DNA from: Beijerinckiaceae bacterium
Lineage (GTDB): Bacteria > Pseudomonadota > Alphaproteobacteria > Rhizobiales > Beijerinckiaceae
DNA length: 64,000 bases
NCBI GenBank assembly: GCA_947453205.1
Contig: CANGFT010000005.1
Coordinates: 1-64,000, forward strand
Direction of reading: 5' to 3'
How positions within the stretch are numbered: the first letter of the stretch is position 1; every line of letters starts with the position of its first letter. Below are positions 1 through 64,000 of the stretch, piece by piece. The position numbers were made by a program, and so were the translations under genes. The notes beneath the pieces are model-generated. The model was not told the origin of the DNA, did not search any database, and was given only the letters and a program-made list of their open reading frames with translations.

Positions 1-573
1 AGAAAACTGAAAAGTAGGCGCAGTTGTGGTGCCAGCTACCGCCACATCACTAATTTCAGTGAAGGTCTGCAGATTTCCGAGCGACGCGCTGATGGTCTGG
101 CGGGAATTGGCGCCTACCTGGAAGGCGAACTTGCCGTCCTTGCCGATGCCGCCCGTGCCGTCGAGGATGTTCGCGCCGTTCCACTGCGTGTTCTGGCCGA
201 TGCGGTTGATTTCCGCCTTGAGCTGCTGGAATTCACCGTCGAGGAAGCCGCGGTCCATCGCGTTGTTCGTGTCGTTCGACGCCTGGATCGCCAGTTCACG
301 CATGCGCTGCAGCATGTTGGTGACCTGCTCGGTCGCGCCTTCGGCGGTCTGGACCAGCGAGATGCCGTCGTTGGCGTTGCGGACGGCCTGGTTGAGGCCG
401 CGGATCTGCGAGGTGAGGCGGGTGCTGATGGCGAGGCCAGCGACGTCGTCGACGGCGTTGTTGATGCGCTTGCCCGTCGACAGCTGCTGCATGACGGTGG
501 CGAGGCTGCGCGCATTGGTGTTCAGGGACTGCTGCGCATAGAGCGAGCCGGTATTGGTGTTGATGGCGGTCAT
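1..573 (-). CDS. fliC: Flagellin, N-terminal part (runs off the left edge)
   Basis: This is the structural subunit of the flagellar filament, exported by the flagellar type III apparatus. The 191 codons visible hold the conserved N-terminal D0/D1 helices. It begins MTAINTN and contains the polar QQSLNT stretch, the STGKRINNAVDDVAG motif, NANDGISLVQTAEGA and MRELAIQASNDTN, all typical of bacterial flagellins. The ATG at 573 is preceded by a purine-rich GGAGACAGG. The frame stays open to base 1, so the variable and C-terminal regions lie outside the window. Alphaproteobacteria often carry several flagellin genes (fla/flaA), so the exact symbol is uncertain. An AT-rich gap lies upstream. Confidence 0.93.
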   Translation of the reverse strand, partial: MTAINTNTGSLYAQQSLNTNARSLATVMQQLSTGKRINNAVDDVAGLAISTRLTSQIRGLNQAVRNANDGISLVQTAEGATEQVTNMLQRMRELAIQASNDTNNAMDRGFLDGEFQQLKAEINRIGQNTQWNGANILDGTGGIGKDGKFAFQVGANSRQTISASLGNLQTFTEISDVAVAGTTTAPTFQFS

Positions 574-929
574 AACCTGTCTCCGCTTGTCTTGGTTCGA
601 TCAACGACGACGCGCCGCTGAGCCCGGCTCAACTGAGTGGACCGTTGATATAGTGAACGGCCAGACTTGCATCGTTTTTAAATAAAACGAGCCGAAATCG
701 ACTGTAAAAGTGGATTTGTTATAGTGTATAAATAGTAAATCTACCCTTCTTGTTTAATTAATGATTGTCAAAACGCCTCATGGTTAACAATTATATATTC
801 AGGAATCCACGGAGCTGGATAATCTTTTAAAACAATATCAATAATTACAAGTCCCACAGGCCTTTTCATCGAAAACCACCCCGCCCGCCGTGGACGAGGC
901 GCAGGATCGTGCGGACAGGCCGGTCAGCC
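574..929. other. AT-rich intergenic region upstream of flagellin
   Basis: This is the only gap over 300 bases without a gene. Its centre (about 640-870) is strikingly AT-rich compared with the GC-rich surroundings, with runs such as TTTAATTAATG and TTAACAATTATATATTC. A perfect 7-base inverted repeat, TCGTTTT-N5-AAAACGA, lies at 672-690. The flagellin promoter must be here, reading leftward, but I could not assign a confident sigma-28 or sigma-70 site. I see no ORF. Confidence 0.6.
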
Positions 930-1961
930 TCAGTCGCCCTTCGCCTTCTTCACCGTCGCAAGAACGCCCGGCGGAAAGGCGAGCGTTTCGGCCACCAGCC
1001 TGTCGAGCCCGGCGCCATCGAGGGGCGGGCCGATGTCGATGTTCTTCTCGCGGGTGAAGGCCACCAGTTCAGGGTCACGCATGGTCGCGTCAAAGGCGCC
1101 GCGCAGGGCCGCAAGCCGCTCTGGGGGCACGCCCGGCGTCGTCACGATGGAGCGCCCCATGGCGTTGCCCATGGCGAAGACCCGAAGCGCGGTGCGCGCC
1201 TCTTCGGTGCGGCCAAGCTCCATCATCAGGGGCACATCGGGCAGGTCGGGGGCGCGCTCCAGCGCATATTGCACGAGGATGTTGACCTTCTTCTCCCGCA
1301 GCCAGTCGGCGTTGTCGACCTTCATCGAGGCCCAGGACTTGCTGTTGCCCTCGACCTCGCCGCGCTGCATGGCGAGATTGGTTTCGCCGCCGCCGGGATA
1401 GCCGTTGACGATCTTGAACTTCGTGCCTGCAAGCTCGTTCAGCGCCTGCAGATAATAATAGGTGGGAGAGGTTGGCCCCGAGGCCCCCATCACCGTCTCG
1501 CGTCTGCGCGCATCCTCAAGCGTCTTCGTCTGCGACTCGCCCCAGGTGTAGGTCACCTCCACGACGGGTGCGACGCGGCCGATGAAGCGGAACTGCGACG
1601 CGTCATATTGTATGCCCTCGGACTTCAGGGCCTGTTCGATGGCTGCGGCCTGCGGCGCCATGGCGATCACGGAACCGTCGCGCGGCGCGGCCTTGTAGAG
1701 CCAGTTCGACATGGTGAGCTGGCCCGCGCCCGGCATGTTCTTGACGACGACGTTGGGAGCGCCGGGAATATGCTTGCCAATATATTTCGCCACCACCCGC
1801 GCATAGAGGTCATAGCCCCCGCCCGGCGTCGTGCCCACATAGAGTTCCAGATTGCGGCCCTTATAGAAGGCCTCGACGGCAGGGTCAGCCGCATGGGCTG
1901 CAAAGCTTGCGGCGATGAAGCCGACGCCCGCAAAAGGGGCGGCCCATATATGGCTGCGCAT
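930..1961 (-). CDS. Bug/TctC-family periplasmic substrate-binding protein
   Basis: This is a 343-residue binding protein of the Bug (TctC) type, the periplasmic receptor of tripartite tricarboxylate transporters, which usually bind small carboxylates. The N-terminus is a signal peptide ending near AAHAA. The mature part opens with FYKGRNLELYVGTTPGGGYD, followed by HIPGAPNVVVKNMPGAG and later GYPGGGETNLAMQRGEVEG, all family hallmarks. GGGAGGAG lies just upstream of the ATG. No tctA or tctB membrane gene is near. The gene is divergent from the E1 alpha gene across 145 bases, so the two may share control. The substrate is unknown. Confidence 0.9.
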   Translation of the reverse strand: MRSHIWAAPFAGVGFIAASFAAHAADPAVEAFYKGRNLELYVGTTPGGGYDLYARVVAKYIGKHIPGAPNVVVKNMPGAGQLTMSNWLYKAAPRDGSVIAMAPQAAAIEQALKSEGIQYDASQFRFIGRVAPVVEVTYTWGESQTKTLEDARRRETVMGASGPTSPTYYYLQALNELAGTKFKIVNGYPGGGETNLAMQRGEVEGNSKSWASMKVDNADWLREKKVNILVQYALERAPDLPDVPLMMELGRTEEARTALRVFAMGNAMGRSIVTTPGVPPERLAALRGAFDATMRDPELVAFTREKNIDIGPPLDGAGLDRLVAETLAFPPGVLATVKKAKGD

Positions 1962-2106
1962 TGCGCTCCTCCCTTATTTTTCATTAAGCATAACGCGCAT
2001 GCCCGATCCGGCAAGCCTGATTTTGGGCCCGCCCTTTCTGCTTTACGCGACCTGACCCGCCCTCTAGACTTCCCGCCAACGAAAAAGGCGAGGCCCGGAG
2101 GACAGA

Positions 2107-3108
2107 ATGAGCGCATCCCTGACAGGCGGCGAAAGGCTGGCGCTTCTTGAGCGCATGCTGCTCATGCGGCGTTTCGAGGAAGAGGTCATCAGCGCCGCAG
2201 CCGCTCATAAATATATCGGCCGCAATCATCTCTACATCGGCCACGAAGGCGTCGGCGGCCCGGCGCTCGTTCAGCTTGGCGCGCGGGACGTGACCCATTC
2301 CACCCATCGCAACCACGGTCATATGATCGCGCGGGGCGTTGATCCCGGCAAGGCGCTGGCCGAGATCATGGGGCGCGCAGGCGGCCTGTGCGGGGGCAAG
2401 GGCGGCACCTGGCACATGACCGATCCGACCAGGGGCTTCGGCTCCACCTCGGCCATGGTCGGCGGCTCCATCGGCATGTCCGTCGGCGCGGGCTTCGCGC
2501 GCAAGCAGCAGGGCGAGGGGGTGAGCGTCGCGCTCTTCGGCGATGGCGTGCTCGACGAGGGCATCAGCTATGAGGCCCTGAACTATTGCTCGAAATTCTC
2601 CCTGCCCGTGCTCTTCCTGTGCGAAAACAATTCGCAGGAAGGCGCGCATATCACCTCCATGTTGGCAGCCAAACGCCTGACCGACGTGCCAGCCTCCCTC
2701 GACATCGAGACCCATGTGGTCGATGGCGCGGACGCCGAGGCCGTGCATGGCTGCGTGCGGGCCGCACTGGCGAAAATCCGGGCGAACAGCCGTCCCATCT
2801 TCATCGAGGCGCAGCTCGCGCGCTGGCCAGGCTCGCACCAGATGCGCCCGGAACATACGACTGGCGTCACCGACATGAGCCTCGTCTGGGATGAGGCGCG
2901 CATCACCGGCGAACATGCCGACTGGGTGCGCCATCACGATCCGATCCGGCTTTACGCTGCGAAGCTTCTGGCCGCAGGCGCGGCGTCGAAGGATGAGCTC
3001 CTCGCCATCGACGCGCGCGTGAAGAATCAGATGGCCGCCGCCCGCGCCTATGCGGAGGCGAGCCCCTTCCCCGATGCGAGCGCCGCGCTCGAAAATGTCT
3101 TCGCCTGA
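2107..3108 (+). CDS. ThDP-dependent 2-oxoacid dehydrogenase E1, alpha subunit
   Basis: The 333-residue protein resembles the alpha subunit of pyruvate or acetoin dehydrogenase E1, which decarboxylates a 2-oxoacid on thiamine diphosphate. It has LLMRRFEEE near the N-terminus, the THRNHGHMIARG and GGKGGTWHM segments, and the ThDP motif GDG (about 145-147) running to ENN near residue 174. GGAGG precedes the ATG. E1 beta follows after 12 bases. No E2 lipoyl transferase or E3 is adjacent, so the complex may borrow these from elsewhere, or the pair may act alone, as in acetoin-type or transketolase-like systems. The true substrate is not evident. Confidence 0.9.
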   Translation: MSASLTGGERLALLERMLLMRRFEEEVISAAAAHKYIGRNHLYIGHEGVGGPALVQLGARDVTHSTHRNHGHMIARGVDPGKALAEIMGRAGGLCGGKGGTWHMTDPTRGFGSTSAMVGGSIGMSVGAGFARKQQGEGVSVALFGDGVLDEGISYEALNYCSKFSLPVLFLCENNSQEGAHITSMLAAKRLTDVPASLDIETHVVDGADAEAVHGCVRAALAKIRANSRPIFIEAQLARWPGSHQMRPEHTTGVTDMSLVWDEARITGEHADWVRHHDPIRLYAAKLLAAGAASKDELLAIDARVKNQMAAARAYAEASPFPDASAALENVFA

Positions 3109-3120
3109 GGGAGCATCACA

Positions 3121-4101
3121 ATGGCGCGCAAAACCTTCGCCACCGGCATGCTCGACGCCCTCGGCTACGCCCTCCAGACCGATCCCACCGTCGCCGTCCT
3201 CGGCGCCTGGAGCTTCATCAGGGATCGCGGCCTGCCGATCGAGCAAGAGGACGCCTTCTTCGATCGATATGGCGACCGGCTGATCGATCCGCCGACCTCC
3301 GAAAGCGTCATCGCCGCCATGGCGACGGGCGCGGCGGTCTGCGGCATGCGGCCCTTCGTCAATTTCGGCACCTCCAGCTTCGCCTTCGAGGCCTGGAACC
3401 AGATGATCAACGAAACGGGCAACGCCCATTTCATGTCGAATGGTCAGCTGAAGGCGCCGCTGGTGTTCCATATGTATTGCGGCATCCGCGGGGGCGGGGC
3501 GGCGCAGCACAGCCAGAGCCCGCAATCCATGTTCGCCAATGCGCCCGGCCTTGAACTCGTGCTGCCCTCGACGGCCGCAGATGCGCAGGGCCTGTTGCGC
3601 ACGGCGATCAGGAGCGACAATCCCACGATTTTCCTCACGCACACCAAACTGCTGCAATGGATGGGCGACACGCCCGACGGCGACTTCTCCATTCCCTTCG
3701 GGAAGGCGGATGTGAAGCGCGCAGGCCGCGACGTCACGGTGGTCGCGACCTCGCTCATGGTGCGCGAATCCTTGGCCGCAGCGGAGATTCTTGCGAAAGA
3801 GGGAATCGAGATCGAAGTCGTCGACCCCCGCACCATCGTGCCGCTCGATTCCGCCGCCATCTGCGCCTCGGTCGAAAAGACCGGACGGTTGCTTGTGGCC
3901 GAAGAAGCGGTGGCGACCTGCTCCATCGCCTCGGAGATCATCACCATCGTGGCCGAACAATCGCTGCATGCGCTGAAAGCGCCGCCCGTTCGGGTGGCCC
4001 GCCCCTCGGCCCCGCTCGCCTATGCGCCGACCCTCGAGAAGGCGGTGACGCCCGACGCCGACAAGATCGTCGCGGCCGTGCGCCGCATGTTGAACAAATA
4101 G
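3121..4101 (+). CDS. ThDP-dependent 2-oxoacid dehydrogenase E1, beta subunit (transketolase-like)
   Basis: This 326-residue protein is the partner of the preceding alpha subunit; together they form an alpha2beta2 E1. Visible features are the pyrimidine-domain Glu in the TSESVIAAMATGAA segment, the AAQHSQSPQ motif, the VLPSTAADAQGLLRTAI helix and a C-terminal transketolase domain with VDPRTIVPLD. The MARKTFATGMLDALGYAL start matches the family. It is preceded by GGGAG at good spacing and lies 12 bases after E1 alpha. The loop around residues 20-45 looks divergent from housekeeping pyruvate dehydrogenase, which favours a catabolic role. Confidence 0.9.
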   Translation: MARKTFATGMLDALGYALQTDPTVAVLGAWSFIRDRGLPIEQEDAFFDRYGDRLIDPPTSESVIAAMATGAAVCGMRPFVNFGTSSFAFEAWNQMINETGNAHFMSNGQLKAPLVFHMYCGIRGGGAAQHSQSPQSMFANAPGLELVLPSTAADAQGLLRTAIRSDNPTIFLTHTKLLQWMGDTPDGDFSIPFGKADVKRAGRDVTVVATSLMVRESLAAAEILAKEGIEIEVVDPRTIVPLDSAAICASVEKTGRLLVAEEAVATCSIASEIITIVAEQSLHALKAPPVRVARPSAPLAYAPTLEKAVTPDADKIVAAVRRMLNK

Positions 4102-4119
4102 CAGGCAAGAGAAACTGAC

Positions 4120-5073
4120 ATGACAACCCTCGTCACCGGCGCCGGCCTCATCGGAACCGCCTTCGCACGCCACGCCATCAAGCGCGGCGAAAGGATCGTC
4201 TTCTTTGATCCTGAACCGCGCGAGAGCTTCCTGCGGTTCAAGCTTGGCGAGAGCGGCTATGACTTCGTGCGCAAGGATGTGCGCGATCTGCCTGCGCTGG
4301 TTGAGGCGATGCAGGAGCACAGGCCCACGACCGTCGTCCACACCGCAGGCCTCATCGGCGGGCGCGTGCAGCAATCATTGTCCGCCGCCTTCGACATCAA
4401 TCTCGGCGGCACCAAGAACGTCGCAGAGGCCGTGCGCCTCACCGGCGTGAAGCGGCTCGTGCATATCTCGACCTTCGGCGTCTACGACATGCGCCGGGAG
4501 GTGACCGGCCCCGTGACGGAAGAGTTCCCACGCGGCGCCGGGCGCGGCTATGGCAATTACAAGGGCGCGAAGGAGCTGATCCTCGAAGCCTACCAGCAGC
4601 AATACAAATTCGAACTGCTGATGCTGCGGCCCGCCAATGTCTATGGCTTCGGCCATTTCTTCGCGGGCTCCTCCGGCGGGATGAAGATGCAGGCGCTGCT
4701 GCACACGGGGCTTGATGGCGGCAAGGCGCGCATTCCCGCCTCCGAAACCATGGCCAATGAATATATCTACGCCGACGACATGGGCCGCGCGGTGGACTGC
4801 GCCGCGACCGCGCCCATGCCGGCGAAGACCATCTTCAACATCGGCAACGGCTTCGTGTCGCCCTTCGAGGATGTGGTGAAGACCGTGAAGGAGATCGCCC
4901 CCGCCCTCGAATATGAGATCGAGCCGGGCGAGCCGCCCAAATCAAAATCCTACCCGCTGGATATATCGGGCGCTGAAAAACACATCGGCTGGAAGCCGCA
5001 CTATTCGCTGCGCGAAGGCTTTGCGGATTTCTTCGAGGAGTTGAAGCGCGCGCGGGCGCAGGGCTTCATCTGA
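4120..5073 (+). CDS. NAD-dependent epimerase/dehydratase (extended SDR)
   Basis: This is a 317-residue extended short-chain dehydrogenase. The N-terminal Rossmann motif is TLVTGAGLIGTAFA, the ISTFG strand supplies the active-site Ser/Thr, and YGNYK is the catalytic YxxxK. The RPANVYG segment is typical of sugar-nucleotide epimerases and 3-beta-HSD-like enzymes. It is the third gene of the E1 operon, 18 bases after E1 beta, so it probably oxidises or reduces the same catabolite rather than making surface sugars. That role is inference. It converges on the next binding-protein gene with a gap of only 9 bases. Confidence 0.85.
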   Translation: MTTLVTGAGLIGTAFARHAIKRGERIVFFDPEPRESFLRFKLGESGYDFVRKDVRDLPALVEAMQEHRPTTVVHTAGLIGGRVQQSLSAAFDINLGGTKNVAEAVRLTGVKRLVHISTFGVYDMRREVTGPVTEEFPRGAGRGYGNYKGAKELILEAYQQQYKFELLMLRPANVYGFGHFFAGSSGGMKMQALLHTGLDGGKARIPASETMANEYIYADDMGRAVDCAATAPMPAKTIFNIGNGFVSPFEDVVKTVKEIAPALEYEIEPGEPPKSKSYPLDISGAEKHIGWKPHYSLREGFADFFEELKRARAQGFI

Positions 5074-5082
5074 GAGCCGCGC

Positions 5083-6090
5083 TCACTCCATCGGCCCCAT
5101 GACTTCCTTCGCCTTCTGAATGATGGCGGGGGGAGCCTTGATGGTGGCCTCGACGATGCTCGCCACCTCCTGTGCGGATTGCGGGGCGATCTCGTGATCC
5201 ATTTTGCGGGCTTCGGCGAGGAAAGCCTCGTCACGCAGGGTCTGATCGAAAGCCGAGCGCAATATGGCGAGCCGATCCTCGGGCACGCCGGGCGGGGCGA
5301 GATAGGGCCGGCCCAGCGCGATGGGCGCGGAGATGAGTTCGAGGATCTTGCGCTCCTCCTCGTTGCGGCCAAGCTCCGACAGCAAGGGAACATCCGGCAG
5401 TTCAGGATCGCGCTTGCTGCCGATCTGCATGATGATGTCGACCTTCTTCTCGCTCAGCCAATCCGGATGGTCGCTGCGCAGGCCCGTGTAGCTGCCGGTG
5501 CGCGCCTGCACCTCGCCGCGCTCCATGGCGAGGTCGATCTCGCTGGTGGCCTTGTAGCCCAGCACAATCTTGAACTTCGCGCCCAGCAGCGCATTCATGG
5601 CGGCGGGATAGATGACGATGCTGGAGCCGACGCCCGTGCCGCCCAGCACCACTTCACGCCGGAAGACCTCCTGGACGGTCTTCACCCCGGCGCCCGCCCA
5701 GACATAGGCGATTGAATTATAGGTGCCGGTGGAGCCGATCCAGTTGAACTTCGTCACATCATACTGAATGCCGCGCCCATCGAGCGCCTGATGCAGCGGA
5801 ATGGAGTTGTTGATCGTGGCGATATGGGTGCCGTCCCTGGGCGCCGAGACATACATGAAATTGGTGGCGAGCACATTGCCGCCGCCCGGCATGCTCTTCA
5901 CGACCATGGACGGCGCGCCCGGAATATATCGGGGCATGTGCCTGGACATGGCGAGGGCGATGTTATGATAGCTGCCGCCGTTGCCGGTGCTGTTGATGAT
6001 GGTGATGGTTTTGTTTTTAAAAAAATCCTCTGCATCGGCGCCGCCCGCCGAAGCAAGCACCAGCAATGCGCTCATGGCCATGCGCCGCAT
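5083..6090 (-). CDS. Bug/TctC-family periplasmic substrate-binding protein
   Basis: The second binding protein of this family has 335 residues from the chosen ATG at 6090, which has GGGAGG seven bases upstream. A longer GTG start at 6114 would leave that Shine-Dalgarno inside the gene. The MRRMAMSALLVLASAGGADAE stretch is a signal peptide. The mature protein starts DFFKNKTITIINSTGNGGS and has YIPGAPSMVVKSMPGGGN, APRDGT and DLAMERGEVQA. It is last in a leftward run after the Rieske and ThDP genes, so it may deliver their substrate to the cell. No TctA/B partner is near. Confidence 0.9.
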   Translation of the reverse strand: MRRMAMSALLVLASAGGADAEDFFKNKTITIINSTGNGGSYHNIALAMSRHMPRYIPGAPSMVVKSMPGGGNVLATNFMYVSAPRDGTHIATINNSIPLHQALDGRGIQYDVTKFNWIGSTGTYNSIAYVWAGAGVKTVQEVFRREVVLGGTGVGSSIVIYPAAMNALLGAKFKIVLGYKATSEIDLAMERGEVQARTGSYTGLRSDHPDWLSEKKVDIIMQIGSKRDPELPDVPLLSELGRNEEERKILELISAPIALGRPYLAPPGVPEDRLAILRSAFDQTLRDEAFLAEARKMDHEIAPQSAQEVASIVEATIKAPPAIIQKAKEVMGPME

Positions 6091-6173
6091 GTCTACCTCC
6101 CCATCGGGCTTCACCCGTTTTCATTATGGACAGGACGCACTCTTTGCGGAGCGCGCCCTGCGATGCCCTCAGG

Positions 6174-7802
6174 TCAAGTGAAGTCGTAGCCTTCCTTGAC
6201 CACGAATTCGAGCAGGAAGGGCTTGCCCTTCTGCGTCACCTCCACCGCTTCCTTGATCGCGGGGATGATGTGGCTCGTCTTGTCGACGCGGTTGGAGGTC
6301 ACGTTGAGGGCCTCCGCCAGCTTGGCGTAGTTGCCGCCGACGTCGATCGCATTGAACTTGGCGGTCGAGGTCTCCATGACATGCCGCTCCGCCGCCATGA
6401 CAGCATTGTTGAAGACGATGGTGAGCGAGGCGATGCCATTGCGCGCCGCCGTCTCGAGATCCATGCCGGTCATGCCGATGGCGGCATCGCCCATGACGTT
6501 GATGCAGAGCTTGTCGGGCGAGGCGAGCTTGGCGCCCATGGTCAGGCCGAGCCCATGGCCAAGCTGGGTCGACTTGCCCCAACCCATGTAGCTGCCAGCC
6601 TTCGTGGTCTGCCAGAAGGGCAGAAGCTGTTTGCGCGGGCTGCCGGAATCATGGGTGATGATGGTGTTGTCGCGATCCACGGTGTTCATGAGGTCGCGGA
6701 TGATGCGGTACTGGTTGAGCGGAGTCTCCTCCGAATTGAGGTTGTGGCCCCAGCCCTCCAGCCATTCCGCCTTCGCTGATGCGATTTCCGATTTGAGGTC
6801 GGAGAGGCTGCGGTTGGCGTCGCCCGTCTTCTGGCGCGCGACCTCCTCGATGAGAGCTTCGAGCACGAGGCGGGCGTCGCCCACAAGGCCGAGATCGCAG
6901 CGGATGTCCTTGTTGATGTCGTTCGGGTCATTGGTCGAGTGAACGAGCGTCTTGCCCGCAGGCAAAGCGGGGCCGAAGGAGGTGCGCGTGAGGCTGGAGC
7001 CGACCGCGAAGACAAGGTCCGCGCCCTGCATGAAGGTCGTATACATCCGCGGCTGCACGCGGGTGGAGGCGCCGAGCGAGAGCGGATGAGCGTCGGGAAT
7101 CGCGCTCTTGCCGGGGTTGGTGCAGGCCACGGGCGCGGGGATCATTTCAGCGAGCATGGCGAGCTGTTCGCTGGCGTCGGCGTAATGGATGCCCTGGCCC
7201 GCCCAGATCACCGGATTGCGCGCGGCGAGCAGCATGGCGGCGGCGCGTTTCACGGCGGCGGGATCAGGTGCGACGCGCAGGGGCTCCACGGGCTTGTAAT
7301 CAATCTCGCCCTCGAACTCGGCTTCAAACACCTCGTTGGGAATCTCGACAAGCACCGGCCCGCCCTTGCCGCTGCGCATGATCTGATAGGCGCGGCGGAA
7401 GAGTTCGGGCAGCTCCTGCACATGATGCGCCATGGCCGCCCATTTGGTGATGGGCTTGAAGACCTCCGCAGCGCGGAAGGTCGGATGGTTATATTGACGC
7501 TTGAGATTATAGCCCGCGGGGATCACCAGCATGGGCACATTTTCGCTGAAAGCCTGCGACACGCCGGGGAAGGCGTTTTCAATGCCGGGGCCTTGCTGGG
7601 CCACGAAGACGCCGTTCTGGCGCCCGCGACGGATGCGGGTGAAGCCATCGGCGAGGCCCACACCCACGCGCTCCTGACGGCACAGAATGGGGCGGATGTC
7701 GATGCGCGCCGCTGCGTCGATGAGGGGGTTGCGGGGATAGCAGGACAGAAACTCCGTCCCCTCACGCTTCAAAATCTGAGCAACGACATCTGCGCCATTC
7801 AT
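6174..7802 (-). CDS. Thiamine-pyrophosphate-requiring enzyme (acetolactate synthase-like)
   Basis: This 542-residue enzyme has the three-domain ThDP fold of acetolactate synthase and benzoylformate decarboxylase relatives. Catalytic Glu44 sits in RQERVGVGLADG, GGPVLVEIPNEV ends the first domain, and the cofactor motif MGDAAIGMTG...FNN lies near residues 440-470. It has no signal peptide, so it is cytoplasmic. I chose the ATG at 7802 because AGGGAG lies just upstream; the frame extends further but overlaps the Rieske gene. It is 29 bases behind that gene. Decarboxylation or carboligation of a 2-oxoacid is inferred; the substrate is unknown. Confidence 0.85.
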   Translation of the reverse strand: MNGADVVAQILKREGTEFLSCYPRNPLIDAAARIDIRPILCRQERVGVGLADGFTRIRRGRQNGVFVAQQGPGIENAFPGVSQAFSENVPMLVIPAGYNLKRQYNHPTFRAAEVFKPITKWAAMAHHVQELPELFRRAYQIMRSGKGGPVLVEIPNEVFEAEFEGEIDYKPVEPLRVAPDPAAVKRAAAMLLAARNPVIWAGQGIHYADASEQLAMLAEMIPAPVACTNPGKSAIPDAHPLSLGASTRVQPRMYTTFMQGADLVFAVGSSLTRTSFGPALPAGKTLVHSTNDPNDINKDIRCDLGLVGDARLVLEALIEEVARQKTGDANRSLSDLKSEIASAKAEWLEGWGHNLNSEETPLNQYRIIRDLMNTVDRDNTIITHDSGSPRKQLLPFWQTTKAGSYMGWGKSTQLGHGLGLTMGAKLASPDKLCINVMGDAAIGMTGMDLETAARNGIASLTIVFNNAVMAAERHVMETSTAKFNAIDVGGNYAKLAEALNVTSNRVDKTSHIIPAIKEAVEVTQKGKPFLLEFVVKEGYDFT

Positions 7803-7831
7803 TCCATTCACTCCCTTGTTCTGATTTCCTG

Positions 7832-9079
7832 TCAGCCGGCGATCTTGTCGACGGTGAGCTTTTCCTTCACCACCGCCGAAAGCGGCACGCCGGGCGGACA
7901 TTCGTGGCGGAAGGACCGCACGCGATAGCCTGCGGGGTCCATGCCGATGAGCGGCTTGCCGTCGGCGAAATCTTGCAGGGCCTTCAGCAGCAGCTTGCGG
8001 ATGCGCACGATGCCGGAATCGCCGACGAAGAGAAATTCCTGCGTGCGGTCGGCGATGGGCCCCATGGATTCCTGCATGGCGCAATCCTGCACGCCAAGGC
8101 CCCGGATGCCCGTGTAGGACCGGCCGCTCGCCTGCAATGCGCGGTCGATCATATAGTCGTTGCTGCGGTTGGCCTTGGCGATGTCCGTGCCGGGGATGTT
8201 GTCGGTATGGATGCCCCGCCATTCGAGCTCACGCTCGAGGTCTTCATCGGTCAGCGGCCGCTCGGGATGGAAATTGATGCTGTAGAGCATCGTGTTCTCG
8301 TCATCGATGGGCGCCCAGATATGCGCGCCGAGCGGCACCGAGGGGATGATCTTGTGGAAGGGAAAGAGCATCACATCCACATGCCAGGAGGTGGCGCCGC
8401 TCTCAAGCTCGCGCCCGCCTGCGACGGCGAAGCCGAAGTCGAGGGGCAGAACCTCGTATTTGGTCGGCACGATGCGCCGGTCATGGTCCGTGCGGCCTCG
8501 GCGCATGTCGACCTGGCCGCTGTGCAGGAAGGACAGATGGCTCGCGTCAAAGCCGCCTTCGAGCCCCTGCAGCCAGTTGCATTCCTGAATGTGGCGCGTG
8601 GAGAACCGCTGGGCCGCAGGCACGAGCGCCCATTCGAGATCGGGAAACGCCGGCTTGTGCTCGGGCGGGCCCATATAGGTCCAGACCATGTCGCCACGCT
8701 CGATGCAGGGGTAGGACTTGGCGCGGACCTGATCCTTCACATTGCTGCCCGGCGGCACGCAGGGCACGTCGAGGCACTTGCCGTGAATGTCGAACTTCAC
8801 GCCATGGTAGACGCAGCGCAAGCCGCCCTCTTCGTTGCGGCCATAGAAGAGCGAGGCGGTGCGGTGCGGGCAATATTCGCCGAGAAGGCCGGGATTGCCG
8901 TCGCTGTCGCGGAAGAGCACCAGATTCTCGCCCATGAGGCGCACCCGCACGGGCGGACAGTCGGGCTTTTCGATCTGGTTTGAAAAGGCCGCGGGAATCC
9001 AGTAGCGGCGCATCAGTTCGCCCATGGGCGTGCCGGGACCGACGCGCGTGAGCAGTTCGTTTTCTTCAGCAGACAACAT
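7832..9079 (-). CDS. Rieske non-heme iron aromatic-ring-hydroxylating oxygenase, large subunit
   Basis: This 415-residue protein resembles the phthalate 4,5-dioxygenase type of oxygenase component. The Rieske [2Fe-2S] ligands are Cys70, His72, Cys89 and His92 (CPHR and CVYHG). The mononuclear-iron segment GGFDASHLSFLH follows near residue 190. The start MLSAEENELLTRVGPGTPMGEL is typical of this subgroup; I place it at 9079, with G-rich GGGGGGA upstream. No reductase or ferredoxin gene is adjacent. The nearest flavin reductase (11366) is in another operon and need not be its partner. The substrate is unknown. Confidence 0.9.
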   Translation of the reverse strand: MLSAEENELLTRVGPGTPMGELMRRYWIPAAFSNQIEKPDCPPVRVRLMGENLVLFRDSDGNPGLLGEYCPHRTASLFYGRNEEGGLRCVYHGVKFDIHGKCLDVPCVPPGSNVKDQVRAKSYPCIERGDMVWTYMGPPEHKPAFPDLEWALVPAAQRFSTRHIQECNWLQGLEGGFDASHLSFLHSGQVDMRRGRTDHDRRIVPTKYEVLPLDFGFAVAGGRELESGATSWHVDVMLFPFHKIIPSVPLGAHIWAPIDDENTMLYSINFHPERPLTDEDLERELEWRGIHTDNIPGTDIAKANRSNDYMIDRALQASGRSYTGIRGLGVQDCAMQESMGPIADRTQEFLFVGDSGIVRIRKLLLKALQDFADGKPLIGMDPAGYRVRSFRHECPPGVPLSAVVKEKLTVDKIAG

Positions 9080-9293
9080 GTTCGTCCCCCCGTGACGCAA
9101 AGAGGCGGCAGGCGTCATCGCCGCTCGAACGGCGGGCGCCATTCCGGCGCATGCGCAGCTTGTCGCTGATCTCTGCGGACCGTTCCTCCCATGCCCGTTG
9201 GATCCCTGAGTCTTTCGCTCAGCGAACAGGCCTGAGGAAAATTATCGCAGCAGGTCAGCACTGTCGACTGCCGCGCAGCATTTATTTGAAAGA

Positions 9294-9320
9294 CGCATCC
9301 GTCTGAAGATGGCGGATGCG
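9294..9320 (-). terminator. Hairpin after the hydroxyacid oxidase gene, possible terminator
   Basis: CGCATCCG and CGGATGCG form a perfect 8-base stem with a 12-base loop or less. On the minus strand it follows the oxidase stop codon and leads into TCTTTCAAATAAA, a weak U-rich tail. It would separate the oxidase from the Rieske operon. The tail is not a clean T-run. Confidence 0.4.
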
Positions 9321-9335
9321 GCCCCGTCAGGACAC

Positions 9336-10547
9336 CTAGCCCTGCAGCTCGTCATGCGCCCAATGGCCCGCATGTCTGCGGTTGACGCTGCGCAGCTCCG
9401 ACACATTCGCGCAGCCAAGCTGGCCCATCGTCGCGCGCAGGTCTTCGGTCAACAGGCGGATGTAATGTTCCGGGCCGATTTCGCCGAGCGCGCCGAGGCT
9501 CCACAGGAAGGACTTGCCCGCAAAGGCGGCGTCCGCCCCCAGCGCGATGGCGCGGGCCACATCGACGCCCGAGCGCACGCCGGAATCGAAGAGGATCGTG
9601 GCGCGTCCCGCGACCTCTTTGGCGATGGCGGGCAGAACGTCGATGGAGGCTGGCAGGGCCTCGATCTGGCGTCCGCCATGGTTCGAGACGATGAGGCCGT
9701 CGACGCCCATGTCGACGGCGCGCCGGGCGTCGGCGGGATGCAGGACGCCCTTGAGGACGAGCGGGCCCTTCCAGACGTCGCGATAAAGCGCGATCTCGTC
9801 CCAGGTGAAGGCGCCGCCCTGTTCGCGGCGCACGAACTCGGTCGTCTCCTCGAAAGTGGCGCCCGGCTTCATATAGGGCTTGAGCGAGGAGAAGCGCGGC
9901 ATGCCATGGCGCAGCAGCGAGGCGCTCCAGCGCGGCGAGGACATGGCGTCGAGCCGCAGGCCCATGGTGATGCGGAAGGGATTGAGGATGCCGCTCTTGG
10001 TCTCGCGCGGCCGCACGGTGCGGATCGGCGTGTCGATGGTCAGCACCAGCGCATGGACCCCCGCCGCCGCCGCGCGGCGCGTCAGGTCGAGGCCGATCTG
10101 GTGGTTGTTGCGCGCCAGCCGATAGAGCTGGAACCACAGAACGTCCGGCGCGAGCTTCGCGGCCTCCTCGACGTCGATGCCCGAAAGAAGGCCCAGCACA
10201 TAGGGCGTGCGCATCTTCTGCGAGGCCTTGGCGAGATAGGTTTCCGCGCCGGGGAAAGCCGTGCCCGGCCCGCCGATGGGCGAGACGCCCACAGGCGCCG
10301 AATAATCACGGCCGAAGATCTTCGCCTCGCAGGTCGGCGGACGCGCCACCTTGCCATAGCGCGGGGCGAGCTCGACATTGTCCAGCGCCGACCAATTGCG
10401 CCTGATCCCGAAATCGACCGGCCCCGCGCCGCCATCCATATATTCGAAGGCGAAGCGCGGCATGAGCCGCCGCGCGCGCTCGCGCAGGTCGAAGGATGTG
10501 GGGTATTTGCGGGCGAGGTCGAAAAAAAGGGCCGCGTCGTCATCCAT
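9336..10547 (-). CDS. FMN-dependent alpha-hydroxy-acid oxidase/dehydrogenase
   Basis: This 403-residue protein belongs to the L-lactate dehydrogenase (LldD) / glycolate oxidase family and oxidises a 2-hydroxyacid to a 2-oxoacid with FMN. Visible features are FAFEYMDGGAG, the SPIGGPGTAFPGAE segment, WFQLYRLARNN, LVLTIDTP, and the catalytic SNHGGRQ with the FMN-phosphate region FDSGVRSG. It is upstream of the Rieske gene on the same strand but 256 bases away. The 2-oxoacid product would be a natural substrate for the ThDP enzyme downstream; this link is inference. L-lactate, mandelate-like or other hydroxyacids are all possible. Confidence 0.88.
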   Translation of the reverse strand: MDDDAALFFDLARKYPTSFDLRERARRLMPRFAFEYMDGGAGPVDFGIRRNWSALDNVELAPRYGKVARPPTCEAKIFGRDYSAPVGVSPIGGPGTAFPGAETYLAKASQKMRTPYVLGLLSGIDVEEAAKLAPDVLWFQLYRLARNNHQIGLDLTRRAAAAGVHALVLTIDTPIRTVRPRETKSGILNPFRITMGLRLDAMSSPRWSASLLRHGMPRFSSLKPYMKPGATFEETTEFVRREQGGAFTWDEIALYRDVWKGPLVLKGVLHPADARRAVDMGVDGLIVSNHGGRQIEALPASIDVLPAIAKEVAGRATILFDSGVRSGVDVARAIALGADAAFAGKSFLWSLGALGEIGPEHYIRLLTEDLRATMGQLGCANVSELRSVNRRHAGHWAHDELQG

Positions 10548-10813
10548 GGTCGTTTCGCTCGCGTGATGTGGCGCAACCGATCACGGAAGAAGCGACGATG
10601 CGGCCTTATGTTGGCGTGATGTTAGCCGATCAGGCGGCCCGGTCAAACCCGGCGGAGGGATTTGCCTCAAATCGCAGCGGCTTGTTCAGCTACGGTTAAA
10701 AATCTTTTCGCTATATGATGGCGCTCCAACGCCGAATCGAATCAGCGCGGCGCGCGCGCGCATCCGGATCGGCGGACATTGCAACAGCGGACTTTGCAAC
10801 AAAGGCCATCCCC

Positions 10814-11362
10814 ATGTTGAAATCGCAGATCATCGTCGCTTCCATCAGCGTTCTTGCGCTGTCGCTCGCCGGTTGCGCCTCCACCCGGCCTGCGGCGCCC
10901 TCGCTCACCGTCATTCCCGGCGCCAACAAATCGACGGTCGCCTATGAGAGGGACGCCGACGCCTGCGACGCCGCGGCCCAGCGGGCGGTCGGCGGCCAGT
11001 CGCCTGGCGCGGCGGCCAATGACGCCGCCGTGTCGAGCGCGGTGGTGGGCACCGCCATCGGGGCGCTCGCGGGCGCGGCCATCGGCGGGGCTTCGGGCCG
11101 TGCGGGCCCCGGCGCCGCCATCGGCGCGGGGACAGGGCTTCTTGCGGGCAGCGCCATCGGCGCGGGCAATGCGGCGGCCGCCGGCGGCTCGGTGCAGGCG
11201 CGCTATGACGCGGTCTATGCCCAGTGCATGCACTCACGCGGCAACCAGGTCATCACGCCGCCCCCGCCGCCGCGTGAAACCGTGATCGTCTACGAGCGCC
11301 CGGCGCCCGTCTATGTCTATCCGCGTCCCTATTACCGCGATGGCTATTATCGCCGCTGGTGA
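10814..11362 (+). CDS. Glycine-zipper outer-membrane lipoprotein
   Basis: This is a small lipoprotein of 182 residues from the ATG at 10814. The N-terminus is a lipoprotein signal ending in the lipobox LSLAGC. Residues about 75-125 hold two Gly/Ala-rich zipper segments (GTAIGALAGAAIGGASG and GAGTGLLAGSAIGAG) of the kind seen in OmpA-like and 17-kDa antigen proteins. The tail is Pro- and Tyr-rich (PPPPPRET, YVYPRPYYRDGYYRRW). The frame extends to 10715, but the signal peptide only makes sense from 10814. A structural or envelope-stress role is likely; no specific function can be given. Confidence 0.8.
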   Translation: MLKSQIIVASISVLALSLAGCASTRPAAPSLTVIPGANKSTVAYERDADACDAAAQRAVGGQSPGAAANDAAVSSAVVGTAIGALAGAAIGGASGRAGPGAAIGAGTGLLAGSAIGAGNAAAAGGSVQARYDAVYAQCMHSRGNQVITPPPPPRETVIVYERPAPVYVYPRPYYRDGYYRRW

Positions 11363-11365
11363 GGG

Positions 11366-11983
11366 CTAACGCCCCACGGGCGGGGGCGAGGGCATGGTGA
11401 ACATGTTCTCGTCGCCGATCACGGCATAATCGCGGTATCCAAGCCGCGCGATGGGCCGCATGAGGTCGGTGATGACGACGCCGTCGCGGATATATTCATC
11501 CTCGATATGGATCCCCACCACGAGGCCGAAGACCGCCGCATGCGGCTTGTCGTCGGGGCGGATGGCGGGGAACTCCACGGTTTTGTAATAACGACATTCG
11601 AGCGAGGCTGGACTTTCCGCGACCCTTGGCGGCTTCACGAAATGCGAGGGTGCGGGGGTGAGGCCCGCGAAGGCGAATTCGCTTTCGTCTGGCCCAAGCC
11701 TGCTGGCGGTGAGGTTCATCTTGTCGCGCAGCGAATAGGTCGCCACCGAACAGACGAACTCCCCGGTCTCCTCCGCATTGCGCCGCGTGTCCTTGGCGCC
11801 GCTTGCGGAGAACATGACATAGGCCGGCTTTTCCGAGACGGCCGCGAAGAAGCTGTAGGGCGCGACATTGGCGACCCCGTTGCGGCCCAGCGTCGAGACC
11901 CAGCCCACCGGGCGCGGCGTGACGAGGGCCTTGAAGGGATCATGCTTCAGGCCGTGGCGATTTTCGAGTGCGTCGTAATGCAT
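11366..11983 (-). CDS. Flavin reductase family protein (FMN-binding split barrel)
   Basis: This 205-residue protein has the DIM6/NTAB flavin-reductase-like fold. The hallmark segments are TPRPVGWVST, NVAPYSFFAAVS and KDTRRNAEETGEFV. Such proteins bind FMN and either reduce flavin for a partner oxygenase or act as flavoprotein oxidoreductases. It begins four bases after the stop of the upstream binding-protein gene, so the two are co-transcribed. It is convergent with the lipoprotein gene with a three-base gap. The partner enzyme, if any, is not in the operon. Confidence 0.82.
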   Translation of the reverse strand: MHYDALENRHGLKHDPFKALVTPRPVGWVSTLGRNGVANVAPYSFFAAVSEKPAYVMFSASGAKDTRRNAEETGEFVCSVATYSLRDKMNLTASRLGPDESEFAFAGLTPAPSHFVKPPRVAESPASLECRYYKTVEFPAIRPDDKPHAAVFGLVVGIHIEDEYIRDGVVITDLMRPIARLGYRDYAVIGDENMFTMPSPPPVGR

Positions 11984-11987
11984 GGGC

Positions 11988-13013
11988 TCACTGCTCGTTA
12001 TAGACGGCCTTGACCCTCGCGATGAGGTCAGGGCTCAATTTGTCGAGTTCGCCGATCATGGCCTGCACCTCTTCGCCGCGCATGGGCGCGACATCGCCGC
12101 CGAGCTTGCGCGTCGCCGCGATGAAGGCCTCGTCCTTGACCATGGCGTCGAAGGCCCGCCGCAGGATCGCGACCCGCTCGGGAGGAACGGCGGGACTGCT
12201 GAAATAGGACTTGCCCACCTCCGCCGCGCTCATGATGACCTCCATCACCGCGCGGTCCTCCGGGTTCTGCGCCAGCTCCACGGAGGTCGGGACATCCGGC
12301 AGGTCCGCATGGCGATAGAGGCCATGCTGCACGAGGATGCGCACATCGCCTTTCTTCACCCAGTCGGGGTTCACGGCCTTCACCGCCTCCCAGGTGGTGG
12401 AATGGCCCTCGACCTCGCCGCGCGACATGGCCAGCATGGCCTCGGGCGAGCCCTTGTAGCCGAGGATCAGCTTGAATTTTGTCTTCAGGATCTCATTCAT
12501 CACGCTGGGATAGAGCGAAACGGTCGAGCCCGCCCCGGTCGCGCCAAGGGTGATCTCCTGCTTGAGGGCGTCGGCGAAGCTCTGGGCGGAGGAGGTCCGC
12601 CAGACCATCGTGACGTTGGAGGAGGCGGCGGTGCGGCCGATCCAGTTGAATTTCACCGGATCGAATCTGGCCTGTGGGTGGCCGAGCCGCGCCTGCAGGG
12701 GAATGCCCTGGGAGACGGCGCCGAGCACCGTCCCGTCCTTGGGGGCGACGTTATAGATGTGGTTGGCGGCCAGCAGGCTGCCTCCGCCCGGCATGTTCTG
12801 CACGATCAGGCGCGGGCGGCCGGGGATATGATCCCCGATGAACTGGGCGACGAGGCGGGCGTAAAGGTCATTGCTGCCGCCGGGCGCATAGCCGACGATC
12901 ATCTCGATGTTCCGCCCTGCATAGAAATCCTGCGCCAGCGCGGGCCCGGCGCCCGCAAGGCCGACCCCGGCCATGGCGAGGGCGCAAAGGGCCCCTCTTG
13001 CAATGAACATCAT
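11988..13013 (-). CDS. Bug/TctC-family periplasmic substrate-binding protein
   Basis: The third binding protein of this type has 341 residues. The signal peptide ends around GAGPALAQ. The mature protein has DFYAGRNIEMIVGYAPGGSND, HIPGRPRLIVQNMPGGGS, APKDGT and GYKGSPEAMLAMSRGEVEG. It heads a two-gene leftward operon with the flavin reductase. It is clearly a paralogue of the proteins at 930, 5083 and 59781. The family binds small organic acids; the ligand here is unknown. A 169-base divergent gap separates it from the Gly/Trp-rich protein gene. Confidence 0.9.
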   Translation of the reverse strand: MMFIARGALCALAMAGVGLAGAGPALAQDFYAGRNIEMIVGYAPGGSNDLYARLVAQFIGDHIPGRPRLIVQNMPGGGSLLAANHIYNVAPKDGTVLGAVSQGIPLQARLGHPQARFDPVKFNWIGRTAASSNVTMVWRTSSAQSFADALKQEITLGATGAGSTVSLYPSVMNEILKTKFKLILGYKGSPEAMLAMSRGEVEGHSTTWEAVKAVNPDWVKKGDVRILVQHGLYRHADLPDVPTSVELAQNPEDRAVMEVIMSAAEVGKSYFSSPAVPPERVAILRRAFDAMVKDEAFIAATRKLGGDVAPMRGEEVQAMIGELDKLSPDLIARVKAVYNEQ

Positions 13014-13182
13014 CCCTCCCTGACCTCGCGGCTCGTTTGCGCCAATCTATGCTGATCCCGCGCCCCGGCCAATGGGGGCGCGACAGAGAAAAATCCGCGA
13101 AAGCTCGTCAGGCCCCATGCGTCGGCGCGGTTTTCATGCGAACATGGCGGCCTTCGCCATTTCCGCATGATGGAGCGTTTGA

Positions 13183-13509
13183 ATGAAAAGGATTTTCCTG
13201 GCCGCGACCCTGGCGCTCGCGGGGCTTGGATCGTCGGCGCAGGCGACCCCGGTCGATCCGATCAGGGGCCTCATTCCCACCCCCCTTCAGGAGATCCAGT
13301 ATTATGTCTATGGCGGGCGTCGCTATTGCTTTTACCCCGATGGCTGGCGGGGTCCGGGCTATTACTGGTGCGGCTACGCCTGGCGGCAGGGCTTTGGCTG
13401 GGGCGGTCCTCTGGGCTGGCGCGGCTGGGGGCCGCGGGTGCGCGGACCGAAGGTCTATCGTCCCGCCCCCCGCGTCAGACGCGGCGGCCCTCACGGACAC
13501 TGGCGCTGA
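13183..13509 (+). CDS. Small secreted Gly/Trp/Tyr-rich protein
   Basis: This is a predicted secreted protein of 108 residues that I do not recognise by name. A signal peptide (MKRIFLAATLALAGLGSSAQA) is followed by a short linker and the segment IQYYVYGGRRYCFYPDGWRG, then a region very rich in Gly, Trp, Tyr and Arg, ending in basic RVRRGGPHGHWR. Two Cys (CFYP and WCGYAW) could form a disulfide. Similar short proteins with YYxYGGRRYCWYxxGW motifs are common hypothetical proteins in Rhizobiales. GGAG precedes the ATG. A cell-envelope or surface role is a guess. Confidence 0.75.
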   Translation: MKRIFLAATLALAGLGSSAQATPVDPIRGLIPTPLQEIQYYVYGGRRYCFYPDGWRGPGYYWCGYAWRQGFGWGGPLGWRGWGPRVRGPKVYRPAPRVRRGGPHGHWR

Positions 13510-13539
13510 CGCGGCCCCACAAGCCGCCTTCTCACCCGG

Positions 13540-13579
13540 CGCCCTTGCCTCGCCCTTGGCCTCGCCCTTGCCCTCGCCC
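13540..13579. repeat. Short tandem repeat (CGCCCTTGSCCT, about 3.3 copies)
   Basis: Three imperfect 11-12-base units, CGCCCTTGCCT, CGCCCTTGGCCT and CGCCCTTGCCCT, run head to tail, then a partial CGCCCA. They lie between the small secreted protein gene and rnd and belong to neither. Confidence 0.7.
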
Positions 13580-13581
13580 AT

Positions 13582-13603
13582 CCCGCCCGCTAGACCGGGC
13601 GGG
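13582..13603 (+). terminator. GC-rich hairpin between the small secreted protein and rnd
   Basis: CCCGCCCG and CGGGCGGG form a perfect 8-base stem with a six-base loop. It could end the upstream transcript, but it lacks a T-run, so intrinsic termination is uncertain. It is also only 20 bases from the rnd start. Confidence 0.35.
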
Positions 13604-13623
13604 CTCATCACTTGCGGGGCTGC

Positions 13624-14238
13624 ATGACCATTCGTTCACACAAAGGCGACCTGCCGGACCTCTCGCGCTACACCTCGAGCGTGGCCATCGACACCGAGAC
13701 GCTGGGCCTCAACCTCAAGCGGGACCGCCTCTGCGTCGTTCAGCTTTCGCCCGGCGACGGCACGGCGGACGTCGTGCAGATCGCCCGGGGCCAGACCAGC
13801 GCCCCCAATCTGCAGCGCCTGCTCGCCGACCAGAACATCCTCAAGATCTTCCATTTCGGCAGATTCGACATCGCCCAGCTCTCCAACGCCTTCGGGGTGG
13901 AGATCGGCCCGGTCTATTGCACGAAGATCGCCTCCAAGCTCTGCCGGACCTATACGGACCGCCACGGGCTGAAGGATCTGGTGCGCGAGCTTCTGGCCGT
14001 CGACCTCTCCAAGCAGCAGCAGTCCTCCGACTGGGCCGCCGAGACCCTGAGCGACGCCCAGCTCGCCTACGCCGCCTCGGACGTCCTTCATCTCCACGGG
14101 CTGCGCGAAAAGCTCGACATGATGCTGGCGCGCGAGGGTCGCATGGAGATCGCGCAGGCGTGTTTCGATTTCCTGCCAAGGCGCGCCGCCCTCGACTTGC
14201 TGGGCTGGAACGATCAGGACATATTCTCCCACGAGTGA
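13624..14238 (+). CDS. rnd: Ribonuclease D-type 3'-5' exonuclease (short form)
   Basis: This is a 204-residue DEDDy exonuclease domain protein for 3'-end trimming of RNA. All four acidic residues are visible: AIDTETLGL (D, E), FHFGRFDIAQL (D) and YAASDVLHL (Tyr and D). It has no HRDC domains, so it is a single-domain relative about half the size of E. coli RNase D, as is common in alphaproteobacteria. The ATG at 13624 follows GCGGGG; an in-frame TTG at 13612 is less likely. It lies directly upstream of the lpt genes. Confidence 0.85.
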   Translation: MTIRSHKGDLPDLSRYTSSVAIDTETLGLNLKRDRLCVVQLSPGDGTADVVQIARGQTSAPNLQRLLADQNILKIFHFGRFDIAQLSNAFGVEIGPVYCTKIASKLCRTYTDRHGLKDLVRELLAVDLSKQQQSSDWAAETLSDAQLAYAASDVLHLHGLREKLDMMLAREGRMEIAQACFDFLPRRAALDLLGWNDQDIFSHE

Positions 14239-14321
14239 GATAAGCGTCACCGTAGCCTTGAACTCGCCACGGCGACCCTTCATCAGGGATGGGCGCGGCC
14301 CCAGCGGCCGCCGAGGGTGAC

Positions 14322-15011
14322 ATGGTTGACTTGCGCGAAACCGACGCCGCTGCGCGCCGGGCCTCGATTGGCCCGGACCGTGGCGCTGCGTTTCGGGCGG
14401 CGAAGGTCCATTCCTCACGGGTGCGGCTCTTGCGCGTCGCCATCATCGCAGGCTGCGCCCTCGCCGGCCTCGGCCTCCTGGGGCGCGCCTTCTATGATCC
14501 CTTCGCCAAGGCGCCCGACAAGCTTTCGATCGCCAACGCCACGCTCAACGGCACGCGGGTGACCATGGAGCGGCCCAAGCTCAGCGGCTACCGGCAGGAT
14601 GGGCGCCCCTATGACGTGCGCGCCACCTCGGGCGTGCAGGACATCCGCACCCCCAACATCATCGAACTCAACGAGCTCGAGGCGAAGTTCGAGACGACCT
14701 CGAAGGCCGTGGTCCGCGTCGCCGCCCTCAGGGGCGTCTATGACAGCGGCAGGGATTTCCTGCAGATGACCCAGGACATCCATATCGGCAGCGACTCCGG
14801 CTTCGACATCCGCATGAGCACGGCCGACGCCGACTTCAAGAGCGGGGCCATCGTCTCGCATGAGCCGGTCTCCGTCGTCATGACCGGCGGCACGATCAAC
14901 GCCGCCTCCCTCACCGTGACCGGCAGCGGCGAAAGCATCGTGTTCGATGGCGACGTGCGCACCCTCTTCCACCCAAAAGGCGGCGAACAGGCCGTGGAGA
15001 CAAAGCCGTGA
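14322..15011 (+). CDS. lptC: LPS export system protein LptC
   Basis: This 229-residue inner-membrane anchored periplasmic protein passes LPS from LptB2FG to LptA. One N-terminal membrane helix (LRVAIIAGCALAGLGLLG, about 40-57) is followed by a beta-jellyroll domain with YDVRATSGVQD and later SGFDIRMSTADADFKSG. GAGGG lies just before the ATG at 14322; an alternative ATG at 14289 would add 11 residues. Its stop overlaps the GTG start of lptA, which indicates translational coupling. The order lptC-lptA-lptB-rpoN is conserved in Proteobacteria. Confidence 0.88.
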   Translation: MVDLRETDAAARRASIGPDRGAAFRAAKVHSSRVRLLRVAIIAGCALAGLGLLGRAFYDPFAKAPDKLSIANATLNGTRVTMERPKLSGYRQDGRPYDVRATSGVQDIRTPNIIELNELEAKFETTSKAVVRVAALRGVYDSGRDFLQMTQDIHIGSDSGFDIRMSTADADFKSGAIVSHEPVSVVMTGGTINAASLTVTGSGESIVFDGDVRTLFHPKGGEQAVETKP

Positions 15012-15616
15012 GATCCTTCCCCTCGATCGTCGCCGCCATGGGCCTGATGGCCGCCCTCTGCGCTGGACCAGCCATGGCCCAGAAGCTCATCGCCCCCGTG
15101 CTGCCCGGAGGCGACTCCAAGGCCCCCGTCAGCATCGATTCAGCCCGGCTCGAATATTTCGACAAGGAGCAGAAGCTGGTCTATTCCGGCGGCGTGCTCG
15201 CCAAACAGGGCGAAGCCTCCCTGAAGGCGACGACGCTGGTCATCTTCCTCAACAACGGCCCGCTGCAAGGCGGCGGCGGCGGGGGCGCGCCGGAGGCGGG
15301 CGAAAACCAGATCAAACGCATGGAGGCCGCCGGCCCGGTCACGATCATCTCAAAGGACCAGGTGGGCATGGGCGACCGCGCGACCTATGACAAGGACGCG
15401 AACAAGGTTCTGCTGATCGGCAATGTGAGCCTGTCGCAAGGCGGCAACATCATCCGCGGCAAGGCGGACTCGCGCCTGATCTATGACCTGACCACCAGCC
15501 ATGCGGTGGTCGAGGGCGCGGGCGGCGTCAGCTCGCTGATGACGCCGGGCGGTGGCGACGACCAGAAGAGCAAGCCCGCCGCAACCGCGCAGCCCGCCCG
15601 CCCAAAGGCCCCGTGA
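15008..15616 (+). CDS. lptA: LPS export system protein LptA
   Basis: This 202-residue periplasmic bridge protein for LPS has the OstA-like fold. A signal peptide ends at GPAMA, followed by IDSARLEYFDKEQKLVYSGGV and VGMGDRATYDKDANKVLLIGNVSLSQGGN, the classic OstA repeats. The GTG start overlaps the lptC stop (GTGA). The C-terminus is an Ala/Pro/Lys tail. The stop codon falls inside the first of two small inverted repeats that precede lptB. Confidence 0.87.
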   Translation: MRSFPSIVAAMGLMAALCAGPAMAQKLIAPVLPGGDSKAPVSIDSARLEYFDKEQKLVYSGGVLAKQGEASLKATTLVIFLNNGPLQGGGGGGAPEAGENQIKRMEAAGPVTIISKDQVGMGDRATYDKDANKVLLIGNVSLSQGGNIIRGKADSRLIYDLTTSHAVVEGAGGVSSLMTPGGGDDQKSKPAATAQPARPKAP

Positions 15617-15650
15617 CGCCATCACGGCCGCGGCTGTTGCGTCACAGCCG
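15611..15650 (+). repeat. Two adjacent small inverted repeats between lptA and lptB
   Basis: CCGTGA-N5-TCACGG (15611-15627) overlaps the lptA stop. CGGCTGT-N6-ACAGCCG (15631-15650) follows at once. Both are perfect. They lack a T-run and may modulate mRNA stability or partial termination within the lpt operon. Confidence 0.5.
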
Positions 15651-15695
15651 GGCGCAGGCTAGCGATAGGCCGTCCCGTCCGTCAGGATCAAGCCA

Positions 15696-16508
15696 TTGAC
15701 CCGCAATTCCGCCAGCTCCATCGGCGCCGACCCCAGAAGCTGGGTTGGCGGATCCGACTCCGGTGGCGCGCCCGCGCCCGGCGCTGAGGGGACGCTCGGC
15801 GTTTACAATCTTGGCAAGAGCTATGGCGGCCGACAGGTGGTCAAGGACGTCAGCCTCGTCCTGCGGCGGGGCGAGGCGGTGGGGCTTCTGGGCCCCAACG
15901 GCGCGGGCAAGACCACGGTCTTCTACATGATCACCGGGCTTGTGCGTCCGGACAAGGGCGGCATCGAGCTCTACGGCCATGACGTCACGACCCTGCCCAT
16001 GTATCGCCGGGCCCGGCTGGGGATCGGCTATCTGCCGCAGGAGGCCTCGATTTTCCGGGGGCTGAACGTCGAGGACAATATCCGCGCCGTGCTTGAGGTG
16101 AGCGAGCCCGACCGGGCGCGACGCGAGGAGGAGCTTGAAGCCCTGCTCGATGAATTCGACATCAAGCGCCTGCGCAAATCCCCCTCCATCGCCCTGTCGG
16201 GCGGCGAGCGGCGGCGCTGCGAGATCGCGCGGGCGCTGGCGGGCCATCCCTCCTTCATGCTGCTTGACGAGCCCTTCGCGGGCATCGACCCCATCGCGGT
16301 CGGCGACATTCAGGATCTCGTCCGCCATCTCAAGCAGCGCGGCATCGGCGTGCTCATCACCGACCATAATGTCCGGGAGACCCTGGGGCTGATCGACCGC
16401 GCCTACATCATCCACTCCGGCCATGTCCTGACCGAGGGCCTGCCCCAGGAAATCGTCGCCAACCCCGACGTGCGCCGCCTCTATCTGGGCGAAAGCTTCC
16501 GGATGTAG
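15696..16508 (+). CDS. lptB: LPS export ABC transporter ATP-binding protein LptB
   Basis: This 270-residue cytoplasmic ATPase powers LPS extraction with LptFG. Walker A is LLGPNGAGKTT, the signature is LSGGERRRCEIARAL and Walker B is FMLLDEPFAGIDP, followed by the switch His in ITDHNV. The C-terminus reads GLPQEIVANPDVRRLYLGESF, typical of LptB. The start is probably TTG at 15696 with AGGAT upstream. An N-terminal extension of about 35 residues rich in Gly/Pro precedes the core, which begins near LGVYNLGKSYGGRQVV. lptF and lptG are not in the window. Confidence 0.92.
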   Translation: MTRNSASSIGADPRSWVGGSDSGGAPAPGAEGTLGVYNLGKSYGGRQVVKDVSLVLRRGEAVGLLGPNGAGKTTVFYMITGLVRPDKGGIELYGHDVTTLPMYRRARLGIGYLPQEASIFRGLNVEDNIRAVLEVSEPDRARREEELEALLDEFDIKRLRKSPSIALSGGERRRCEIARALAGHPSFMLLDEPFAGIDPIAVGDIQDLVRHLKQRGIGVLITDHNVRETLGLIDRAYIIHSGHVLTEGLPQEIVANPDVRRLYLGESFRM

Positions 16509-16645
16509 CGGGGCCAACTTTCCCCAGCTCATTCAGGATTCAGGGGAATTCCGGGCTTTTCCGGGTAGCCTTTCGCGGCCGACTGCACTATGCAAGAAGC
16601 GAGCCGCTTGCGGCTGCGCCACAGGTGGCGCCAGGTGAAAGTCTG

Positions 16646-18277
16646 ATGGCGATTTCGACACGGCTGGTGATGCGACAGGGCCAGTCCCTGGTCATGACAC
16701 CGCAGCTATTGCAGGCGATCAAGCTCCTCCAGCTGTCGAATCTGGAGCTGTCCTCCTTTGTCGAGGAGGAGCTGGAGCGCAACCCCCTGCTGGAGCGCGC
16801 CGAAGAACAGCCCGACCATCTCGAGCACGCCGCCACCCGCGAAACCGATGACGATTTCGGCGGCGATGGCGGGGATGGGGACTTCACCGGCGAGGCCGAC
16901 TTCTCGGGCGTCAGCGATCCGGCGCTGCCGGGCGAGAGCTTCGACAGCCGCGACGGCGACTGGGCCTCCGAGGAGTTCGCCACCAACGCCGACGCCCTCG
17001 CCTCCAGCCTCGGCACCGAAATCGAAAACACCTTCGACGGCGACCGCAGCGCCCCGTCCGCCGACATGGGCGCCGAGGGCGCCTTCTCCAACGATGGGCT
17101 TTCCGCCACATCCTGGAGCGGCTCGCCGGGGTCAGGCGGCGGCGAGGATGGCGAGGGAAGCAACCTCGAATCCTATGTCGCCGCGCGCCTCAGCCTGCGC
17201 GACCATCTGGGCGAACAACTGGCGCTCGCCATCACCGACCCCATGGACCGGATGATCGGCCACGCCATCATCGACTCCATCGAGGACAGCGGCTATCTCG
17301 GCGCCGAACTCGAGGAGATCGCGGAGCGGCTGGGAACCTCGATGGCCCGCGCAGAGGCTGTGCTGCGGGTTGTGCAGACCTTCGACCCTAGCGGCGTGGC
17401 CGGGCGCGATCTTGCGGAATGTCTGGCGATCCAGCTGCGCGAGCAGGACCGTTTCGATCCGGCCATGCAGGCGCTCATCGCCAATCTGCCCATGCTCGCC
17501 AAGCGCGAGTTTCCCGCCCTGCGCAAGATCTGCGGCGTCGATGAGGAAGACCTCGCCGACATGGTCGCCGAGATCCGCCGCCTCGATCCAAAGCCCGGCC
17601 GCTCCTTCGGCGGCGGCGCCATTCAGCCTGTCGTACCCGACGTCACCGTGCGCCGGGGCTCGGACGGCTCCTGGCTCGTGGAGCTCAACGCCGAAGGGCT
17701 GCCGCGCGTGCTGGTCAACCACAGCTACGCCGCGCGGGTCGTCTCGGGCGCCACCAACGCCGCTGACAAGACCTTCATCACGGGCTGCCTGCAGAACGCC
17801 AACTGGCTGACCAAGAGCCTCGAACAACGCGCCCGCACCATCCTCAAGGTCGCGACCGAGATCGTGCGCCAGCAGGACGCCTTCTTCGCCAGAGGCGTCG
17901 AGCATCTGCGTCCGCTCAACCTCAAGACCATCGCCGACGCCATCGCCATGCATGAATCGACGGTGTCGCGCGTCACCTCCAACAAATATATGGCGACGCC
18001 GCGCGGGCTGTTCGAACTGAAATATTTCTTCACGGCCTCGATCCCCTCGGGGGCTGGCGGCGAGGCCCATTCGGCCGAGGCTGTGCGCTTTCGCATCAAA
18101 CAGCTCATCGACCAGGAAAGCCCGGAATCGGTGCTCTCCGACGACGCCATCGTCCTGCGCCTCAAGGAGGCCAATGTCGACATCGCCCGCCGCACCGTGG
18201 CGAAATATCGCGAGAGCCTGCGCATCCCCTCCTCAGTCGAGCGGCGGCGCGAAAAGCTTGCGATGCAGCAAAGATGA
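16646..18277 (+). CDS. rpoN: RNA polymerase sigma-54 factor
   Basis: This 543-residue sigma factor recognises -24/-12 promoters and requires AAA+ activators. Region I is Gln/Leu-rich (RLVMRQGQSLVMTPQLLQAIKLLQLS). An acidic low-complexity linker spans about 55-165. The core-binding and HTH region contains TIADAIAMHESTVSRVTSNKYM, and the RpoN box ARRTVAKYRE lies near the C-terminus. I prefer the ATG at 16646, with AGGTGA upstream, over an in-frame GTG at 16625. Its neighbours lptB, hpf and ptsN are the classic rpoN neighbourhood. Confidence 0.96.
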   Translation: MAISTRLVMRQGQSLVMTPQLLQAIKLLQLSNLELSSFVEEELERNPLLERAEEQPDHLEHAATRETDDDFGGDGGDGDFTGEADFSGVSDPALPGESFDSRDGDWASEEFATNADALASSLGTEIENTFDGDRSAPSADMGAEGAFSNDGLSATSWSGSPGSGGGEDGEGSNLESYVAARLSLRDHLGEQLALAITDPMDRMIGHAIIDSIEDSGYLGAELEEIAERLGTSMARAEAVLRVVQTFDPSGVAGRDLAECLAIQLREQDRFDPAMQALIANLPMLAKREFPALRKICGVDEEDLADMVAEIRRLDPKPGRSFGGGAIQPVVPDVTVRRGSDGSWLVELNAEGLPRVLVNHSYAARVVSGATNAADKTFITGCLQNANWLTKSLEQRARTILKVATEIVRQQDAFFARGVEHLRPLNLKTIADAIAMHESTVSRVTSNKYMATPRGLFELKYFFTASIPSGAGGEAHSAEAVRFRIKQLIDQESPESVLSDDAIVLRLKEANVDIARRTVAKYRESLRIPSSVERRREKLAMQQR

Positions 18278-18317
18278 ATGTGCGCTGCGGCGTGATTTTT
18301 CGATGCTTCAGAGCCTG

Positions 18318-18346
18318 TTGACAGACCCCTTTCGTCAACCTAACCC
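18318..18346 (+). promoter_or_regulatory. Possible hpf promoter
   Basis: TTGACA (18318-18323) matches the -35 consensus, with TAACCC 17 bases on as a weak -10. The -35 is also the left arm of a short inverted repeat, TTGAC...GTCAA. It lies between rpoN and hpf. Confidence 0.35.
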
Positions 18347-18442
18347 TTGGATGTCGAAGCATTCGCAGACGGCCAGACCGGCGCGTAGAAAGCTGGACTG
18401 AGCAGGCGGCCGGACTGCGGACCAACTGGACGAGGTGGCGGC

Positions 18443-19018
18443 ATGCTGCGCGTATCCGGCAAGAACTTCAGCATCGGAACAGCCATGCGCGAGCATATTC
18501 TCGCGCGCGTCGAAGCGGCGGGTCAGCGTTATTTTGGCCGCGCGCTCAATGGTCATGTCATCATCGACCATGAGGGCTCCGGCTATCGCGCCGATTGCAC
18601 GCTGCATCTGTCCTCCGGCGTGAGCCTTCACGCGGAGGGGCGCGCGCAGGAGCCCTACGCCTGCTTCGATCAGGCAGCGGATCGGCTGGAGCGTCGCCTG
18701 AGCCGGCACAAGCAGCGCATCCGCCAGAACCACAGCAACGGACATGCGCCCGAGCCGCCCCGCGACATCGTGCGTGACGTGACCCTTGAAGCGCCCGCCC
18801 ACGAGGATTTCGAAGAGGGCGCGATCAACCCCGTCATCATCGCCGAACAGACCCTTGGCCTCAAACAGATGCCGGTCTCCGAGGCCGTGATGGAGCTTGA
18901 CTTCACGGGCGCCCCGGTCTTTGTCTTCCGCCACGCCGCCAGCGGCCGGACCAACATTCTCTATCGCAGGGCGGACGGGAACATCGGCTGGCTTGACCCG
19001 ACAGCCCCACACGCCTAA
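18443..19018 (+). CDS. hpf: Ribosome hibernation promoting factor (long form)
   Basis: This 191-residue protein has an N-terminal S30AE/YfiA domain (about 1-105) that sits in the 30S decoding channel and a C-terminal dimerisation domain (about 125-190). It includes FDQAADRLERRLSRHKQRI, the dimer segment MELDFTGAPVFVFRHAASGRTNILYRR and a terminal DGNIGWLDP. The two-domain length indicates the long form that makes 100S ribosomes directly. GAGGTGG precedes the ATG. Its position between rpoN and ptsN is conserved. Confidence 0.92.
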   Translation: MLRVSGKNFSIGTAMREHILARVEAAGQRYFGRALNGHVIIDHEGSGYRADCTLHLSSGVSLHAEGRAQEPYACFDQAADRLERRLSRHKQRIRQNHSNGHAPEPPRDIVRDVTLEAPAHEDFEEGAINPVIIAEQTLGLKQMPVSEAVMELDFTGAPVFVFRHAASGRTNILYRRADGNIGWLDPTAPHA

Positions 19019-19127
19019 AGGGCATCGCTCGAAACGACACACCCTTAAGTGGTGAAATCCTCGCGCCATAATCTTTCGATACGGCATGCTCTTTGCCATG
19101 CGCGTCGTATCACAGGAACAGATCAGC

Positions 19128-19592
19128 ATGCCTTTGTCAGATTTGATCACGCCGGAAGCCGTCATCGCGACGCTTCGGGCGAGCTCCAAGAAGCAGGCCC
19201 TGCAGGAACTGGCCGAGCGGGCGAGCGCGGTCTGCGGACTGCCGGCGCGCGAGATCTTCGACGTGGTGCTCCAGCGCGAGCGTCTGGGCTCCACCGGGGT
19301 GGGAAATGGAATCGCTATTCCCCATGGCAAGATGGCGAGGGTTCAGGGGATTTTCGGGGTTTTCGCCCGGCTTGAGCGCCCCATCGACTTCGAGGCGCAG
19401 GACAGCGCGCCCGTCGATCTGATCTTTCTGCTGATCGCCCCGGAATCAGCGGGCGCGGACCACCTCAAAGCCCTCTCGCGCATCGCCCGCTCCCTGCGCG
19501 ACCCCTCCTTCACCGCAAGGCTGCGCGCCACCCGCGACCCGGACGCGCTCTATCTGCTGCTGACGCAGGCGCAGGCCTCGCACGCGGCCTAA
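19128..19592 (+). CDS. ptsN: PTS-Ntr EIIA-like protein
   Basis: This 154-residue phosphoryl acceptor of the nitrogen PTS regulates potassium transport, sigma-54-linked and other functions in Proteobacteria. The active-site His is in GNGIAIPHGK (about residue 66), and LIAPESAGADHLKALSRIAR is the usual EIIA helix. The ATG at 19128 gives the normal length and has AGGAAC upstream; the frame begins earlier at 19086. The last four bases overlap the end of the convergent glk gene. Confidence 0.92.
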   Translation: MPLSDLITPEAVIATLRASSKKQALQELAERASAVCGLPAREIFDVVLQRERLGSTGVGNGIAIPHGKMARVQGIFGVFARLERPIDFEAQDSAPVDLIFLLIAPESAGADHLKALSRIARSLRDPSFTARLRATRDPDALYLLLTQAQASHAA

Positions 19593-20596
19593 AGCCAGCG
19601 CCGCGCCGCATAGTCGATGGCGTAGGCCTGCGGCCGCGCGGCGATGTCCGCCATGCCCGCCAGCACCGTGTCCTGCGCCCTTAGCACCCGCACAGGAATG
19701 CGGCGGACCAGCCATTCATAAGGCGCCTTGCGCTCAAAAGAGGCGCGGAACTCATCGGGGTCGAGCAGCGGCAGGATGCGCGGCAGGATGCCGCCCGCCA
19801 GCGTCACCCCCCCAGTTGACAGAAATGTGATCGCCATATCCCCGGCGAACCGCGCCACGAGCCGCCAGAAGGCGCGGATGGTCGCTGCCTCCTGTCCCGT
19901 GGACACGGCGAGGGCGCGTTCGACGATCTCCACGCCGCCGAGATCAGGACGCGCCAGCCCCAGGGCCGCCAGCCGGGCCCGGTGGAGGCGGGGCAGGCCC
20001 GGCCCCGAGATCAGCGCCTCCGGCGTGACGCGCCCGAGCACCGGCTCCACATGCGGCCAGAAGGCGCGCTCCTCGGCCGTGACGGGGGCGAAGTCGAGAT
20101 GGCCGGATTCGCTGGCGATGGCCCGCCACTTTTCCTCGGCCTTGATGAGGGCGGCGGTGCCCAGCCCCGTGCCGGGGCCATTCACCAGCAGCGGCCCGTC
20201 ATCCCCCTCGCGCGGCGCGCCGATGGGAACCACCCATTCCTCCCGCAGGCTCGGCAGGGAGAGCGCCTGCGCCTCGAAATCATTGAACATCAGCCCCTGT
20301 TCGAGCCCCAGCGCCTGCGCGACCTGCGGACCCTCGATCAGCCAGGCGGCGTTGGTGAGCTTGATGCGGCGCCCCTCGTTGGGGCCCGCCGCGCAAACAA
20401 GCAGGGAGCGCGGCCGCAAGGGCTGGCCTGCGAGCGCCGCCTCCGCCGCCTCGGCGAGGCCCGCATGGCCGCCCGTCAGTTGCGGGGGCAGGGAGAGGGG
20501 GATGGCGCCCGGCGCCTCCACCAGCGAAAAGCGCGCATTGGTGCCGCCCACGTCGCAAACCAGCAGAGGGAAGGGAAATTCCACTTGCGTCTCCAT
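19589..20596 (-). CDS. glk: Glucokinase
   Basis: This 335-residue enzyme phosphorylates glucose to glucose 6-phosphate with ATP in the cytoplasm. It is of the E. coli Glk (ROK-unrelated) type. The ATP phosphate-binding motif is VCDVGGTNARFSL at the N-terminus, then LMFNDFEAQALSLP, LVNGPGTGLGTA, the SESGHLDFAP segment and FLSTGGVTLAGGILPR. The length is normal. It converges on ptsN with a four-base overlap and diverges from ahcY. Confidence 0.9.
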   Translation of the reverse strand: METQVEFPFPLLVCDVGGTNARFSLVEAPGAIPLSLPPQLTGGHAGLAEAAEAALAGQPLRPRSLLVCAAGPNEGRRIKLTNAAWLIEGPQVAQALGLEQGLMFNDFEAQALSLPSLREEWVVPIGAPREGDDGPLLVNGPGTGLGTAALIKAEEKWRAIASESGHLDFAPVTAEERAFWPHVEPVLGRVTPEALISGPGLPRLHRARLAALGLARPDLGGVEIVERALAVSTGQEAATIRAFWRLVARFAGDMAITFLSTGGVTLAGGILPRILPLLDPDEFRASFERKAPYEWLVRRIPVRVLRAQDTVLAGMADIAARPQAYAIDYAARRWL

Positions 20597-20642
20597 TGTT
20601 GAGGCAACCGCACCGACGACCGCAGGTTCGCTTCCGACGATG

Positions 20643-20662
20643 ATATAAAGAATTCCTTATAT
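20643..20662. promoter_or_regulatory. AT-rich palindrome upstream of ahcY (candidate operator)
   Basis: ATATAAAGAATTCCTTATAT is a 20-base palindrome with a single mismatched pair. It sits five bases upstream of the proposed ahcY -35 box. The AT richness in a GC-rich genome and the position suggest a repressor site. ArsR-type SahR regulators control SAH genes in Proteobacteria, but I cannot verify the motif match. Confidence 0.55.
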
Positions 20663-20666
20663 GCCG

Positions 20667-20695
20667 TTGCAGGCGGGCGCGACCCCTGTTATAGA
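20667..20695 (+). promoter_or_regulatory. Probable ahcY promoter
   Basis: TTGCAG (20667-20672) and TATAGA (20690-20695) are 17 bases apart, a good sigma-70 arrangement. Transcription would begin about 20 bases before the ahcY start codon, leaving no room for a riboswitch. Confidence 0.6.
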
Positions 20696-20723
20696 GCCTC
20701 ACCTTTCAAAGGATGGACCTCCC

Positions 20724-22130
20724 ATGACCGCCAACGCCCACGACTACGCCGTCGCCGATATGAACCTAGCCGCCTGGGGCCGCAAGGAGCTGGACATCGC
20801 GGAGACCGAGATGCCCGGCCTGATGGCCACCCGCGCCGAATTCGGCGCCGCCCAGCCGCTCAAGGGCGCCCGCATCGCCGGTTCGCTCCACATGACCATC
20901 CAGACCGGCGTGCTCATCGAGACGCTGAAGGCTCTGGGCGCTGACGTGCGCTGGGCCTCCTGCAACATCTATTCGACCCAGGACCACGCCGCCGCCGCCA
21001 TCGCCGCCGCCGGCACCCCGGTCTTCGCCATCAAGGGCGAGAGCCTCGTGGACTACTGGGACTACACCCACCGCATCTTCGAATGGGCTGACGGCGGCAC
21101 GCCGAACATGATCCTCGACGACGGTGGCGACGCCACCATGCTCATCCATCTGGGCATGCGCGCCGAGAAGGGCGACACCGCCTTCCTCGACAAGCCCGGC
21201 AATGAGGAAGAGGAAGTGCTCTTCGCCGCCATCAAGAAGCGCCTGAAGACCAATCCGGGCTGGTACACGCGCAATGGCGAGGCCATCAAGGGCGTCTCCG
21301 AGGAGACCACCACAGGCGTGCATCGTCTCTACAACATGGAGAAGGACGGCACGCTTCTGTGGCCCGCCATCAACGTCAACGACTCCGTCACCAAGTCGAA
21401 GTTCGACAATCTCTATGGCTGCAAGGAATCCCTCGTCGACGGCATCCGCCGCGGCACGGACGTCATGATGGCCGGCAAGGTCGCCATGGTCGCGGGCTTC
21501 GGCGATGTGGGCAAGGGCTCGGCGGCGTCGCTGCGCAACGCGGGCTGCCGCGTGCTCGTCTCCGAAATCGATCCGATCTGCGCCCTGCAGGCGGCGATGG
21601 AAGGCTATGAAGTCGTCACCATGGAGGAGGCCGCGCCCCGCGCCGACATCTTCGTGACCGCGACCGGCAATGTGGACGTCATCACCGTCGACCACATGCG
21701 CGCCATGAAGGATCGCGCCATCGTCTGCAACATCGGCCACTTCGACTCGGAGATCCAGGTCGCGGGCCTGCGCAACTTCAAATGGTCGAACATCAAGCCG
21801 CAGGTGGACGAGATCGAGTTCCCCGGCGGCAAGCGCATGATCCTTCTGTCCGAAGGCCGCCTTGTGAACCTTGGCAACGGCACGGGCCATCCCTCCTTCG
21901 TGATGTCCGCCTCCTTCACCAACCAGACCCTCGCGCAGATCGAGCTCTGGACGAAGCAGGGCCACTACGAGAAGAAGGTCTACACCCTGCCCAAGCACCT
22001 CGATGAGAAGGTCGCCATGCTGCATCTCGAAAAGATCGGCGTGAAGCTGACCAAGCTCAGCGACCAGCAGGCCGCCTATCTTGGCCTGCCGCAGCAGGGC
22101 CCCTTCAAGCCCGAGACCTATCGCTACTGA
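20724..22130 (+). CDS. ahcY: S-adenosyl-L-homocysteine hydrolase
   Basis: This 468-residue NAD-dependent enzyme splits S-adenosylhomocysteine to adenosine and homocysteine and relieves product inhibition of methyltransferases. Visible features are [44 protein letters not shown], the Rossmann motif [10 protein letters not shown] and the C-terminal [14 protein letters not shown]...PFKPETYRY. It carries the roughly 35-residue insertion typical of proteobacterial enzymes ([20 protein letters not shown]). AAAGGA precedes the ATG. A strong terminator follows. Confidence 0.97.
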
Positions 22131-22164
22131 CGGCGGCGCCTCGGCGCCTCGCCATTCCCTCCGA

Positions 22165-22205
22165 ATTTCGCCTCCACGAACGCTCGTGGAGGCGATTTCA
22201 TTTGA
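22165..22205 (+). terminator. Rho-independent terminator of ahcY
   Basis: CGCCTCCACGA and TCGTGGAGGCG form a perfect 11-base stem with loop ACGC (22169-22194), followed by ATTTCATTTGATT. It lies 39 bases after the ahcY stop. Confidence 0.82.
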
Positions 22206-22306
22206 TTACCCACTTCCGCTGGGAGTCCCGCTACGGGTAAAGTGCGCTGATTCGCGCGCTGCATCGCCCACATGGGCGCGGCGATCCGGACTGGGGACTA
22301 GGCACG

Positions 22307-24868
22307 ATGGCAGGAACGGGGCGGTCAAGGGATGCTTCCCGCCTTAGCGCGACAGCGCCCGCAGCCCTTGGCGCGACAGGGCCCGCAGCCCTTGGCGCGA
22401 CAGGGCCCGCAGCGCGCAGGATAGCGCTGCCCATCGCCCGCTTCGCCACTTTGCCGGTGATCGCAGGCGCAACAGGCGCGCTCGCAGAAGGGGTCGACAC
22501 CGTCCAGCAGGCGACGGCGTCCCAGCCCTTCATCGGCCTTCTCTTCATGATCGCGCTGGCGGGCATCGCCACGGCCACCACTCTCGTCCATCTGGCGGGC
22601 CGCAAGGCCTGGCGCGAGCGCGAGGCCAAATTGACGCAGGAGCTCGCCGACGCGCGCGCCGACCTGCACCGCGCCAATGTCTTCCTTTCCTCCGAATCGC
22701 AGATCCTCATCTCATGGGGCGCGGACGAGGAGCCGGACATCGCGGGCGACCTCTGCCTGACCGGGGACGGCGCCTCGCCGCGCCACGCCCTCGCCTTCGG
22801 ATCCTGGCTCAACGCCGAGGGCGCGCAGACGCTGGAGCGCGCCGTGGACCGTCTGCGCCACAGGGGCGAGGGCTTCCGCCTCTCCCTGACCAGCCTCAAG
22901 GGCCGCCATTTCGAGGCCGATGGCAGCGCCGTCGGGGGTCGCGCCGTGCTGCGCATCCGCGACGTCTCCGGCGACCGGCTGGAGTTGACCCGCCTGCGCG
23001 AGCGCGACGCCGCCGCCGGCGCCGAACTTCAATCCCTGCGCAGCCTGCTTGACGCCCTGCCCACCCCCGTCTGGACGCGCGACGCCGATGGGGATCTGAC
23101 CTGGGCCAACGCCGCCTATGCGCGGGCCGTGGAAGCCGCCGATGGCGCGGACGCCGTCGCCCGCAAGCTCGAACTGCTTGACCGGAACGCCCGGCAGGCC
23201 GCCGCCGCAGGCCGCGCGGAGGCGCAGATGTGGCGCGGGCGGGTCCATGCGGTCGTCGCGGGGCGGCGCAATCTCATGGATGTCCTCGACCTCGCCTGCC
23301 CCGGCGGATCGGTTGGCCAGGCGACGGATCTCTCCGAACTTGAGGGCGTGCGCGCCGACCTGTCGCGCCAGATGGACGCCCATACGCGCACCCTCGACCA
23401 GCTCTCGACCGCCGTCGCCATTTTCGACCGGGCCAAGCGCCTCACCTTCCACAACGCGGCCTACCGCCACCTGTGGAGCCTCGATCAGGCCTTCCTCGAC
23501 CAGAACCCGACCGATTCCGAAATCCTCGATCTCCTGCGCGCCGAACAGCGCCTGCCAGAACAGGCGGATTTTCGCGCCTGGAAGGCCGAGATCATGGGCG
23601 CCTATCAGAGCGTCGACACCATCGAGCAGGTCTGGTACCTGCCCGACAGCCGCACCCTGCGCGCGGTCATCAGCCCCAATCCGCAGGGCGGCGTGACCTA
23701 TCTCTTCGATGATGTGACCGAGCGCTTCCACCTGGAGTCCCGCTACAACGCCCTGATGCGGGTGCAGAGCGAGACGCTGGACTCCCTGCGCGAGGGCGTC
23801 GCGGTCTTCGGCAGCGATGGGCGCCTGAAGCTGCACAATCCCGCCTTCCAGACCCTCTGGAGCCTGCCCGCGCCCACCCTCGCCGACCAGCCCCATATCG
23901 ACGAGATCGCCCATGCCTGCAGCCGCGCCTTCGGCGCGCTGGCGGACTGGGGCAAGCTCCGGGCCCTGGTGGCGGGCCTCCACGACGAGCGGACGGGTTT
24001 CGAGCGCCGCATGATGCGCCTCGACGGCAGCGCCATCGACTGCGCCGCCGCGCCCCTGCCCGATGGCGCGACGCTTCTGACCTTCTCGGATGTGAGCGCC
24101 GCCGTCGACATCCAGCGCGCCCTCACCGAGCGCAACGAGGCCCTGGTGCAGGCGGAGAAGATCCGCAACGACTTCGTCCACCATGTCTCCTATGAACTGC
24201 GCTCGCCGCTCACCAACATCATCGGCTTCAGCCAGTTGCTGAGCGATGGCGCGGGCGGGCAGCTGAACCAGAAGCAGCTCGAATACAGCGGCTACATCAT
24301 GAAGTCGTCGGCGTCGCTGCTGGCGATCATCAACGATATTCTCGACCTCGCCTCCATCGACACCGACGCCCTGGAGCTGGAGCTCAGCGACGTCGACATC
24401 CGTCAGGCCATCGAGGCCGCCGCGCAGGGCCTTCAGGACCGGCTTGCGGAATCCTCCATCCATCTGCAGATCGTGGCGATGGACAATGTCGGAACCTTCC
24501 GCGCCGACGCCAAAAGGCTGCGGCAGGTGCTCTTCAACCTGCTCTCCAACGCCATCGGCTTCTCGACCCAGGGCCAGACGGTCACGCTGGCGGCCATGCG
24601 CCGCGGCGACAAGATCGTCTTCCGGGTCACCGACGAGGGCCGCGGCATTCCGCAGGACGTGCTGGGTCAGGTCTTCGACAGGTTCCGCACCCATACGATC
24701 GGCACGCGCCACAAGGGCGTCGGCCTTGGCCTTTCCATCGTGCGCGCCTTCGTGGAGCTGCATGGCGGCAAGGTCCAGATCCAGTCGGCTCCCGGCGAGG
24801 GCACCACGGTGACCTGCATCTTCCCCGAAGGCGGGGCGGCGCAGAACGCGGCGACCGAAGTGGCGTAA
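22307..24868 (+). CDS. divL: DivL-type PAS sensor kinase with Tyr at the phospho-acceptor site
   Basis: The protein has 853 residues. The Ala/Gly-rich N-terminus contains a repeat. A membrane segment (about 70-92, IGLLFMIALAGIATATTLVHL) is followed by several PAS-like domains (about 240-600), a HisKA domain and an HATPase domain with NLLSNAIGFS, VTDEGRGIPQ and GVGLGLSIVRA. The H-box reads HVSYELRSPL, so residue 629 is Tyr where kinases have His. That substitution is the signature of Caulobacter DivL, which controls CckA-CtrA cell-cycle signalling. It lies just upstream of the tsaE fusion, an order I recall from other Rhizobiales. The symbol rests on these features. Confidence 0.85.
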   Translation: MAGTGRSRDASRLSATAPAALGATGPAALGATGPAARRIALPIARFATLPVIAGATGALAEGVDTVQQATASQPFIGLLFMIALAGIATATTLVHLAGRKAWREREAKLTQELADARADLHRANVFLSSESQILISWGADEEPDIAGDLCLTGDGASPRHALAFGSWLNAEGAQTLERAVDRLRHRGEGFRLSLTSLKGRHFEADGSAVGGRAVLRIRDVSGDRLELTRLRERDAAAGAELQSLRSLLDALPTPVWTRDADGDLTWANAAYARAVEAADGADAVARKLELLDRNARQAAAAGRAEAQMWRGRVHAVVAGRRNLMDVLDLACPGGSVGQATDLSELEGVRADLSRQMDAHTRTLDQLSTAVAIFDRAKRLTFHNAAYRHLWSLDQAFLDQNPTDSEILDLLRAEQRLPEQADFRAWKAEIMGAYQSVDTIEQVWYLPDSRTLRAVISPNPQGGVTYLFDDVTERFHLESRYNALMRVQSETLDSLREGVAVFGSDGRLKLHNPAFQTLWSLPAPTLADQPHIDEIAHACSRAFGALADWGKLRALVAGLHDERTGFERRMMRLDGSAIDCAAAPLPDGATLLTFSDVSAAVDIQRALTERNEALVQAEKIRNDFVHHVSYELRSPLTNIIGFSQLLSDGAGGQLNQKQLEYSGYIMKSSASLLAIINDILDLASIDTDALELELSDVDIRQAIEAAAQGLQDRLAESSIHLQIVAMDNVGTFRADAKRLRQVLFNLLSNAIGFSTQGQTVTLAAMRRGDKIVFRVTDEGRGIPQDVLGQVFDRFRTHTIGTRHKGVGLGLSIVRAFVELHGGKVQIQSAPGEGTTVTCIFPEGGAAQNAATEVA
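22349..22415 (+). repeat. 24-base tandem repeat in the divL 5' coding region
   Basis: The unit GCGACAGGGCCCGCAGCCCTTGGC occurs 2.7 times (22349, 22373 and 22397), with one base difference in the first copy. It encodes repeated ATGPAALG-type residues. Copy-number change would alter length by eight residues without a frameshift. Confidence 0.85.
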
Positions 24869-24877
24869 GGGGGCGAG

Positions 24878-26410
24878 ATGGCTGATCCCGAAACCAGCTG
24901 GACCATCGACCTGCCAGACGAGGCCGCGACCATCGCGCTGGCGCCGCGCATCCAGCCCCTCGTCGGCCCCAACGCGCTCGTCACCCTCTCGGGCGACCTT
25001 GGCGCGGGCAAGACGACCTTCGCCCGCGCGCTGGTCCGCCTGCTGACGAAAGACCCGGCGCTTGAAGTCCCCAGCCCCACCTTCACCCTGATGCAGGTCT
25101 ATCCGACCGACGCCTTCCCCGTCGTCCATGCCGACCTCTACCGCATCACCGATCCCTCCGAACTTGCCGAACTCGGCTGGGAAGAGGCCGCCGAGGGCGC
25201 CTTGCTGATCGTCGAATGGGCCGAGAAGGCGGGGGAGCTGCCCCCCGACCGGCTCGACATCGACCTCGCCATGACCTCCGGACGCGACCCCGGAAGGCGC
25301 AGGGCAACGATCACCGGCCATGGCGTCTTCGCCGAGCGCGTCGCCCGCGCCCGCAACATCCAGACCCTGCTCGACGGCGCGGGCTGGGGCATGGCGCAGC
25401 GCGCCTTCATGCTTGGCGACGCCTCGGTGCGGGCCTATGAGCGGCTCACCAATCCAGACGGCGCCAGAGCCGTCCTGATGATCTCCCCGCCGCGTCCCGA
25501 TGGGCCGCCGGTGCGCAATGGCAAGCCCTATTCGGCCATAGCCAGGCTGGCCGAGGACATCCGCCCCTTCATCGCCGTCGACGAGGCGCTGCGCGCGCAG
25601 GATCTGTCGGCGCCCGCCATTCTGGCCTATGACGCCGAGGCGGGCCTAGCCGTGCTGGAGGATTTCGGCGCCGAGCCCGTGGTGGACGCCAACGGGCCCA
25701 TGCCCGAACGCTACGCCGAGGCCACCGCCGTGCTCGCCGCGCTGCATGGGCGGGAGCTGCCGACCGAACTGCCGCTCACGGGTGCGCCCGCCTATCGCGT
25801 GCCGCCCTATGACCTCGACGCGATGATGATCGAGATCGAGCTCGTGCTTGAATGGTATGCGCCCCATGTGGCGCGCATCCAGCTCAGCTCCAGCGCCCGC
25901 GCCGCCTTCATCAACCTGTGGCGCCCCCTGCTCCAGCAGATCTGCGCCGCGCCTGCGACCTGGGCGCTGCGCGACTATCATTCGCCGAACCTCATCTGGC
26001 TGCCCGAGCGCGAGGGCCTGCATCGGGTGGGCGTGATCGATTTTCAGGACTGCGTGATGGGCCATCCCGCCTATGACGTCGTCTCGCTCTTGCAGGACGC
26101 GCGGGTCACCGTCTCCGACGATCTCGAATTGAAGCTGCTGTCCCATTATGCGCGGCTGCGGCGCGCGCAGACGCCCGATTTCAACATGATGGATTTCGCC
26201 CGCGCCTATGCGGCGCTGGGCGCCCAGCGCGCCACGAAGATTCTGGGCATCTTCGCCCGCCTCGACCGCCGCGACGGCAAGCCGCACTATCTCGCCCATC
26301 TGCCGCGGGTGGAGCGCTATCTCGCCAAGGATCTCAACCATCCCGATCTCGCGCCCCTGCGGGCATGGTATGAAACCCACCTCCCACGCGCGCTGGCCGC
26401 GCAGACCTGA
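24878..26410 (+). CDS. tsaE: TsaE fused to an aminoglycoside-phosphotransferase-like kinase (AmgK type)
   Basis: This is a 510-residue fusion. Residues 1 to about 150 are TsaE, the ATPase of the tRNA t6A37 threonylcarbamoyl complex, with Walker A GDLGAGKTTFARAL and VPSPTFTLMQVY. Residues about 165-510 are an APH-fold kinase with DYHSPNL (catalytic Asp and Asn) and GVIDFQDCVMGHPAYDV (metal Asp). The kinase part resembles AmgK, which phosphorylates MurNAc/GlcNAc at the anomeric carbon, and the next gene is MurU-like. This fits the anabolic cell-wall recycling route. The fusion is known in Rhizobiales annotations. Confidence 0.9.
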   Translation: MADPETSWTIDLPDEAATIALAPRIQPLVGPNALVTLSGDLGAGKTTFARALVRLLTKDPALEVPSPTFTLMQVYPTDAFPVVHADLYRITDPSELAELGWEEAAEGALLIVEWAEKAGELPPDRLDIDLAMTSGRDPGRRRATITGHGVFAERVARARNIQTLLDGAGWGMAQRAFMLGDASVRAYERLTNPDGARAVLMISPPRPDGPPVRNGKPYSAIARLAEDIRPFIAVDEALRAQDLSAPAILAYDAEAGLAVLEDFGAEPVVDANGPMPERYAEATAVLAALHGRELPTELPLTGAPAYRVPPYDLDAMMIEIELVLEWYAPHVARIQLSSSARAAFINLWRPLLQQICAAPATWALRDYHSPNLIWLPEREGLHRVGVIDFQDCVMGHPAYDVVSLLQDARVTVSDDLELKLLSHYARLRRAQTPDFNMMDFARAYAALGAQRATKILGIFARLDRRDGKPHYLAHLPRVERYLAKDLNHPDLAPLRAWYETHLPRALAAQT

Positions 26411-26428
26411 TTCGCAAACGAGGGCCCC

Positions 26429-27157
26429 ATGACCGCCGGATCATCGCCCAAAAACGCCATGATCTTCGCAGCCGGCCTTGGCACGCGCATGCGCCCGATC
26501 ACGGACACGAAGCCCAAGCCCCTCGTCGAGGTGCGCGGCAAGGCCTTGCTGGACCATGTGCTCGACGCCTTCGGCGAGGCCGGGCTGCCTGACGCCGTGG
26601 TGAACGTCCATTATCTCGCGGACCAGATCGAGACCCATCTCAAGGACCGCAAGGCGCCGCGCATCCACATCTCGGACGAGCGCGGCAAGCTGCTCGATCA
26701 GGGCGGCGGCATCCGCAAGGCGCTGCCCCTTCTGGGCGATGACCCCTTCTTCGTCGCCAACACCGACGCTTTCTGGGTGGAGGGCCCGACCTCGAACCTT
26801 CGGCGCCTCGCGAAGGCCTGGGATCCCCAGCGCATGGACGCCCTGCTCCTCGTCGCGCCCACCGCCACCAGCATCGGCGTGGACTGGCCCGGCGACTTCC
26901 ACATGGATCAGGAAGGCCGCCTGACCAAACGCGGACAGAGCGAGGTCGCGGCCTTCGTCTATTCGGGCGTCGGCATTTTGAAGACCGAGCCCTTCGCCGA
27001 TGATCCGCGCGAGGTCTTCCGCCTCTCGCCCTTCCTTTTCGAGGCTGCGGAGAAGGGTCGGCTCTTCGGCGTGAGGCTCGAGGGCCTGTGGCTGCATGTG
27101 GGCACGCCGCAAGCCATCGGCGAGGCGGAAGACGCCATAGCCCGTTCGACGCTCTGA
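26429..27157 (+). CDS. Nucleotidyltransferase family protein (MurU-like)
   Basis: This 242-residue sugar-1-phosphate nucleotidyltransferase has the N-terminal motif MIFAAGLGTRMRPITD and TKPKPLVEV, then VVNVHYLADQIE and the NTDAFW metal site. After the AmgK-like kinase the logical role is MurU, N-acetylmuramate-1-phosphate uridylyltransferase, returning MurNAc to UDP-MurNAc. A mannose-1-phosphate guanylyltransferase is the main alternative. addB begins two bases after its stop, so the four genes from tsaE form one operon. Confidence 0.82.
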   Translation: MTAGSSPKNAMIFAAGLGTRMRPITDTKPKPLVEVRGKALLDHVLDAFGEAGLPDAVVNVHYLADQIETHLKDRKAPRIHISDERGKLLDQGGGIRKALPLLGDDPFFVANTDAFWVEGPTSNLRRLAKAWDPQRMDALLLVAPTATSIGVDWPGDFHMDQEGRLTKRGQSEVAAFVYSGVGILKTEPFADDPREVFRLSPFLFEAAEKGRLFGVRLEGLWLHVGTPQAIGEAEDAIARSTL

Positions 27158-27159
27158 CC

Positions 27160-30100
27160 ATGGCCTCCCGCGCCGCCGCTCCGCGCCTTTACTCGATCCC
27201 GCCGGGCGTCCCCTGGCTCGCCACATTCGCCAGGGCCTTTCTGGATGGCGGGATCGTGCCGGGCTTCGGCGCCCATGTGGGCCCGCTGCGCCTTTCGGGG
27301 GCGACCATCTTCGTGCCGACGCGGCGCGCGGCGCGGGCGCTGGCGGTGGAGTTTTCAAAGCTCACCGCCAAACCCGTGACCCTGCTGCCGCGCATCGTGC
27401 CGCTCGGCCAGATCGACGCCATCGAAACATCCCTCATGTTCGAGGAGGCGCGGACCTCCGCCTTGCCCGACGACCTGCCCAACGATCTGCCCGAAGCCAT
27501 CGGCGAGATGCAGCGGCGGCTCGATCTCGCCCGGCTGATCCTCGCCTTCGCCGCAGGCCTGCGCGCCGCCGAGCGCGCGGAGGGGGCGCCGCTCATCGCG
27601 CCAGGCCCCGCCCACGCCTTCCGCCTTGCGGGCGACCTTGCGGGCCTCATGGACGAAATGACCATCGAGGGCGTGGACTGGGGCAAGCTCGAAACCCTCG
27701 CGCCGCGCGAATTCGACCGCTACTGGGAGCTCACCCTCAAATTCCTGCGCATCGCCACGACCATCTGGCCCGACCATCTGCGGGATGTCGGCCGCATGGA
27801 CCGGGCGGAGCGGCAGGTGCGGCTGATCGACGGCGAAATCGCGCGCATCGCCGCGCGGGCGGACGAGCCCGTGGTCGCCATAGGCTCGACCGGAACCAAC
27901 AAATCCACCGCCCGCCTGCTGGCCGCCCTCGCCCGCGCGCCCATGGGCGCGGTCGTGCTGCCGGGGCTCGACACATGGCTGGATGAGAAGACATGGGCGA
28001 TGATCCCCGGCGATCCCGCGGGGCGCGTCGAGGCCAATGCGGGCCATCCCCAGATGATGCTGAACAAGCTGCTGGAGACCATCGGCGCGACGCGCGCGGA
28101 TGTGGTGGAGATCGGCCAGCCCGACGCCGCGCTGCAGGCGCGCCGCAACCTCGTGAGCGAGGCCCTGCGGCCCGCCGACACGACCGACGCCTGGCGCAGC
28201 TTTCCCGAGCGGATGAATGGCGGCGCCGTGGCGCTGGCGCTGGAGGAGATCACCCTCGTGGAGGCCGCCGACGACCGCGAGGAGGCTCTCGCCATCGCGC
28301 TCCTGATGCGCGAGGCGCTGGAGACGGAGGCCAAGACCTGCTCGCTCATCACCCCCGACAGGGCGCTGGCGGCGCGGGTGCGCTGCGAACTCGCGCGCTG
28401 GGACATTCATGTGGACGATTCAGGCGGCGAGCGGCTGGGGACGACCCCCGAGGGAGCGCTGGCCGACCTGCTGCTCGCCTGCGCCCTCGAACCGCAGCCC
28501 TCCATCGCCCTGCTCGCCCTGCTGACCCATCCGCTGTTCCGGATCGGACGCGAGGCCCGCGACATCGAACGGCTGGGGCGGCTGATCGACGTCAGCCTGC
28601 TGCGCATGGTCCTGCCGGACGAGGCGAGCATCGCCGAACTCATGACAGCCGCGCAGAAGGCGGCCAGCGGGCGCGACAGCCACCCGGCCGCGCAGCGCAT
28701 CGGGGATGAGGACTGGCGCGCCATCGAGGCGCTGCTGGGCGACATCGAGGCGCTGCTCGCGCCCCTGCGCGGGATCGGCGCGGGCCAGCCGCTCTCGGCC
28801 TATGCGAAGGCCCATCTGGGCGCCTTGCAAGGCGCGCTGAACGGCGCCGAAGGCCTCACGCCGGCCATCGAGACCCTGCAGGAATTGCTCGATGAGCTCT
28901 CAGGCGCAGGCGAGCGCTTGCCGGTCGATCTCGAAAGCTATGGCCTGCTCTTCAAGGACATCGGCGCGGAGCTCGCCGTGCGCGGGCCGACGCAGTCGCA
29001 TCCAAGGCTCAAGATTCTTGGCCTTCTGGAAGCCCGCCTCATGCCCTGCGATCTCGCCCTGCTGGGCGGGCTCGATGAAACCGTCTGGCCGCCGCAATCG
29101 AGCGCCGACGCCTTTCTCAACCGGCCCATGCGCGCGGAGCTTGGCCTGTCCTCGCCCGAGCGGCGCATCGGCCAGACCGCCCATGACTTCGCGCAGGCCA
29201 TGGGCGCGCGCGAGATCGTCATCACCCGCGCGCAAAAGCGCGGCGGCTCGCCCACGGTGCCCTCGCGCTTCCTGCAACGGCTGGCGGCGCTGGCGGGCGA
29301 TGTGCAATGGAGCCAGTGCAAGGCGCGGGGCGAACGCGCTCTGGCGCTGGCGCGGCTCATCGACGGCGACGAGGCGGAAGGCGCGCGCGCGCGGCGCCCG
29401 GCGCCCCGGCCGAAGCTGGAGCTGCGTCCCACCTCCCTCAGCGTGACGCGCATCGAGACCCTGCGGCGCGATCCCTATTCGATCTATGCCGAACGCATCC
29501 TGAAGCTGAAGCCGCTGGAGCCCATCGGCGCGGAGGCGGGCGCGCGCGAATCCGGCATCCTGCTGCATGATGTGCTCTCGCGCTTCGTGATCGACCACCC
29601 CAAGGGGCGGCTGGCGCCGGGCGCGGAGGCGGAGCTTGTGGAGCGCGCGCGCACGGCCTTCAGCGACCTCATGCGCAACGCCGCCTTCCGCGCCTTCACC
29701 TGGCCGCGCCACGCCTTCGCCATGACGCGGTTCATCGACTGGGAGAACGGCCGCCGCGACGACATCGCGGACATCGACACCGAACAATACGGGCGCCTGC
29801 CCCTCACCCTCGCCGACGGCTCGATCTTCACGCTCACCGGCGTCGCCGACCGCATCGAACATCGCAAGGACGGCGGGCTGATCGTGGTCGACTACAAGAG
29901 CGGGCGCGTGCCCTCGCCCAAGGAGATCAAGGCGGGCTTCTCGCCGCAGCTGACCCTTGAAGCCGCCATGATCGCGCGCGGCGCCTTCGAGAAGGTGCGC
30001 GCGCAAGAGGCGACCGCCGCGCTCTATGTGAAGATCGGCGGCGCGAAGGGCGTCGAGGAGAAGGAGGTCAAAAGCGAGAAGGACCAGTCCTTCGACGAGC

Positions 30101-30267
30101 TCGTGCAGGACCAGTTCGAGGAACTGCACAAGCTGCTTTCGCAGTTCCGCGACGAGGCGACGCCCTATGTGCCCCGGCCCTTTCCCCAGTTCACCAACGC
30201 CTATGGCGCCTATGACCATCTCGCGCGCCTGCGCGAATGGTCGGCGGGCGGCGAAGGGGGGGAATGA
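27160..30267 (+). CDS. addB: Double-strand break repair protein AddB
   Basis: This 1035-residue subunit of the AddAB helicase-nuclease processes double-strand ends for RecA. It begins RLYSIPPGVPWLATFARAFLDGG. The degenerate helicase region includes FVPTRRAARALA. The C-terminal PD-(D/E)XK nuclease domain includes ESGILLHDVLSRFV and the motif LIVVDYKSGRVP near residue 910. The start at 27160 lies two bases after the upstream stop, giving the usual length. It overlaps addA by four bases (ATGA). Confidence 0.92.
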   Translation: MASRAAAPRLYSIPPGVPWLATFARAFLDGGIVPGFGAHVGPLRLSGATIFVPTRRAARALAVEFSKLTAKPVTLLPRIVPLGQIDAIETSLMFEEARTSALPDDLPNDLPEAIGEMQRRLDLARLILAFAAGLRAAERAEGAPLIAPGPAHAFRLAGDLAGLMDEMTIEGVDWGKLETLAPREFDRYWELTLKFLRIATTIWPDHLRDVGRMDRAERQVRLIDGEIARIAARADEPVVAIGSTGTNKSTARLLAALARAPMGAVVLPGLDTWLDEKTWAMIPGDPAGRVEANAGHPQMMLNKLLETIGATRADVVEIGQPDAALQARRNLVSEALRPADTTDAWRSFPERMNGGAVALALEEITLVEAADDREEALAIALLMREALETEAKTCSLITPDRALAARVRCELARWDIHVDDSGGERLGTTPEGALADLLLACALEPQPSIALLALLTHPLFRIGREARDIERLGRLIDVSLLRMVLPDEASIAELMTAAQKAASGRDSHPAAQRIGDEDWRAIEALLGDIEALLAPLRGIGAGQPLSAYAKAHLGALQGALNGAEGLTPAIETLQELLDELSGAGERLPVDLESYGLLFKDIGAELAVRGPTQSHPRLKILGLLEARLMPCDLALLGGLDETVWPPQSSADAFLNRPMRAELGLSSPERRIGQTAHDFAQAMGAREIVITRAQKRGGSPTVPSRFLQRLAALAGDVQWSQCKARGERALALARLIDGDEAEGARARRPAPRPKLELRPTSLSVTRIETLRRDPYSIYAERILKLKPLEPIGAEAGARESGILLHDVLSRFVIDHPKGRLAPGAEAELVERARTAFSDLMRNAAFRAFTWPRHAFAMTRFIDWENGRRDDIADIDTEQYGRLPLTLADGSIFTLTGVADRIEHRKDGGLIVVDYKSGRVPSPKEIKAGFSPQLTLEAAMIARGAFEKVRAQEATAALYVKIGGAKGVEEKEVKSEKDQSFDELVQDQFEELHKLLSQFRDEATPYVPRPFPQFTNAYGAYDHLARLREWSAGGEGGE

Positions 30268-33200
30268 TGGCCCTGCGTCACGCCATACCCGCCGCCACCC
30301 TCGCCGCCCAGACGCGCGCGGCGGACCCGGCGACCACCGCATGGGTCTCGGCCAATGCGGGCTCGGGCAAGACCCATGTGCTGACCCAGCGCGTCATTCG
30401 TCTTTTGCTCGCGGGCACGCCGCCCTCAAAAATCCTCTGTCTCACCTTCACCAAGGCTGCGGCGGCCAATATGTCGCTGCGCGTCTTCGACACGCTGTCG
30501 AAATGGACCGTGCTGGACGACGCCGCCCTTGAAGCCGAAATCCGCAGGACGGGCGCGCCCTTCGCGCCGGCGGATCTCGCCTTCGCAAGGCGGCTTTTCG
30601 CGCGCACGGTGGAGACGCCCGGGGGGCTCAAGATCCAGACCATCCACGCCTTCTGCGAGCGGCTGCTGCATCTCTTTCCATTCGAAGCGAATGTCGCCTC
30701 GCATTTCCGCGTGATCGAAGATGTCGAACAGGCGGAGCTTCTGGCGCAGGCGCGCGACAGGGCCTTAGCCCAGGCGCTTGACGATGAAGAGGGCGCGCTT
30801 GGGGCTGCGCTGCGCCTCATCAGCGGCCAGACGAGCGCTGCCGATTTCGATGAATTGCTGAAAGCCGTGCTGGGCAAGCGCGACAAGCTCATGCGCGGGA
30901 TCGAGGCGGCAGGCGACCTCACGCGCTATGAGGCCGCGCTGCGCCGCACGCTTGGCGTCGAGACCAACCGCAGTGGGGCGGAGCTGGAAGACGACATCGT
31001 CCATGCAGGCCTGCCGCCCGACCGCTGGCTCGACTATGCGGCGCGGCTGGATCGCGGTTCCCCAAAAGATAAAGAGGCTGCGGGGCGTTTTCGCGCTGCG
31101 GCGCAGGCCACGGGCGAGGCGAAGCGCATTGCTTATCAGCAGGTCTTTCTCAGCAAGGACAAACTGGAGCCGCGCGCCAAGCTCACCACGGCGGCGCTCG
31201 ACAAGATCGACCCCGGCCTCAAGGACGAACTGACGCAGGAGCTCAACCGCATCTGCGCCCTGCGCGCGCAGGTCAACAGCGTGCGATGCCTTGAGCGTTC
31301 CGCCGCGCTGGCGCGCATCGGGGCGCACATCCTCAAGAGCTATTCCGCCTTGAAGAACGCGCGCGCGCTGCTTGATTTCGACGATCTCATCGAGACCACG
31401 CGCAGCCTGCTGCGAAACGCCGCGCCAAGCTGGGTGCTCTTCAAACTCGATTCCGGCATCGACCATATTCTCGTCGACGAGGCGCAGGACACATCGCCCG
31501 GCCAATGGGACATCCTGCGCGCGCTGGCGGAGGAATTCATGGCGGGCGAGGGACAGCGCGGGCTCACACGCACCTTCTTCGCCGTGGGCGACGAGAAGCA
31601 GTCCATCTATTCCTTTCAGGGCGCGCAGCCCCGCCAATTCGACGAAATGCGCCGCCACTTTGAATCGCGCGCGCGCGCCGCAAGCCTCGATTTCGCCAGC
31701 GTGCCGCTGCAGCTCTCCTTTCGCTCCGCGCCGGGGATTCTGGCCTGCGTCGACGCCGTCTTCGCCGACGCAGGCAATCGACGCGGGCTCGTCTATGGCG
31801 ATGATGTGAACACCGAACATCTCGCGCTGAAGCACGACCAGCCAAGCGTCGTCGAGATCTGGCCGCTGGTTGGCGCGCGCGACACGGTGCAGGAGCGCGA
31901 CTGGCGCCTGCCGGTCGACCTGCAGGACGAGCACGATCCGCCAGCCATTCTGGCGCGGCGCATCGCCACGATGATCGCAAGCTGGCTCGCGGCGGATTCT
32001 GCCGAGCGGGTCTGCGATGAGAATGGCCTCGGGCGCCAGATCCGCGCAGGCGATGTGCTGATCCTCGTGCGCCGCCGCAACGCTTTCTTCGAGGCGGTGA
32101 TCCGCGCCTTGAAGGAGAAGGGCGTGCCTGTGGCGGGCGCCGACCGTCTGCAGCTTCTCGAAAACATCGCGGTGATGGACCTCGTTGCGGCGGGGCGCGC
32201 GGCGCTTCTGCCGCAGGACGATCTGGCGCTGGCCTGCGTGCTGAAGTCGCCGCTCATCGGCCTCACCGACGACGATCTCATGGCCATCGCGCCCGAACGC
32301 AAGGCGGGACTTTATGAAGCCCTCGCCGCGTCCGGCGATAAAGCGCACGAGCAAGCCTTCGCGAGAATCGAGGGCTGGCGCGCGCGCGCCCGTGCGGAAA
32401 GTCCGTTTCGATTCTATGCGCATCTGCTGGGGGCGGAGGGCGGACGGCGACGCATCCAGCAGAGGCTGGGGCCGGAATCGCGCGACGCCATGGACGAATT
32501 CGTCAAGCTCGCCCTCGACCACGAACAGCGCGAAACGCCGTCCCTGCAAGCCTTTCTGCATGAGCTGCAGGACATCAGCATCAAGCGCGACATGGAGGCG
32601 GCGGGTCAATGCGTGCGCGTGCTCACGGTCCACGCGGCGAAGGGGCTCGAAGGCAAGATCGTGCTGTTGCCGGACACATGCTCGACGCCGGGCTCGCGCT
32701 TCGATCCGAAGATTTTCGAGCTTGGCGACGACCACGCGCCGCTGCTCGCCTGGAGCCCGCGTTCCGGCGCCGACTGCGGGCCGATCGCCATAGAGCGCGC
32801 CCGCGCCCGCGGCGATGGCGCAGAAGAATATCGGCGCCTGCTTTATGTGGCGCTGACGCGCGCGGAGGAGCGTCTCTACATCATGGGCTTTCATGGCGCG
32901 AAGGGGCCAGAGGCCGATTGCTGGTACGAGATGGTCAAGAGGACCATGCAGGGCCGCATGGAGGACGCTCCCGCCTTCTGGGACCGCGAGGGCGAGACCG
33001 TTTTGCGCTGCGTCGACGGCGCGCCCCTTGGCGAGGCTGCGGCGGCGCAGACAGCGCCCAGGCCTGCGATGGAAAGACCGCTCTGGCTTGATCGTCCCGC
33101 CCCTGCCGAGCCGCTCGCGACCCAACCCCTGCGGCCCTCCTCCGCGCTGGCGGCGGCGGACCAGACGCCCCTGTCCCAGGCGGCCCAGACCCTGCGCGCC

Positions 33201-33707
33201 CATGCGATGCAGGCGGGGCGCATGGTGCATGAATTGCTGCAGCACCTCGCCGACCTCGCCCCCGACCAACGCGCTGGCGCGGCGCAGACCTATGTGACGC
33301 GGCGCGGATCAGGCCTGCCGGCCGAGACGCGCGGACATGTCCTCGATCAGGCGCTCGGCGTGATCGGCGACCCCCGTCTGGCGGCCCTTTTCGGCCCCGG
33401 CTCGCGGGCGGAAGTCTCGCTTGCGGGCGCCATCACGGTGAACGGGCGCGCGCGCGACATCGTCGGCCAGATCGACCGTCTCGCGGAGACGCCGACGCAG
33501 ATCATCATCGCCGATTTCAAGACAGGCGCGCCGCCGAAAGGCGAGATGCCCGCAAGCTACGCCTTGCAGCTCGCGCTCTACCGGGCGGCGGTTCAGGCGC
33601 TTTATCCGGGTCGCGAGATCGCCGCCTTTCTGATCTGGACGGAAGGACCGCGCATCGAGGCGCTCAGCGACGACATGGTGAAACAAGCCTTCGCGACGCT
33701 GCGCTGA
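30264..33707 (+). CDS. addA: Double-strand break repair helicase AddA
   Basis: This is a 1147-residue UvrD-family helicase and nuclease. Helicase motif I is ANAGSGKTHVLTQR (about 25-40), motif Ia is LCLTFTKAAAANM, motif II is HILVDEAQDTSPGQWDI, and motif III/IV includes FFAVGDEKQSIYSFQGA. VLTVHAAKGLEGKIVLLPD and YVALTRAEERLY are motifs V and VI. The C-terminal nuclease has QIIIADFKTGAPP. The start is ATG at 30264 or 30267; the first overlaps the addB stop. It ends flush against polA on the other strand with no gap. Confidence 0.94.
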   Translation: MMALRHAIPAATLAAQTRAADPATTAWVSANAGSGKTHVLTQRVIRLLLAGTPPSKILCLTFTKAAAANMSLRVFDTLSKWTVLDDAALEAEIRRTGAPFAPADLAFARRLFARTVETPGGLKIQTIHAFCERLLHLFPFEANVASHFRVIEDVEQAELLAQARDRALAQALDDEEGALGAALRLISGQTSAADFDELLKAVLGKRDKLMRGIEAAGDLTRYEAALRRTLGVETNRSGAELEDDIVHAGLPPDRWLDYAARLDRGSPKDKEAAGRFRAAAQATGEAKRIAYQQVFLSKDKLEPRAKLTTAALDKIDPGLKDELTQELNRICALRAQVNSVRCLERSAALARIGAHILKSYSALKNARALLDFDDLIETTRSLLRNAAPSWVLFKLDSGIDHILVDEAQDTSPGQWDILRALAEEFMAGEGQRGLTRTFFAVGDEKQSIYSFQGAQPRQFDEMRRHFESRARAASLDFASVPLQLSFRSAPGILACVDAVFADAGNRRGLVYGDDVNTEHLALKHDQPSVVEIWPLVGARDTVQERDWRLPVDLQDEHDPPAILARRIATMIASWLAADSAERVCDENGLGRQIRAGDVLILVRRRNAFFEAVIRALKEKGVPVAGADRLQLLENIAVMDLVAAGRAALLPQDDLALACVLKSPLIGLTDDDLMAIAPERKAGLYEALAASGDKAHEQAFARIEGWRARARAESPFRFYAHLLGAEGGRRRIQQRLGPESRDAMDEFVKLALDHEQRETPSLQAFLHELQDISIKRDMEAAGQCVRVLTVHAAKGLEGKIVLLPDTCSTPGSRFDPKIFELGDDHAPLLAWSPRSGADCGPIAIERARARGDGAEEYRRLLYVALTRAEERLYIMGFHGAKGPEADCWYEMVKRTMQGRMEDAPAFWDREGETVLRCVDGAPLGEAAAAQTAPRPAMERPLWLDRPAPAEPLATQPLRPSSALAAADQTPLSQAAQTLRAHAMQAGRMVHELLQHLADLAPDQRAGAAQTYVTRRGSGLPAETRGHVLDQALGVIGDPRLAALFGPGSRAEVSLAGAITVNGRARDIVGQIDRLAETPTQIIIADFKTGAPPKGEMPASYALQLALYRAAVQALYPGREIAAFLIWTEGPRIEALSDDMVKQAFATLR

Positions 33708-36707
33708 TCAGTGCGCCTCGTCCCAGTTATGCGCCGCGCGCGCATCCACCTGCAGGGGCACATGCAGCTGCAACGCCGGGTGGGGCGCGTCGATCATGAC
33801 CTTGCGCACGAGCGCGATGGTTTTCTCGACCTCCGCCTCCGGCGCCTCGAAGACGAGTTCGTCATGCACCTGCAGCAACATGCGCGCATTGAGGCGCGCC
33901 CGCGCCAGGGCTTCGTCCATGCGGATCATGGCGCGGCGGATGATGTCGGAGGCGGAGCCCTGAATCGGCGCATTGATGGCGGCGCGCTCATTGAAGGCCC
34001 GCTCTGACGGGTTCGATGCGGTGATGCGGGGATAGTGGCATTTGCGCCCGAAGATCGTCGTCACATAGCCATTCTCGCGACATGCCTTCTTCGTCGCCTC
34101 CATGTAATCTTTGATGCCCGGAAAGCGTTCGAAGTAGCGTTTGATATAGGCGCCTGCCTCCTCGCGCGGAATGCCGAGCTGGTTGGCGAGGCCGAAGGCG
34201 GAGATGCCGTAGATGATGCCGAAATTGATGGCCTTGGCGCGGCGGCGCACTTCGGAGGGCATGTCCTTCACGGGCACGCCGAACATTTCGGACGCCGTCA
34301 TGGCGTGAATGTCGAGCCCCTCGTCAAAGGCGCGGCGCAGCTGCGGAATGTCGGCGATATGGGCGAGGATGCGCAGTTCGATCTGCGAATAATCCGCCGA
34401 GATGAGTTTGTTTCCGGGCGTCGCGACAAAGGCCGTGCGGATCTTGCGGCCCGCTTCGTTGCGCACGGGAATGTTCTGCAGATTGGGCTCTGACGACGAC
34501 AGGCGCCCGGTGGTGGTGGCCGCCAGCGAGAAGCTGGTGTGGACGCGCCTGGTGCGGGGGTTCACATGGCCGGGCAAAGCGTCGGTGTAGGTGGATTTCA
34601 GCTTCTGCAGCTGGCGCCAGTCGAGGATGCGGGCGGCGAGGTCATTGCCCTGTTCGGCCAGCTCATCAAGCACGCTGGCCGAGGTCGACCAGGCGCCGGT
34701 GGCGGTCTTCTTGCCGCCGGGCAGGCCCATCTTGCCGAAGAGGATGTCGCCGAGCTGCTTGGGCGAGCCAAGGTTGAAGCTCTCGCCTGCGAGTTCATAG
34801 ATCTCGGCCTCATAGCGGGCCATGGACTGCGCGAAATCGCCCGACAGGCGCGAGAGGATCTGGCGGTCGATGGCGATGCCGCGCGCCTCCATGCGCGCCA
34901 GCACCTCGGGCATGGGACGCTCGAGGCCCTCATAGACCGCAGCCATATGTTCGGCGGCGAGGCGCGGCTTGAGCACGCGCCAGAGGCGCAGCGTCACATC
35001 GGCGTCTTCGGCGGCATATTCGGTGGCTTTGTCGATGGGCACGCGGGCGAAGCCGACGAAAGTCTTGCCGCGCCCCGCGACATCGCCGAAGGGGATCGTC
35101 TTGTGGCCGAGATGCAGCTCGGACAATTCGTCCATGCCATGGCCGTTGCGCCCGGCGTCCAGCACATAGGACATGAGCATGGTGTCATCGAGCGGCGCCA
35201 TCTCGACGCCATGCTGGCTGAACACGGTCCAGTCGAACTTGGCGTTCTGGGCGACCTTGAGCACGCCCTTTGATTCCAGCAAGGGGCGCAGGCGCTCCAG
35301 CACCGCGTCGAGCGGCAGTTGCCCCGGCGCCAGCGCATCCCCGCCAAACAGATCGCCTGCGCCGTCGCTCTTGTGGCCGAGGGGAATGTAGCAGCCATGT
35401 CCGGGCCGACAGGACAGCGAAACGCCGACAAGCTCCGTGGTGAGGGGATCGAGCGAGGAGGTCTCGGTGTCCACGGCCACCACGCCTTCCTCGAAGGCCA
35501 TGGCGATGACGGCGTCGAGGGCCTCCATCGTGTCGATGGCCGCATAGCTCGAGCGGTCGATGGTCTGCGCGCGGGCCTCGGCGGCGCGCGCCGCAGCTAA
35601 AGCTGCGGGCATGGAGAGGCCTTCGCTGGCGGCGGCGGCCGTCTGCGCGGCGGCGGCGGGCTCGCTCGCAGGCGGCTGCTCCTTGACCTCGCCGTTGCGC
35701 TGGCGCCAGCCGCCGGGGCCCATGAGCGCGGGCGCGGGATCAATCTCGGCGGCGTCCATCTCGTAGATTTCGGCGGCGCGCCGCGTGATCGTGGTGAACT
35801 CCATCGCCTTCAGGAAGGCGATCAGTTCGCGCGGGTCAGGCTGGTGCAGGCCAAGATCGTCGAGGGGCGTCGCCACCTCCACGTCGTCGCAGAGATTCAC
35901 GAGCTGACGCGACACGCGCACCAAATCCACCACCTGCGGATTGGTCAGGGTCTCCCGGCGCTTGGGCTGTTTGATCTCGCCTGCGCGGGCGAGCAGGGTT
36001 TCGAGATCGCCATAGTCATTGATGAGCTGGGCGGCGGTCTTGATTCCAATGCCCGGCGCGCCCGGCACATTGTCGGTGGAGTCGCCCGCGAGCGCCTGCA
36101 CATCCACCACCCTGTTGGGGGGCACGCCGAAATAATCGACCACCTCCGCCTCGCCGATGCGCCGCTCCTCGCGCGCGCCCGCATTGCCTGCGACGCCGGA
36201 AGCCGGATCGAACATGGCGACGCCCGGACCGATGAGCTGCATCAGATCCTTGTCGGCGGAGATGATGAGCACATCCGCGCCGCGCTCGCGCGCCTGCCGC
36301 GCATAGGTGGCGATGAGGTCGTCCGCCTCATAGCGGTCCTGTTCGACCGGAATGAGCCCGAAGGCGCGCACCGCCTCGCGCATCAGCGGAAACTGCGGCA
36401 CGAGGTCTTCGGGCGGCTCGCTGCGGTTGGCCTTGTAGGCGGGATAGAGCTCCTTGCGGAACGAGTTTTCCGACTTGTCGAAGATGATGGCCAGATGGGT
36501 GGGCTTGATGCCCGCCGCGCCCTCGCGGACGAACTGGAAGAGCTTGGTGCAGAACAGGCGCACCGCGCCTGTGGGCAGGCGGTCCGTGCGGTAGTTGTAT
36601 TTCTGGTCCTGCCGGATGGACTGGAAATAGGCGCGGAAGATGAAATTCGATCCGTCGACGAGGAAGACGTGATCGCCCGGTTTTACATTGCGGTGGGTGA
36701 GGCTCAT
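33708..36707 (-). CDS. polA: DNA polymerase I
   Basis: This 999-residue polymerase has all three domains. The 5'-3' exonuclease (1 to about 300) starts with FLVDGSNFIFRAYF and includes DRYEADDLIATYA. The 3'-5' exonuclease (about 390-590) has the motif AVDTETSSLDP. The polymerase domain has SADYSQIELR, KAINFGIIYG and LLQVHDELVFEAP. The proofreading Asp/Glu pair is intact. The start MSLTHRNVKPGD at 36707 has only a weak Shine-Dalgarno and is abutted by a perfect hairpin. It converges on addA without a gap. Confidence 0.97.
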   Translation of the reverse strand: MSLTHRNVKPGDHVFLVDGSNFIFRAYFQSIRQDQKYNYRTDRLPTGAVRLFCTKLFQFVREGAAGIKPTHLAIIFDKSENSFRKELYPAYKANRSEPPEDLVPQFPLMREAVRAFGLIPVEQDRYEADDLIATYARQARERGADVLIISADKDLMQLIGPGVAMFDPASGVAGNAGAREERRIGEAEVVDYFGVPPNRVVDVQALAGDSTDNVPGAPGIGIKTAAQLINDYGDLETLLARAGEIKQPKRRETLTNPQVVDLVRVSRQLVNLCDDVEVATPLDDLGLHQPDPRELIAFLKAMEFTTITRRAAEIYEMDAAEIDPAPALMGPGGWRQRNGEVKEQPPASEPAAAAQTAAAASEGLSMPAALAAARAAEARAQTIDRSSYAAIDTMEALDAVIAMAFEEGVVAVDTETSSLDPLTTELVGVSLSCRPGHGCYIPLGHKSDGAGDLFGGDALAPGQLPLDAVLERLRPLLESKGVLKVAQNAKFDWTVFSQHGVEMAPLDDTMLMSYVLDAGRNGHGMDELSELHLGHKTIPFGDVAGRGKTFVGFARVPIDKATEYAAEDADVTLRLWRVLKPRLAAEHMAAVYEGLERPMPEVLARMEARGIAIDRQILSRLSGDFAQSMARYEAEIYELAGESFNLGSPKQLGDILFGKMGLPGGKKTATGAWSTSASVLDELAEQGNDLAARILDWRQLQKLKSTYTDALPGHVNPRTRRVHTSFSLAATTTGRLSSSEPNLQNIPVRNEAGRKIRTAFVATPGNKLISADYSQIELRILAHIADIPQLRRAFDEGLDIHAMTASEMFGVPVKDMPSEVRRRAKAINFGIIYGISAFGLANQLGIPREEAGAYIKRYFERFPGIKDYMEATKKACRENGYVTTIFGRKCHYPRITASNPSERAFNERAAINAPIQGSASDIIRRAMIRMDEALARARLNARMLLQVHDELVFEAPEAEVEKTIALVRKVMIDAPHPALQLHVPLQVDARAAHNWDEAH

Positions 36708-36713
36708 GAATCC

Positions 36714-36739
36714 GGTCCGGCTCAAAACAGAGCCGGACC
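36714..36739 (-). promoter_or_regulatory. Perfect hairpin abutting the polA start codon
   Basis: GGTCCGGCTC and GAGCCGGACC form a 10-base perfect stem with a six-base loop, ending six bases before the polA ATG. It covers the ribosome-binding region. There is no T-run on either side, so translational control of polA, or blocking of read-through from the upstream ABC genes, is more likely than plain termination. Confidence 0.55.
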
Positions 36740-36780
36740 TTAATGCGGCGCGCGCGAGAGCGCCATGCCCATCTCGCGCT

Positions 36781-38285
36781 TCAAGCGTGAGCCTTGCTGC
36801 GCGGCCGGTTGATCCAGACGAAGAAGATCGCGGCGAGCGTCGCATAGGCCCAGTAGCCCTCCTGCTCGATGGCGGCGGCGCAGGCGACCGCCCAGCATAC
36901 GGCCAGAACATTCTCCTTGAGCGAGACGATCTTCGGGGCGTTGTGGCGGCTGGCGGCGTTCTCGCGCCGCGCCGGGGCGGGATGCCACATGTTGACCAAC
37001 GCCGTCGAGACGCAGGCGGCGATGCAGAACAGCACCGTGAGCAGGGCGTCCCAGGGCTTGTGCCAGCAAAGCCCAAGCGCGGGCCCCAGCAAGATAAGCC
37101 CGAGCGGTATGGCGATGGCCGCGAGCTTGCTGCGCAGGATCGCATCCCGCGAGACGGGGGCGGTGGCCATGAAGTCGGGGGCGTCTTCGCTCAGCACCGT
37201 CAGCCAGGCCATGATCCCCGCCAGATGCGACAGGACCATGATGAGCACGGGCGCGACGATCAGGGACAGGGATGGATCGTCCTGACTGATCCAGATGATG
37301 ATGCTGACCGGCGAGAGATAGAGAAGCTGCAGCAGGGCGCGCGAGAAGAGCCAGGGGTCGCGCGCCAGAAGCTTCAGCTCCTTGCGGCGCAGGGCTGCGT
37401 TTGCGCCCGGGCGAAAGGGCCTCTCGGGCTTCACCCGCGCCACGATCTGCGGGGCGGCGAGGCCGCCGGAGCGGATGGCGCTGCGCAGGAAGGTGGGACC
37501 GAGCCGGACGACGGCAAGGGCGAAAGCGATCACGCAAAGGGTCGTCCAGATGAGCAAGGATGGCGCATGGCCCATGACGCCGCGCACCGGCGCGAGAGTC
37601 AGCCAATCAAGGGAGGTCGGCGAGACCATGGGCGCGGCCGCGATCAGGGCGGAGGCCGGCCGGGCCGGGCTCGACAGAAGATAGGCGAGCTGTCCGCCCA
37701 GAATGAGGGCCGAGGCGAGGACGGCCGCCGTGATCTGCGCGGCCATGCGCGTGCGCCGCGGCCCCACCAGCTTGAACAGACCGACGGTGATGGCGAGGCC
37801 GCAGGCCGTGGCGAAGAGGCCCGACGCCACGACGACCGGATAGGCCAGCAACCAGCCCGCGCCCATCCGCAGAGCCACCATATCGGCCATGGGGAAGACG
37901 AAGGAGCCGACCACGAGGTTGACTTCTATGGCGATCGCCACGGCATGGGCGCCCATGACCGCGCGGCCCGAAACCGGCGAGGACAGCAACAGATCAAGAT
38001 CGCCGCGCGAATAGAGCAGCCGCGTGAACTGAGAGATGACCTGGGACATCTGCCACAGCAGGATGAACAGGACCGCGCCGCCGAGGAGCGACTCCTGGGC
38101 TTCAAGATCCTTGCGGGCGAAGATCGCAGCGGTGGGGCCGCAGATCAGATGCATGAAGGCGAGGCCGAGCGCGATCATGGCCATGACCTTCGCCAGCGAG
38201 CGGCCAGCGAAATGACCGCCGAAGCGGCGCAAGCTCACCCGCAGGTCATGGCGCACGAGCCATAGGAAAGAGCCGGGACGCAGGC

Positions 38286-38289
<4 letters not shown>
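36781..38289 (-). CDS. ABC transporter permease (ABC-2-like, multi-span)
   Basis: This is a 502-residue membrane protein with about ten to twelve hydrophobic segments, for example VMAMIALGLAFMHLICG, AVLFILLWQMSQVIS and LVVGSFVFPMADMVAL. The segment LLYSRGDLDLLLSSPVSGRAVMGAH (about 91-115) is typical of ABC-2-type permeases of unknown cargo. It overlaps the ATPase gene by four bases (ATGA), so the two form an exporter. The substrate is unknown. The C-terminus is short and basic. Confidence 0.8.
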
Positions 38290-39047
<758 letters not shown>

Positions 39048-39061
39048 TTTGAAAGCTCACG

Positions 39062-39082
39062 ATATTGCAATTCAAGCAATAT
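39062..39082. promoter_or_regulatory. Inverted repeat upstream of the ABC exporter genes
   Basis: ATATTGC (39062-39068) and GCAATAT (39076-39082) are perfect arms around AATTCAA. The AT-rich palindrome stands out in GC-rich DNA and lies just before the ATPase start on the minus strand. It looks like a dimeric repressor site. No regulator gene is adjacent. Confidence 0.5.
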
Positions 39083-39112
39083 ACGTCAGCTTTTTCGTTC
39101 GCGCATCTCTTT

Positions 39113-40417
39113 TCAGGCAGGCGGCGAGCCATTGGCCTCAAGCACCTGGCCCGCGAGGTAAAGCGAGCCGGTGATGAGGATGCGCGGCGGCTGATCCCAG
39201 TCGCGCGCGGCCATCCGGCGCAAGGCGTCGGCGACGCCCTCCGCGCATTCCGCCGCAAGCCCCGCCTGAGCGGCGGCGGCGGCGACCTCCTGCGGGGCGC
39301 GCCCGGCGTGTTCGCCGGGAATGGGGACGGCGAAGACATGCCGGGCGAGGCCCTGGAAGGCCGCCAGAAACCCGGCCGTATCCTTGGTCGCGAGCGTGCC
39401 GCAGACAATCAGGAGCGGCCGGGGCGCGCGGGCCTCGAGATCAGCCATGGCCTCGCCGAGCACGCGCCCGCCCGCCACATTGTGCCCGCCATCGAGCCAG
39501 ACCTCGGCGCCGCTCGGGGCGAGATCGGCGAGGGGGCCGGGGGGGAGGCGCTGCAGGCGCGCAGGCCAGTCCACCCGCTCCATCCCCGCCTCGAAGGCGG
39601 CCTCCGGCAAGGAAGGATCGAACTGGCGCAAGGCGGCGATGGCGGTCGCGGCGTTCTGGATCTGATGGCGGCCGGCGAGCCGGGGCAACGGCAGGTCGAG
39701 AAGGCCCGCCTCGTCCTGATAGACAAGCCGCCCATGCTCCTCGCGGCCCGTGAAATCCTGCGCGCCGATCAGGATGGGCGCGCGCAGTTTCCCGGCCTGC
39801 CGCTCGATGACGGCAAGGGCCTCGTCCTCCTGCGCGGCGACGACGACGGGGATGCGCGGCTTGATGATCCCCGCCTTTTCGAAGGCGATGGCCGCCAAAG
39901 TCGAGCCGAGAAACTCGGGGTGGTCGATCGAGACCGGCGTGATGACGCTGAGCGCGGGCGCGGCGATGACATTGGTGGCGTCGAACCGTCCGCCAAGGCC
40001 CACCTCCAGCAGCAGAACGTCCGCCGGGGTCTCGTGGAACAGCTTGAAGGCGACTGCGGTGGTCATTTCAAAGAGCGTGATCGGGGCGCCGTCATTGACC
40101 CGCTCGCATTCCTCCAAGGCCCGGACAAGGCGGTCCTCGTCCACGAGGCGGCCAGCGAGGCGGATGCGCTCGTGGAACCGCACGAGATGGGGCGAGGTGT
40201 AGACATGGACCTTCCGCCCGGCGGCCTCCAGCACGGCGCGCATGAAGGCGACCGTCGAGCCCTTGCCATTGGTGCCCGCCACATGGATCACGGGGGGCAG
40301 TCGCAGATGGGGATCGCCGAGACGCGCCAGAAGATCTTCGAGCCGCCCCAGCGAGAGATCGATCTTCAGGGGATGCAGGGCCAGCATCCGCTCCAGAATC
40401 AGATCGGACCCGGTCAT
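39113..40417 (-). CDS. folC: Bifunctional folylpolyglutamate synthase / dihydrofolate synthase
   Basis: This 434-residue Mur-ligase-family enzyme adds glutamate to dihydropteroate and folates. The ATP-binding loop is HVAGTNGKGSTVAFM, followed by YTSPHLVRFHERI, the LLEVGLGGRFDATN motif, SIDHPEFLG and WLDGGHNVAGG. The ATG at 40417 gives the family start (MTGSDLILERMLALHP). It is the last gene of trpA-accD-folC, a common alphaproteobacterial order. The upstream accD stop is nine bases away. Confidence 0.95.
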   Translation of the reverse strand: MTGSDLILERMLALHPLKIDLSLGRLEDLLARLGDPHLRLPPVIHVAGTNGKGSTVAFMRAVLEAAGRKVHVYTSPHLVRFHERIRLAGRLVDEDRLVRALEECERVNDGAPITLFEMTTAVAFKLFHETPADVLLLEVGLGGRFDATNVIAAPALSVITPVSIDHPEFLGSTLAAIAFEKAGIIKPRIPVVVAAQEDEALAVIERQAGKLRAPILIGAQDFTGREEHGRLVYQDEAGLLDLPLPRLAGRHQIQNAATAIAALRQFDPSLPEAAFEAGMERVDWPARLQRLPPGPLADLAPSGAEVWLDGGHNVAGGRVLGEAMADLEARAPRPLLIVCGTLATKDTAGFLAAFQGLARHVFAVPIPGEHAGRAPQEVAAAAAQAGLAAECAEGVADALRRMAARDWDQPPRILITGSLYLAGQVLEANGSPPA

Positions 40418-40425
40418 GGACAGCC

Positions 40426-41316
40426 CTAAGCCGCAGGGGGCGTATTGGTGAGGAGGCTGCACAGGCGCGCGAGGGTGGCGCGCATCTCGCCGCGCGGCAC
40501 GACCATGTCCACCATGCCGTGATCCCTGAGATATTCCGCGCGCTGGAAGCCCTCGGGCAGACGCTCGCGGATCGTCTGCTCGATGACGCGCGCGCCCGCA
40601 AAGCCGATGACGGCGCCGGGCTCGGCGATGTGGATGTCGCCCAGCATGGCGTAGGAGGCGGTGACGCCGCCGGTCGTGGGATTGGTGAGCACCACGATAT
40701 AGGGCAGCCGGGCCGCGCGCAGGCGCTGCACCGCCACGGTCGTGCGCGGCATCTGCATGAGTGAGAACATGCCCTCCTGCATGCGCGCCCCGCCTGACGC
40801 GGTGAACATGATGAAGGGCGTATGGCGCTTCACGGCCTCGGTCATGCCGGTGATGATGGCCTCGCCCGCCGCCATGCCGAGCGAGCCGCCCATGAAGTCG
40901 AAATCCTGCACAGCCGCGACGACCTGCTGGCCCTCAAGGGCGCCGGCGGCGAGCTTCACGGCGTCGGGGCCGCCGGTCTTGGAGCGATATTCCTTGAGCC
41001 GGTCGGTGTAGCGTTTGACGTCGCGGAATTTCAGGGGATCGAGCGGCGCCTCGGGGGTGGCGATGAGGTCATAGCGGCCGGCGTCGAAAAGCGTGTCGAG
41101 GCGCATCTTGGCGGGCATGCGCATATGGTGGCCGGAGCTTGGCACCACATAGAGATTGGCTTCAAGATCCTTGTGGAAGACGAGTTCGCCGCTCTCGGGG
41201 CATTTCACCCAGAGGTTCTCCGGCGTCTCGCGCTTCAAAAAGGAGCGGATCTTCGGCGGAACGACATTCGACATCCAGTTCATGGCGAATCCGGCGTCTT
41301 TATCGGCTTCGCTCAT
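40426..41316 (-). CDS. accD: Acetyl-CoA carboxylase carboxyltransferase subunit beta
   Basis: This 296-residue beta subunit transfers carboxyl from biotin to acetyl-CoA, the first step of fatty-acid synthesis. The core has [16 protein letters not shown] and [17 protein letters not shown]. The N-terminal zinc ribbon is degenerate: Cys39 remains, but the other positions are Ser42, Val58 and Ser61. Loss of this zinc site is something I recall in other Rhizobiales AccD proteins. The start shares a base with the trpA stop (TGATG). An internal ATG at 41283 (MNWMSN) is also possible. Confidence 0.93.
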
Positions 41317-42152
41317 CACGCCACCGCCTTGCGGGCCGCGCGCACGCCGCCTGCGATTTCGCTGACCAGACTGGTGACCGCGCTCACCGTGCCCGCCGTG
41401 GCGCGGCCGTCGGCGTCGAGCGAGCCTTTCAGGGCGTCGATGAGGGCGGAGCCCACCACGACCCCATCCGCATGGGCGGCGATGGACTGCGCGCTCTGCG
41501 CATTCTTGACGCCGAAGCCGACGGCCACCGGCAGGTCCGTATGGGCCTTGATGCGCTGCACGGCCTGCGACACTTTCGAATAATCGGGGGTCGCCGCGCC
41601 GGTGACGCCGGTGATCGAGACGTAATAGACGAAGCCCGAGGTGTTGGTGAGCACCTTGGGCAGGCGCCGCTCATCGGTGGTGGGGGTCGCGAGGCGGATG
41701 AAGTTCAACCCGGCCTCAAGCGCGGGGATGCAGAGCTCCGCATCCTCCTCGGGCGGCAGATCGACCACGATCAGCCCATCGACGCCAGCCGCCTTCGCAT
41801 CGGCCAGAAAACGTTCGACGCCATAGACATAGATCGGATTGTAATAGCCCATGAGCACGATCGGCGTGCGGTCGTTCCCGGCGCGGAAGGCGCGCACGAC
41901 CTCAAGCGTCCTGACCATGGTCCCGCCCGCCTTGAGCGCCCGCAGGCCCGCAGCCTGGATCGAGGGCCCATCGGCCATCGGGTCCGTGAAGGGCATGCCG
42001 ATCTCGATGACGTCGGCGCCGGCCTCGGGCAGGGCCCGAATCAGCTGCAAGGACGTGTCGAGGTCCGGATCCCCGCACATGAGGAAGGTCACGAGGGCGG
42101 CGCGGCCCTCATGGCGAAGTTCGCTGAAGCGTTGGTCGATGCGAGTGGTCAT
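41316..42152 (-). CDS. trpA: Tryptophan synthase alpha chain
   Basis: This 278-residue TIM barrel cleaves indole-3-glycerol phosphate. The catalytic Glu is in [16 protein letters not shown], and the catalytic Asp lies in [11 protein letters not shown]. The phosphate-binding [14 protein letters not shown] and GVVVGSALI are present. The first residues read [25 protein letters not shown]. trpB is not upstream in the window; a terminator and cycM precede it. The stop overlaps the accD start. Confidence 0.95.
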
Positions 42153-42187
42153 TATGGACCTGCCGATAGCACGGAAGCTGGCCGGGC

Positions 42188-42218
42188 GAAAGCAAAAGGC
42201 CGGGCGCGAGCCCGGCCT
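42188..42218 (-). terminator. Rho-independent terminator of cycM
   Basis: On the minus strand AGGCCGGGC and GCCCGGCCT form a perfect 9-base stem (42197-42218) with a four-base loop, followed by TTTTGCTTT. It lies between cycM and trpA. Confidence 0.85.
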
Positions 42219-42239
42219 GGCGACGGCTTTTCAGGCGTC

Positions 42240-42782
42240 TCAGGGATTGGGAAGCGGCGCCGGGTTGGCCGACAGGGACCGCAGGTAAGCGATGATGTCG
42301 GCGCGCTTGGCCGCATCCTTCTCGCCCGCATAGGACATTTTCGTGCCAGCGACGACGCCCTTGGGATTGGTGAGGAAGGCGTTGATCTGGTCATAGCCCC
42401 ACTTGCCGCCCTTGGCCTTCATGGCGTCCGAATAGGAGAAGCTGGTGGAGGCGACGGCGCGGTCGATCACGCCATAGAGGGACGGCCCCGTCGCCTTGGC
42501 GGAGCCGCTGGCGTCCAGCGAATGGCAGGCGGCGCAGGCCTTGACGAGGTTCTCACCCTTCTTGGAGTCCGCCTTGGCGAGAAGGGTCGGCAGGGGGATG
42601 GCGGCTTCGGGCGCGGCCGCAGCCCCGCCGCCATGGCTCTCTTCCGCCGCCGGAAGCTCATAGCCGGGCTTGGCCGGATGAGGGGCGGCGAAGAGCATAT
42701 CGGAGACGACGCTAAGCCCCATCACGAAGAGGAGGGAGCCGAGCACCGCGCCGGCGATCTTGTTGAGCTCGAAAGAATCCAT
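42240..42782 (-). CDS. cycM: Membrane-anchored cytochrome c (CycM/c552 type)
   Basis: This is a 180-residue class I cytochrome c with an uncleaved N-terminal membrane anchor ([24 protein letters not shown]). An Ala/Gly/Pro linker leads to the heme site CAACH (83-87); the Met ligand is in GTKMSYAG. It resembles CycM, which passes electrons from the bc1 complex to cytochrome oxidase. GGAG lies nine bases before the ATG at 42782. It is divergent from kdsB, as in many Rhizobiales. Confidence 0.9.
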
Positions 42783-42942
42783 GCCTGCAGGCTCCGCTTT
42801 CAGCCGATCCGCGCTTGTCGCGCGCGAAGGGGTGGGAGGCCAGAACTCCAGCCTCATGGGATGGAGGTGTGATTACCCGCTTTGCGCCCCGCTTGGCAAC
42901 AGTATAAGCAAGATCCGCAATGCTACCTTTTGCCGCCCGATC

Positions 42943-43674
42943 ATGACCGCCATCATCCTCATTCCCGCCCGCATGGCCTCCACCCGCCTTCCCGGCAAGC
43001 CGCTCGCCGACATCGGGGGCGCGCCGATGATCGTCCATGTCTGGCGCCGCGCCTGCGAAGCGGCCATTGGCGAGGTGGTCGTGGCCGCGGATGCGCCCGA
43101 AATCGTGGCCGCCGTCGAGGCCGCAGGCGGGCGCGCGGTTTTGACAGGCCACCACCATCAGTCGGGCTCGGACCGCATCTTCGAGGCGCTGGGCCTCGCC
43201 GATCCGCAGGGACTTCACGACATTGTGGTCAATGTGCAGGGCGATCTGCCGACCGTTCAGGCGCAGACCGTGCGCGCCGCCTTCCAGCCCCTGGCGGACC
43301 CTGCCGTGGACATCGGAACGGTCTGCGCGCAGATCACGCGTTTGGAGGAGCGGACCGATCCCAATGTGGTCAAGGTGGTCGGCTCGCCCCTCAGCGAGAC
43401 CCATATGCGGGCGCTCTATTTCACGCGCGCCGCCGCCCCCCATGGCGATGGCCCGCTCTGGCACCACATCGGGCTCTACGCCTATCGCCGCGCGGCTCTG
43501 GCGCGCTTCGTCGCCCTGCCGCCTTCGGCGCTGGAGCAGCGCGAGAAGCTTGAGCAACTGCGGGCGCTCGAGGCGGGCATGCGGATTGATGTGAGCGTCG
43601 TGGGCGAAGTTCCGCTGGGGGTGGACACGCCCCACGATCTTGAGCGCGCCCGGCTGATGCTGGCGGGCGAATGA
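42943..43674 (+). CDS. kdsB: 3-deoxy-manno-octulosonate cytidylyltransferase
   Basis: This 243-residue enzyme activates Kdo as CMP-Kdo for lipid A-core synthesis. Motifs are [41 protein letters not shown] and [18 protein letters not shown] chose the ATG at 42943 because it gives the normal length; the open frame begins earlier. A possible promoter (TTTGCG, 16 bases, TATAAG) lies about 40 bases upstream. It overlaps pheA by four bases. Confidence 0.95.
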
Positions 43675-44543
43675 CGGAGTCATCCAAGGTGAAGAAGGTC
43701 ATCTCGTATCAGGGCGAGCCCGGCGCCAATTCCCACATCGCCTGCCGCGACGTCTATCCGGACTGGGAGCCCATGCCCTGCGCCAGTTTCGAGGACGCTT
43801 TCACGGCGGTCATCGATGGGGTGGCCGACCTCGGCATGATCCCGATCGAGAACTCCATCGCCGGCCGTGTGGCCGACATCCATCATTTTCTGCCGCAGGC
43901 CGGGCTGCATATCGTCGGCGAATATTTCCTGCCGATCCATTTCCAGCTTCTGGCCCTGCCAGAGGCCGACATCTCCACGATCCGTTCGGTCTACAGCCAT
44001 GTCCATGCGCTCGGCCAGTGCCGCAAGATCATCCGGGAGCTGGGCCTGAAGCCCGTCGTCACCGGCGACACCGCAGGCTCGGCCCGCGAAGTCGCCGAAT
44101 GGAAGGATCCGACGCGCGCCTCGCTGGCGCCAGCGCTCGCCGCCGACATCTATGGGCTGAAGACGCTGGCCAGCAATGTCGAGGATGAGAAGCACAACAC
44201 CACCCGCTTCATCATTCTCTCCAAGACGCCCCAATGGCTGCCCCAGGGCGAGCCCAACCCCGTGACCACCTTCCTGTTCCGGGTGCGCAACGTGCCCGCC
44301 GCCCTCTACAAGGCGCTGGGCGGATTCGCGACCAATGGCGTGAACATGTCGAAGCTGGAAAGCTATATGGTGAACGGGGAATTCGCCGCGACCCAGTTCC
44401 TCGCCGACGTCGATGGCCACCCCGAGGATCCGCCGCTGCGCCGGGCTCTGGAGGAGCTGGAGTTCTTCTCGCGCGAGGTGAAGATTCTGGGCGTCTACGC
44501 CGCCCATCCCTTCCGGCTGGAGACCCAGAAGGCGGCGGAATGA
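43671..44543 (+). CDS. pheA: Prephenate dehydratase
   Basis: This 290-residue enzyme converts prephenate to phenylpyruvate for phenylalanine synthesis. The catalytic domain starts [15 protein letters not shown] and has [12 protein letters not shown] and the NTTRFIIL motif with the catalytic Thr. The C-terminal ACT domain (about 200-285) has [13 protein letters not shown], the allosteric Phe site. There is no chorismate mutase fusion. It overlaps kdsB by four bases and meets the Ni/Co transporter gene head-on with no gap. Confidence 0.95.
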
Positions 44544-45596
44544 TCAGGCCTGGACCTTGACCTCCAGCGCGTCATAGCCGCCGAGGCGGTAGATCAGGGC
44601 CGAGAGCGCCCAGGCGCCCGCGAAGACGCCGACGATCACGAAGCCGAAGAAGGCCATCTGATCGTTGGCGCCGGCCACCAGCTCCCAGAACCAGCCCTGC
44701 AGGCCAAGCCTCTCGCCAATGAGCCCGAGAGCCTCGATGGCGCCGATCACGAAGGCGACCAGCACGGAGATCAGGGTGATCGTCAGATTATAGAACAGTT
44801 TGCGGATCGGCTTGACGAAGGCCCAGCCATAAGCGCCCAGCATGAGCACCCCGTCGGCTGTGTCGGCGAGCGCCATCCCCGCCATGAAGAGCAGGGGAAA
44901 ACACATGATGTCGAGGAAGGAGACGCCGCTCGAGGCGCTGGCGGCAGCGACGCCGAACAGGCTGATCTCGGTGGCGGTGTCAAAGCCCAGCGCAAAGAGG
45001 AAACCCAGGGGATACATATGCCAGGGCTTGGAGATCAGGCCGAACAGCGGGCGCAGGATGCGCGCGAGGAGCCCGCGCCGCGCGAGCAGGGCGTTGGTGT
45101 CCTCCTCGCAGACCTCGCCCGTCAGGCGGGCCTTGCGGAAGCTCTTCCAGACGCCTGAGAGAATCACGAGGTTGAACAGGCCGATCAGGATCAGAAAGCC
45201 CGCGGAGACGGAGACGCCGATCACGCCGCCGATGGACTTGAACTCCTCGAACCGATCATTCAGCGAGGCGGCCATGAGGGCCAGAATTGCGGCGGCCACG
45301 ACGACGATGGTGGAGTGGCCCATGGCGAACCAGAACCCCACGGTGACGGGTTTCTGGCCCTCCTGCATGAGCTTGCGCGTCACATTGTCGATGGCGGCGA
45401 TATGGTCGGGATCGACCGCATGGCGCAGGCCCAGCACATAGGCGAGAAAAGCGGTGCCGAGGAGCACCGGCTCGTGACGGAAGGCCGCGAAGGCCATCGC
45501 CCATGCCGCGGCATTGCCAAGGATCAACAGACCAAAGGTCGCCACGATCCGGGTCTTCAGGGGAGCCCGAGGCAGGCTGCGCATCATACGAATCAT
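44544..45596 (-). CDS. Nickel/cobalt transporter (NiCoT, HoxN/NixA family)
   Basis: This 350-residue inner-membrane permease has about eight helices. The signature in helix II is LRHAVDPDHIAAIDN (about 58-70); most members have HAVDADHI, so Pro63 is a small deviation. Later motifs include LGFDTATEI and LFMAGMALADTADGV. I prefer the ATG at 45596, which has GAGGAAC at ideal spacing, over upstream ATGs. No Ni- or B12-enzyme gene is nearby. A leader with nested inverted repeats precedes it. Confidence 0.9.
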   Translation of the reverse strand: MIRMMRSLPRAPLKTRIVATFGLLILGNAAAWAMAFAAFRHEPVLLGTAFLAYVLGLRHAVDPDHIAAIDNVTRKLMQEGQKPVTVGFWFAMGHSTIVVVAAAILALMAASLNDRFEEFKSIGGVIGVSVSAGFLILIGLFNLVILSGVWKSFRKARLTGEVCEEDTNALLARRGLLARILRPLFGLISKPWHMYPLGFLFALGFDTATEISLFGVAAASASSGVSFLDIMCFPLLFMAGMALADTADGVLMLGAYGWAFVKPIRKLFYNLTITLISVLVAFVIGAIEALGLIGERLGLQGWFWELVAGANDQMAFFGFVIVGVFAGAWALSALIYRLGGYDALEVKVQA

Positions 45597-45617
45597 CACG
45601 TTCCTCATACCCGGCGA

Positions 45618-45663
45618 CCTGACCATGGCGGGCTGCAGCCCGTCTTGCACGGCTAAGGTCAGG
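45618..45663 (-). promoter_or_regulatory. Nested inverted repeats in the leader of the Ni/Co transporter gene
   Basis: A perfect 14-base palindrome, CGGGCTGCAGCCCG (45629-45642), is flanked by outer arms CCTGACC (45618-45624) and GGTCAGG (45657-45663). It lies 20-65 bases upstream of the start. It could be a structured leader or an operator for a metal-sensing repressor. I do not see cobalamin-riboswitch landmarks. Confidence 0.45.
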
Positions 45664-45756
45664 GATCCGAGGACTATTTAGAGGCGGCGCAGCTCAGCCG
45701 TCAACCCGATTCATCACATTTGAACGAATCTGCATAACGGACCTGAGGCAGGACGT

Positions 45757-46509
45757 TCAGACCGCCGACTTCACGGGGCCCACGGGCAGCCTGAGGCTCG
45801 CCGGCGCCTCGGGGCCATGCAGCCGAAGCAGGGTTTCGCGCGCGCCGCTGAGAAAATTGGCGATATAGAGACGCAGGACATCGCCGGTGTCGGGAGGCAT
45901 GTCGCCGCCGTAGATATGGACGCGCATGGAATAGAAGATGACCGAGGCGTGCAGGGTCATCACAAGCTCAAGCTCGCCCCACATCAAGGGCGCCGCGTCG
46001 TAGTCCGGCAGCTTGGCCTCACGCCGCATTTCGGCGATCAGCGGCCGCACCATCTTGGCGCGCACAAGCTCCATGCGGCGGACGGAGAGAGGCCAGCCAT
46101 CCAGCGCGGCGCGCAGAAAGAGGCGCAGGCCGATCCCGTCTTCGTTTTTGAGGTGTTCGCTGTAAAAATGCAGCAGCTTTTGTTCCGTGCTCAGCGAGGC
46201 GTCGGCGAAAACGCCCGCCCATTCCATGACCCAATGCACCGCAAGCACGTTCTCGAAAATCGCCTCAAGTAGAGCTTCTTTCGATGGGAAGTATTTGTAA
46301 AGTAAAGCTTGGCGAACGCCCAGGCGGTCTGCGAGATCACGGGTCGACGCCGAAAAACCCTCCTGTGCGAAAAACAGTGAAGCTTCGCGCAGAATGACGG
46401 CCTTGCGTTCCGCTGCAGGCAACCTTTTCGCCCTTTTGCGTTGCAAAAGCGTCTCAGGTTGTTGATCTGCAAGGACTGTTGCTTGCTGGGCCTCTGGATC
46501 AGTCGTCAT
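45757..46509 (-). CDS. TetR/AcrR-family transcriptional regulator
   Basis: This 250-residue regulator has an N-terminal helix-turn-helix (about 35-80): AVILREASLFFAQEGFSAST, then LADRLGVRQALLYKYFPSKEALL. A basic leader of about 30 residues precedes it. The C-terminal ligand domain shows no recognisable motif. The ATG at 46509 follows GGAA. The targets are unknown; candidates are its own gene and the Ni/Co transporter downstream on the same strand. Direct repeats in the AT-rich region upstream may be its operators. Confidence 0.88.
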   Translation of the reverse strand: MTTDPEAQQATVLADQQPETLLQRKRAKRLPAAERKAVILREASLFFAQEGFSASTRDLADRLGVRQALLYKYFPSKEALLEAIFENVLAVHWVMEWAGVFADASLSTEQKLLHFYSEHLKNEDGIGLRLFLRAALDGWPLSVRRMELVRAKMVRPLIAEMRREAKLPDYDAAPLMWGELELVMTLHASVIFYSMRVHIYGGDMPPDTGDVLRLYIANFLSGARETLLRLHGPEAPASLRLPVGPVKSAV

Positions 46510-46655
46510 TTCTTGTTCCAGGCAAAGTTGAGATGCTGCGCCGAGGTTGATTGTGATGCGACTGCGTAGTGAGTTTTTGCTAGTAACACCCAGAATCCAG
46601 CTACGGCAACCAAAGAATTTCAATTTCATAACATTTTTTATACAAAGCTGTTTTC

Positions 46656-46679
46656 TATCAAACGATATTTATCAAACGA
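46656..46679. repeat. Direct repeats in the AT-rich region upstream of the TetR gene
   Basis: TATCAAACGA occurs at 46656-46665 and again at 46670-46679, 14 bases apart, with GATATTTATC bridging them. The whole stretch 46540-46740 is strikingly AT-rich. The repeats may bind the TetR protein encoded next door. Confidence 0.5.
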
Positions 46680-46742
46680 CAACTATACTTTTTACTACCT
46701 GCTTCGCGAGGTCTTGCTATGAAAAGTTGCACGGCATGAAAA

Positions 46743-47720
46743 TTAAAACTTTTCAATTTGGGCGAATGCCCACACTCGCATGAGCGACCTGGCGATGGCG
46801 ATGGGCTGAGGGGCGCCAAGACCATTGGCGTGCTCGCCGCCGAGCATCTCCTGAACCTCGGCGCGGGTGAACCAGCGGGCGTCCTCAAGCTCCGTATGAT
46901 CGACGGTGATCTCATCGCCAAGGGCTTCCACCAGGCAGCCGATCATCAGGGTTGCCGGGAAGGGCCAGGGCTGGGACGCCATATAGGTGACGGCGCCCAC
47001 GCGAATCCCCGCCTCCTCCATCACCTCGCGCCGCACGGCCTCCTCGATGGTCTCGCCAGGCTCCAGAAAACCCGCCAGCGCCGAATACATGCCCGGCGCG
47101 AACCGGGCCTGACGGCCAAGCAGGCAGCGGTCGCCCCGCGTGGCCAGCATGATGACGACAGGATCGGTGCGGGGGAAATGCTGCGTCCCGCAAGCCGCGC
47201 ATTCCCGCTTCCAGCCGGCCGAAGCCATCGCGCTGGGGGCGCCGCATCTTGAGCAGAAACGGTGCCGGTCGTGCCAGAAGAGCACGCTCTTGGCCTGGGC
47301 CATCATGGCGATGACCGGCCGTTCAAGCTGGGCCTTCGCAGCAAGACTGCGCAGGTCGACGAGCGCCAGATCCTCCCGGCCGGGGATTGCGAGCGGGCCA
47401 TTCGCCTCTGCTCTCCCGGCTGTTTCAGGCCGCAGAAGGGTGGCGAAGACGGTCGCCTCGTCGGTGCGGCCGAGCAGAACCTGCTCCAGCCGGGGACCGA
47501 GCGCCTCGACCTCGGCGAGGGTGAAGAAGGCCTCAAGGCCCGCCTCGCCCTGTTTGAGCACTGGCGTATCCGCTACGAAGACGAGGCTGCGCGCGTCATC
47601 CTGCCGGGCGAGCGCCGCGACCTTGCCTGCATCGTCCCGCAGTTCGGACAGGCGGTCGAGCGGATTGCCGGAAAAGCCGACGAAGGCGGAAAGCTCTTGG
47701 CTGGAAGGATCGCTCATCAT
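46743..47720 (-). CDS. nudC: NAD+ diphosphatase / NAD-cap hydrolase NudC
   Basis: This 325-residue Nudix hydrolase cleaves NAD(H) and NAD caps on RNA. It has an N-terminal domain of about 150 residues, a zinc ribbon CSRCG...CAACG, and the Nudix box GFLEPGETIEEAVRREVMEEAGI. The SQPWPFPATLM motif identifies NudC rather than a general Nudix protein. Two adjacent ATGs (47720 and 47717) are possible starts. It is divergent from the epimerase gene. Confidence 0.93.
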   Translation of the reverse strand: MMSDPSSQELSAFVGFSGNPLDRLSELRDDAGKVAALARQDDARSLVFVADTPVLKQGEAGLEAFFTLAEVEALGPRLEQVLLGRTDEATVFATLLRPETAGRAEANGPLAIPGREDLALVDLRSLAAKAQLERPVIAMMAQAKSVLFWHDRHRFCSRCGAPSAMASAGWKRECAACGTQHFPRTDPVVIMLATRGDRCLLGRQARFAPGMYSALAGFLEPGETIEEAVRREVMEEAGIRVGAVTYMASQPWPFPATLMIGCLVEALGDEITVDHTELEDARWFTRAEVQEMLGGEHANGLGAPQPIAIARSLMRVWAFAQIEKF

Positions 47721-47844
47721 GGACGCACTACATAGCATGCGGAGCCTTTTGTGAACCCTGCGTGAGGCGGTCTCCAAGTTGAGCCTCAAGTTGATCGCCC
47801 GCCCTTTCGCCCCTACAGACAATCTGGCAAACGGGACCGACGCG

Positions 47845-48900
47845 ATGACGACCCATGACGACACAAGCCTGGCCATGGAGACCCTGCGGCAGGCGCCCGT
47901 TCTGGTGACGGGGGCGGCGGGCTTCATCGGCTTTCATCTGGCGCGCCGCCTCTTGGAGGCGGGCTGCGAGGTCATCGGCTTCGACAATCTCAGCCCCTAT
48001 TACGAGGTCAGCCTCAAGGAGGCGCGGCTGGCGCAGTTGCGGCAGTTTCCGGGCTTCGACTTCACGAAGGGCGACATCGCCGATGGCGAGGCCCTGCGCC
48101 GCCTGTTCGACGCCCGGCGCCCCGGATTCGTCGCTCATCTGGCCGCGCAGGCGGGGGTGCGCCACTCCCTGAAGGCGCCGCAGGATTACATCAGCGCCAA
48201 TCTCGTGGGCTTCTTCAACATTCTGGAGACGAGCCGGGCCTTCGCGGTGCGCCATCTCGTCTACGCCTCCTCAAGCTCGGTCTATGGGGCGAATGCGCGC
48301 CAGCCCTATTCGGTGAGCGATTCGGTCGACCATCCCCTGTCCCTCTATGCGGCGACCAAGAAGAGCAACGAGCTCATCGCCCACGCCTACAGCCACCTGC
48401 ACCGCCTGCCCACGACCGGACTGCGCTTCTTCACGGTCTATGGGCCATGGGGACGGCCGGACATGGCGCTGTTCCTGTTCACCCGCGCGATCCTCGCGGG
48501 GCTGCCCATCGACGTCTACAACAACGGCCAGATGAAGCGGGACTTCACTTATATCGACGACATCGTGGAAGGCGTGGTGCGGACGCTCGCCCAGCCCGCC
48601 GCGCCCGATCCGCACTGGAGCGCCGAGGCCCCCGATCCCGGCTCAAGCGCGGCCCCCTGGCGGGTCTACAACATCGGCAACAACCAGCCGGTGGCGCTGC
48701 TCGACATGATCGCGATCCTGGAGCGGGCGCTCGGCCGGGAGGCGAAGAAGAACCTGCTGCCCATGCAGCCCGGCGACGTTCCCTCGACCTATGCCGACAT
48801 CGAGGCGCTGGAGCGGGCGGTGGGCTTTCGGCCCTCCACGCCCCTTGAAGAAGGCATCGGGCGCTTCGTCGACTGGCATCGGGATTTCTACAAGGTGTGA
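47845..48900 (+). CDS. NAD-dependent sugar-nucleotide epimerase (UDP-glucuronate 4-epimerase-like)
   Basis: This 351-residue extended SDR has VLVTGAAGFIGFHLARRLL (about 18-36), GFDNLSPYYEVSLKEARL, YASSSSVYGAN (Ser), YAATKKSNE (YxxxK) and RFFTVYGPWGRPDMAL. The GFDNLSPYY and PWGRPDMAL segments are typical of UDP-GlcA 4-epimerases (LpsL/CapI type). It probably feeds galacturonate into LPS or capsule. The start is ATG at 47845, or 47875. The SRP RNA gene follows. Confidence 0.88.
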   Translation: MTTHDDTSLAMETLRQAPVLVTGAAGFIGFHLARRLLEAGCEVIGFDNLSPYYEVSLKEARLAQLRQFPGFDFTKGDIADGEALRRLFDARRPGFVAHLAAQAGVRHSLKAPQDYISANLVGFFNILETSRAFAVRHLVYASSSSVYGANARQPYSVSDSVDHPLSLYAATKKSNELIAHAYSHLHRLPTTGLRFFTVYGPWGRPDMALFLFTRAILAGLPIDVYNNGQMKRDFTYIDDIVEGVVRTLAQPAAPDPHWSAEAPDPGSSAAPWRVYNIGNNQPVALLDMIAILERALGREAKKNLLPMQPGDVPSTYADIEALERAVGFRPSTPLEEGIGRFVDWHRDFYKV

Positions 48901-48919
48901 CAAAAGCGTTCCCCCGCGC

Positions 48920-48948
48920 TTGCGAAACGCGCCTGTCTGGTCCACATA
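48920..48948 (+). promoter_or_regulatory. Possible promoter of the SRP RNA gene
   Basis: TTGCGA (48920-48925) and CACATA (48943-48948) are 17 bases apart, placing transcription start at about 48954, where the RNA stem begins. The -10 match is weak. Confidence 0.35.
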
Positions 48949-48952
48949 GAGG

Positions 48953-49048
48953 CGGGAGGTTGGCGGTGGACGCACCACTCGCCAACCGGGTCAGGTCCGG
49001 AAGGAAGCAGCCCTAACGAGACCGGGCGGGTCTCTGTCCAGCCTCCCA
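48953..49048 (+). ncRNA. ffs: Signal recognition particle RNA (small, 4.5S type)
   Basis: The hallmark GGTCAGGTCCGGAAGG with AAGCAGCCCTAA lies at about 48989-49016. This is the asymmetric loop and GGAA tetraloop that bind Ffh. Ends pair as GGGAGGTTGG with CCAGCCTCCC, giving one long hairpin of about 96 bases. It precedes dnaX, the usual bacterial order. The exact ends are set from the pairing. Confidence 0.93.
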
Positions 49049-49099
49049 CCCTTCACGCCGCGTCCCCCCATGGGGCCGGCACTGGAATGGCGCCCCATC

Positions 49100-50998
49100 A
49101 TGACCGATGAGCGACAGGACGACGGGGTTGAAGAACCCTCGCTGGGCCTCGACCTTGGCATGGCGCCCGCCACGCCTGCATCCCCCGCCGCAACCCAGCC
49201 GCCCGCCGCCTATCGGGTGCTGGCGCGCAAATATCGGCCATCGAGCTTCGAGGATCTGATCGGCCAGGAGGCCATGGTCAGGACGCTCTCGAACGCCTTC
49301 GAGCTGAACCGCATCCATCAGGCCTATCTGCTGACCGGCGTGCGCGGGGTGGGCAAGACCACGACCGCGCGCATTCTGGCCCGCGCCTTCAACTACGAAC
49401 GCCCCGCCCGCGACGGCCAGCCCGCCGTCACCAGGCCGACGATCCATATGCCCGAGCTTGGCGCCCATTGTCAGGCGATCATCGAAAGCCGGCATATCGA
49501 TGTGATCGAAATGGACGCCGCCTCGCACACCGGCGTCGACGATGTGCGCGAGATCATCGAGAACGCGCGCTTCCGCCCGGTGATGGCGCGCACCAAGGTC
49601 TATATCATCGACGAAGTGCACATGCTCTCCAAGAACGCCTTCAACGCCCTGTTGAAGACGCTGGAGGAGCCGCCGGAGCATGTGAAGTTCCTCTTCGCCA
49701 CCACCGAGATCGAGAAGGTGCCGATCACCGTGCGCTCGCGCTGCCAGCGCTTTGATCTGCGCCGCATCGAGCCCGATGTGCTCATCAACCATCTCGCGGG
49801 CATCTGCGCGAAGGAGAGCGTGGCCATCGAGCGCGACGCCCTGGCCTTGATCGCCCGCGCCGCCGAAGGCTCGGTGCGCGACGCCTTGTCGATTCTCGAT
49901 CAGGCCATCGCCCATGGCTCGGGCGGCGGCGCGATCAGCGCGATGGATCTGCGCGACATGCTGGGCGTCGCCGACCGCACCCGCATCATCGACCTCTTCG
50001 AAGGCGTGATGAAGGGCGATGCGGCGGCTGCGCTGGGCATTCTCAGGGAACAATATGACATGGGCGCCGACCCCGCCCATGTGCTGACCGGCCTCGCCGA
50101 ATTCGTACATTTCGTCACCAAGCTGAAGCTCGCCCCAAGCGAAAGGCCCGACGGCTCCGTGAGCCCCGAGGAGGGCGCGCGCGGCGCGGCTTTCGCAGCC
50201 GCTCTCTCCATTCAGGTCCTCACCCGCGCCTGGCAGCTCCTCACCAAGGGCCTTCAGGACATGCGCGACGCGCCGCGTCCCCTCGCCGCCGCCGACATGG
50301 TGCTGGTGCGCCTCGCCTATGCCGCGGATCTGCCGACGCCCGACGAGGTTCTGCGCAAATTGAAGGACGCCCCGCAAGGCGGCGCCGATGGCGGCCCCTA
50401 CCGTCAGGCGACCTCATCCGGCGGCGGCGGCGGAGCCTCCGCCATGGCCGTTGCGCGCACCATGAGCGTGGCGGCGAGCGCCCCCGCGCCCCAGCACAGG
50501 CCGACCGCGCAAGCCAGCGCCCAGCCGCAGGCGCGCGTGGAGCTGGCGCGTTTTGAAGACCTCGTCGCCCTCGCCCACGCCAACCGAGACATTCAGCTGA
50601 AGACCGCCCTCGAGCGGGATGTGAAGCTCGTGCGGTTCGAGCGCGGCGCCATCGAATTCTCGCTCGCCCCCGGCGCCTCCCCGCAGCTCGCCCAGACCCT
50701 GATGCGCCGCCTGCAGGAATGGACGGGCATCCGCTGGATGGTCGCCGTATCGCGCGAAGAGGGCGCGGCGACCCTCAAAGAACAGGCCGACGCGCGGGCT
50801 GAAGAGAAAATGACGGGCCTGCGCGCCCTGCCCCTCGTGCGCAAGGCGCTCGAAACCTTCCCCGGCGCCCAGATCGTCGCGATCCGCGGCCCCGAGGCGG
50901 AGCCCGAACCCGTGACCGCGGCCATCGCGCCCGAAACCGCCGATGGCGGCGACGAAATCGGCTACGCCGACCAGATCTACACCGAAGACGATTTATGA
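49100..50998 (+). CDS. dnaX: DNA polymerase III subunits gamma/tau
   Basis: This is the 632-residue clamp-loader ATPase. Walker A is GVRGVGKTTTARILA, Walker B is VYIIDEVHMLS and the arginine-finger motif is TVRSRCQRF. Domain III and an Ala/Pro linker lead to a tau C-terminus. The zinc module is degenerate: only one Cys (GAHCQAI) remains where E. coli has four. I see no A-rich slippery site, so a gamma product by frameshift is not evident. The ATG at 49100 starts MTDERQDDG; an upstream in-frame ATG at 49070 is less likely. Confidence 0.95.
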   Translation: MTDERQDDGVEEPSLGLDLGMAPATPASPAATQPPAAYRVLARKYRPSSFEDLIGQEAMVRTLSNAFELNRIHQAYLLTGVRGVGKTTTARILARAFNYERPARDGQPAVTRPTIHMPELGAHCQAIIESRHIDVIEMDAASHTGVDDVREIIENARFRPVMARTKVYIIDEVHMLSKNAFNALLKTLEEPPEHVKFLFATTEIEKVPITVRSRCQRFDLRRIEPDVLINHLAGICAKESVAIERDALALIARAAEGSVRDALSILDQAIAHGSGGGAISAMDLRDMLGVADRTRIIDLFEGVMKGDAAAALGILREQYDMGADPAHVLTGLAEFVHFVTKLKLAPSERPDGSVSPEEGARGAAFAAALSIQVLTRAWQLLTKGLQDMRDAPRPLAAADMVLVRLAYAADLPTPDEVLRKLKDAPQGGADGGPYRQATSSGGGGGASAMAVARTMSVAASAPAPQHRPTAQASAQPQARVELARFEDLVALAHANRDIQLKTALERDVKLVRFERGAIEFSLAPGASPQLAQTLMRRLQEWTGIRWMVAVSREEGAATLKEQADARAEEKMTGLRALPLVRKALETFPGAQIVAIRGPEAEPEPVTAAIAPETADGGDEIGYADQIYTEDDL

Positions 50999-51011
50999 GG
51001 CCCGGACTCCA

Positions 51012-51335
51012 ATGAAAGACATCATGGGATTGATGAAGCAGGCGCAGGCCATGCAGGCGCGCGTGCAGGACATTCAGGCCGAGCTGGAGCGCATGGAGGT
51101 CACGGGCCAGTCGGGCGGCGGCCTCGTGCAGGTGACGCTCACCGCCAAGGGCGCCATGCGCGGCCTCGCCATCGACGCCTCGCTGCTGAAGGCGGATGAA
51201 AAGGAGATCGTCGAGGATCTCATCGTCACCGCCCATGAAGACGCGCGCAAGAAAGGCGAGCGCCTCGTGGAGGAGAAGATGAAGGCCGTCACCGCAGGCC
51301 TGCCCCTGCCCCCCGGCATGAAGCTTCCCTTCTGA
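51012..51335 (+). CDS. YbaB/EbfC nucleoid-associated protein
   Basis: This 107-residue DNA-binding protein begins [22 protein letters not shown], the typical N-terminal coiled coil, followed by [18 protein letters not shown] and PPGMKLPF at the end. It lies between dnaX and recR, as in most bacteria. Its stop shares a base with the recR start. The proposed role is nucleoid organisation near recombination genes. Confidence 0.94.
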
Positions 51336-51940
51336 TGGCTGAACGCGTCGCCGGTCCCGAGATCGAGCGTCTGATCCAGCTGCTCGCGAAACTGCCGGGA
51401 CTGGGCCCGCGCTCGGCGCGGCGGGCGGCGCTGCATCTGATCCGCAAGCGCGAGGAATTGCTGGGCCCGCTGGCGAGCGCCATGCAGGTGGCGAAGGAGC
51501 GCATCCTCACCTGCACGGCGTGCGGCAATGTGGACACCAGCGACCCCTGCACCGTCTGCGCCGATCCGCGCCGCGACGCCTCGCTGCTTGTGGTGGTGGA
51601 GACCGTCGCCGATCTGTGGGCGCTGGAGCGGGCCGCGGCCCTGCGCGCGCGCTACCATGTGCTTGGCGGCACGCTCTCGCCGCTCGATGGCGTGGGCCCG
51701 AAGGACATCAACATCGATTCGCTCGTGTCGCGCGTGGCCGAAGGCGGGGTGAGCGAAATCATCCTCGCGGTGAACGCCACCGTCGATGGCCAGACCACCG
51801 CCCATTACATCACGGACATTCTGTCCCACCTCGATGTGAAGATCACCCGCCTCGCCCATGGCGTGCCCGTGGGCGGCGAACTCGATTATCTCGATGAAGG
51901 AACCCTGTCGGCGGCCATCCGTTCGCGCACGGATTTCTAG
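51335..51940 (+). CDS. recR: Recombination mediator protein RecR
   Basis: This 201-residue protein works with RecFO to load RecA on gapped DNA. It has an N-terminal HhH ([20 protein letters not shown]), a C4 zinc finger (CTACG and CTVC), a Toprim domain ([15 protein letters not shown]) and a C-terminal [19 protein letters not shown]. The start overlaps the ybaB stop (TGATG), indicating coupling. Confidence 0.96.
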
Positions 51941-51967
51941 ACCCGCCTTTTCAGATGCGAGGACAAA

Positions 51968-52285
51968 ATGGCGAAGACGCTTTCCGTCACGCTTCCCCAT
52001 TCGCTGGGCGCCGCTGAAGCCAAGCGCCGCATCTCCAGCGGCGTCGACAGCCTGCGCCAGCAATATGCGTCGCAGATTTCGCAGGCGGAGATCGTCTGGC
52101 AGGACGATCACGCCGAGATCAAGGTCGGCGCCCTGGGGCAAACCATTCACGCGCGCATCGATGTTGGGGAGGACCAGCTACATATCGAGGTCGATCTGCC
52201 CTGGCTCCTGCAGAAACTCGCGCAGCCCGTGCAGGCCTTTTTGACCCGCAAGGGCGAAGACACGCTGCGCATCGGCAAGAGCTGA
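51968..52285 (+). CDS. Polyhydroxyalkanoic-acid-system family protein
   Basis: This 105-residue protein resembles the PHA granule-regulation family: MAKTLSVTLPHSLGAAEAKRRI, DDHAEIKVGALGQTIHARIDV and HIEVDLPWLLQKLAQP. The family is small and poorly characterised; some members sit near PHA genes, but none are here. It follows recR by 27 bases with GAGGA upstream and may be in the same operon. It converges on the SDR gene with a two-base gap. Confidence 0.78.
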   Translation: MAKTLSVTLPHSLGAAEAKRRISSGVDSLRQQYASQISQAEIVWQDDHAEIKVGALGQTIHARIDVGEDQLHIEVDLPWLLQKLAQPVQAFLTRKGEDTLRIGKS

Positions 52286-52287
52286 TC

Positions 52288-53004
52288 TCACCAGGGGATT
52301 GGCAAGCCCAGGTGATCGAAAAAGCCGCCGGACTGGTCGGCGGTCAGGCCATCCATCACGCCGAGCAGGCGCGCGGCGGAGGTTTGCGGCGTCTGCACCT
52401 CAAGGCCATCCTTGGTGAAGGGATCGGACAGTTGCGTGCGCACCGTGCCCGGATGCAATGCGACGCAGAGCGCCGCCGGCCTGCGCCGCTTCAACTCGAT
52501 GGCGCCCGTGCGCACGAACTGGTTCAACGCGGCCTTGGAGGCGCGATAGCCATACCAGCCGCCCAGATGATTGTCGCCGATGCTGCCCACCCGCGCCGAG
52601 AGCGTGGCGAAGACAGCCTTGCCCGAGGGCGCGAGCGCGGGCAGGACATGCTTCATCAGCAAGGCGGGGCCGATCGCGTTGAGGGCGAAGGCGCGCGCGA
52701 GATTGGCGGCGTCAAGATCGCGCAGGGCCTTCTCGGGCGCCTGCGCCTCGTCATGCAGAAAGCCGGTCGCGTCGATGACGAGGCGCAATGCGCCGCGTTG
52801 GGCGACCGAAGCGACGGCCTGCGCTATGCTGGCTTCGTCCGTCAGATCAAACGCGGGATCGCTGCGTCGGCTCAAAGCGGCGACATGCGCAAAACCGCCG
52901 CCCGCGCGCAGGTTTTCGACAAGGGCCGCGCCGACCCCGCCGCTGGCGCCGAAGACGACGGCGACGCCGCCTTGCGGAAATGAGGAGAACTCAACCGCGC
53001 TCAT
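52288..53004 (-). CDS. SDR-family NAD(P)-dependent oxidoreductase
   Basis: This 238-residue classical-type SDR has the Rossmann motif VVFGASGGVGAAL (about 15-27), a catalytic YRASK segment in WYGYRASKAALNQF and GTVRTQLSDPF. It resembles C-factor-like reductases. Its start overlaps the DCC gene stop (ATGA), so it is last of a three-gene unit. The substrate is unknown. Confidence 0.85.
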   Translation of the reverse strand: MSAVEFSSFPQGGVAVVFGASGGVGAALVENLRAGGGFAHVAALSRRSDPAFDLTDEASIAQAVASVAQRGALRLVIDATGFLHDEAQAPEKALRDLDAANLARAFALNAIGPALLMKHVLPALAPSGKAVFATLSARVGSIGDNHLGGWYGYRASKAALNQFVRTGAIELKRRRPAALCVALHPGTVRTQLSDPFTKDGLEVQTPQTSAARLLGVMDGLTADQSGGFFDHLGLPIPW

Positions 53005-53378
53005 GATTTCAACTTTCCAAAAGCCTTGGACAGCCAGGGCCGGACGGGAAGGAAAAGCCGATAAGCAAGCTCCAGAAGCAGGGTCACGCCCGGCAGGCCT
53101 GCAAGGCGCGCGGCCCAGCGCCAGCGCGGCAGCGCGCCCCAGATCTCGACAAATGCCTCAGCGCCGGAGGCCACACGGCCATCGCTCCGGCGCACATGAA
53201 AGCGCGCAAGCGCCTGTTCGCGCGTGAGGCCGGGGGGCAGGTCGCTTGTGGGCGTCGAGACATCCAGAAAACAGATCGCGCCCGCGCCCTCCTGCGCGCT
53301 GTAATGGCCGATCTCGGCCCGGCACAGCGGACAGGCGCCGTCGTAATAGACCGTCAGCTTCGGGTCAGGCTGCGACAT
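53001..53378 (-). CDS. DCC-family (DUF393) thiol-disulfide oxidoreductase-like protein
   Basis: This 125-residue protein has the family motif YYDGACPLCRAEI near the N-terminus, with the CPLC pair, and a C-terminal hydrophobic segment ending FLPVRPWLSKAFGKL. Function in this family is poorly defined; a redox role is assumed from the Cys pair. It overlaps the FAD enzyme gene by 14 bases and the SDR by four, so the three are translated together. Confidence 0.85.
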   Translation of the reverse strand: MSQPDPKLTVYYDGACPLCRAEIGHYSAQEGAGAICFLDVSTPTSDLPPGLTREQALARFHVRRSDGRVASGAEAFVEIWGALPRWRWAARLAGLPGVTLLLELAYRLFLPVRPWLSKAFGKLKS

Positions 53379-54309
53379 GCACGCCCCATGACTCCAGAAC
53401 CGCCCGCGCCATGGCCTCGCCGCTGTCGAAGGCGGCCTCGACGCGCGGGCCGAGGCAATAGTCGCCACAGGCGCCAAGGCCCGCCTGCGCATCCCAGAAA
53501 CAAGACGCGCCCGCCGCCTGCTCCACCAGCGCATAACGCCAGCGATGCGCGGCGGCGTAGATGGGCGCCGACGGCGCGCCAATGAGATCAAGCGCATAGC
53601 GCTTCAGCTTTTCGAGGATCGCCTCCGGCGTTTCATCGAGATGGGCGCGGGACCATTCGGGCCCGGCATGGACCACGAAGGTCTTCGCGGAATCATTGCG
53701 GCCGGGCTTGGAGGAGTTGCGGGCGATCCAGGCGATGGGGCCTGATTCAGGCCGCAGATGACCGCCTTCGAAGGCGACCGGCCCGTCGAAGGCCAGCATC
53801 AAGGCGAGACAAGGGGCGTAACGCACCGACGCCAGAGCGGGGAATGACGCCCCGCCGGCCGCAAGAATCGGCGCGGCCTGCGGGGCGGGCGTCGCCACAA
53901 TCACAGCGTCGAAGCCGCCATGGGAGGCCTCGCCCGCAACAAGGCTCCAGCCCGAAGATTCGCGGCGCAGGCTTGTGACTTCAAACCCCATGATCGTCTC
54001 AAAGCCCTGCGCCATGGCGCGGGCGGGCGCGGTCATGCCGGGGCTGCCCACGATGGCCTCGCCGAACCAATGGGCGGCGACGCCGCCTGAACGCCATTCC
54101 TCGACAAGCGCAGCGAAACGCGGGCCGCGCGCGGTGAAATATTGCGCGCCATGATCGAAGGTGAGGTCGCCCACGCGGCGCGTCGACATGCGCCCGCCAA
54201 GGCCGCGGCTCTTGTCAAAGATGACGCAGGACGCGCCGGAGCCGCGCAGCACCCGCGCCGCCGCGAGCCCAGCCATTCCAGACCCGATGATCGCCACCCG
54301 CTTCGTCAT
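53365..54309 (-). CDS. NAD(P)/FAD-dependent oxidoreductase (renalase/amine-oxidase-like)
   Basis: This 314-residue flavoprotein has the dinucleotide-binding motif VAIIGSGMAGLAAARVL at the N-terminus, KSRGLGGRMSTRR for FAD, and TFDHGAQYFTARGPRF, typical of bacterial renalase-like proteins. The C-terminal segment includes GLGACGDYCLGPRVEAAFDSG, where FAD contacts end. It heads the overlapping DCC-SDR operon. The substrate is unknown. Confidence 0.85.
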   Translation of the reverse strand: MTKRVAIIGSGMAGLAAARVLRGSGASCVIFDKSRGLGGRMSTRRVGDLTFDHGAQYFTARGPRFAALVEEWRSGGVAAHWFGEAIVGSPGMTAPARAMAQGFETIMGFEVTSLRRESSGWSLVAGEASHGGFDAVIVATPAPQAAPILAAGGASFPALASVRYAPCLALMLAFDGPVAFEGGHLRPESGPIAWIARNSSKPGRNDSAKTFVVHAGPEWSRAHLDETPEAILEKLKRYALDLIGAPSAPIYAAAHRWRYALVEQAAGASCFWDAQAGLGACGDYCLGPRVEAAFDSGEAMARAVLESWGVHVAA

Positions 54310-54348
54310 GTCTCGCCCCTGTGAACGAGGGTGATACGAGGCGCGGCG

Positions 54349-55056
54349 TCAGCCGGATTGGACGGCCCTGTAGCGGGCGAAGCCATCGGCGCGCAGCTGG
54401 CAGGCGGGGCAGAGGCCGCAGCCATGGCCCCACGCATGCAGCGCCCCGCGCTCGCCCACATAGCAGGTGTGGGTCTCGCGCAGGATCAGATCGACCAGCG
54501 CCGCTCCGCCCATCGCTTCGGCGAGGCTCCAGGTCTGCGCCTTGTCGATCCACATGAGCGGGGTCTCCAGAATGAAGCACTGGGCCATGCCAAGGTTGAG
54601 CGCGACCTGCATGGCCTTGATGGCGTCGTCGCGGCAGTCGGGATAGCCGGAAAAATCCGTCTCGCACATGCCGCCGACGAGATGACGGAGCCCGCGCCGA
54701 TAGGCGAGCGCGGCCGCGAAGGCGAGGAAGATGAGGTTGCGGCCGGGCACGAAGGTGTTGGGCAGTCCATTCTCGGCCATGCCGATCGCGACATCCTGCG
54801 TGAGCGCGCATTGGGAGACCTGCGCGATGGCGCCGATCTCGATCGTGTGATCCTCCCCGAGCCGATCGGCCCAGCGCGGCTTCATGCGGGCGAGCGCGCG
54901 GCGCAGCGTTTCGCGACATTCAAGCTCGACGCGATGGCGCTGCCCATAGTCGAAGCCGAGGGTCTCGACATGGTCGAAGCGCTCCAGCGCCCAGGCCAGG
55001 CAGGTCGTGGAATCCTGCCCACCGGAAAACAGAACGAGCGCGCCTGACTGCTTCAT
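54349..55056 (-). CDS. queC: 7-cyano-7-deazaguanine synthase
   Basis: This 235-residue enzyme makes preQ0, the precursor of queuosine. It has the PP-loop [17 protein letters not shown] and [12 protein letters not shown], and the C-terminal zinc site CYVGERG...[15 protein letters not shown] chose the ATG at 55056 with GAGGCAGG upstream; the frame begins at 55092. Other queuosine genes are not adjacent. It is divergent from the exported ThDP enzyme gene across about 230 bases. Confidence 0.95.
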
Positions 55057-55284
55057 GCCTGCCTCGATAAAAAAGCAAAGATTGCCGCGCAACGCCTCTT
55101 GTCGAACAGCGCGGCCCGTATATCATCCCCTTCAAGGTTTCGTGAAGAAGCCGTGATGGGAGGACAGGTTTCAGCCGCAATCCAGGGCCCTCGAGCGCGC
55201 AGCCGCGCCGCGCGCCTTCATGTTCATCGCGGCTCCAGGCCTTCTGAACGCTGACGCCCAACATAGACAAGAGGAGCAGGCTCC

Positions 55285-57252
55285 ATGACAGACCTGAACG
55301 GCAAGGACGGCTTTGATCGCCGCAAATTCCTGACCGGCGCAGCCGTGGCGGGCGTGACCCCGGCCTTGACGCAGGCCAGCGCGCCCGCGCAGGCGCAAGT
55401 CGCCGCCCCCCGCCACACGCCCTCGGCCCTGCCGCCGACGATGAAGACCATCGCCGCCGAAACCCAGCCGCCGGAGGAGATGTCGCGCATCGGCGGCAAG
55501 CCCGGCTCGGATTTCATGATCGACGTCATCAAGACGCTCGACATCAAATACGCCCCGTCGAACTGCGCCTCGAGCTTCCGCGCGCTGCATGAGTCCATGA
55601 TCAACTACGGGGAGAACAAGTCCCCCGAATATATCAGCTGCATGCACGAAGAATCGGGCGTCGGCATGGCGCATGGATATTTCAAGGCGACCGGCAAGAT
55701 GCTGCTCACCATGGTGCATGGCACCGTGGGCCTGCAGCACGCCACCATGGCCATCTACAACGCTTATTGCGACCGCGTGCCGCTCATCATCATCGGCGGC
55801 AATGATCTTGACGCCGCCACGCGCCCGCCGGGCGTGCCGACGTTCCATGCGGCGCAGGACATCAACGCCATCGTGCGCGACTACACCAAATGGGACGATA
55901 CGCCCGTCACGCTGCAGCATTACGCGCAGTCCATGGTGCGCGCCTACAAAATCGCGATGACCCCGCCCTATGGCCCCGTCGCGATCTCGCTCGACGCAGG
56001 GCTTCAGCAAGAGCCCATCCACGAGCATGGTTCGAAGCTCTACATTCCCCGCTATGTGCCGACGTCACCCCCGCAGGGCGACAGCAATGCGGTGCGCGAG
56101 GCCGCGCGGCTTCTGGTCGCTGCGGACAATCCGGTCATCGTCGCGGATCGCTGCGCGCGCACGCCCAATGGAGCGAAGCTGCTCGTGGAGCTCGCCGAAC
56201 TCCTGCAATGCCCGGTCGTCGACCAGGGCAACCGCATGAACTTCCCCAACACCCATTATCTCTCGCGTCCCGCAGGCGTCATCGCGGGCGCGGATGTGGT
56301 CATGGGCCTCGAGCTCTCGGACTTCTGGGGCACGGTGAACAGCTTCACCGACAACGGCGAGAATGGCGGCGTCGGCGTCAACGCCTCCCGCGTGAAGCCG
56401 CAGACCAAGATGATCAGCATCACCTCGGTCGATCTGCTCACCAAGTCGAATTACCAGGACTTCCAGCGCTTCCAGACCGTCGATGTGCATATGGCGGCGG
56501 ATGCGGAGACGACGCTGCCTTCGCTCATCGAAGCCGTGAAATCCGCCATCACCAAGGATCGCGCCAACGCCATCGCCGAGCGCACGGACAAGGCGAAGAA
56601 AGCCTATGCCGACATCCGCGCCCGGGACATGCAGGCGGCGGTTGTGGGCTGGGATTCGAGCCCCATCAGCACCGCGCGCCTGTGCATGGAGCTCTATGCC
56701 CAGATCAAGGATCTCGACTGGTCGCTCGTCTCTTCGGCGGGCGATGTGAGCAACTGGCCCGCACGCCTGTGGTCCATCGAGAAGCATCACCAGTGGCTCG
56801 GTAAATCCGGCGGCTATGGGGTGGGCTACGGCGCGCCCGCCAGCGTCGGCGCGGCCCTCGCCAACAAGGAGCTTGGCCGCTTCTCGGTCTCGATCCAGTC
56901 CGACGGCGACCTCATGTTCGCGCCAGGCGTGTTGTGGACCGCCGCCAAGCACAAGATCCCCCTGCTGTCGGTCATGCACAACAACCGCGCCTGGCATCAG
57001 GAGGTCATGCACGTTCAGCGCCTGTCGAACTTCCGCAACCGCAAGGCCAATTACGGCGGCGACATGGGCCCCATCGGCACCTGCATCGAAAATCCCGACA
57101 TCGAATATCACAAGCTCGCGGAATCCATGGGCTGGTGGGCGAAGGGCCCGATCAAGGATCCTGCGCAGCTCGGCCCCGCGCTCAAGGAGGCCATCGCCGT
57201 CGTGAAATCCGGCCAGCCCGCCCTTCTCAATGTTTGGACCCAGCCGCGCTGA
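55285..57252 (+). CDS. Tat-exported thiamine-pyrophosphate-dependent enzyme
   Basis: This is a 655-residue ThDP enzyme related to acetolactate synthase. The first 40 residues are a Tat signal (DRRKFLTGAAVAGVTPALT, cleavage near QAQVAA). Catalytic Glu122 is in HEESGVGMAHGYFKATGK. The ThDP motif runs DGDL (540-543) to NN (566-567). Export of a ThDP enzyme is unusual because the cofactor must be loaded before Tat transport, which carries folded proteins. It is 13 bases upstream of a secreted cytochrome c gene. A periplasmic decarboxylase or oxidase giving electrons to the cytochrome is inferred. GAGGAG precedes the ATG. Confidence 0.87.
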   Translation: MTDLNGKDGFDRRKFLTGAAVAGVTPALTQASAPAQAQVAAPRHTPSALPPTMKTIAAETQPPEEMSRIGGKPGSDFMIDVIKTLDIKYAPSNCASSFRALHESMINYGENKSPEYISCMHEESGVGMAHGYFKATGKMLLTMVHGTVGLQHATMAIYNAYCDRVPLIIIGGNDLDAATRPPGVPTFHAAQDINAIVRDYTKWDDTPVTLQHYAQSMVRAYKIAMTPPYGPVAISLDAGLQQEPIHEHGSKLYIPRYVPTSPPQGDSNAVREAARLLVAADNPVIVADRCARTPNGAKLLVELAELLQCPVVDQGNRMNFPNTHYLSRPAGVIAGADVVMGLELSDFWGTVNSFTDNGENGGVGVNASRVKPQTKMISITSVDLLTKSNYQDFQRFQTVDVHMAADAETTLPSLIEAVKSAITKDRANAIAERTDKAKKAYADIRARDMQAAVVGWDSSPISTARLCMELYAQIKDLDWSLVSSAGDVSNWPARLWSIEKHHQWLGKSGGYGVGYGAPASVGAALANKELGRFSVSIQSDGDLMFAPGVLWTAAKHKIPLLSVMHNNRAWHQEVMHVQRLSNFRNRKANYGGDMGPIGTCIENPDIEYHKLAESMGWWAKGPIKDPAQLGPALKEAIAVVKSGQPALLNVWTQPR

Positions 57253-57265
57253 GGGAGACGATTCG

Positions 57266-57607
57266 ATGCGCAATCTGAAATTCATCACCACCATCGCAGC
57301 GACGCTCCTGCTCTCCTCCACCGGCGCCTTCGCGGCTTCAGCGGAGAAGGGCCGCGTCGCCTTCGGCAAGAACGGCTGCTGGCAATGCCATGGCTGGGAA
57401 GGCCAGGGCGGAAACGCCGGGCCAAGGCTGGCGCGCACCCAACTTCCGCTTGAAGCCCTGACCGCCTTCGTACGCGGCACGAATGGGCCCATGCCGCCAT
57501 TTTCAAAGAAGGTGCTGTCCGACGAAGATCTCGCGGATATCTACGCCTTCATCTCGGCCCAGCCCGCGCCGCCCGACCCCAAGACGATTCCGCTTCTCGC
57601 GCGCTGA
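57266..57607 (+). CDS. Periplasmic class I cytochrome c
   Basis: This is a 113-residue monoheme cytochrome. The signal peptide ends TGAFA, the heme site is CWQCH (38-42) and the axial Met is probably in NGPMPPFS. A C-terminal helix DEDLADIYAFISAQP completes the fold. It follows the exported ThDP gene by 13 bases with GGGAG upstream, and a terminator closes the pair. It is the likely electron acceptor of that enzyme; this is inferred from the operon alone. Confidence 0.9.
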   Translation: MRNLKFITTIAATLLLSSTGAFAASAEKGRVAFGKNGCWQCHGWEGQGGNAGPRLARTQLPLEALTAFVRGTNGPMPPFSKKVLSDEDLADIYAFISAQPAPPDPKTIPLLAR

Positions 57608-57615
57608 TGAACAGG

Positions 57616-57645
57616 CGCCTCCACCTTCGGGCTGGAGGCGTTTTG
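57616..57645 (+). terminator. Rho-independent terminator after the cytochrome c gene
   Basis: CGCCTCCA and TGGAGGCG (57616-57640) form a perfect 8-base stem followed by TTTTGT. It lies nine bases after the stop codon and separates the ThDP-cytochrome pair from the next operon. Confidence 0.82.
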
Positions 57646-57675
57646 TCGCCCGCCCCGTGCTTGCGCTTGAAGCGT

Positions 57676-57709
57676 GCATGAGTCATTCATGCCGCAGATC
57701 GCGAATGAC
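57676..57709. promoter_or_regulatory. Overlapping inverted repeats upstream of the Fe/2OG oxygenase gene
   Basis: GCATGA-N5-TCATGC (57676-57692) overlaps a second repeat, GTCATTC-N14-GAATGAC (57682-57709). Both are perfect. They lie 45-77 bases before the oxygenase start and could be operator half-sites for a dimeric regulator. No regulator gene is adjacent. Confidence 0.45.
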
Positions 57710-57752
57710 AGGCGCATAGCGCGCAGCCTGTCGCATACGGGGAGTTTACGCC

Positions 57753-58805
57753 ATGCAGACAGTCATCGACAGCCCCGCAGATTGGCGCGGCGCGGATGTG
57801 GCGAAGCGCACCGACTGGATCCATGAGTTCACCCCGCAGGAAATCGCCGAAATCGACGCCGCCACGCGCCATGCGCTCCAGAGCGGCAAGACCATCGAGA
57901 CGCTGACGCGCGACGATTTCCCCCTGCCCCTGGTCTCGCAACGGCTCGCTCATGCGCGAACCTTTCTCGAAGAGGGGCTCGGGATCTATCAGTTCCGGGG
58001 CATCAATATCGAAGGCTATGACAAGGCCACGCTGAGGCTGATGTATTGGGGCATCGGCAAGCACATGGGCACGGCTGTCTCACAGAGCAAGGATGGCGAT
58101 CTCCTCGGCGATGTGCGCGATGTCGGTGTCGACGTGAACAGTCCGCAGGGCCGTGGCTATAAATCGAACCAGCGCCTCACCTTCCACACCGACACCTGCG
58201 ACGTCGTGGGCCTGATGGTTCTGCGCGTCGCCAAGGCCGGCGGCCTCAGCCTGCTGGCGAGCTCCCACGCCATCCATAACCATCTCGCGCGCACAAGGCC
58301 CGATCTGCTCGAAGTCCTCCACCAGCCCTTCACCTGGAGCTGGCAAACGCAGGAGCCCCCGGGCGGAACGCCCTATTACCAGCAGCCGCTCTTCTCCACG
58401 AAAGACGGCAAGCTCTCCTGCCGCTATGTGCGCGTGCACATCACCTCGGGCCAGCGCTTCCCCGAAGTTCCCCGCCTCACGCCCCTGCAGATCGAGGCGC
58501 TCGACGCCTTCGACAAACTGGCCTGGAGCGAGGACTTCCACTTCTCCTTCATGTTCAAGCCCGGCGATCTGCAATTCGTGAACAACCACGTCGCGCTGCA
58601 TTCGCGCACAGCTTTTGAGGATTACGAGGAGACCGACCGCAGGCGCCATCTGCTGCGCATGTGGCTCTCCGTGCCTAATAGCCGCCCCCTGTCCGACGCG
58701 CTCTCGACGATCTATCAGGACCGCAAGGGCGGCGAGGTGCGCGGCGGCTTCCCCTCGCGCACGGGGAAATATATCTACGAATCCACCGGCGCCCTGTCGG
58801 ATTGA
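57753..58805 (+). CDS. TauD/TfdA-family Fe(II)/2-oxoglutarate-dependent dioxygenase
   Basis: This 350-residue oxygenase has the iron ligands His-x-Asp in TFHTDTCDVVG (about 145) and a distal His in NNHVALHSRTAFED. The 2-oxoglutarate Arg is probably in RRRHLLRMWLS near residue 300. The segment KAGGLSLLASSHAIHN is typical of the gamma-butyrobetaine/TauD superfamily. It is the first gene of a unit that continues through the dehydrogenase and binding protein. The substrate is unknown. Confidence 0.87.
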   Translation: MQTVIDSPADWRGADVAKRTDWIHEFTPQEIAEIDAATRHALQSGKTIETLTRDDFPLPLVSQRLAHARTFLEEGLGIYQFRGINIEGYDKATLRLMYWGIGKHMGTAVSQSKDGDLLGDVRDVGVDVNSPQGRGYKSNQRLTFHTDTCDVVGLMVLRVAKAGGLSLLASSHAIHNHLARTRPDLLEVLHQPFTWSWQTQEPPGGTPYYQQPLFSTKDGKLSCRYVRVHITSGQRFPEVPRLTPLQIEALDAFDKLAWSEDFHFSFMFKPGDLQFVNNHVALHSRTAFEDYEETDRRRHLLRMWLSVPNSRPLSDALSTIYQDRKGGEVRGGFPSRTGKYIYESTGALSD

Positions 58806-58813
58806 GCGGGCCG

Positions 58814-59755
58814 ATGTTGCGCATCGCCATCCTCGACGATCACCAGTCCGTCGCCCTGAGCATGACCGATTGGTCGCGCATCGGGCAGGACGCCGAGATC
58901 GTCAGCTTCGACCGCCACCTCAGCGAGGCGGAGGCCGCCGTGGAGCTCGTCGACTTCGACGTGCTCTGCATCATGCGCGAGCGCATGGCCCTGCCGCGCA
59001 GCCTCATCGCCGTCCTGCCGCGCCTGAAGCTGATCGCCGTCACGGGATCGCATACGCAGGTGATCGATATGGAGGCGGCGCGCGAGCGCGGCATTCCCGT
59101 CACGCTGACCTCGCCGCGCGCGTCCCATTCGGCGGCGGAGCTGACCTGGGCGCTGGTGCTGGCGCTGGCCCGCCAGATCACGGTCGAAGACCGCAACATG
59201 CGCGAAGGCCGCTGGCAGACGAGCGTCGGCTTCCGGCTTGAGGGCCGCACGCTGGGCCTCATCGGCCTTGGCACGCTGGGCGCCCGCGTCGCCCGCTATG
59301 GGCAGGCCTTCGACATGCCGGTCATCGCCTGGAGCGCCAATCTCGATCCGCAGCGCGCCCGCGACCTTGGCGTCGAGCCCGTGTCGAAGGACGAGCTGCT
59401 CGCCCGCGCCGACGTCGTCAGCATCCACCTGAAGCTGGGCCCGCGCAGCCGCGGCCTCATCGGCGCGAAAGAACTCGCCAGCATGAAGCGCAGCGCCGTG
59501 CTGGTGAACACATCGCGCGGTCCGATCGTGGATCAGGATGCGCTCGCGGCCGCCCTGCGCGATGGCGTGATCGCAGGCGCCGCACTCGACGTCTTCGAGC
59601 CCGAACCGCTGCCCGCCGACCATCCCGCGCGCGCGCTGCCCAACACCGTGCTCACGCCGCATATCGGCTTCGTGACGGAGGAATCCTATCGCGAATTCTT
59701 CGCCCGCGTCGTGGATTCCATCATCGAATGGCGCCAGAATGGCGCTCACGCCTGA
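58814..59755 (+). CDS. D-2-hydroxyacid dehydrogenase (NAD-dependent)
   Basis: This 313-residue member of the phosphoglycerate/D-lactate dehydrogenase family has the Rossmann motif GLIGLGTLGARVARYG, the VNTSRGPIVDQDAL segment, DVFEPEPLP with the catalytic Glu nearby, and the catalytic His in LTPHIGFVT. The ATG at 58814 lies eight bases after the oxygenase stop; an in-frame TTG at 58802 overlaps that stop. It probably interconverts a 2-oxoacid and a D-2-hydroxyacid in the same pathway. Confidence 0.88.
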   Translation: MLRIAILDDHQSVALSMTDWSRIGQDAEIVSFDRHLSEAEAAVELVDFDVLCIMRERMALPRSLIAVLPRLKLIAVTGSHTQVIDMEAARERGIPVTLTSPRASHSAAELTWALVLALARQITVEDRNMREGRWQTSVGFRLEGRTLGLIGLGTLGARVARYGQAFDMPVIAWSANLDPQRARDLGVEPVSKDELLARADVVSIHLKLGPRSRGLIGAKELASMKRSAVLVNTSRGPIVDQDALAAALRDGVIAGAALDVFEPEPLPADHPARALPNTVLTPHIGFVTEESYREFFARVVDSIIEWRQNGAHA

Positions 59756-59780
59756 TCAACGAAAAACGAGAGGGACCGCC

Positions 59781-60794
59781 ATGAGAAAGATCCACGCAGC
59801 CGCGCTTCTGCTGACGGGCCTGTTCGCATCAGCCTCCGCGCAGGCGCAGGCCCCGGCGCAGGATTTCTACCGGGGCAAGACCATCACCTTCATCATCGGC
59901 TATGGGCCAGGCGGGGGCGTCGACACCGCCTCGCGCCTCATCATCCGCCATCTCTTCCGCTTCATTCCCGGCAAGCCGGACATCACGCCCCAGAACATGG
60001 AAGGCGCCGGCGGCGTCATCTCCGGCAATTATCTGGGCGCACGCGCCTCGCGAGATGGCCTGACCATCGGCCTGCCCGGCCGCAGCTGGTTCGTGGAGGG
60101 CATCGTGAAAAGCCCCGGCGTGACCTTCGATCCCACGAAGTTCAGCTTCATCGGCAGCACCGGCGTCAACAACACGATGCTCTATCTGCGCGGCGACCTC
60201 AACATCCGCACGCCCGAAGACCTCAAGAACCATCCGCAGAAGATCCCCGCCGCCGGCATCGGCGCAGGCACGCCGACGGTGACCATTCCGAACATGCTGT
60301 CGGAATATGGCTACCAGCTGCGCACGGTGCTCGGCTACAATTCCTCAGCGCGCTCGCTGCTGGCGCTGGAGCAGGGCGAGGTCGGCGCCTATTACACGCC
60401 CGAGGACAGCTTCACCAAACGCCCCGACCTTATCGAGAAGAAGGTGGTCGTGCCCCTGCTGCAATCCAAACGGATCGTTCCGGGCCTCACGGTCGTGGCC
60501 GACATTGTGCCGAAGAAAGACCATGCGGTGCTTGGCCTCTTCAACGCCTATGACGACACCGGCCTGATGGTCGTCGGCCCGCCCGGCATCCCCTCGGATC
60601 GCCTCGAAATCCTGCGCAAGGCCTTCATCGAGATGTGCAACGACGCGGATTTCCGCAAGGACGCGGCCACCGCCGGCGAGCCGGTCGGCGCCCCCATTCC
60701 TGCGCCTGAGCTTGAAAAGGTCATGGCGAACCTCGCCGCCACCGCCACGCCTGAGGTGGTGAGCGAATATCGCCGCCTCGGACAGGCCAAATAA
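59781..60794 (+). CDS. Bug/TctC-family periplasmic substrate-binding protein
   Basis: The fourth binding protein of this family has 337 residues. The signal peptide ends ASAQAQ, then DFYRGKTITFIIGYGPGGGVD, FIPGKPDITPQNMEGAGG, ASRDGLTIG and LALEQGEVGAYY. The ATG at 59781 has GAGAGGGA upstream. It lies 25 bases after the dehydrogenase gene, so import of a carboxylate and its processing are likely linked. No TctA/TctB genes are near. The region after VTIPNMLSEYGYQL diverges from the other three paralogues. Confidence 0.9.
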   Translation: MRKIHAAALLLTGLFASASAQAQAPAQDFYRGKTITFIIGYGPGGGVDTASRLIIRHLFRFIPGKPDITPQNMEGAGGVISGNYLGARASRDGLTIGLPGRSWFVEGIVKSPGVTFDPTKFSFIGSTGVNNTMLYLRGDLNIRTPEDLKNHPQKIPAAGIGAGTPTVTIPNMLSEYGYQLRTVLGYNSSARSLLALEQGEVGAYYTPEDSFTKRPDLIEKKVVVPLLQSKRIVPGLTVVADIVPKKDHAVLGLFNAYDDTGLMVVGPPGIPSDRLEILRKAFIEMCNDADFRKDAATAGEPVGAPIPAPELEKVMANLAATATPEVVSEYRRLGQAK

Positions 60795-60866
60795 AGCGGC
60801 GCCTTTCTGAGCGCGCTGTTTTCGCGTAGACTTCGGGGAGATCGCGCCCCGGCCAAGGAGCAGCCC

Positions 60867-61901
60867 ATGCATATCATCGACTCCCATTTTCATTGGTGGC
60901 CCCGGTCGGTCTTCGAGACCCTGTGCAAGCGCACGGAGACGCCCTACGCCAAGCCCAATGAGAAGGGCTGCTACACCTGCGTGCTGCAGGACGGCGCAGA
61001 CTATACGATGAACAGCTGGCCGGACTGGTTCGACATCGATGAGCAGTTCGAACATATGGACAAGCTCGGCCACCGCGTCGACGCCGTCGGCTCCATCGGC
61101 CCCTTCTCCGTCTATTTCTCCGCCCTGCCGAAGGAGGAAGGCCGCGACCTCGCCATCCAGTGGAACGAGGAAATGGCCTGGGCGCAGCGGCGCTATCCCG
61201 GCCGCTTCTGGGGCAGCGCGGCGATCCCCTTCCAGGATGAAAAAATCGCCATGGATGTGCTGGAGGACGCCATCGGCCGCCTCGGCCTCATGGGCGTGAA
61301 CCTGCCCGGCTCCATCGGCTCAGACCCGCGCATCGACGCCGAGCGGATGCAGGCATTCTACGCCCGCTGCGCGCAGCTTGACCTGCCCGTGTTCATGCAT
61401 CCGACCGACGCGATCTTCAACCACATGCTCGACGGGTACAACGGCGCCCTTTTCCTGTCGCTCGGCCGGGTGGTCGAGGTGAGCGTGGCGGCCATGCGGC
61501 TTGTGCTCTCGGGGACGCTGGAGCGTCACCCGAATCTCAAGCTCATCATGTCCCACACCGGCGGCGCGCTGCCCTACCAGTCCGGCCGCATGGACAAGAA
61601 CACCAAGGCGGCCAAATTGCCGCGTCCAGCCAGCGACTATCTCAAGCAGATGTATACGGACACGGTGAGCCCCCATTCGGCGGGCATGAAGTTCGCCATC
61701 GAATATTACGGCATCGACCGTGTGATGTATGGCACGGACTATCCCTGCTGGGATCCGGCGGCCTGTCTGAAATTGATCGACGAGCTGAACCTGTCGGACG
61801 CGGACAAGCAGAAGCTGTTCTACGACAACGCCCGGCGCATCCTGAACCTGAGGGATCCCGCGCCCGCCAAGGCTGCGCCGGAGATGGCTTTCGCCAAGTA
61901 A
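60867..61901 (+). CDS. Amidohydrolase-family protein (ACMSD-like)
   Basis: This 344-residue metal enzyme of the aminocarboxymuconate-semialdehyde decarboxylase type (Amidohydro_2) has HxH in IIDSHFHWW (residues 7 and 9), His in VFMHPTD and MSHTGGALPYQ, and the metal Asp in YGTDYPCWDP. Relatives decarboxylate or hydrate ring-cleavage products. AAGGAG lies at ideal spacing. It is last in the rightward unit, and a hairpin follows. Confidence 0.88.
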   Translation: MHIIDSHFHWWPRSVFETLCKRTETPYAKPNEKGCYTCVLQDGADYTMNSWPDWFDIDEQFEHMDKLGHRVDAVGSIGPFSVYFSALPKEEGRDLAIQWNEEMAWAQRRYPGRFWGSAAIPFQDEKIAMDVLEDAIGRLGLMGVNLPGSIGSDPRIDAERMQAFYARCAQLDLPVFMHPTDAIFNHMLDGYNGALFLSLGRVVEVSVAAMRLVLSGTLERHPNLKLIMSHTGGALPYQSGRMDKNTKAAKLPRPASDYLKQMYTDTVSPHSAGMKFAIEYYGIDRVMYGTDYPCWDPAACLKLIDELNLSDADKQKLFYDNARRILNLRDPAPAKAAPEMAFAK

Positions 61902-61913
61902 GCGCTGATGGGC

Positions 61914-61948
61914 GATGGCCCGCGTGAGGCGGGCCATCAAGCCTTTCG
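61914..61948. terminator. Hairpin between converging genes (bidirectional terminator candidate)
   Basis: GATGGCCCGC and GCGGGCCATC (61914-61938) form a perfect 10-base stem with a five-base loop. On the plus strand AAGCCTTTC follows. It lies between the amidohydrolase and the converging M24-like gene and could serve both. The T-runs are short. Confidence 0.6.
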
Positions 61949-61949
61949 G

Positions 61950-62990
61950 TCAAAGCCCGATCATGCGGGCGCCGATCCACCGGCGCCCCTGAATCTTCAG
62001 CTCGACATCGAGCACGAAGGGCGCCGCCGTTGAAAGGCCCGCCGCGCTTTGCGCCATATTCGCGACCGGCGCCAGCGGATAGGAGCCGCGCGGCTGTTCG
62101 GCGACCCAGTTCACGACTTCACCTGACGATGCGAAGGCGCGCAAGACGGCGGCGCCCAGGGCTTCGCCCGGTTGTTGCGCAAAATCCATCAGGACCGCGT
62201 GGGCGGCGTCGAAGGATTGCTGCACGCCCGCGTCGCGCGCGAAGCTGCGCACATGGCGCGTCCAAGCGCCCTTGTAGGCGAGCGAAACGCGGGCCGCATA
62301 TGTGTCGCCCAGAGGCCCCATGGAATCGGTGCGCACGAAGGCGCCGCTCGCGCTGAGATCGCAGGCGACGAGGGTGAAGCATTCCTCGGCGCCGCCAAGG
62401 CGAGCGACGGATTCGGCGGGGGCGATGAAATCGCGCGCATGGAGGCTGGCGACGTCGACGGCGCCGCAGGCGGCCTGCGCCAGCGCATCGGCCTTCGTCA
62501 GCAGGAGCCGCTCCACCGCATCAGCCTCGCCCCGCACACGCGCGAAGGCCTGCGTCACATCCACCAGCTCCACGCCGGGCGACGCAGCCAAAATCGCCTG
62601 CGCATGGCCCGCAGGAAAGTCGTCAAGCTCAAGAACGCCGATGCGCTTTGCGCCATCACGGGCGATATGTTCTCCGATGAAGGCGGAGGGACGCGGCGTG
62701 GTCGTGACCTCGCCAGCGGGCATGACCGAGCTGATCCATTCGGCCACGCGCTTTGAAAGGGCGGTGGCGAAGACCATCTCGCCCTGTGCGGGCGCATAGA
62801 GCAGACCTTCATTCCAATAAGGCGTGAAGCCGGTGAGCCACCAGACCGAACCGCCGCGCGCGATGTTGGTGTAGGCGACGAAGACGTCGACGCCCTCGCG
62901 CGCGAGCTCGGCGCGCAGGCGCGCGAGGCGATCGGCAAGAGCGGAAGCGGGAACCTCTGCGGGATCCCAGGCCATCAAACCACGACGCAT
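61950..62990 (-). CDS. M24-fold (creatinase/Xaa-Pro peptidase-like) protein, catalytic residues not evident
   Basis: This is a 346-residue protein. The N-terminal creatinase domain (about 1-140) has FVAYTNIARGGSVWWLTGFTPYWNEG. The C-terminal half resembles the pita-bread fold (SLAYKGAWTRHVRSFARD) but lacks the metal ligands Asp/Asp/His/Glu/Glu and the GHGxG motif of active M24 peptidases. The ATG at 62990 follows AGGACG. It lies seven bases after another M24-like gene, so the two may form a heteromer. A metal-free hydrolase or a pseudoenzyme are both possible. Confidence 0.78.
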   Translation of the reverse strand: MRRGLMAWDPAEVPASALADRLARLRAELAREGVDVFVAYTNIARGGSVWWLTGFTPYWNEGLLYAPAQGEMVFATALSKRVAEWISSVMPAGEVTTTPRPSAFIGEHIARDGAKRIGVLELDDFPAGHAQAILAASPGVELVDVTQAFARVRGEADAVERLLLTKADALAQAACGAVDVASLHARDFIAPAESVARLGGAEECFTLVACDLSASGAFVRTDSMGPLGDTYAARVSLAYKGAWTRHVRSFARDAGVQQSFDAAHAVLMDFAQQPGEALGAAVLRAFASSGEVVNWVAEQPRGSYPLAPVANMAQSAAGLSTAAPFVLDVELKIQGRRWIGARMIGL

Positions 62991-62997
62991 GGCGTCC

Positions 62998-64000
62998 TCA
63001 CTGCAAGGGAACGGAGAAGAGTTCGCGCTTCGTGCCGCAGAGCAGCTCATGCCCGCCCTCGCGCACCACAAGCGAATCGCCCAGCACCAGATAGCCCACC
63101 GCGGGATGATAGGTGTTGGGGTGGACGATGAGCGTCATGCCCGCCTGAAGCGTGATTTTCACATCCTCCAGAATGGCTGGCTTCTGGTCGGGGAAGAGCC
63201 CCATGCCATGGCCGCGCACGCGCGTATATTCAGACGTCACATATTCGCCAAGGCCATATTTGCGGAAGACGTCGTTCTCCGCCTTCGCCACATCAGCCGC
63301 CGTGACGCCTGCGCGCACCGTGGCGATGCCCGCCTCCATGGCCTCAAGATAGACCGCGAAAGCCTGCCGCTGCGCTTCGCTCGGCTCGCCCACCACGAGC
63401 GTGCGGCAGATCTGCGCATAATAGCCATCAAAGCAGGGCGTCAGCTCCGTCGTCACCATGTCCCCCTTCTTGAGGATCTTGCCGCCGGGCGGCGCCATGC
63501 CCCGCACCTCCTGACCGCCGACGCCGACGATCATGAAATTCTCAGGCACGCCATGGGCGCGGAAGAAGGACTCCATCTCCGCGACGAGCTCATAGTCCTT
63601 GCGGCCCGGACGCGCCGCCTGCCGGAAGATGGCGTAGCCCTGATCGGCGAGCGCGGCGGCCTTGCGCACGGCGGCGATCTCGACCTCCATCTTGGTCATG
63701 AGCAGATGTTCGACGATCTTAGCGCCATCGGCGACGCGCAGATCCTTCTCGCCATGCAGCAGACCATAGGGCAGCAGATGATAGGGGGCTGCCGCGATGT
63801 TGTGATTGCCCGCGCGCGACAACTGCCGCTTCGCCTCCTGCACGAGGGCGGGGGCGAAGATGGTTTCACAAACAGTCTCACAGCGCGCCCGCTCGCATTC
63901 GGCGGGATCGTCGAGGATCAGGGTGATGGACCCGTCCTCGCGCACGAGCGCTATGCCCTGTCCCTCCTGAATGCCGAAATCCGTCGCATAGCGCAGATGA
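62998..64000 (-). CDS. M24-fold (creatinase/Xaa-Pro peptidase-like) protein, N-terminus beyond the window
   Basis: This open frame continues off the right edge. The visible part includes LRYATDFGIQ, a linker, and the M24 domain with MTKMEVEIAAVRKAAALAD, VTTELTPCFDGYYAQICRT, RVRGHGMGL and VHPNTYHPAVGYLVLGDSL. The His of GHGMG is kept, but the canonical Asp, Asp, Glu and Glu ligands appear as Glu, Gln, His and a non-acidic residue. So it is probably not a normal metallo-aminopeptidase. Creatinase, which needs no metal, is one model. A GTG at 63945 is an internal codon, not the start. Confidence 0.82.
   Translation of the reverse strand, partial: HLRYATDFGIQEGQGIALVREDGSITLILDDPAECERARCETVCETIFAPALVQEAKRQLSRAGNHNIAAAPYHLLPYGLLHGEKDLRVADGAKIVEHLLMTKMEVEIAAVRKAAALADQGYAIFRQAARPGRKDYELVAEMESFFRAHGVPENFMIVGVGGQEVRGMAPPGGKILKKGDMVTTELTPCFDGYYAQICRTLVVGEPSEAQRQAFAVYLEAMEAGIATVRAGVTAADVAKAENDVFRKYGLGEYVTSEYTRVRGHGMGLFPDQKPAILEDVKITLQAGMTLIVHPNTYHPAVGYLVLGDSLVVREGGHELLCGTKRELFSVPLQ

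Follow-up and report, generated by a model that had tools for sequence, protein, structure and literature searches.

The window, a 64,000-nucleotide stretch of contig CANGFT010000005.1 from a Beijerinckiaceae bacterium, carries two consecutive plus-strand genes, one for a thiamine-diphosphate (ThDP) enzyme with a predicted twin-arginine (Tat) signal and one for a small cytochrome c. Rereading the sequence confirmed the coordinates in the initial annotation: a ThDP reading frame at 55285–57252, a 13-bp gap, and the cytochrome gene at 57266–57607. The features discussed below are as follows.

55285–57252, plus strand: ThDP enzyme gene; 655 amino acids; TPP_enzyme_N, _M and _C domains; AlphaFold model with mean pLDDT 82.6
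55285–55395, plus strand: predicted Tat signal peptide with D-R-R-K-F-L at residues 11–16; above the cut-off of TIGR01409, below that of PF10518
55648–55650, plus strand: catalytic Glu122; invariant in a 46-row alignment; its counterpart in benzoylformate decarboxylase is a conserved Glu
56899–56985, plus strand: ThDP/Mg binding motif SDG-(24)-NN, residues 539–567; from the sequence and alignments
57253–57265, plus strand: intergenic gap of 13 bp, GGGAGACGATTCG
57266–57607, plus strand: cytochrome c gene; 113 amino acids; monohaem, class I; model with mean pLDDT 81.5
57377–57391, plus strand: haem-binding motif CWQCH, residues 38–42; from the sequence and alignment
57491–57493, plus strand: probable axial haem ligand Met76 (Met-Pro); conserved as Met in 75 of 76 cytochromes, with a gap in the remaining one; invariant in a 35-row alignment
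57587–57598, plus strand: conserved C-terminal tail I-P-L-L; I in 65, P in 62, L in 60 and L in 74 of 76 cytochromes
57624–57638, plus strand: weak terminator-like hairpin with a 6-bp stem; such sites no more numerous than expected by chance

The gap between the genes contains GGGAG, which may be the ribosome-binding site of the cytochrome gene. The terminator thought to close the pair is a weak hairpin, and the region has two such sites against 1.6 expected in shuffles. Upstream, a minus-strand gene that we take to be queC (54349–55092) runs in the opposite direction to the pair; downstream, a TauD-like dioxygenase gene starts at 57753. No riboswitch or other RNA was found within 49000–64000 at gathering thresholds. 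The genome that contains the window also has a gene for TatC and two for cytochrome c assembly.

The predicted Tat signal and the adjacent cytochrome occur together

Relatives of the enzyme were drawn from named genome contigs (183 matched, 166 confirmed, 80 loci kept), from 61 genomes around the window and 81 genomes around a second genome (G061), and from plasmids. These yielded 138 homologous ORFs, reduced to 118 rows by dropping those that spanned fewer than 480 query residues or whose catalytic part was identical to that of another row. A twin-arginine motif is present in 97 of the 118 rows, and a CxxCH cytochrome lies at the 3' end of 94 of these 97. In 91 it follows on the same strand, no more than 320 bp downstream; in three (L107, L115 and L156) it is convergent and within 700 bp, indicating that the partner was kept despite the changed gene orientation. 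The remaining motif-bearing rows comprise two with no cytochrome in range and one that runs off its contig. Of the two with none in range, L116 has a gene with two haem motifs farther away, its CxxCH sites lying at 739 and 1000 bp, and for L091 no cytochrome was found in the locus. The 21 motif-less rows include 17 with no cytochrome, one that is cut short and three with a cytochrome (L064, L081 and L087); these last three are truncated at contig ends, so that their N-terminus is missing.

A FastTree phylogeny of the 118 rows places 99 in one clade (support 99) and the signal-less rows outside it. Within this main clade the motif is found in 96 rows, the other three starting at contig ends, and the cytochrome is on the same strand in 93 and convergent in three; outside it, 17 of the 18 signal-less rows lack a cytochrome and one is cut short. 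The pairing also stands out from the local background: CxxCH occurs within 300 bp downstream of 77 of the 81 ThDP genes for which 300 bp or more of sequence follows, versus 3 of the 378 other ORFs in the same loci that are 250 amino acids or longer, some of which, having come from a simple ORF caller, are perhaps not genes. Among the 80 contig loci, 77 carry the RR motif and 74 a same-strand CxxCH within 450 bp; these contigs were picked by likeness to a Tat-bearing query and are therefore a biased sample, for which the signal-less contrast is the fairer control. The pairing of Tat signal and cytochrome is not due to chance, and the pair, first proposed from a single locus, proved to be conserved in other genomes. 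No CxxCH lies in the ThDP reading frame in any of the 118 rows, so that the link between enzyme and cytochrome is without the support of a gene fusion.

The enzyme's N-terminus, MTDLNGKDGFDRRKFLTGAAVAG, scores 18.7 bits with the NCBIfam Tat model TIGR01409 (cut-off 16.7) and 20.1 bits with the Pfam Tat model PF10518 (cut-off 22.7); by reading of the sequence, cleavage is probable near Ala37. At E ≤0.01, TIGR01409 matched 69 and TIGR02811 matched 70 of the 97 motif-bearing N-termini, leaving 28, about three in ten, unmatched by TIGR01409. Seven N-termini were also scanned singly: six exceeded the TIGR01409 cut-off, the exception being the second ThDP gene of locus L076 described below, and one exceeded that of PF10518. 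For the 18 signal-less N-termini, neither TIGR01409 nor TIGR02811 appeared among the best 25 of 46 families, and the alignment shows their ThDP domain starting at the N-terminus. The Tat signal noted at this locus therefore stands, being recognized by TIGR01409 and conserved in relatives, and both the predicted export of the ThDP enzyme and its partnership with the cytochrome are well supported.

The pair is patchily distributed

The clade of Tat-bearing enzymes occurs in numerous environmental bacteria of the Pseudomonadota and Acidobacteriota, although within these it is patchy and rare. By name, the 80 contigs belong to Pseudomonadota (60), Acidobacteriota (18), Actinomycetota (1) and Fidelibacterota (1); most of their titles are marked MAG, so single odd taxon names may be misplaced. 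Carriers that bear no MAG label include Limnohabitans sp. 15K (L054) and Roseiarcaceae bacterium H3SJ34-1 (L075). The pair is also present on plasmids of Caballeronia zhejiangensis (46.8%), where it is annotated as a thiamine pyrophosphate-binding protein beside a c-type cytochrome, and of Novosphingobium sp. KACC 22771 (42.3%).

Closer to the window, 37 genomes of its genus, the window's own included, were examined; 25 were read as holding a Tat-type copy, and the best copy of every carrier (25 of 25) has the RR motif and a CxxCH within 450 bp. Genomes from other families of the same order had no Tat-type copy (0 of 24), a wider sample of the order had one match in 397 genomes, the window's own (E ≤1e-120), and a phylum-wide sample had three in 398 (E ≤1e-60), namely the same genome and two of the signal-less type. 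The window's genome holds a second main-clade pair (G000:C30) with 51% identity, the Tat motif RRGFL and the haem motif CYQCH. This patchy spread would fit horizontal transfer of a two-gene unit.

With three truncated rows left out, two changes of Tat state are needed on the tree, the second of them at L076. This locus has a main-clade pair; immediately upstream of it lies a second ThDP gene, 26% identical, with the motif RRGFL and a monohaem cytochrome of its own; at E ≤1e-60, this second lineage was detected only in its own genome among 398 genomes. It is likely, though not proved, that the L076 lineage represents a separate origin of the arrangement; both its export and its separate origin are less sure because its N-terminus falls below the TIGR01409 cut-off and its branch in the tree is long.

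The enzyme belongs to the ThDP superfamily and keeps the catalytic Glu and the core of the ThDP motif

All three Pfam domains of the enzyme exceed their cut-offs (TPP_enzyme_N, _M and _C at 60.9, 38.2 and 77 bits against 26.8, 30.4 and 21.9), placing it in the acetolactate synthase/benzoylformate decarboxylase superfamily of ThDP enzymes. Besides these, the Pfam scan gave only a sub-cut-off match to POR_N, and no amine-oxidase domain. The initial annotation had assigned the protein to the acetolactate synthase family, which proved too narrow: among the best 25 of the 45 NCBIfam families matched, no full-length enzyme model, acetolactate synthases included, reached its cut-off, and the nearest solved relatives by sequence are benzoylformate decarboxylases. 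The highest-scoring model, PRK08327, reached 222.7 of 456 bits, the biosynthetic acetolactate synthase large subunit (TIGR00118) 130.3 of 538.35, and benzoylformate decarboxylase (PRK07092) 151.4 of 493. In a profile search by sequence, benzoylformate decarboxylases rank first among solved structures, with benzaldehyde lyase likewise among the nearest. Foldseek matches of the AlphaFold model comprise both flavin and flavin-free enzymes: HKA synthase, glyoxylate carboligase, acetohydroxyacid synthase, benzaldehyde lyase, 2-hydroxyacyl-CoA lyase, the benzoylformate decarboxylase entry 4q9d, and a CDH entry that we take to be cyclohexane-1,2-dione hydrolase. Among PHROGs, the enzyme matched one family of unknown function and the cytochrome none.

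Glu122, His145, Asp540, Gly541, Asn566 and Asn567 are invariant in the 46 aligned rows, three of which are signal-less. The earlier description of Glu122 and the ThDP motif as intact is right as to the Glu, the Asp and both Asn residues, but the motif reads SDG-(24)-NN, with Ser replacing the first Gly of GDG; the textbook form is GDG-(24–27)-NN. This first letter varies among relatives (S 38, G 28, N 16, A 5 and T 5) in the 92 of 118 rows that fit the search pattern, the other 26 being unmatched by it. Like Glu122, His145 aligns with a conserved residue of benzoylformate decarboxylase, in this case a His; the counterparts are presumably Glu47 and His70. At what we take to be the position of benzoylformate decarboxylase His281, in a stretch where the alignment is of low confidence, the residue here is not His, and decarboxylase chemistry may therefore differ. 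Fifteen positions distinguish the 99-row clade (at least 95%) from 11 signal-less relatives (at most 10%), among them Q572, E573, M575 and Q578, just C-terminal to the ThDP motif; thus the edge of the active site differs between the main clade and its signal-less relatives.

The partner is a class I cytochrome c whose sequence distances correlate with those of the enzyme

The cytochrome scores above the cut-offs for Pfam Cytochrome_CBB3/Cytochrom_C and has the hallmarks of a class I cytochrome c, namely CxxCH near the N-terminus, a distal Met and a c-type fold. Reading of its N-terminus suggests a Sec-type signal peptide at about residues 1–23. Comparing 76 same-strand cytochromes, located by CxxCH and drawn from 82 loci, we found one haem motif in 72 and two in four. 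In the 35-row cytochrome alignment, I108 of the C-terminal tail is conserved in at least 90% and the last Leu, L111, is invariant; we read IPLL as a possible docking element. Across the 76 pairs, enzyme and cytochrome distances are correlated (Spearman 0.71; highest of 500 shuffles 0.21), as is expected for genes inherited together, so this correlation alone does not prove contact.

The surrounding genes vary

Neighbouring genes of 83 loci were grouped by family. Recurring neighbours encode TctC/Bug receptors (19 loci), Amidohydro_2 proteins (10), UbiD (7), an FAD monooxygenase (6), a UbiX-type flavoprotein (5) and TauD (4); a PQQ dehydrogenase cluster lies near the pair in 4 of the 83 loci, and 6 have a cluster that we take to encode a molybdenum hydroxylase. 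Genes presumably encoding RNase G and MsbA are among those that flank the pair in Comamonadaceae, so UbiD and UbiX at these loci are not necessarily catabolic. No neighbour family is constant across the 83 loci, and we therefore rejected an assignment of substrate from the neighbourhood.

A proposed periplasmic ThDP dehydrogenase with a dedicated cytochrome

The reading that we favour, with moderate confidence, is that the pair constitutes a periplasmic ThDP dehydrogenase, probably acting on a 2-oxoacid, that hands its electrons to a dedicated cytochrome c. Comparison among relatives supports the predicted export signal, the partnership, the intact ThDP site and the haem site. We infer the class of substrate, the oxidation, the path and direction of the electrons, and the absence of flavin or another cofactor; a 2-oxoacid as substrate and electron flow from ThDP to the cytochrome appear to us the best reading.

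In this scheme the ThDP enzyme would fold and bind Mg-ThDP in the cytoplasm before export by Tat, and the cytochrome would leave by Sec and receive its haem outside. ThDP would then attack a carbonyl substrate, most likely a 2-oxoacid and possibly one of the aryl-glyoxylate or arylpyruvate type, with release of CO2. The electron-rich ThDP intermediate would be oxidized by the partner cytochrome in two one-electron steps to yield a carboxylic acid, and the electrons would pass from cytochrome c into the respiratory chain. We know of no ThDP enzyme that passes electrons straight to haem; known ThDP enzymes use FAD, Fe-S or lipoamide for electrons. More tentatively, these proteins could define a new class of extracytoplasmic ThDP enzymes, periplasmic 2-oxoacid:cytochrome c oxidoreductases, in which haem directly oxidizes the ThDP carbanion with no flavin or iron-sulfur cluster, an arrangement that has perhaps arisen at least twice (in the main clade and in the L076 lineage).

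Of the other explanations, the one that survives best, though we consider it unlikely, is that the periplasmic enzyme also binds FAD, in the manner of pyruvate oxidase, so that electrons would pass from ThDP to FAD and on to cytochrome c. Three of the Foldseek matches, acetohydroxyacid synthase, glyoxylate carboligase and the CDH entry, point this way, as acetohydroxyacid synthase, glyoxylate carboligase and cyclohexane-1,2-dione hydrolase bind FAD; against it, the nearest solved proteins by sequence, benzoylformate decarboxylase and benzaldehyde lyase, carry no flavin. Flavoenzymes with Tat export and a cytochrome partner are known, according to one report (PMC12224317), which is consistent with such an enzyme.

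Somewhat less probable still is a periplasmic non-oxidative lyase or decarboxylase, of the benzaldehyde lyase or benzoylformate decarboxylase type, that would release an aldehyde, with the cytochrome serving a separate dehydrogenase. The nearest sequence relatives are indeed non-oxidative, His145 aligns with the conserved decarboxylase His, and some loci have dehydrogenase-type neighbours (the PQQ cluster and the putative molybdenum hydroxylase); yet no dehydrogenase-type gene occurs in more than 6 of the 83 loci whereas the cytochrome is nearly always there, and the signal-less relatives lack it. Finally, RR pairs do arise by chance, the window's enzyme is below the PF10518 cut-off and 28 of 97 motif-bearing N-termini went unmatched by TIGR01409 at E ≤0.01, but that an ordinary cytoplasmic acetolactate synthase relative with a chance motif sits beside an unrelated cytochrome gene is strongly disfavoured, and to our minds very improbable, given the motif in 96 of the 99 rows of the main clade (three being cut at contig ends), the matches to TIGR01409 (69 of 97) and TIGR02811 (70 of 97), neither among the best 25 of 46 families for signal-less N-termini, and the cytochrome adjoining 94 of 97 motif-bearing rows.

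If the periplasmic dehydrogenase reading is true, ThDP-dependent carbon oxidation in the periplasm would join the respiratory repertoire, ThDP chemistry would gain a new natural electron acceptor, and cells could draw electrons from carbon compounds with no need to take them up. The pair, annotated merely as "thiamine pyrophosphate-binding protein" and "c-type cytochrome", would also acquire a function.

Comparison with known systems

ThDP enzymes are textbook cytoplasmic catalysts. Benzoylformate decarboxylase (1bfd, 4q9d) shares with the window's enzyme the three-domain ThDP fold and the aligned Glu122 and His145, and is its best solved sequence match, but identity is only about 20% in the structural alignment with 4q9d, and the known benzoylformate decarboxylases have, to our knowledge, neither a Tat signal nor a cytochrome partner. 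PoxB and pyruvate:ferredoxin oxidoreductase likewise tie ThDP-dependent oxidation of a 2-oxoacid to electron transport; unlike the proposed system, they are cytoplasmic, use FAD/quinone or Fe-S acceptors and have no dedicated cytochrome c.

On the cytochrome side, the cytochrome subunit of p-cresol methylhydroxylase and SorU are also small class I monohaem cytochromes. Each serves one periplasmic dehydrogenase, a flavoenzyme and a molybdoenzyme, respectively. The likeness to the p-cresol methylhydroxylase subunit comes with weak scores: it fills Foldseek ranks 1–3 for the cytochrome model with a best E of 0.056, followed by cytochromes c552, c554 and c6 and, at rank 30, SorU, none better than E 0.05. 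By sequence it reaches E 0.0049, with a hypothetical cytochrome, a Thioalkalivibrio cytochrome and bc1 subunits scoring higher.

In open-access titles and the starts of abstracts, a scope outside which most subscription papers lie, none of the matches listed described a Tat-exported ThDP enzyme or its cytochrome pair; one protein catalogue names, in the part available, a PoxB-like protein without linking it to a cytochrome (PMC12502724). The closest parallel in arrangement is NicA2/Pnao with CycN, described in the accessible text as a Tat-signal enzyme with an adjacent small Sec-signal cytochrome c and relatives that lack both (PMC12224317). The same text states that, among flavin amine oxidoreductases, a Tat signal with CytC next to it predicts dehydrogenases that use a cytochrome; kinetic data are said to agree (PMC12224317). 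A similar case, proposed there but not proved, comes from Gluconacetobacter diazotrophicus, in which a Tat L-amino acid oxidase is accompanied by a gene for cytochrome c (PMC5053998). We find this conserved arrangement, in which a cytochrome c adjoins an enzyme with a Tat signal, in 94 of the 97 motif-bearing rows, but unlike NicA2 the enzyme here is a ThDP protein of another fold and chemistry. Among flavoenzymes, a Tat enzyme with its own cytochrome is thus a known arrangement; that a ThDP enzyme should take this part appears to be new.

Cytochrome orientation and a second pair

At three homologous loci (L107, L115 and L156), the cytochrome gene lies on the opposite strand, convergent to the thiamine diphosphate (ThDP) enzyme gene, indicating that the partnership is kept despite altered orientation. 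The C-terminal end of the cytochrome carries a strongly conserved I-P-L-L (57587-57598 in the window, and in its relatives). The pair is also present on contig L079, which was assembled from a metagenome and bears the title Bordetella parapertussis; that organism label may be misassigned. On contig L076, a second pair lies immediately upstream of the one belonging to the main clade, that of ThDP enzymes like the window's:

L076:3714-5636, second ThDP gene, 26% identical, with a twin-arginine motif
L076:5641-5937, its monohaem cytochrome c gene

Other genes in the window

The window also holds these genes on the minus strand:

6174-8222, minus, additional ThDP gene
61950-63071, minus, ORF with a Creatinase_N domain
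62998-63945, minus, ORF with a Peptidase_M24 domain

No Tat motif was seen in this additional ThDP gene; the genes on either side of it, judged by their translations, appear to encode a receptor resembling TctC/Bug proteins and an oxygenase of the Rieske type, and the region (5083-9142, minus strand) is perhaps a catabolic cluster. The Creatinase_N and Peptidase_M24 ORFs overlap, and may represent two distinct genes or one split gene; creatinase-like proteins are, as a rule, single chains.
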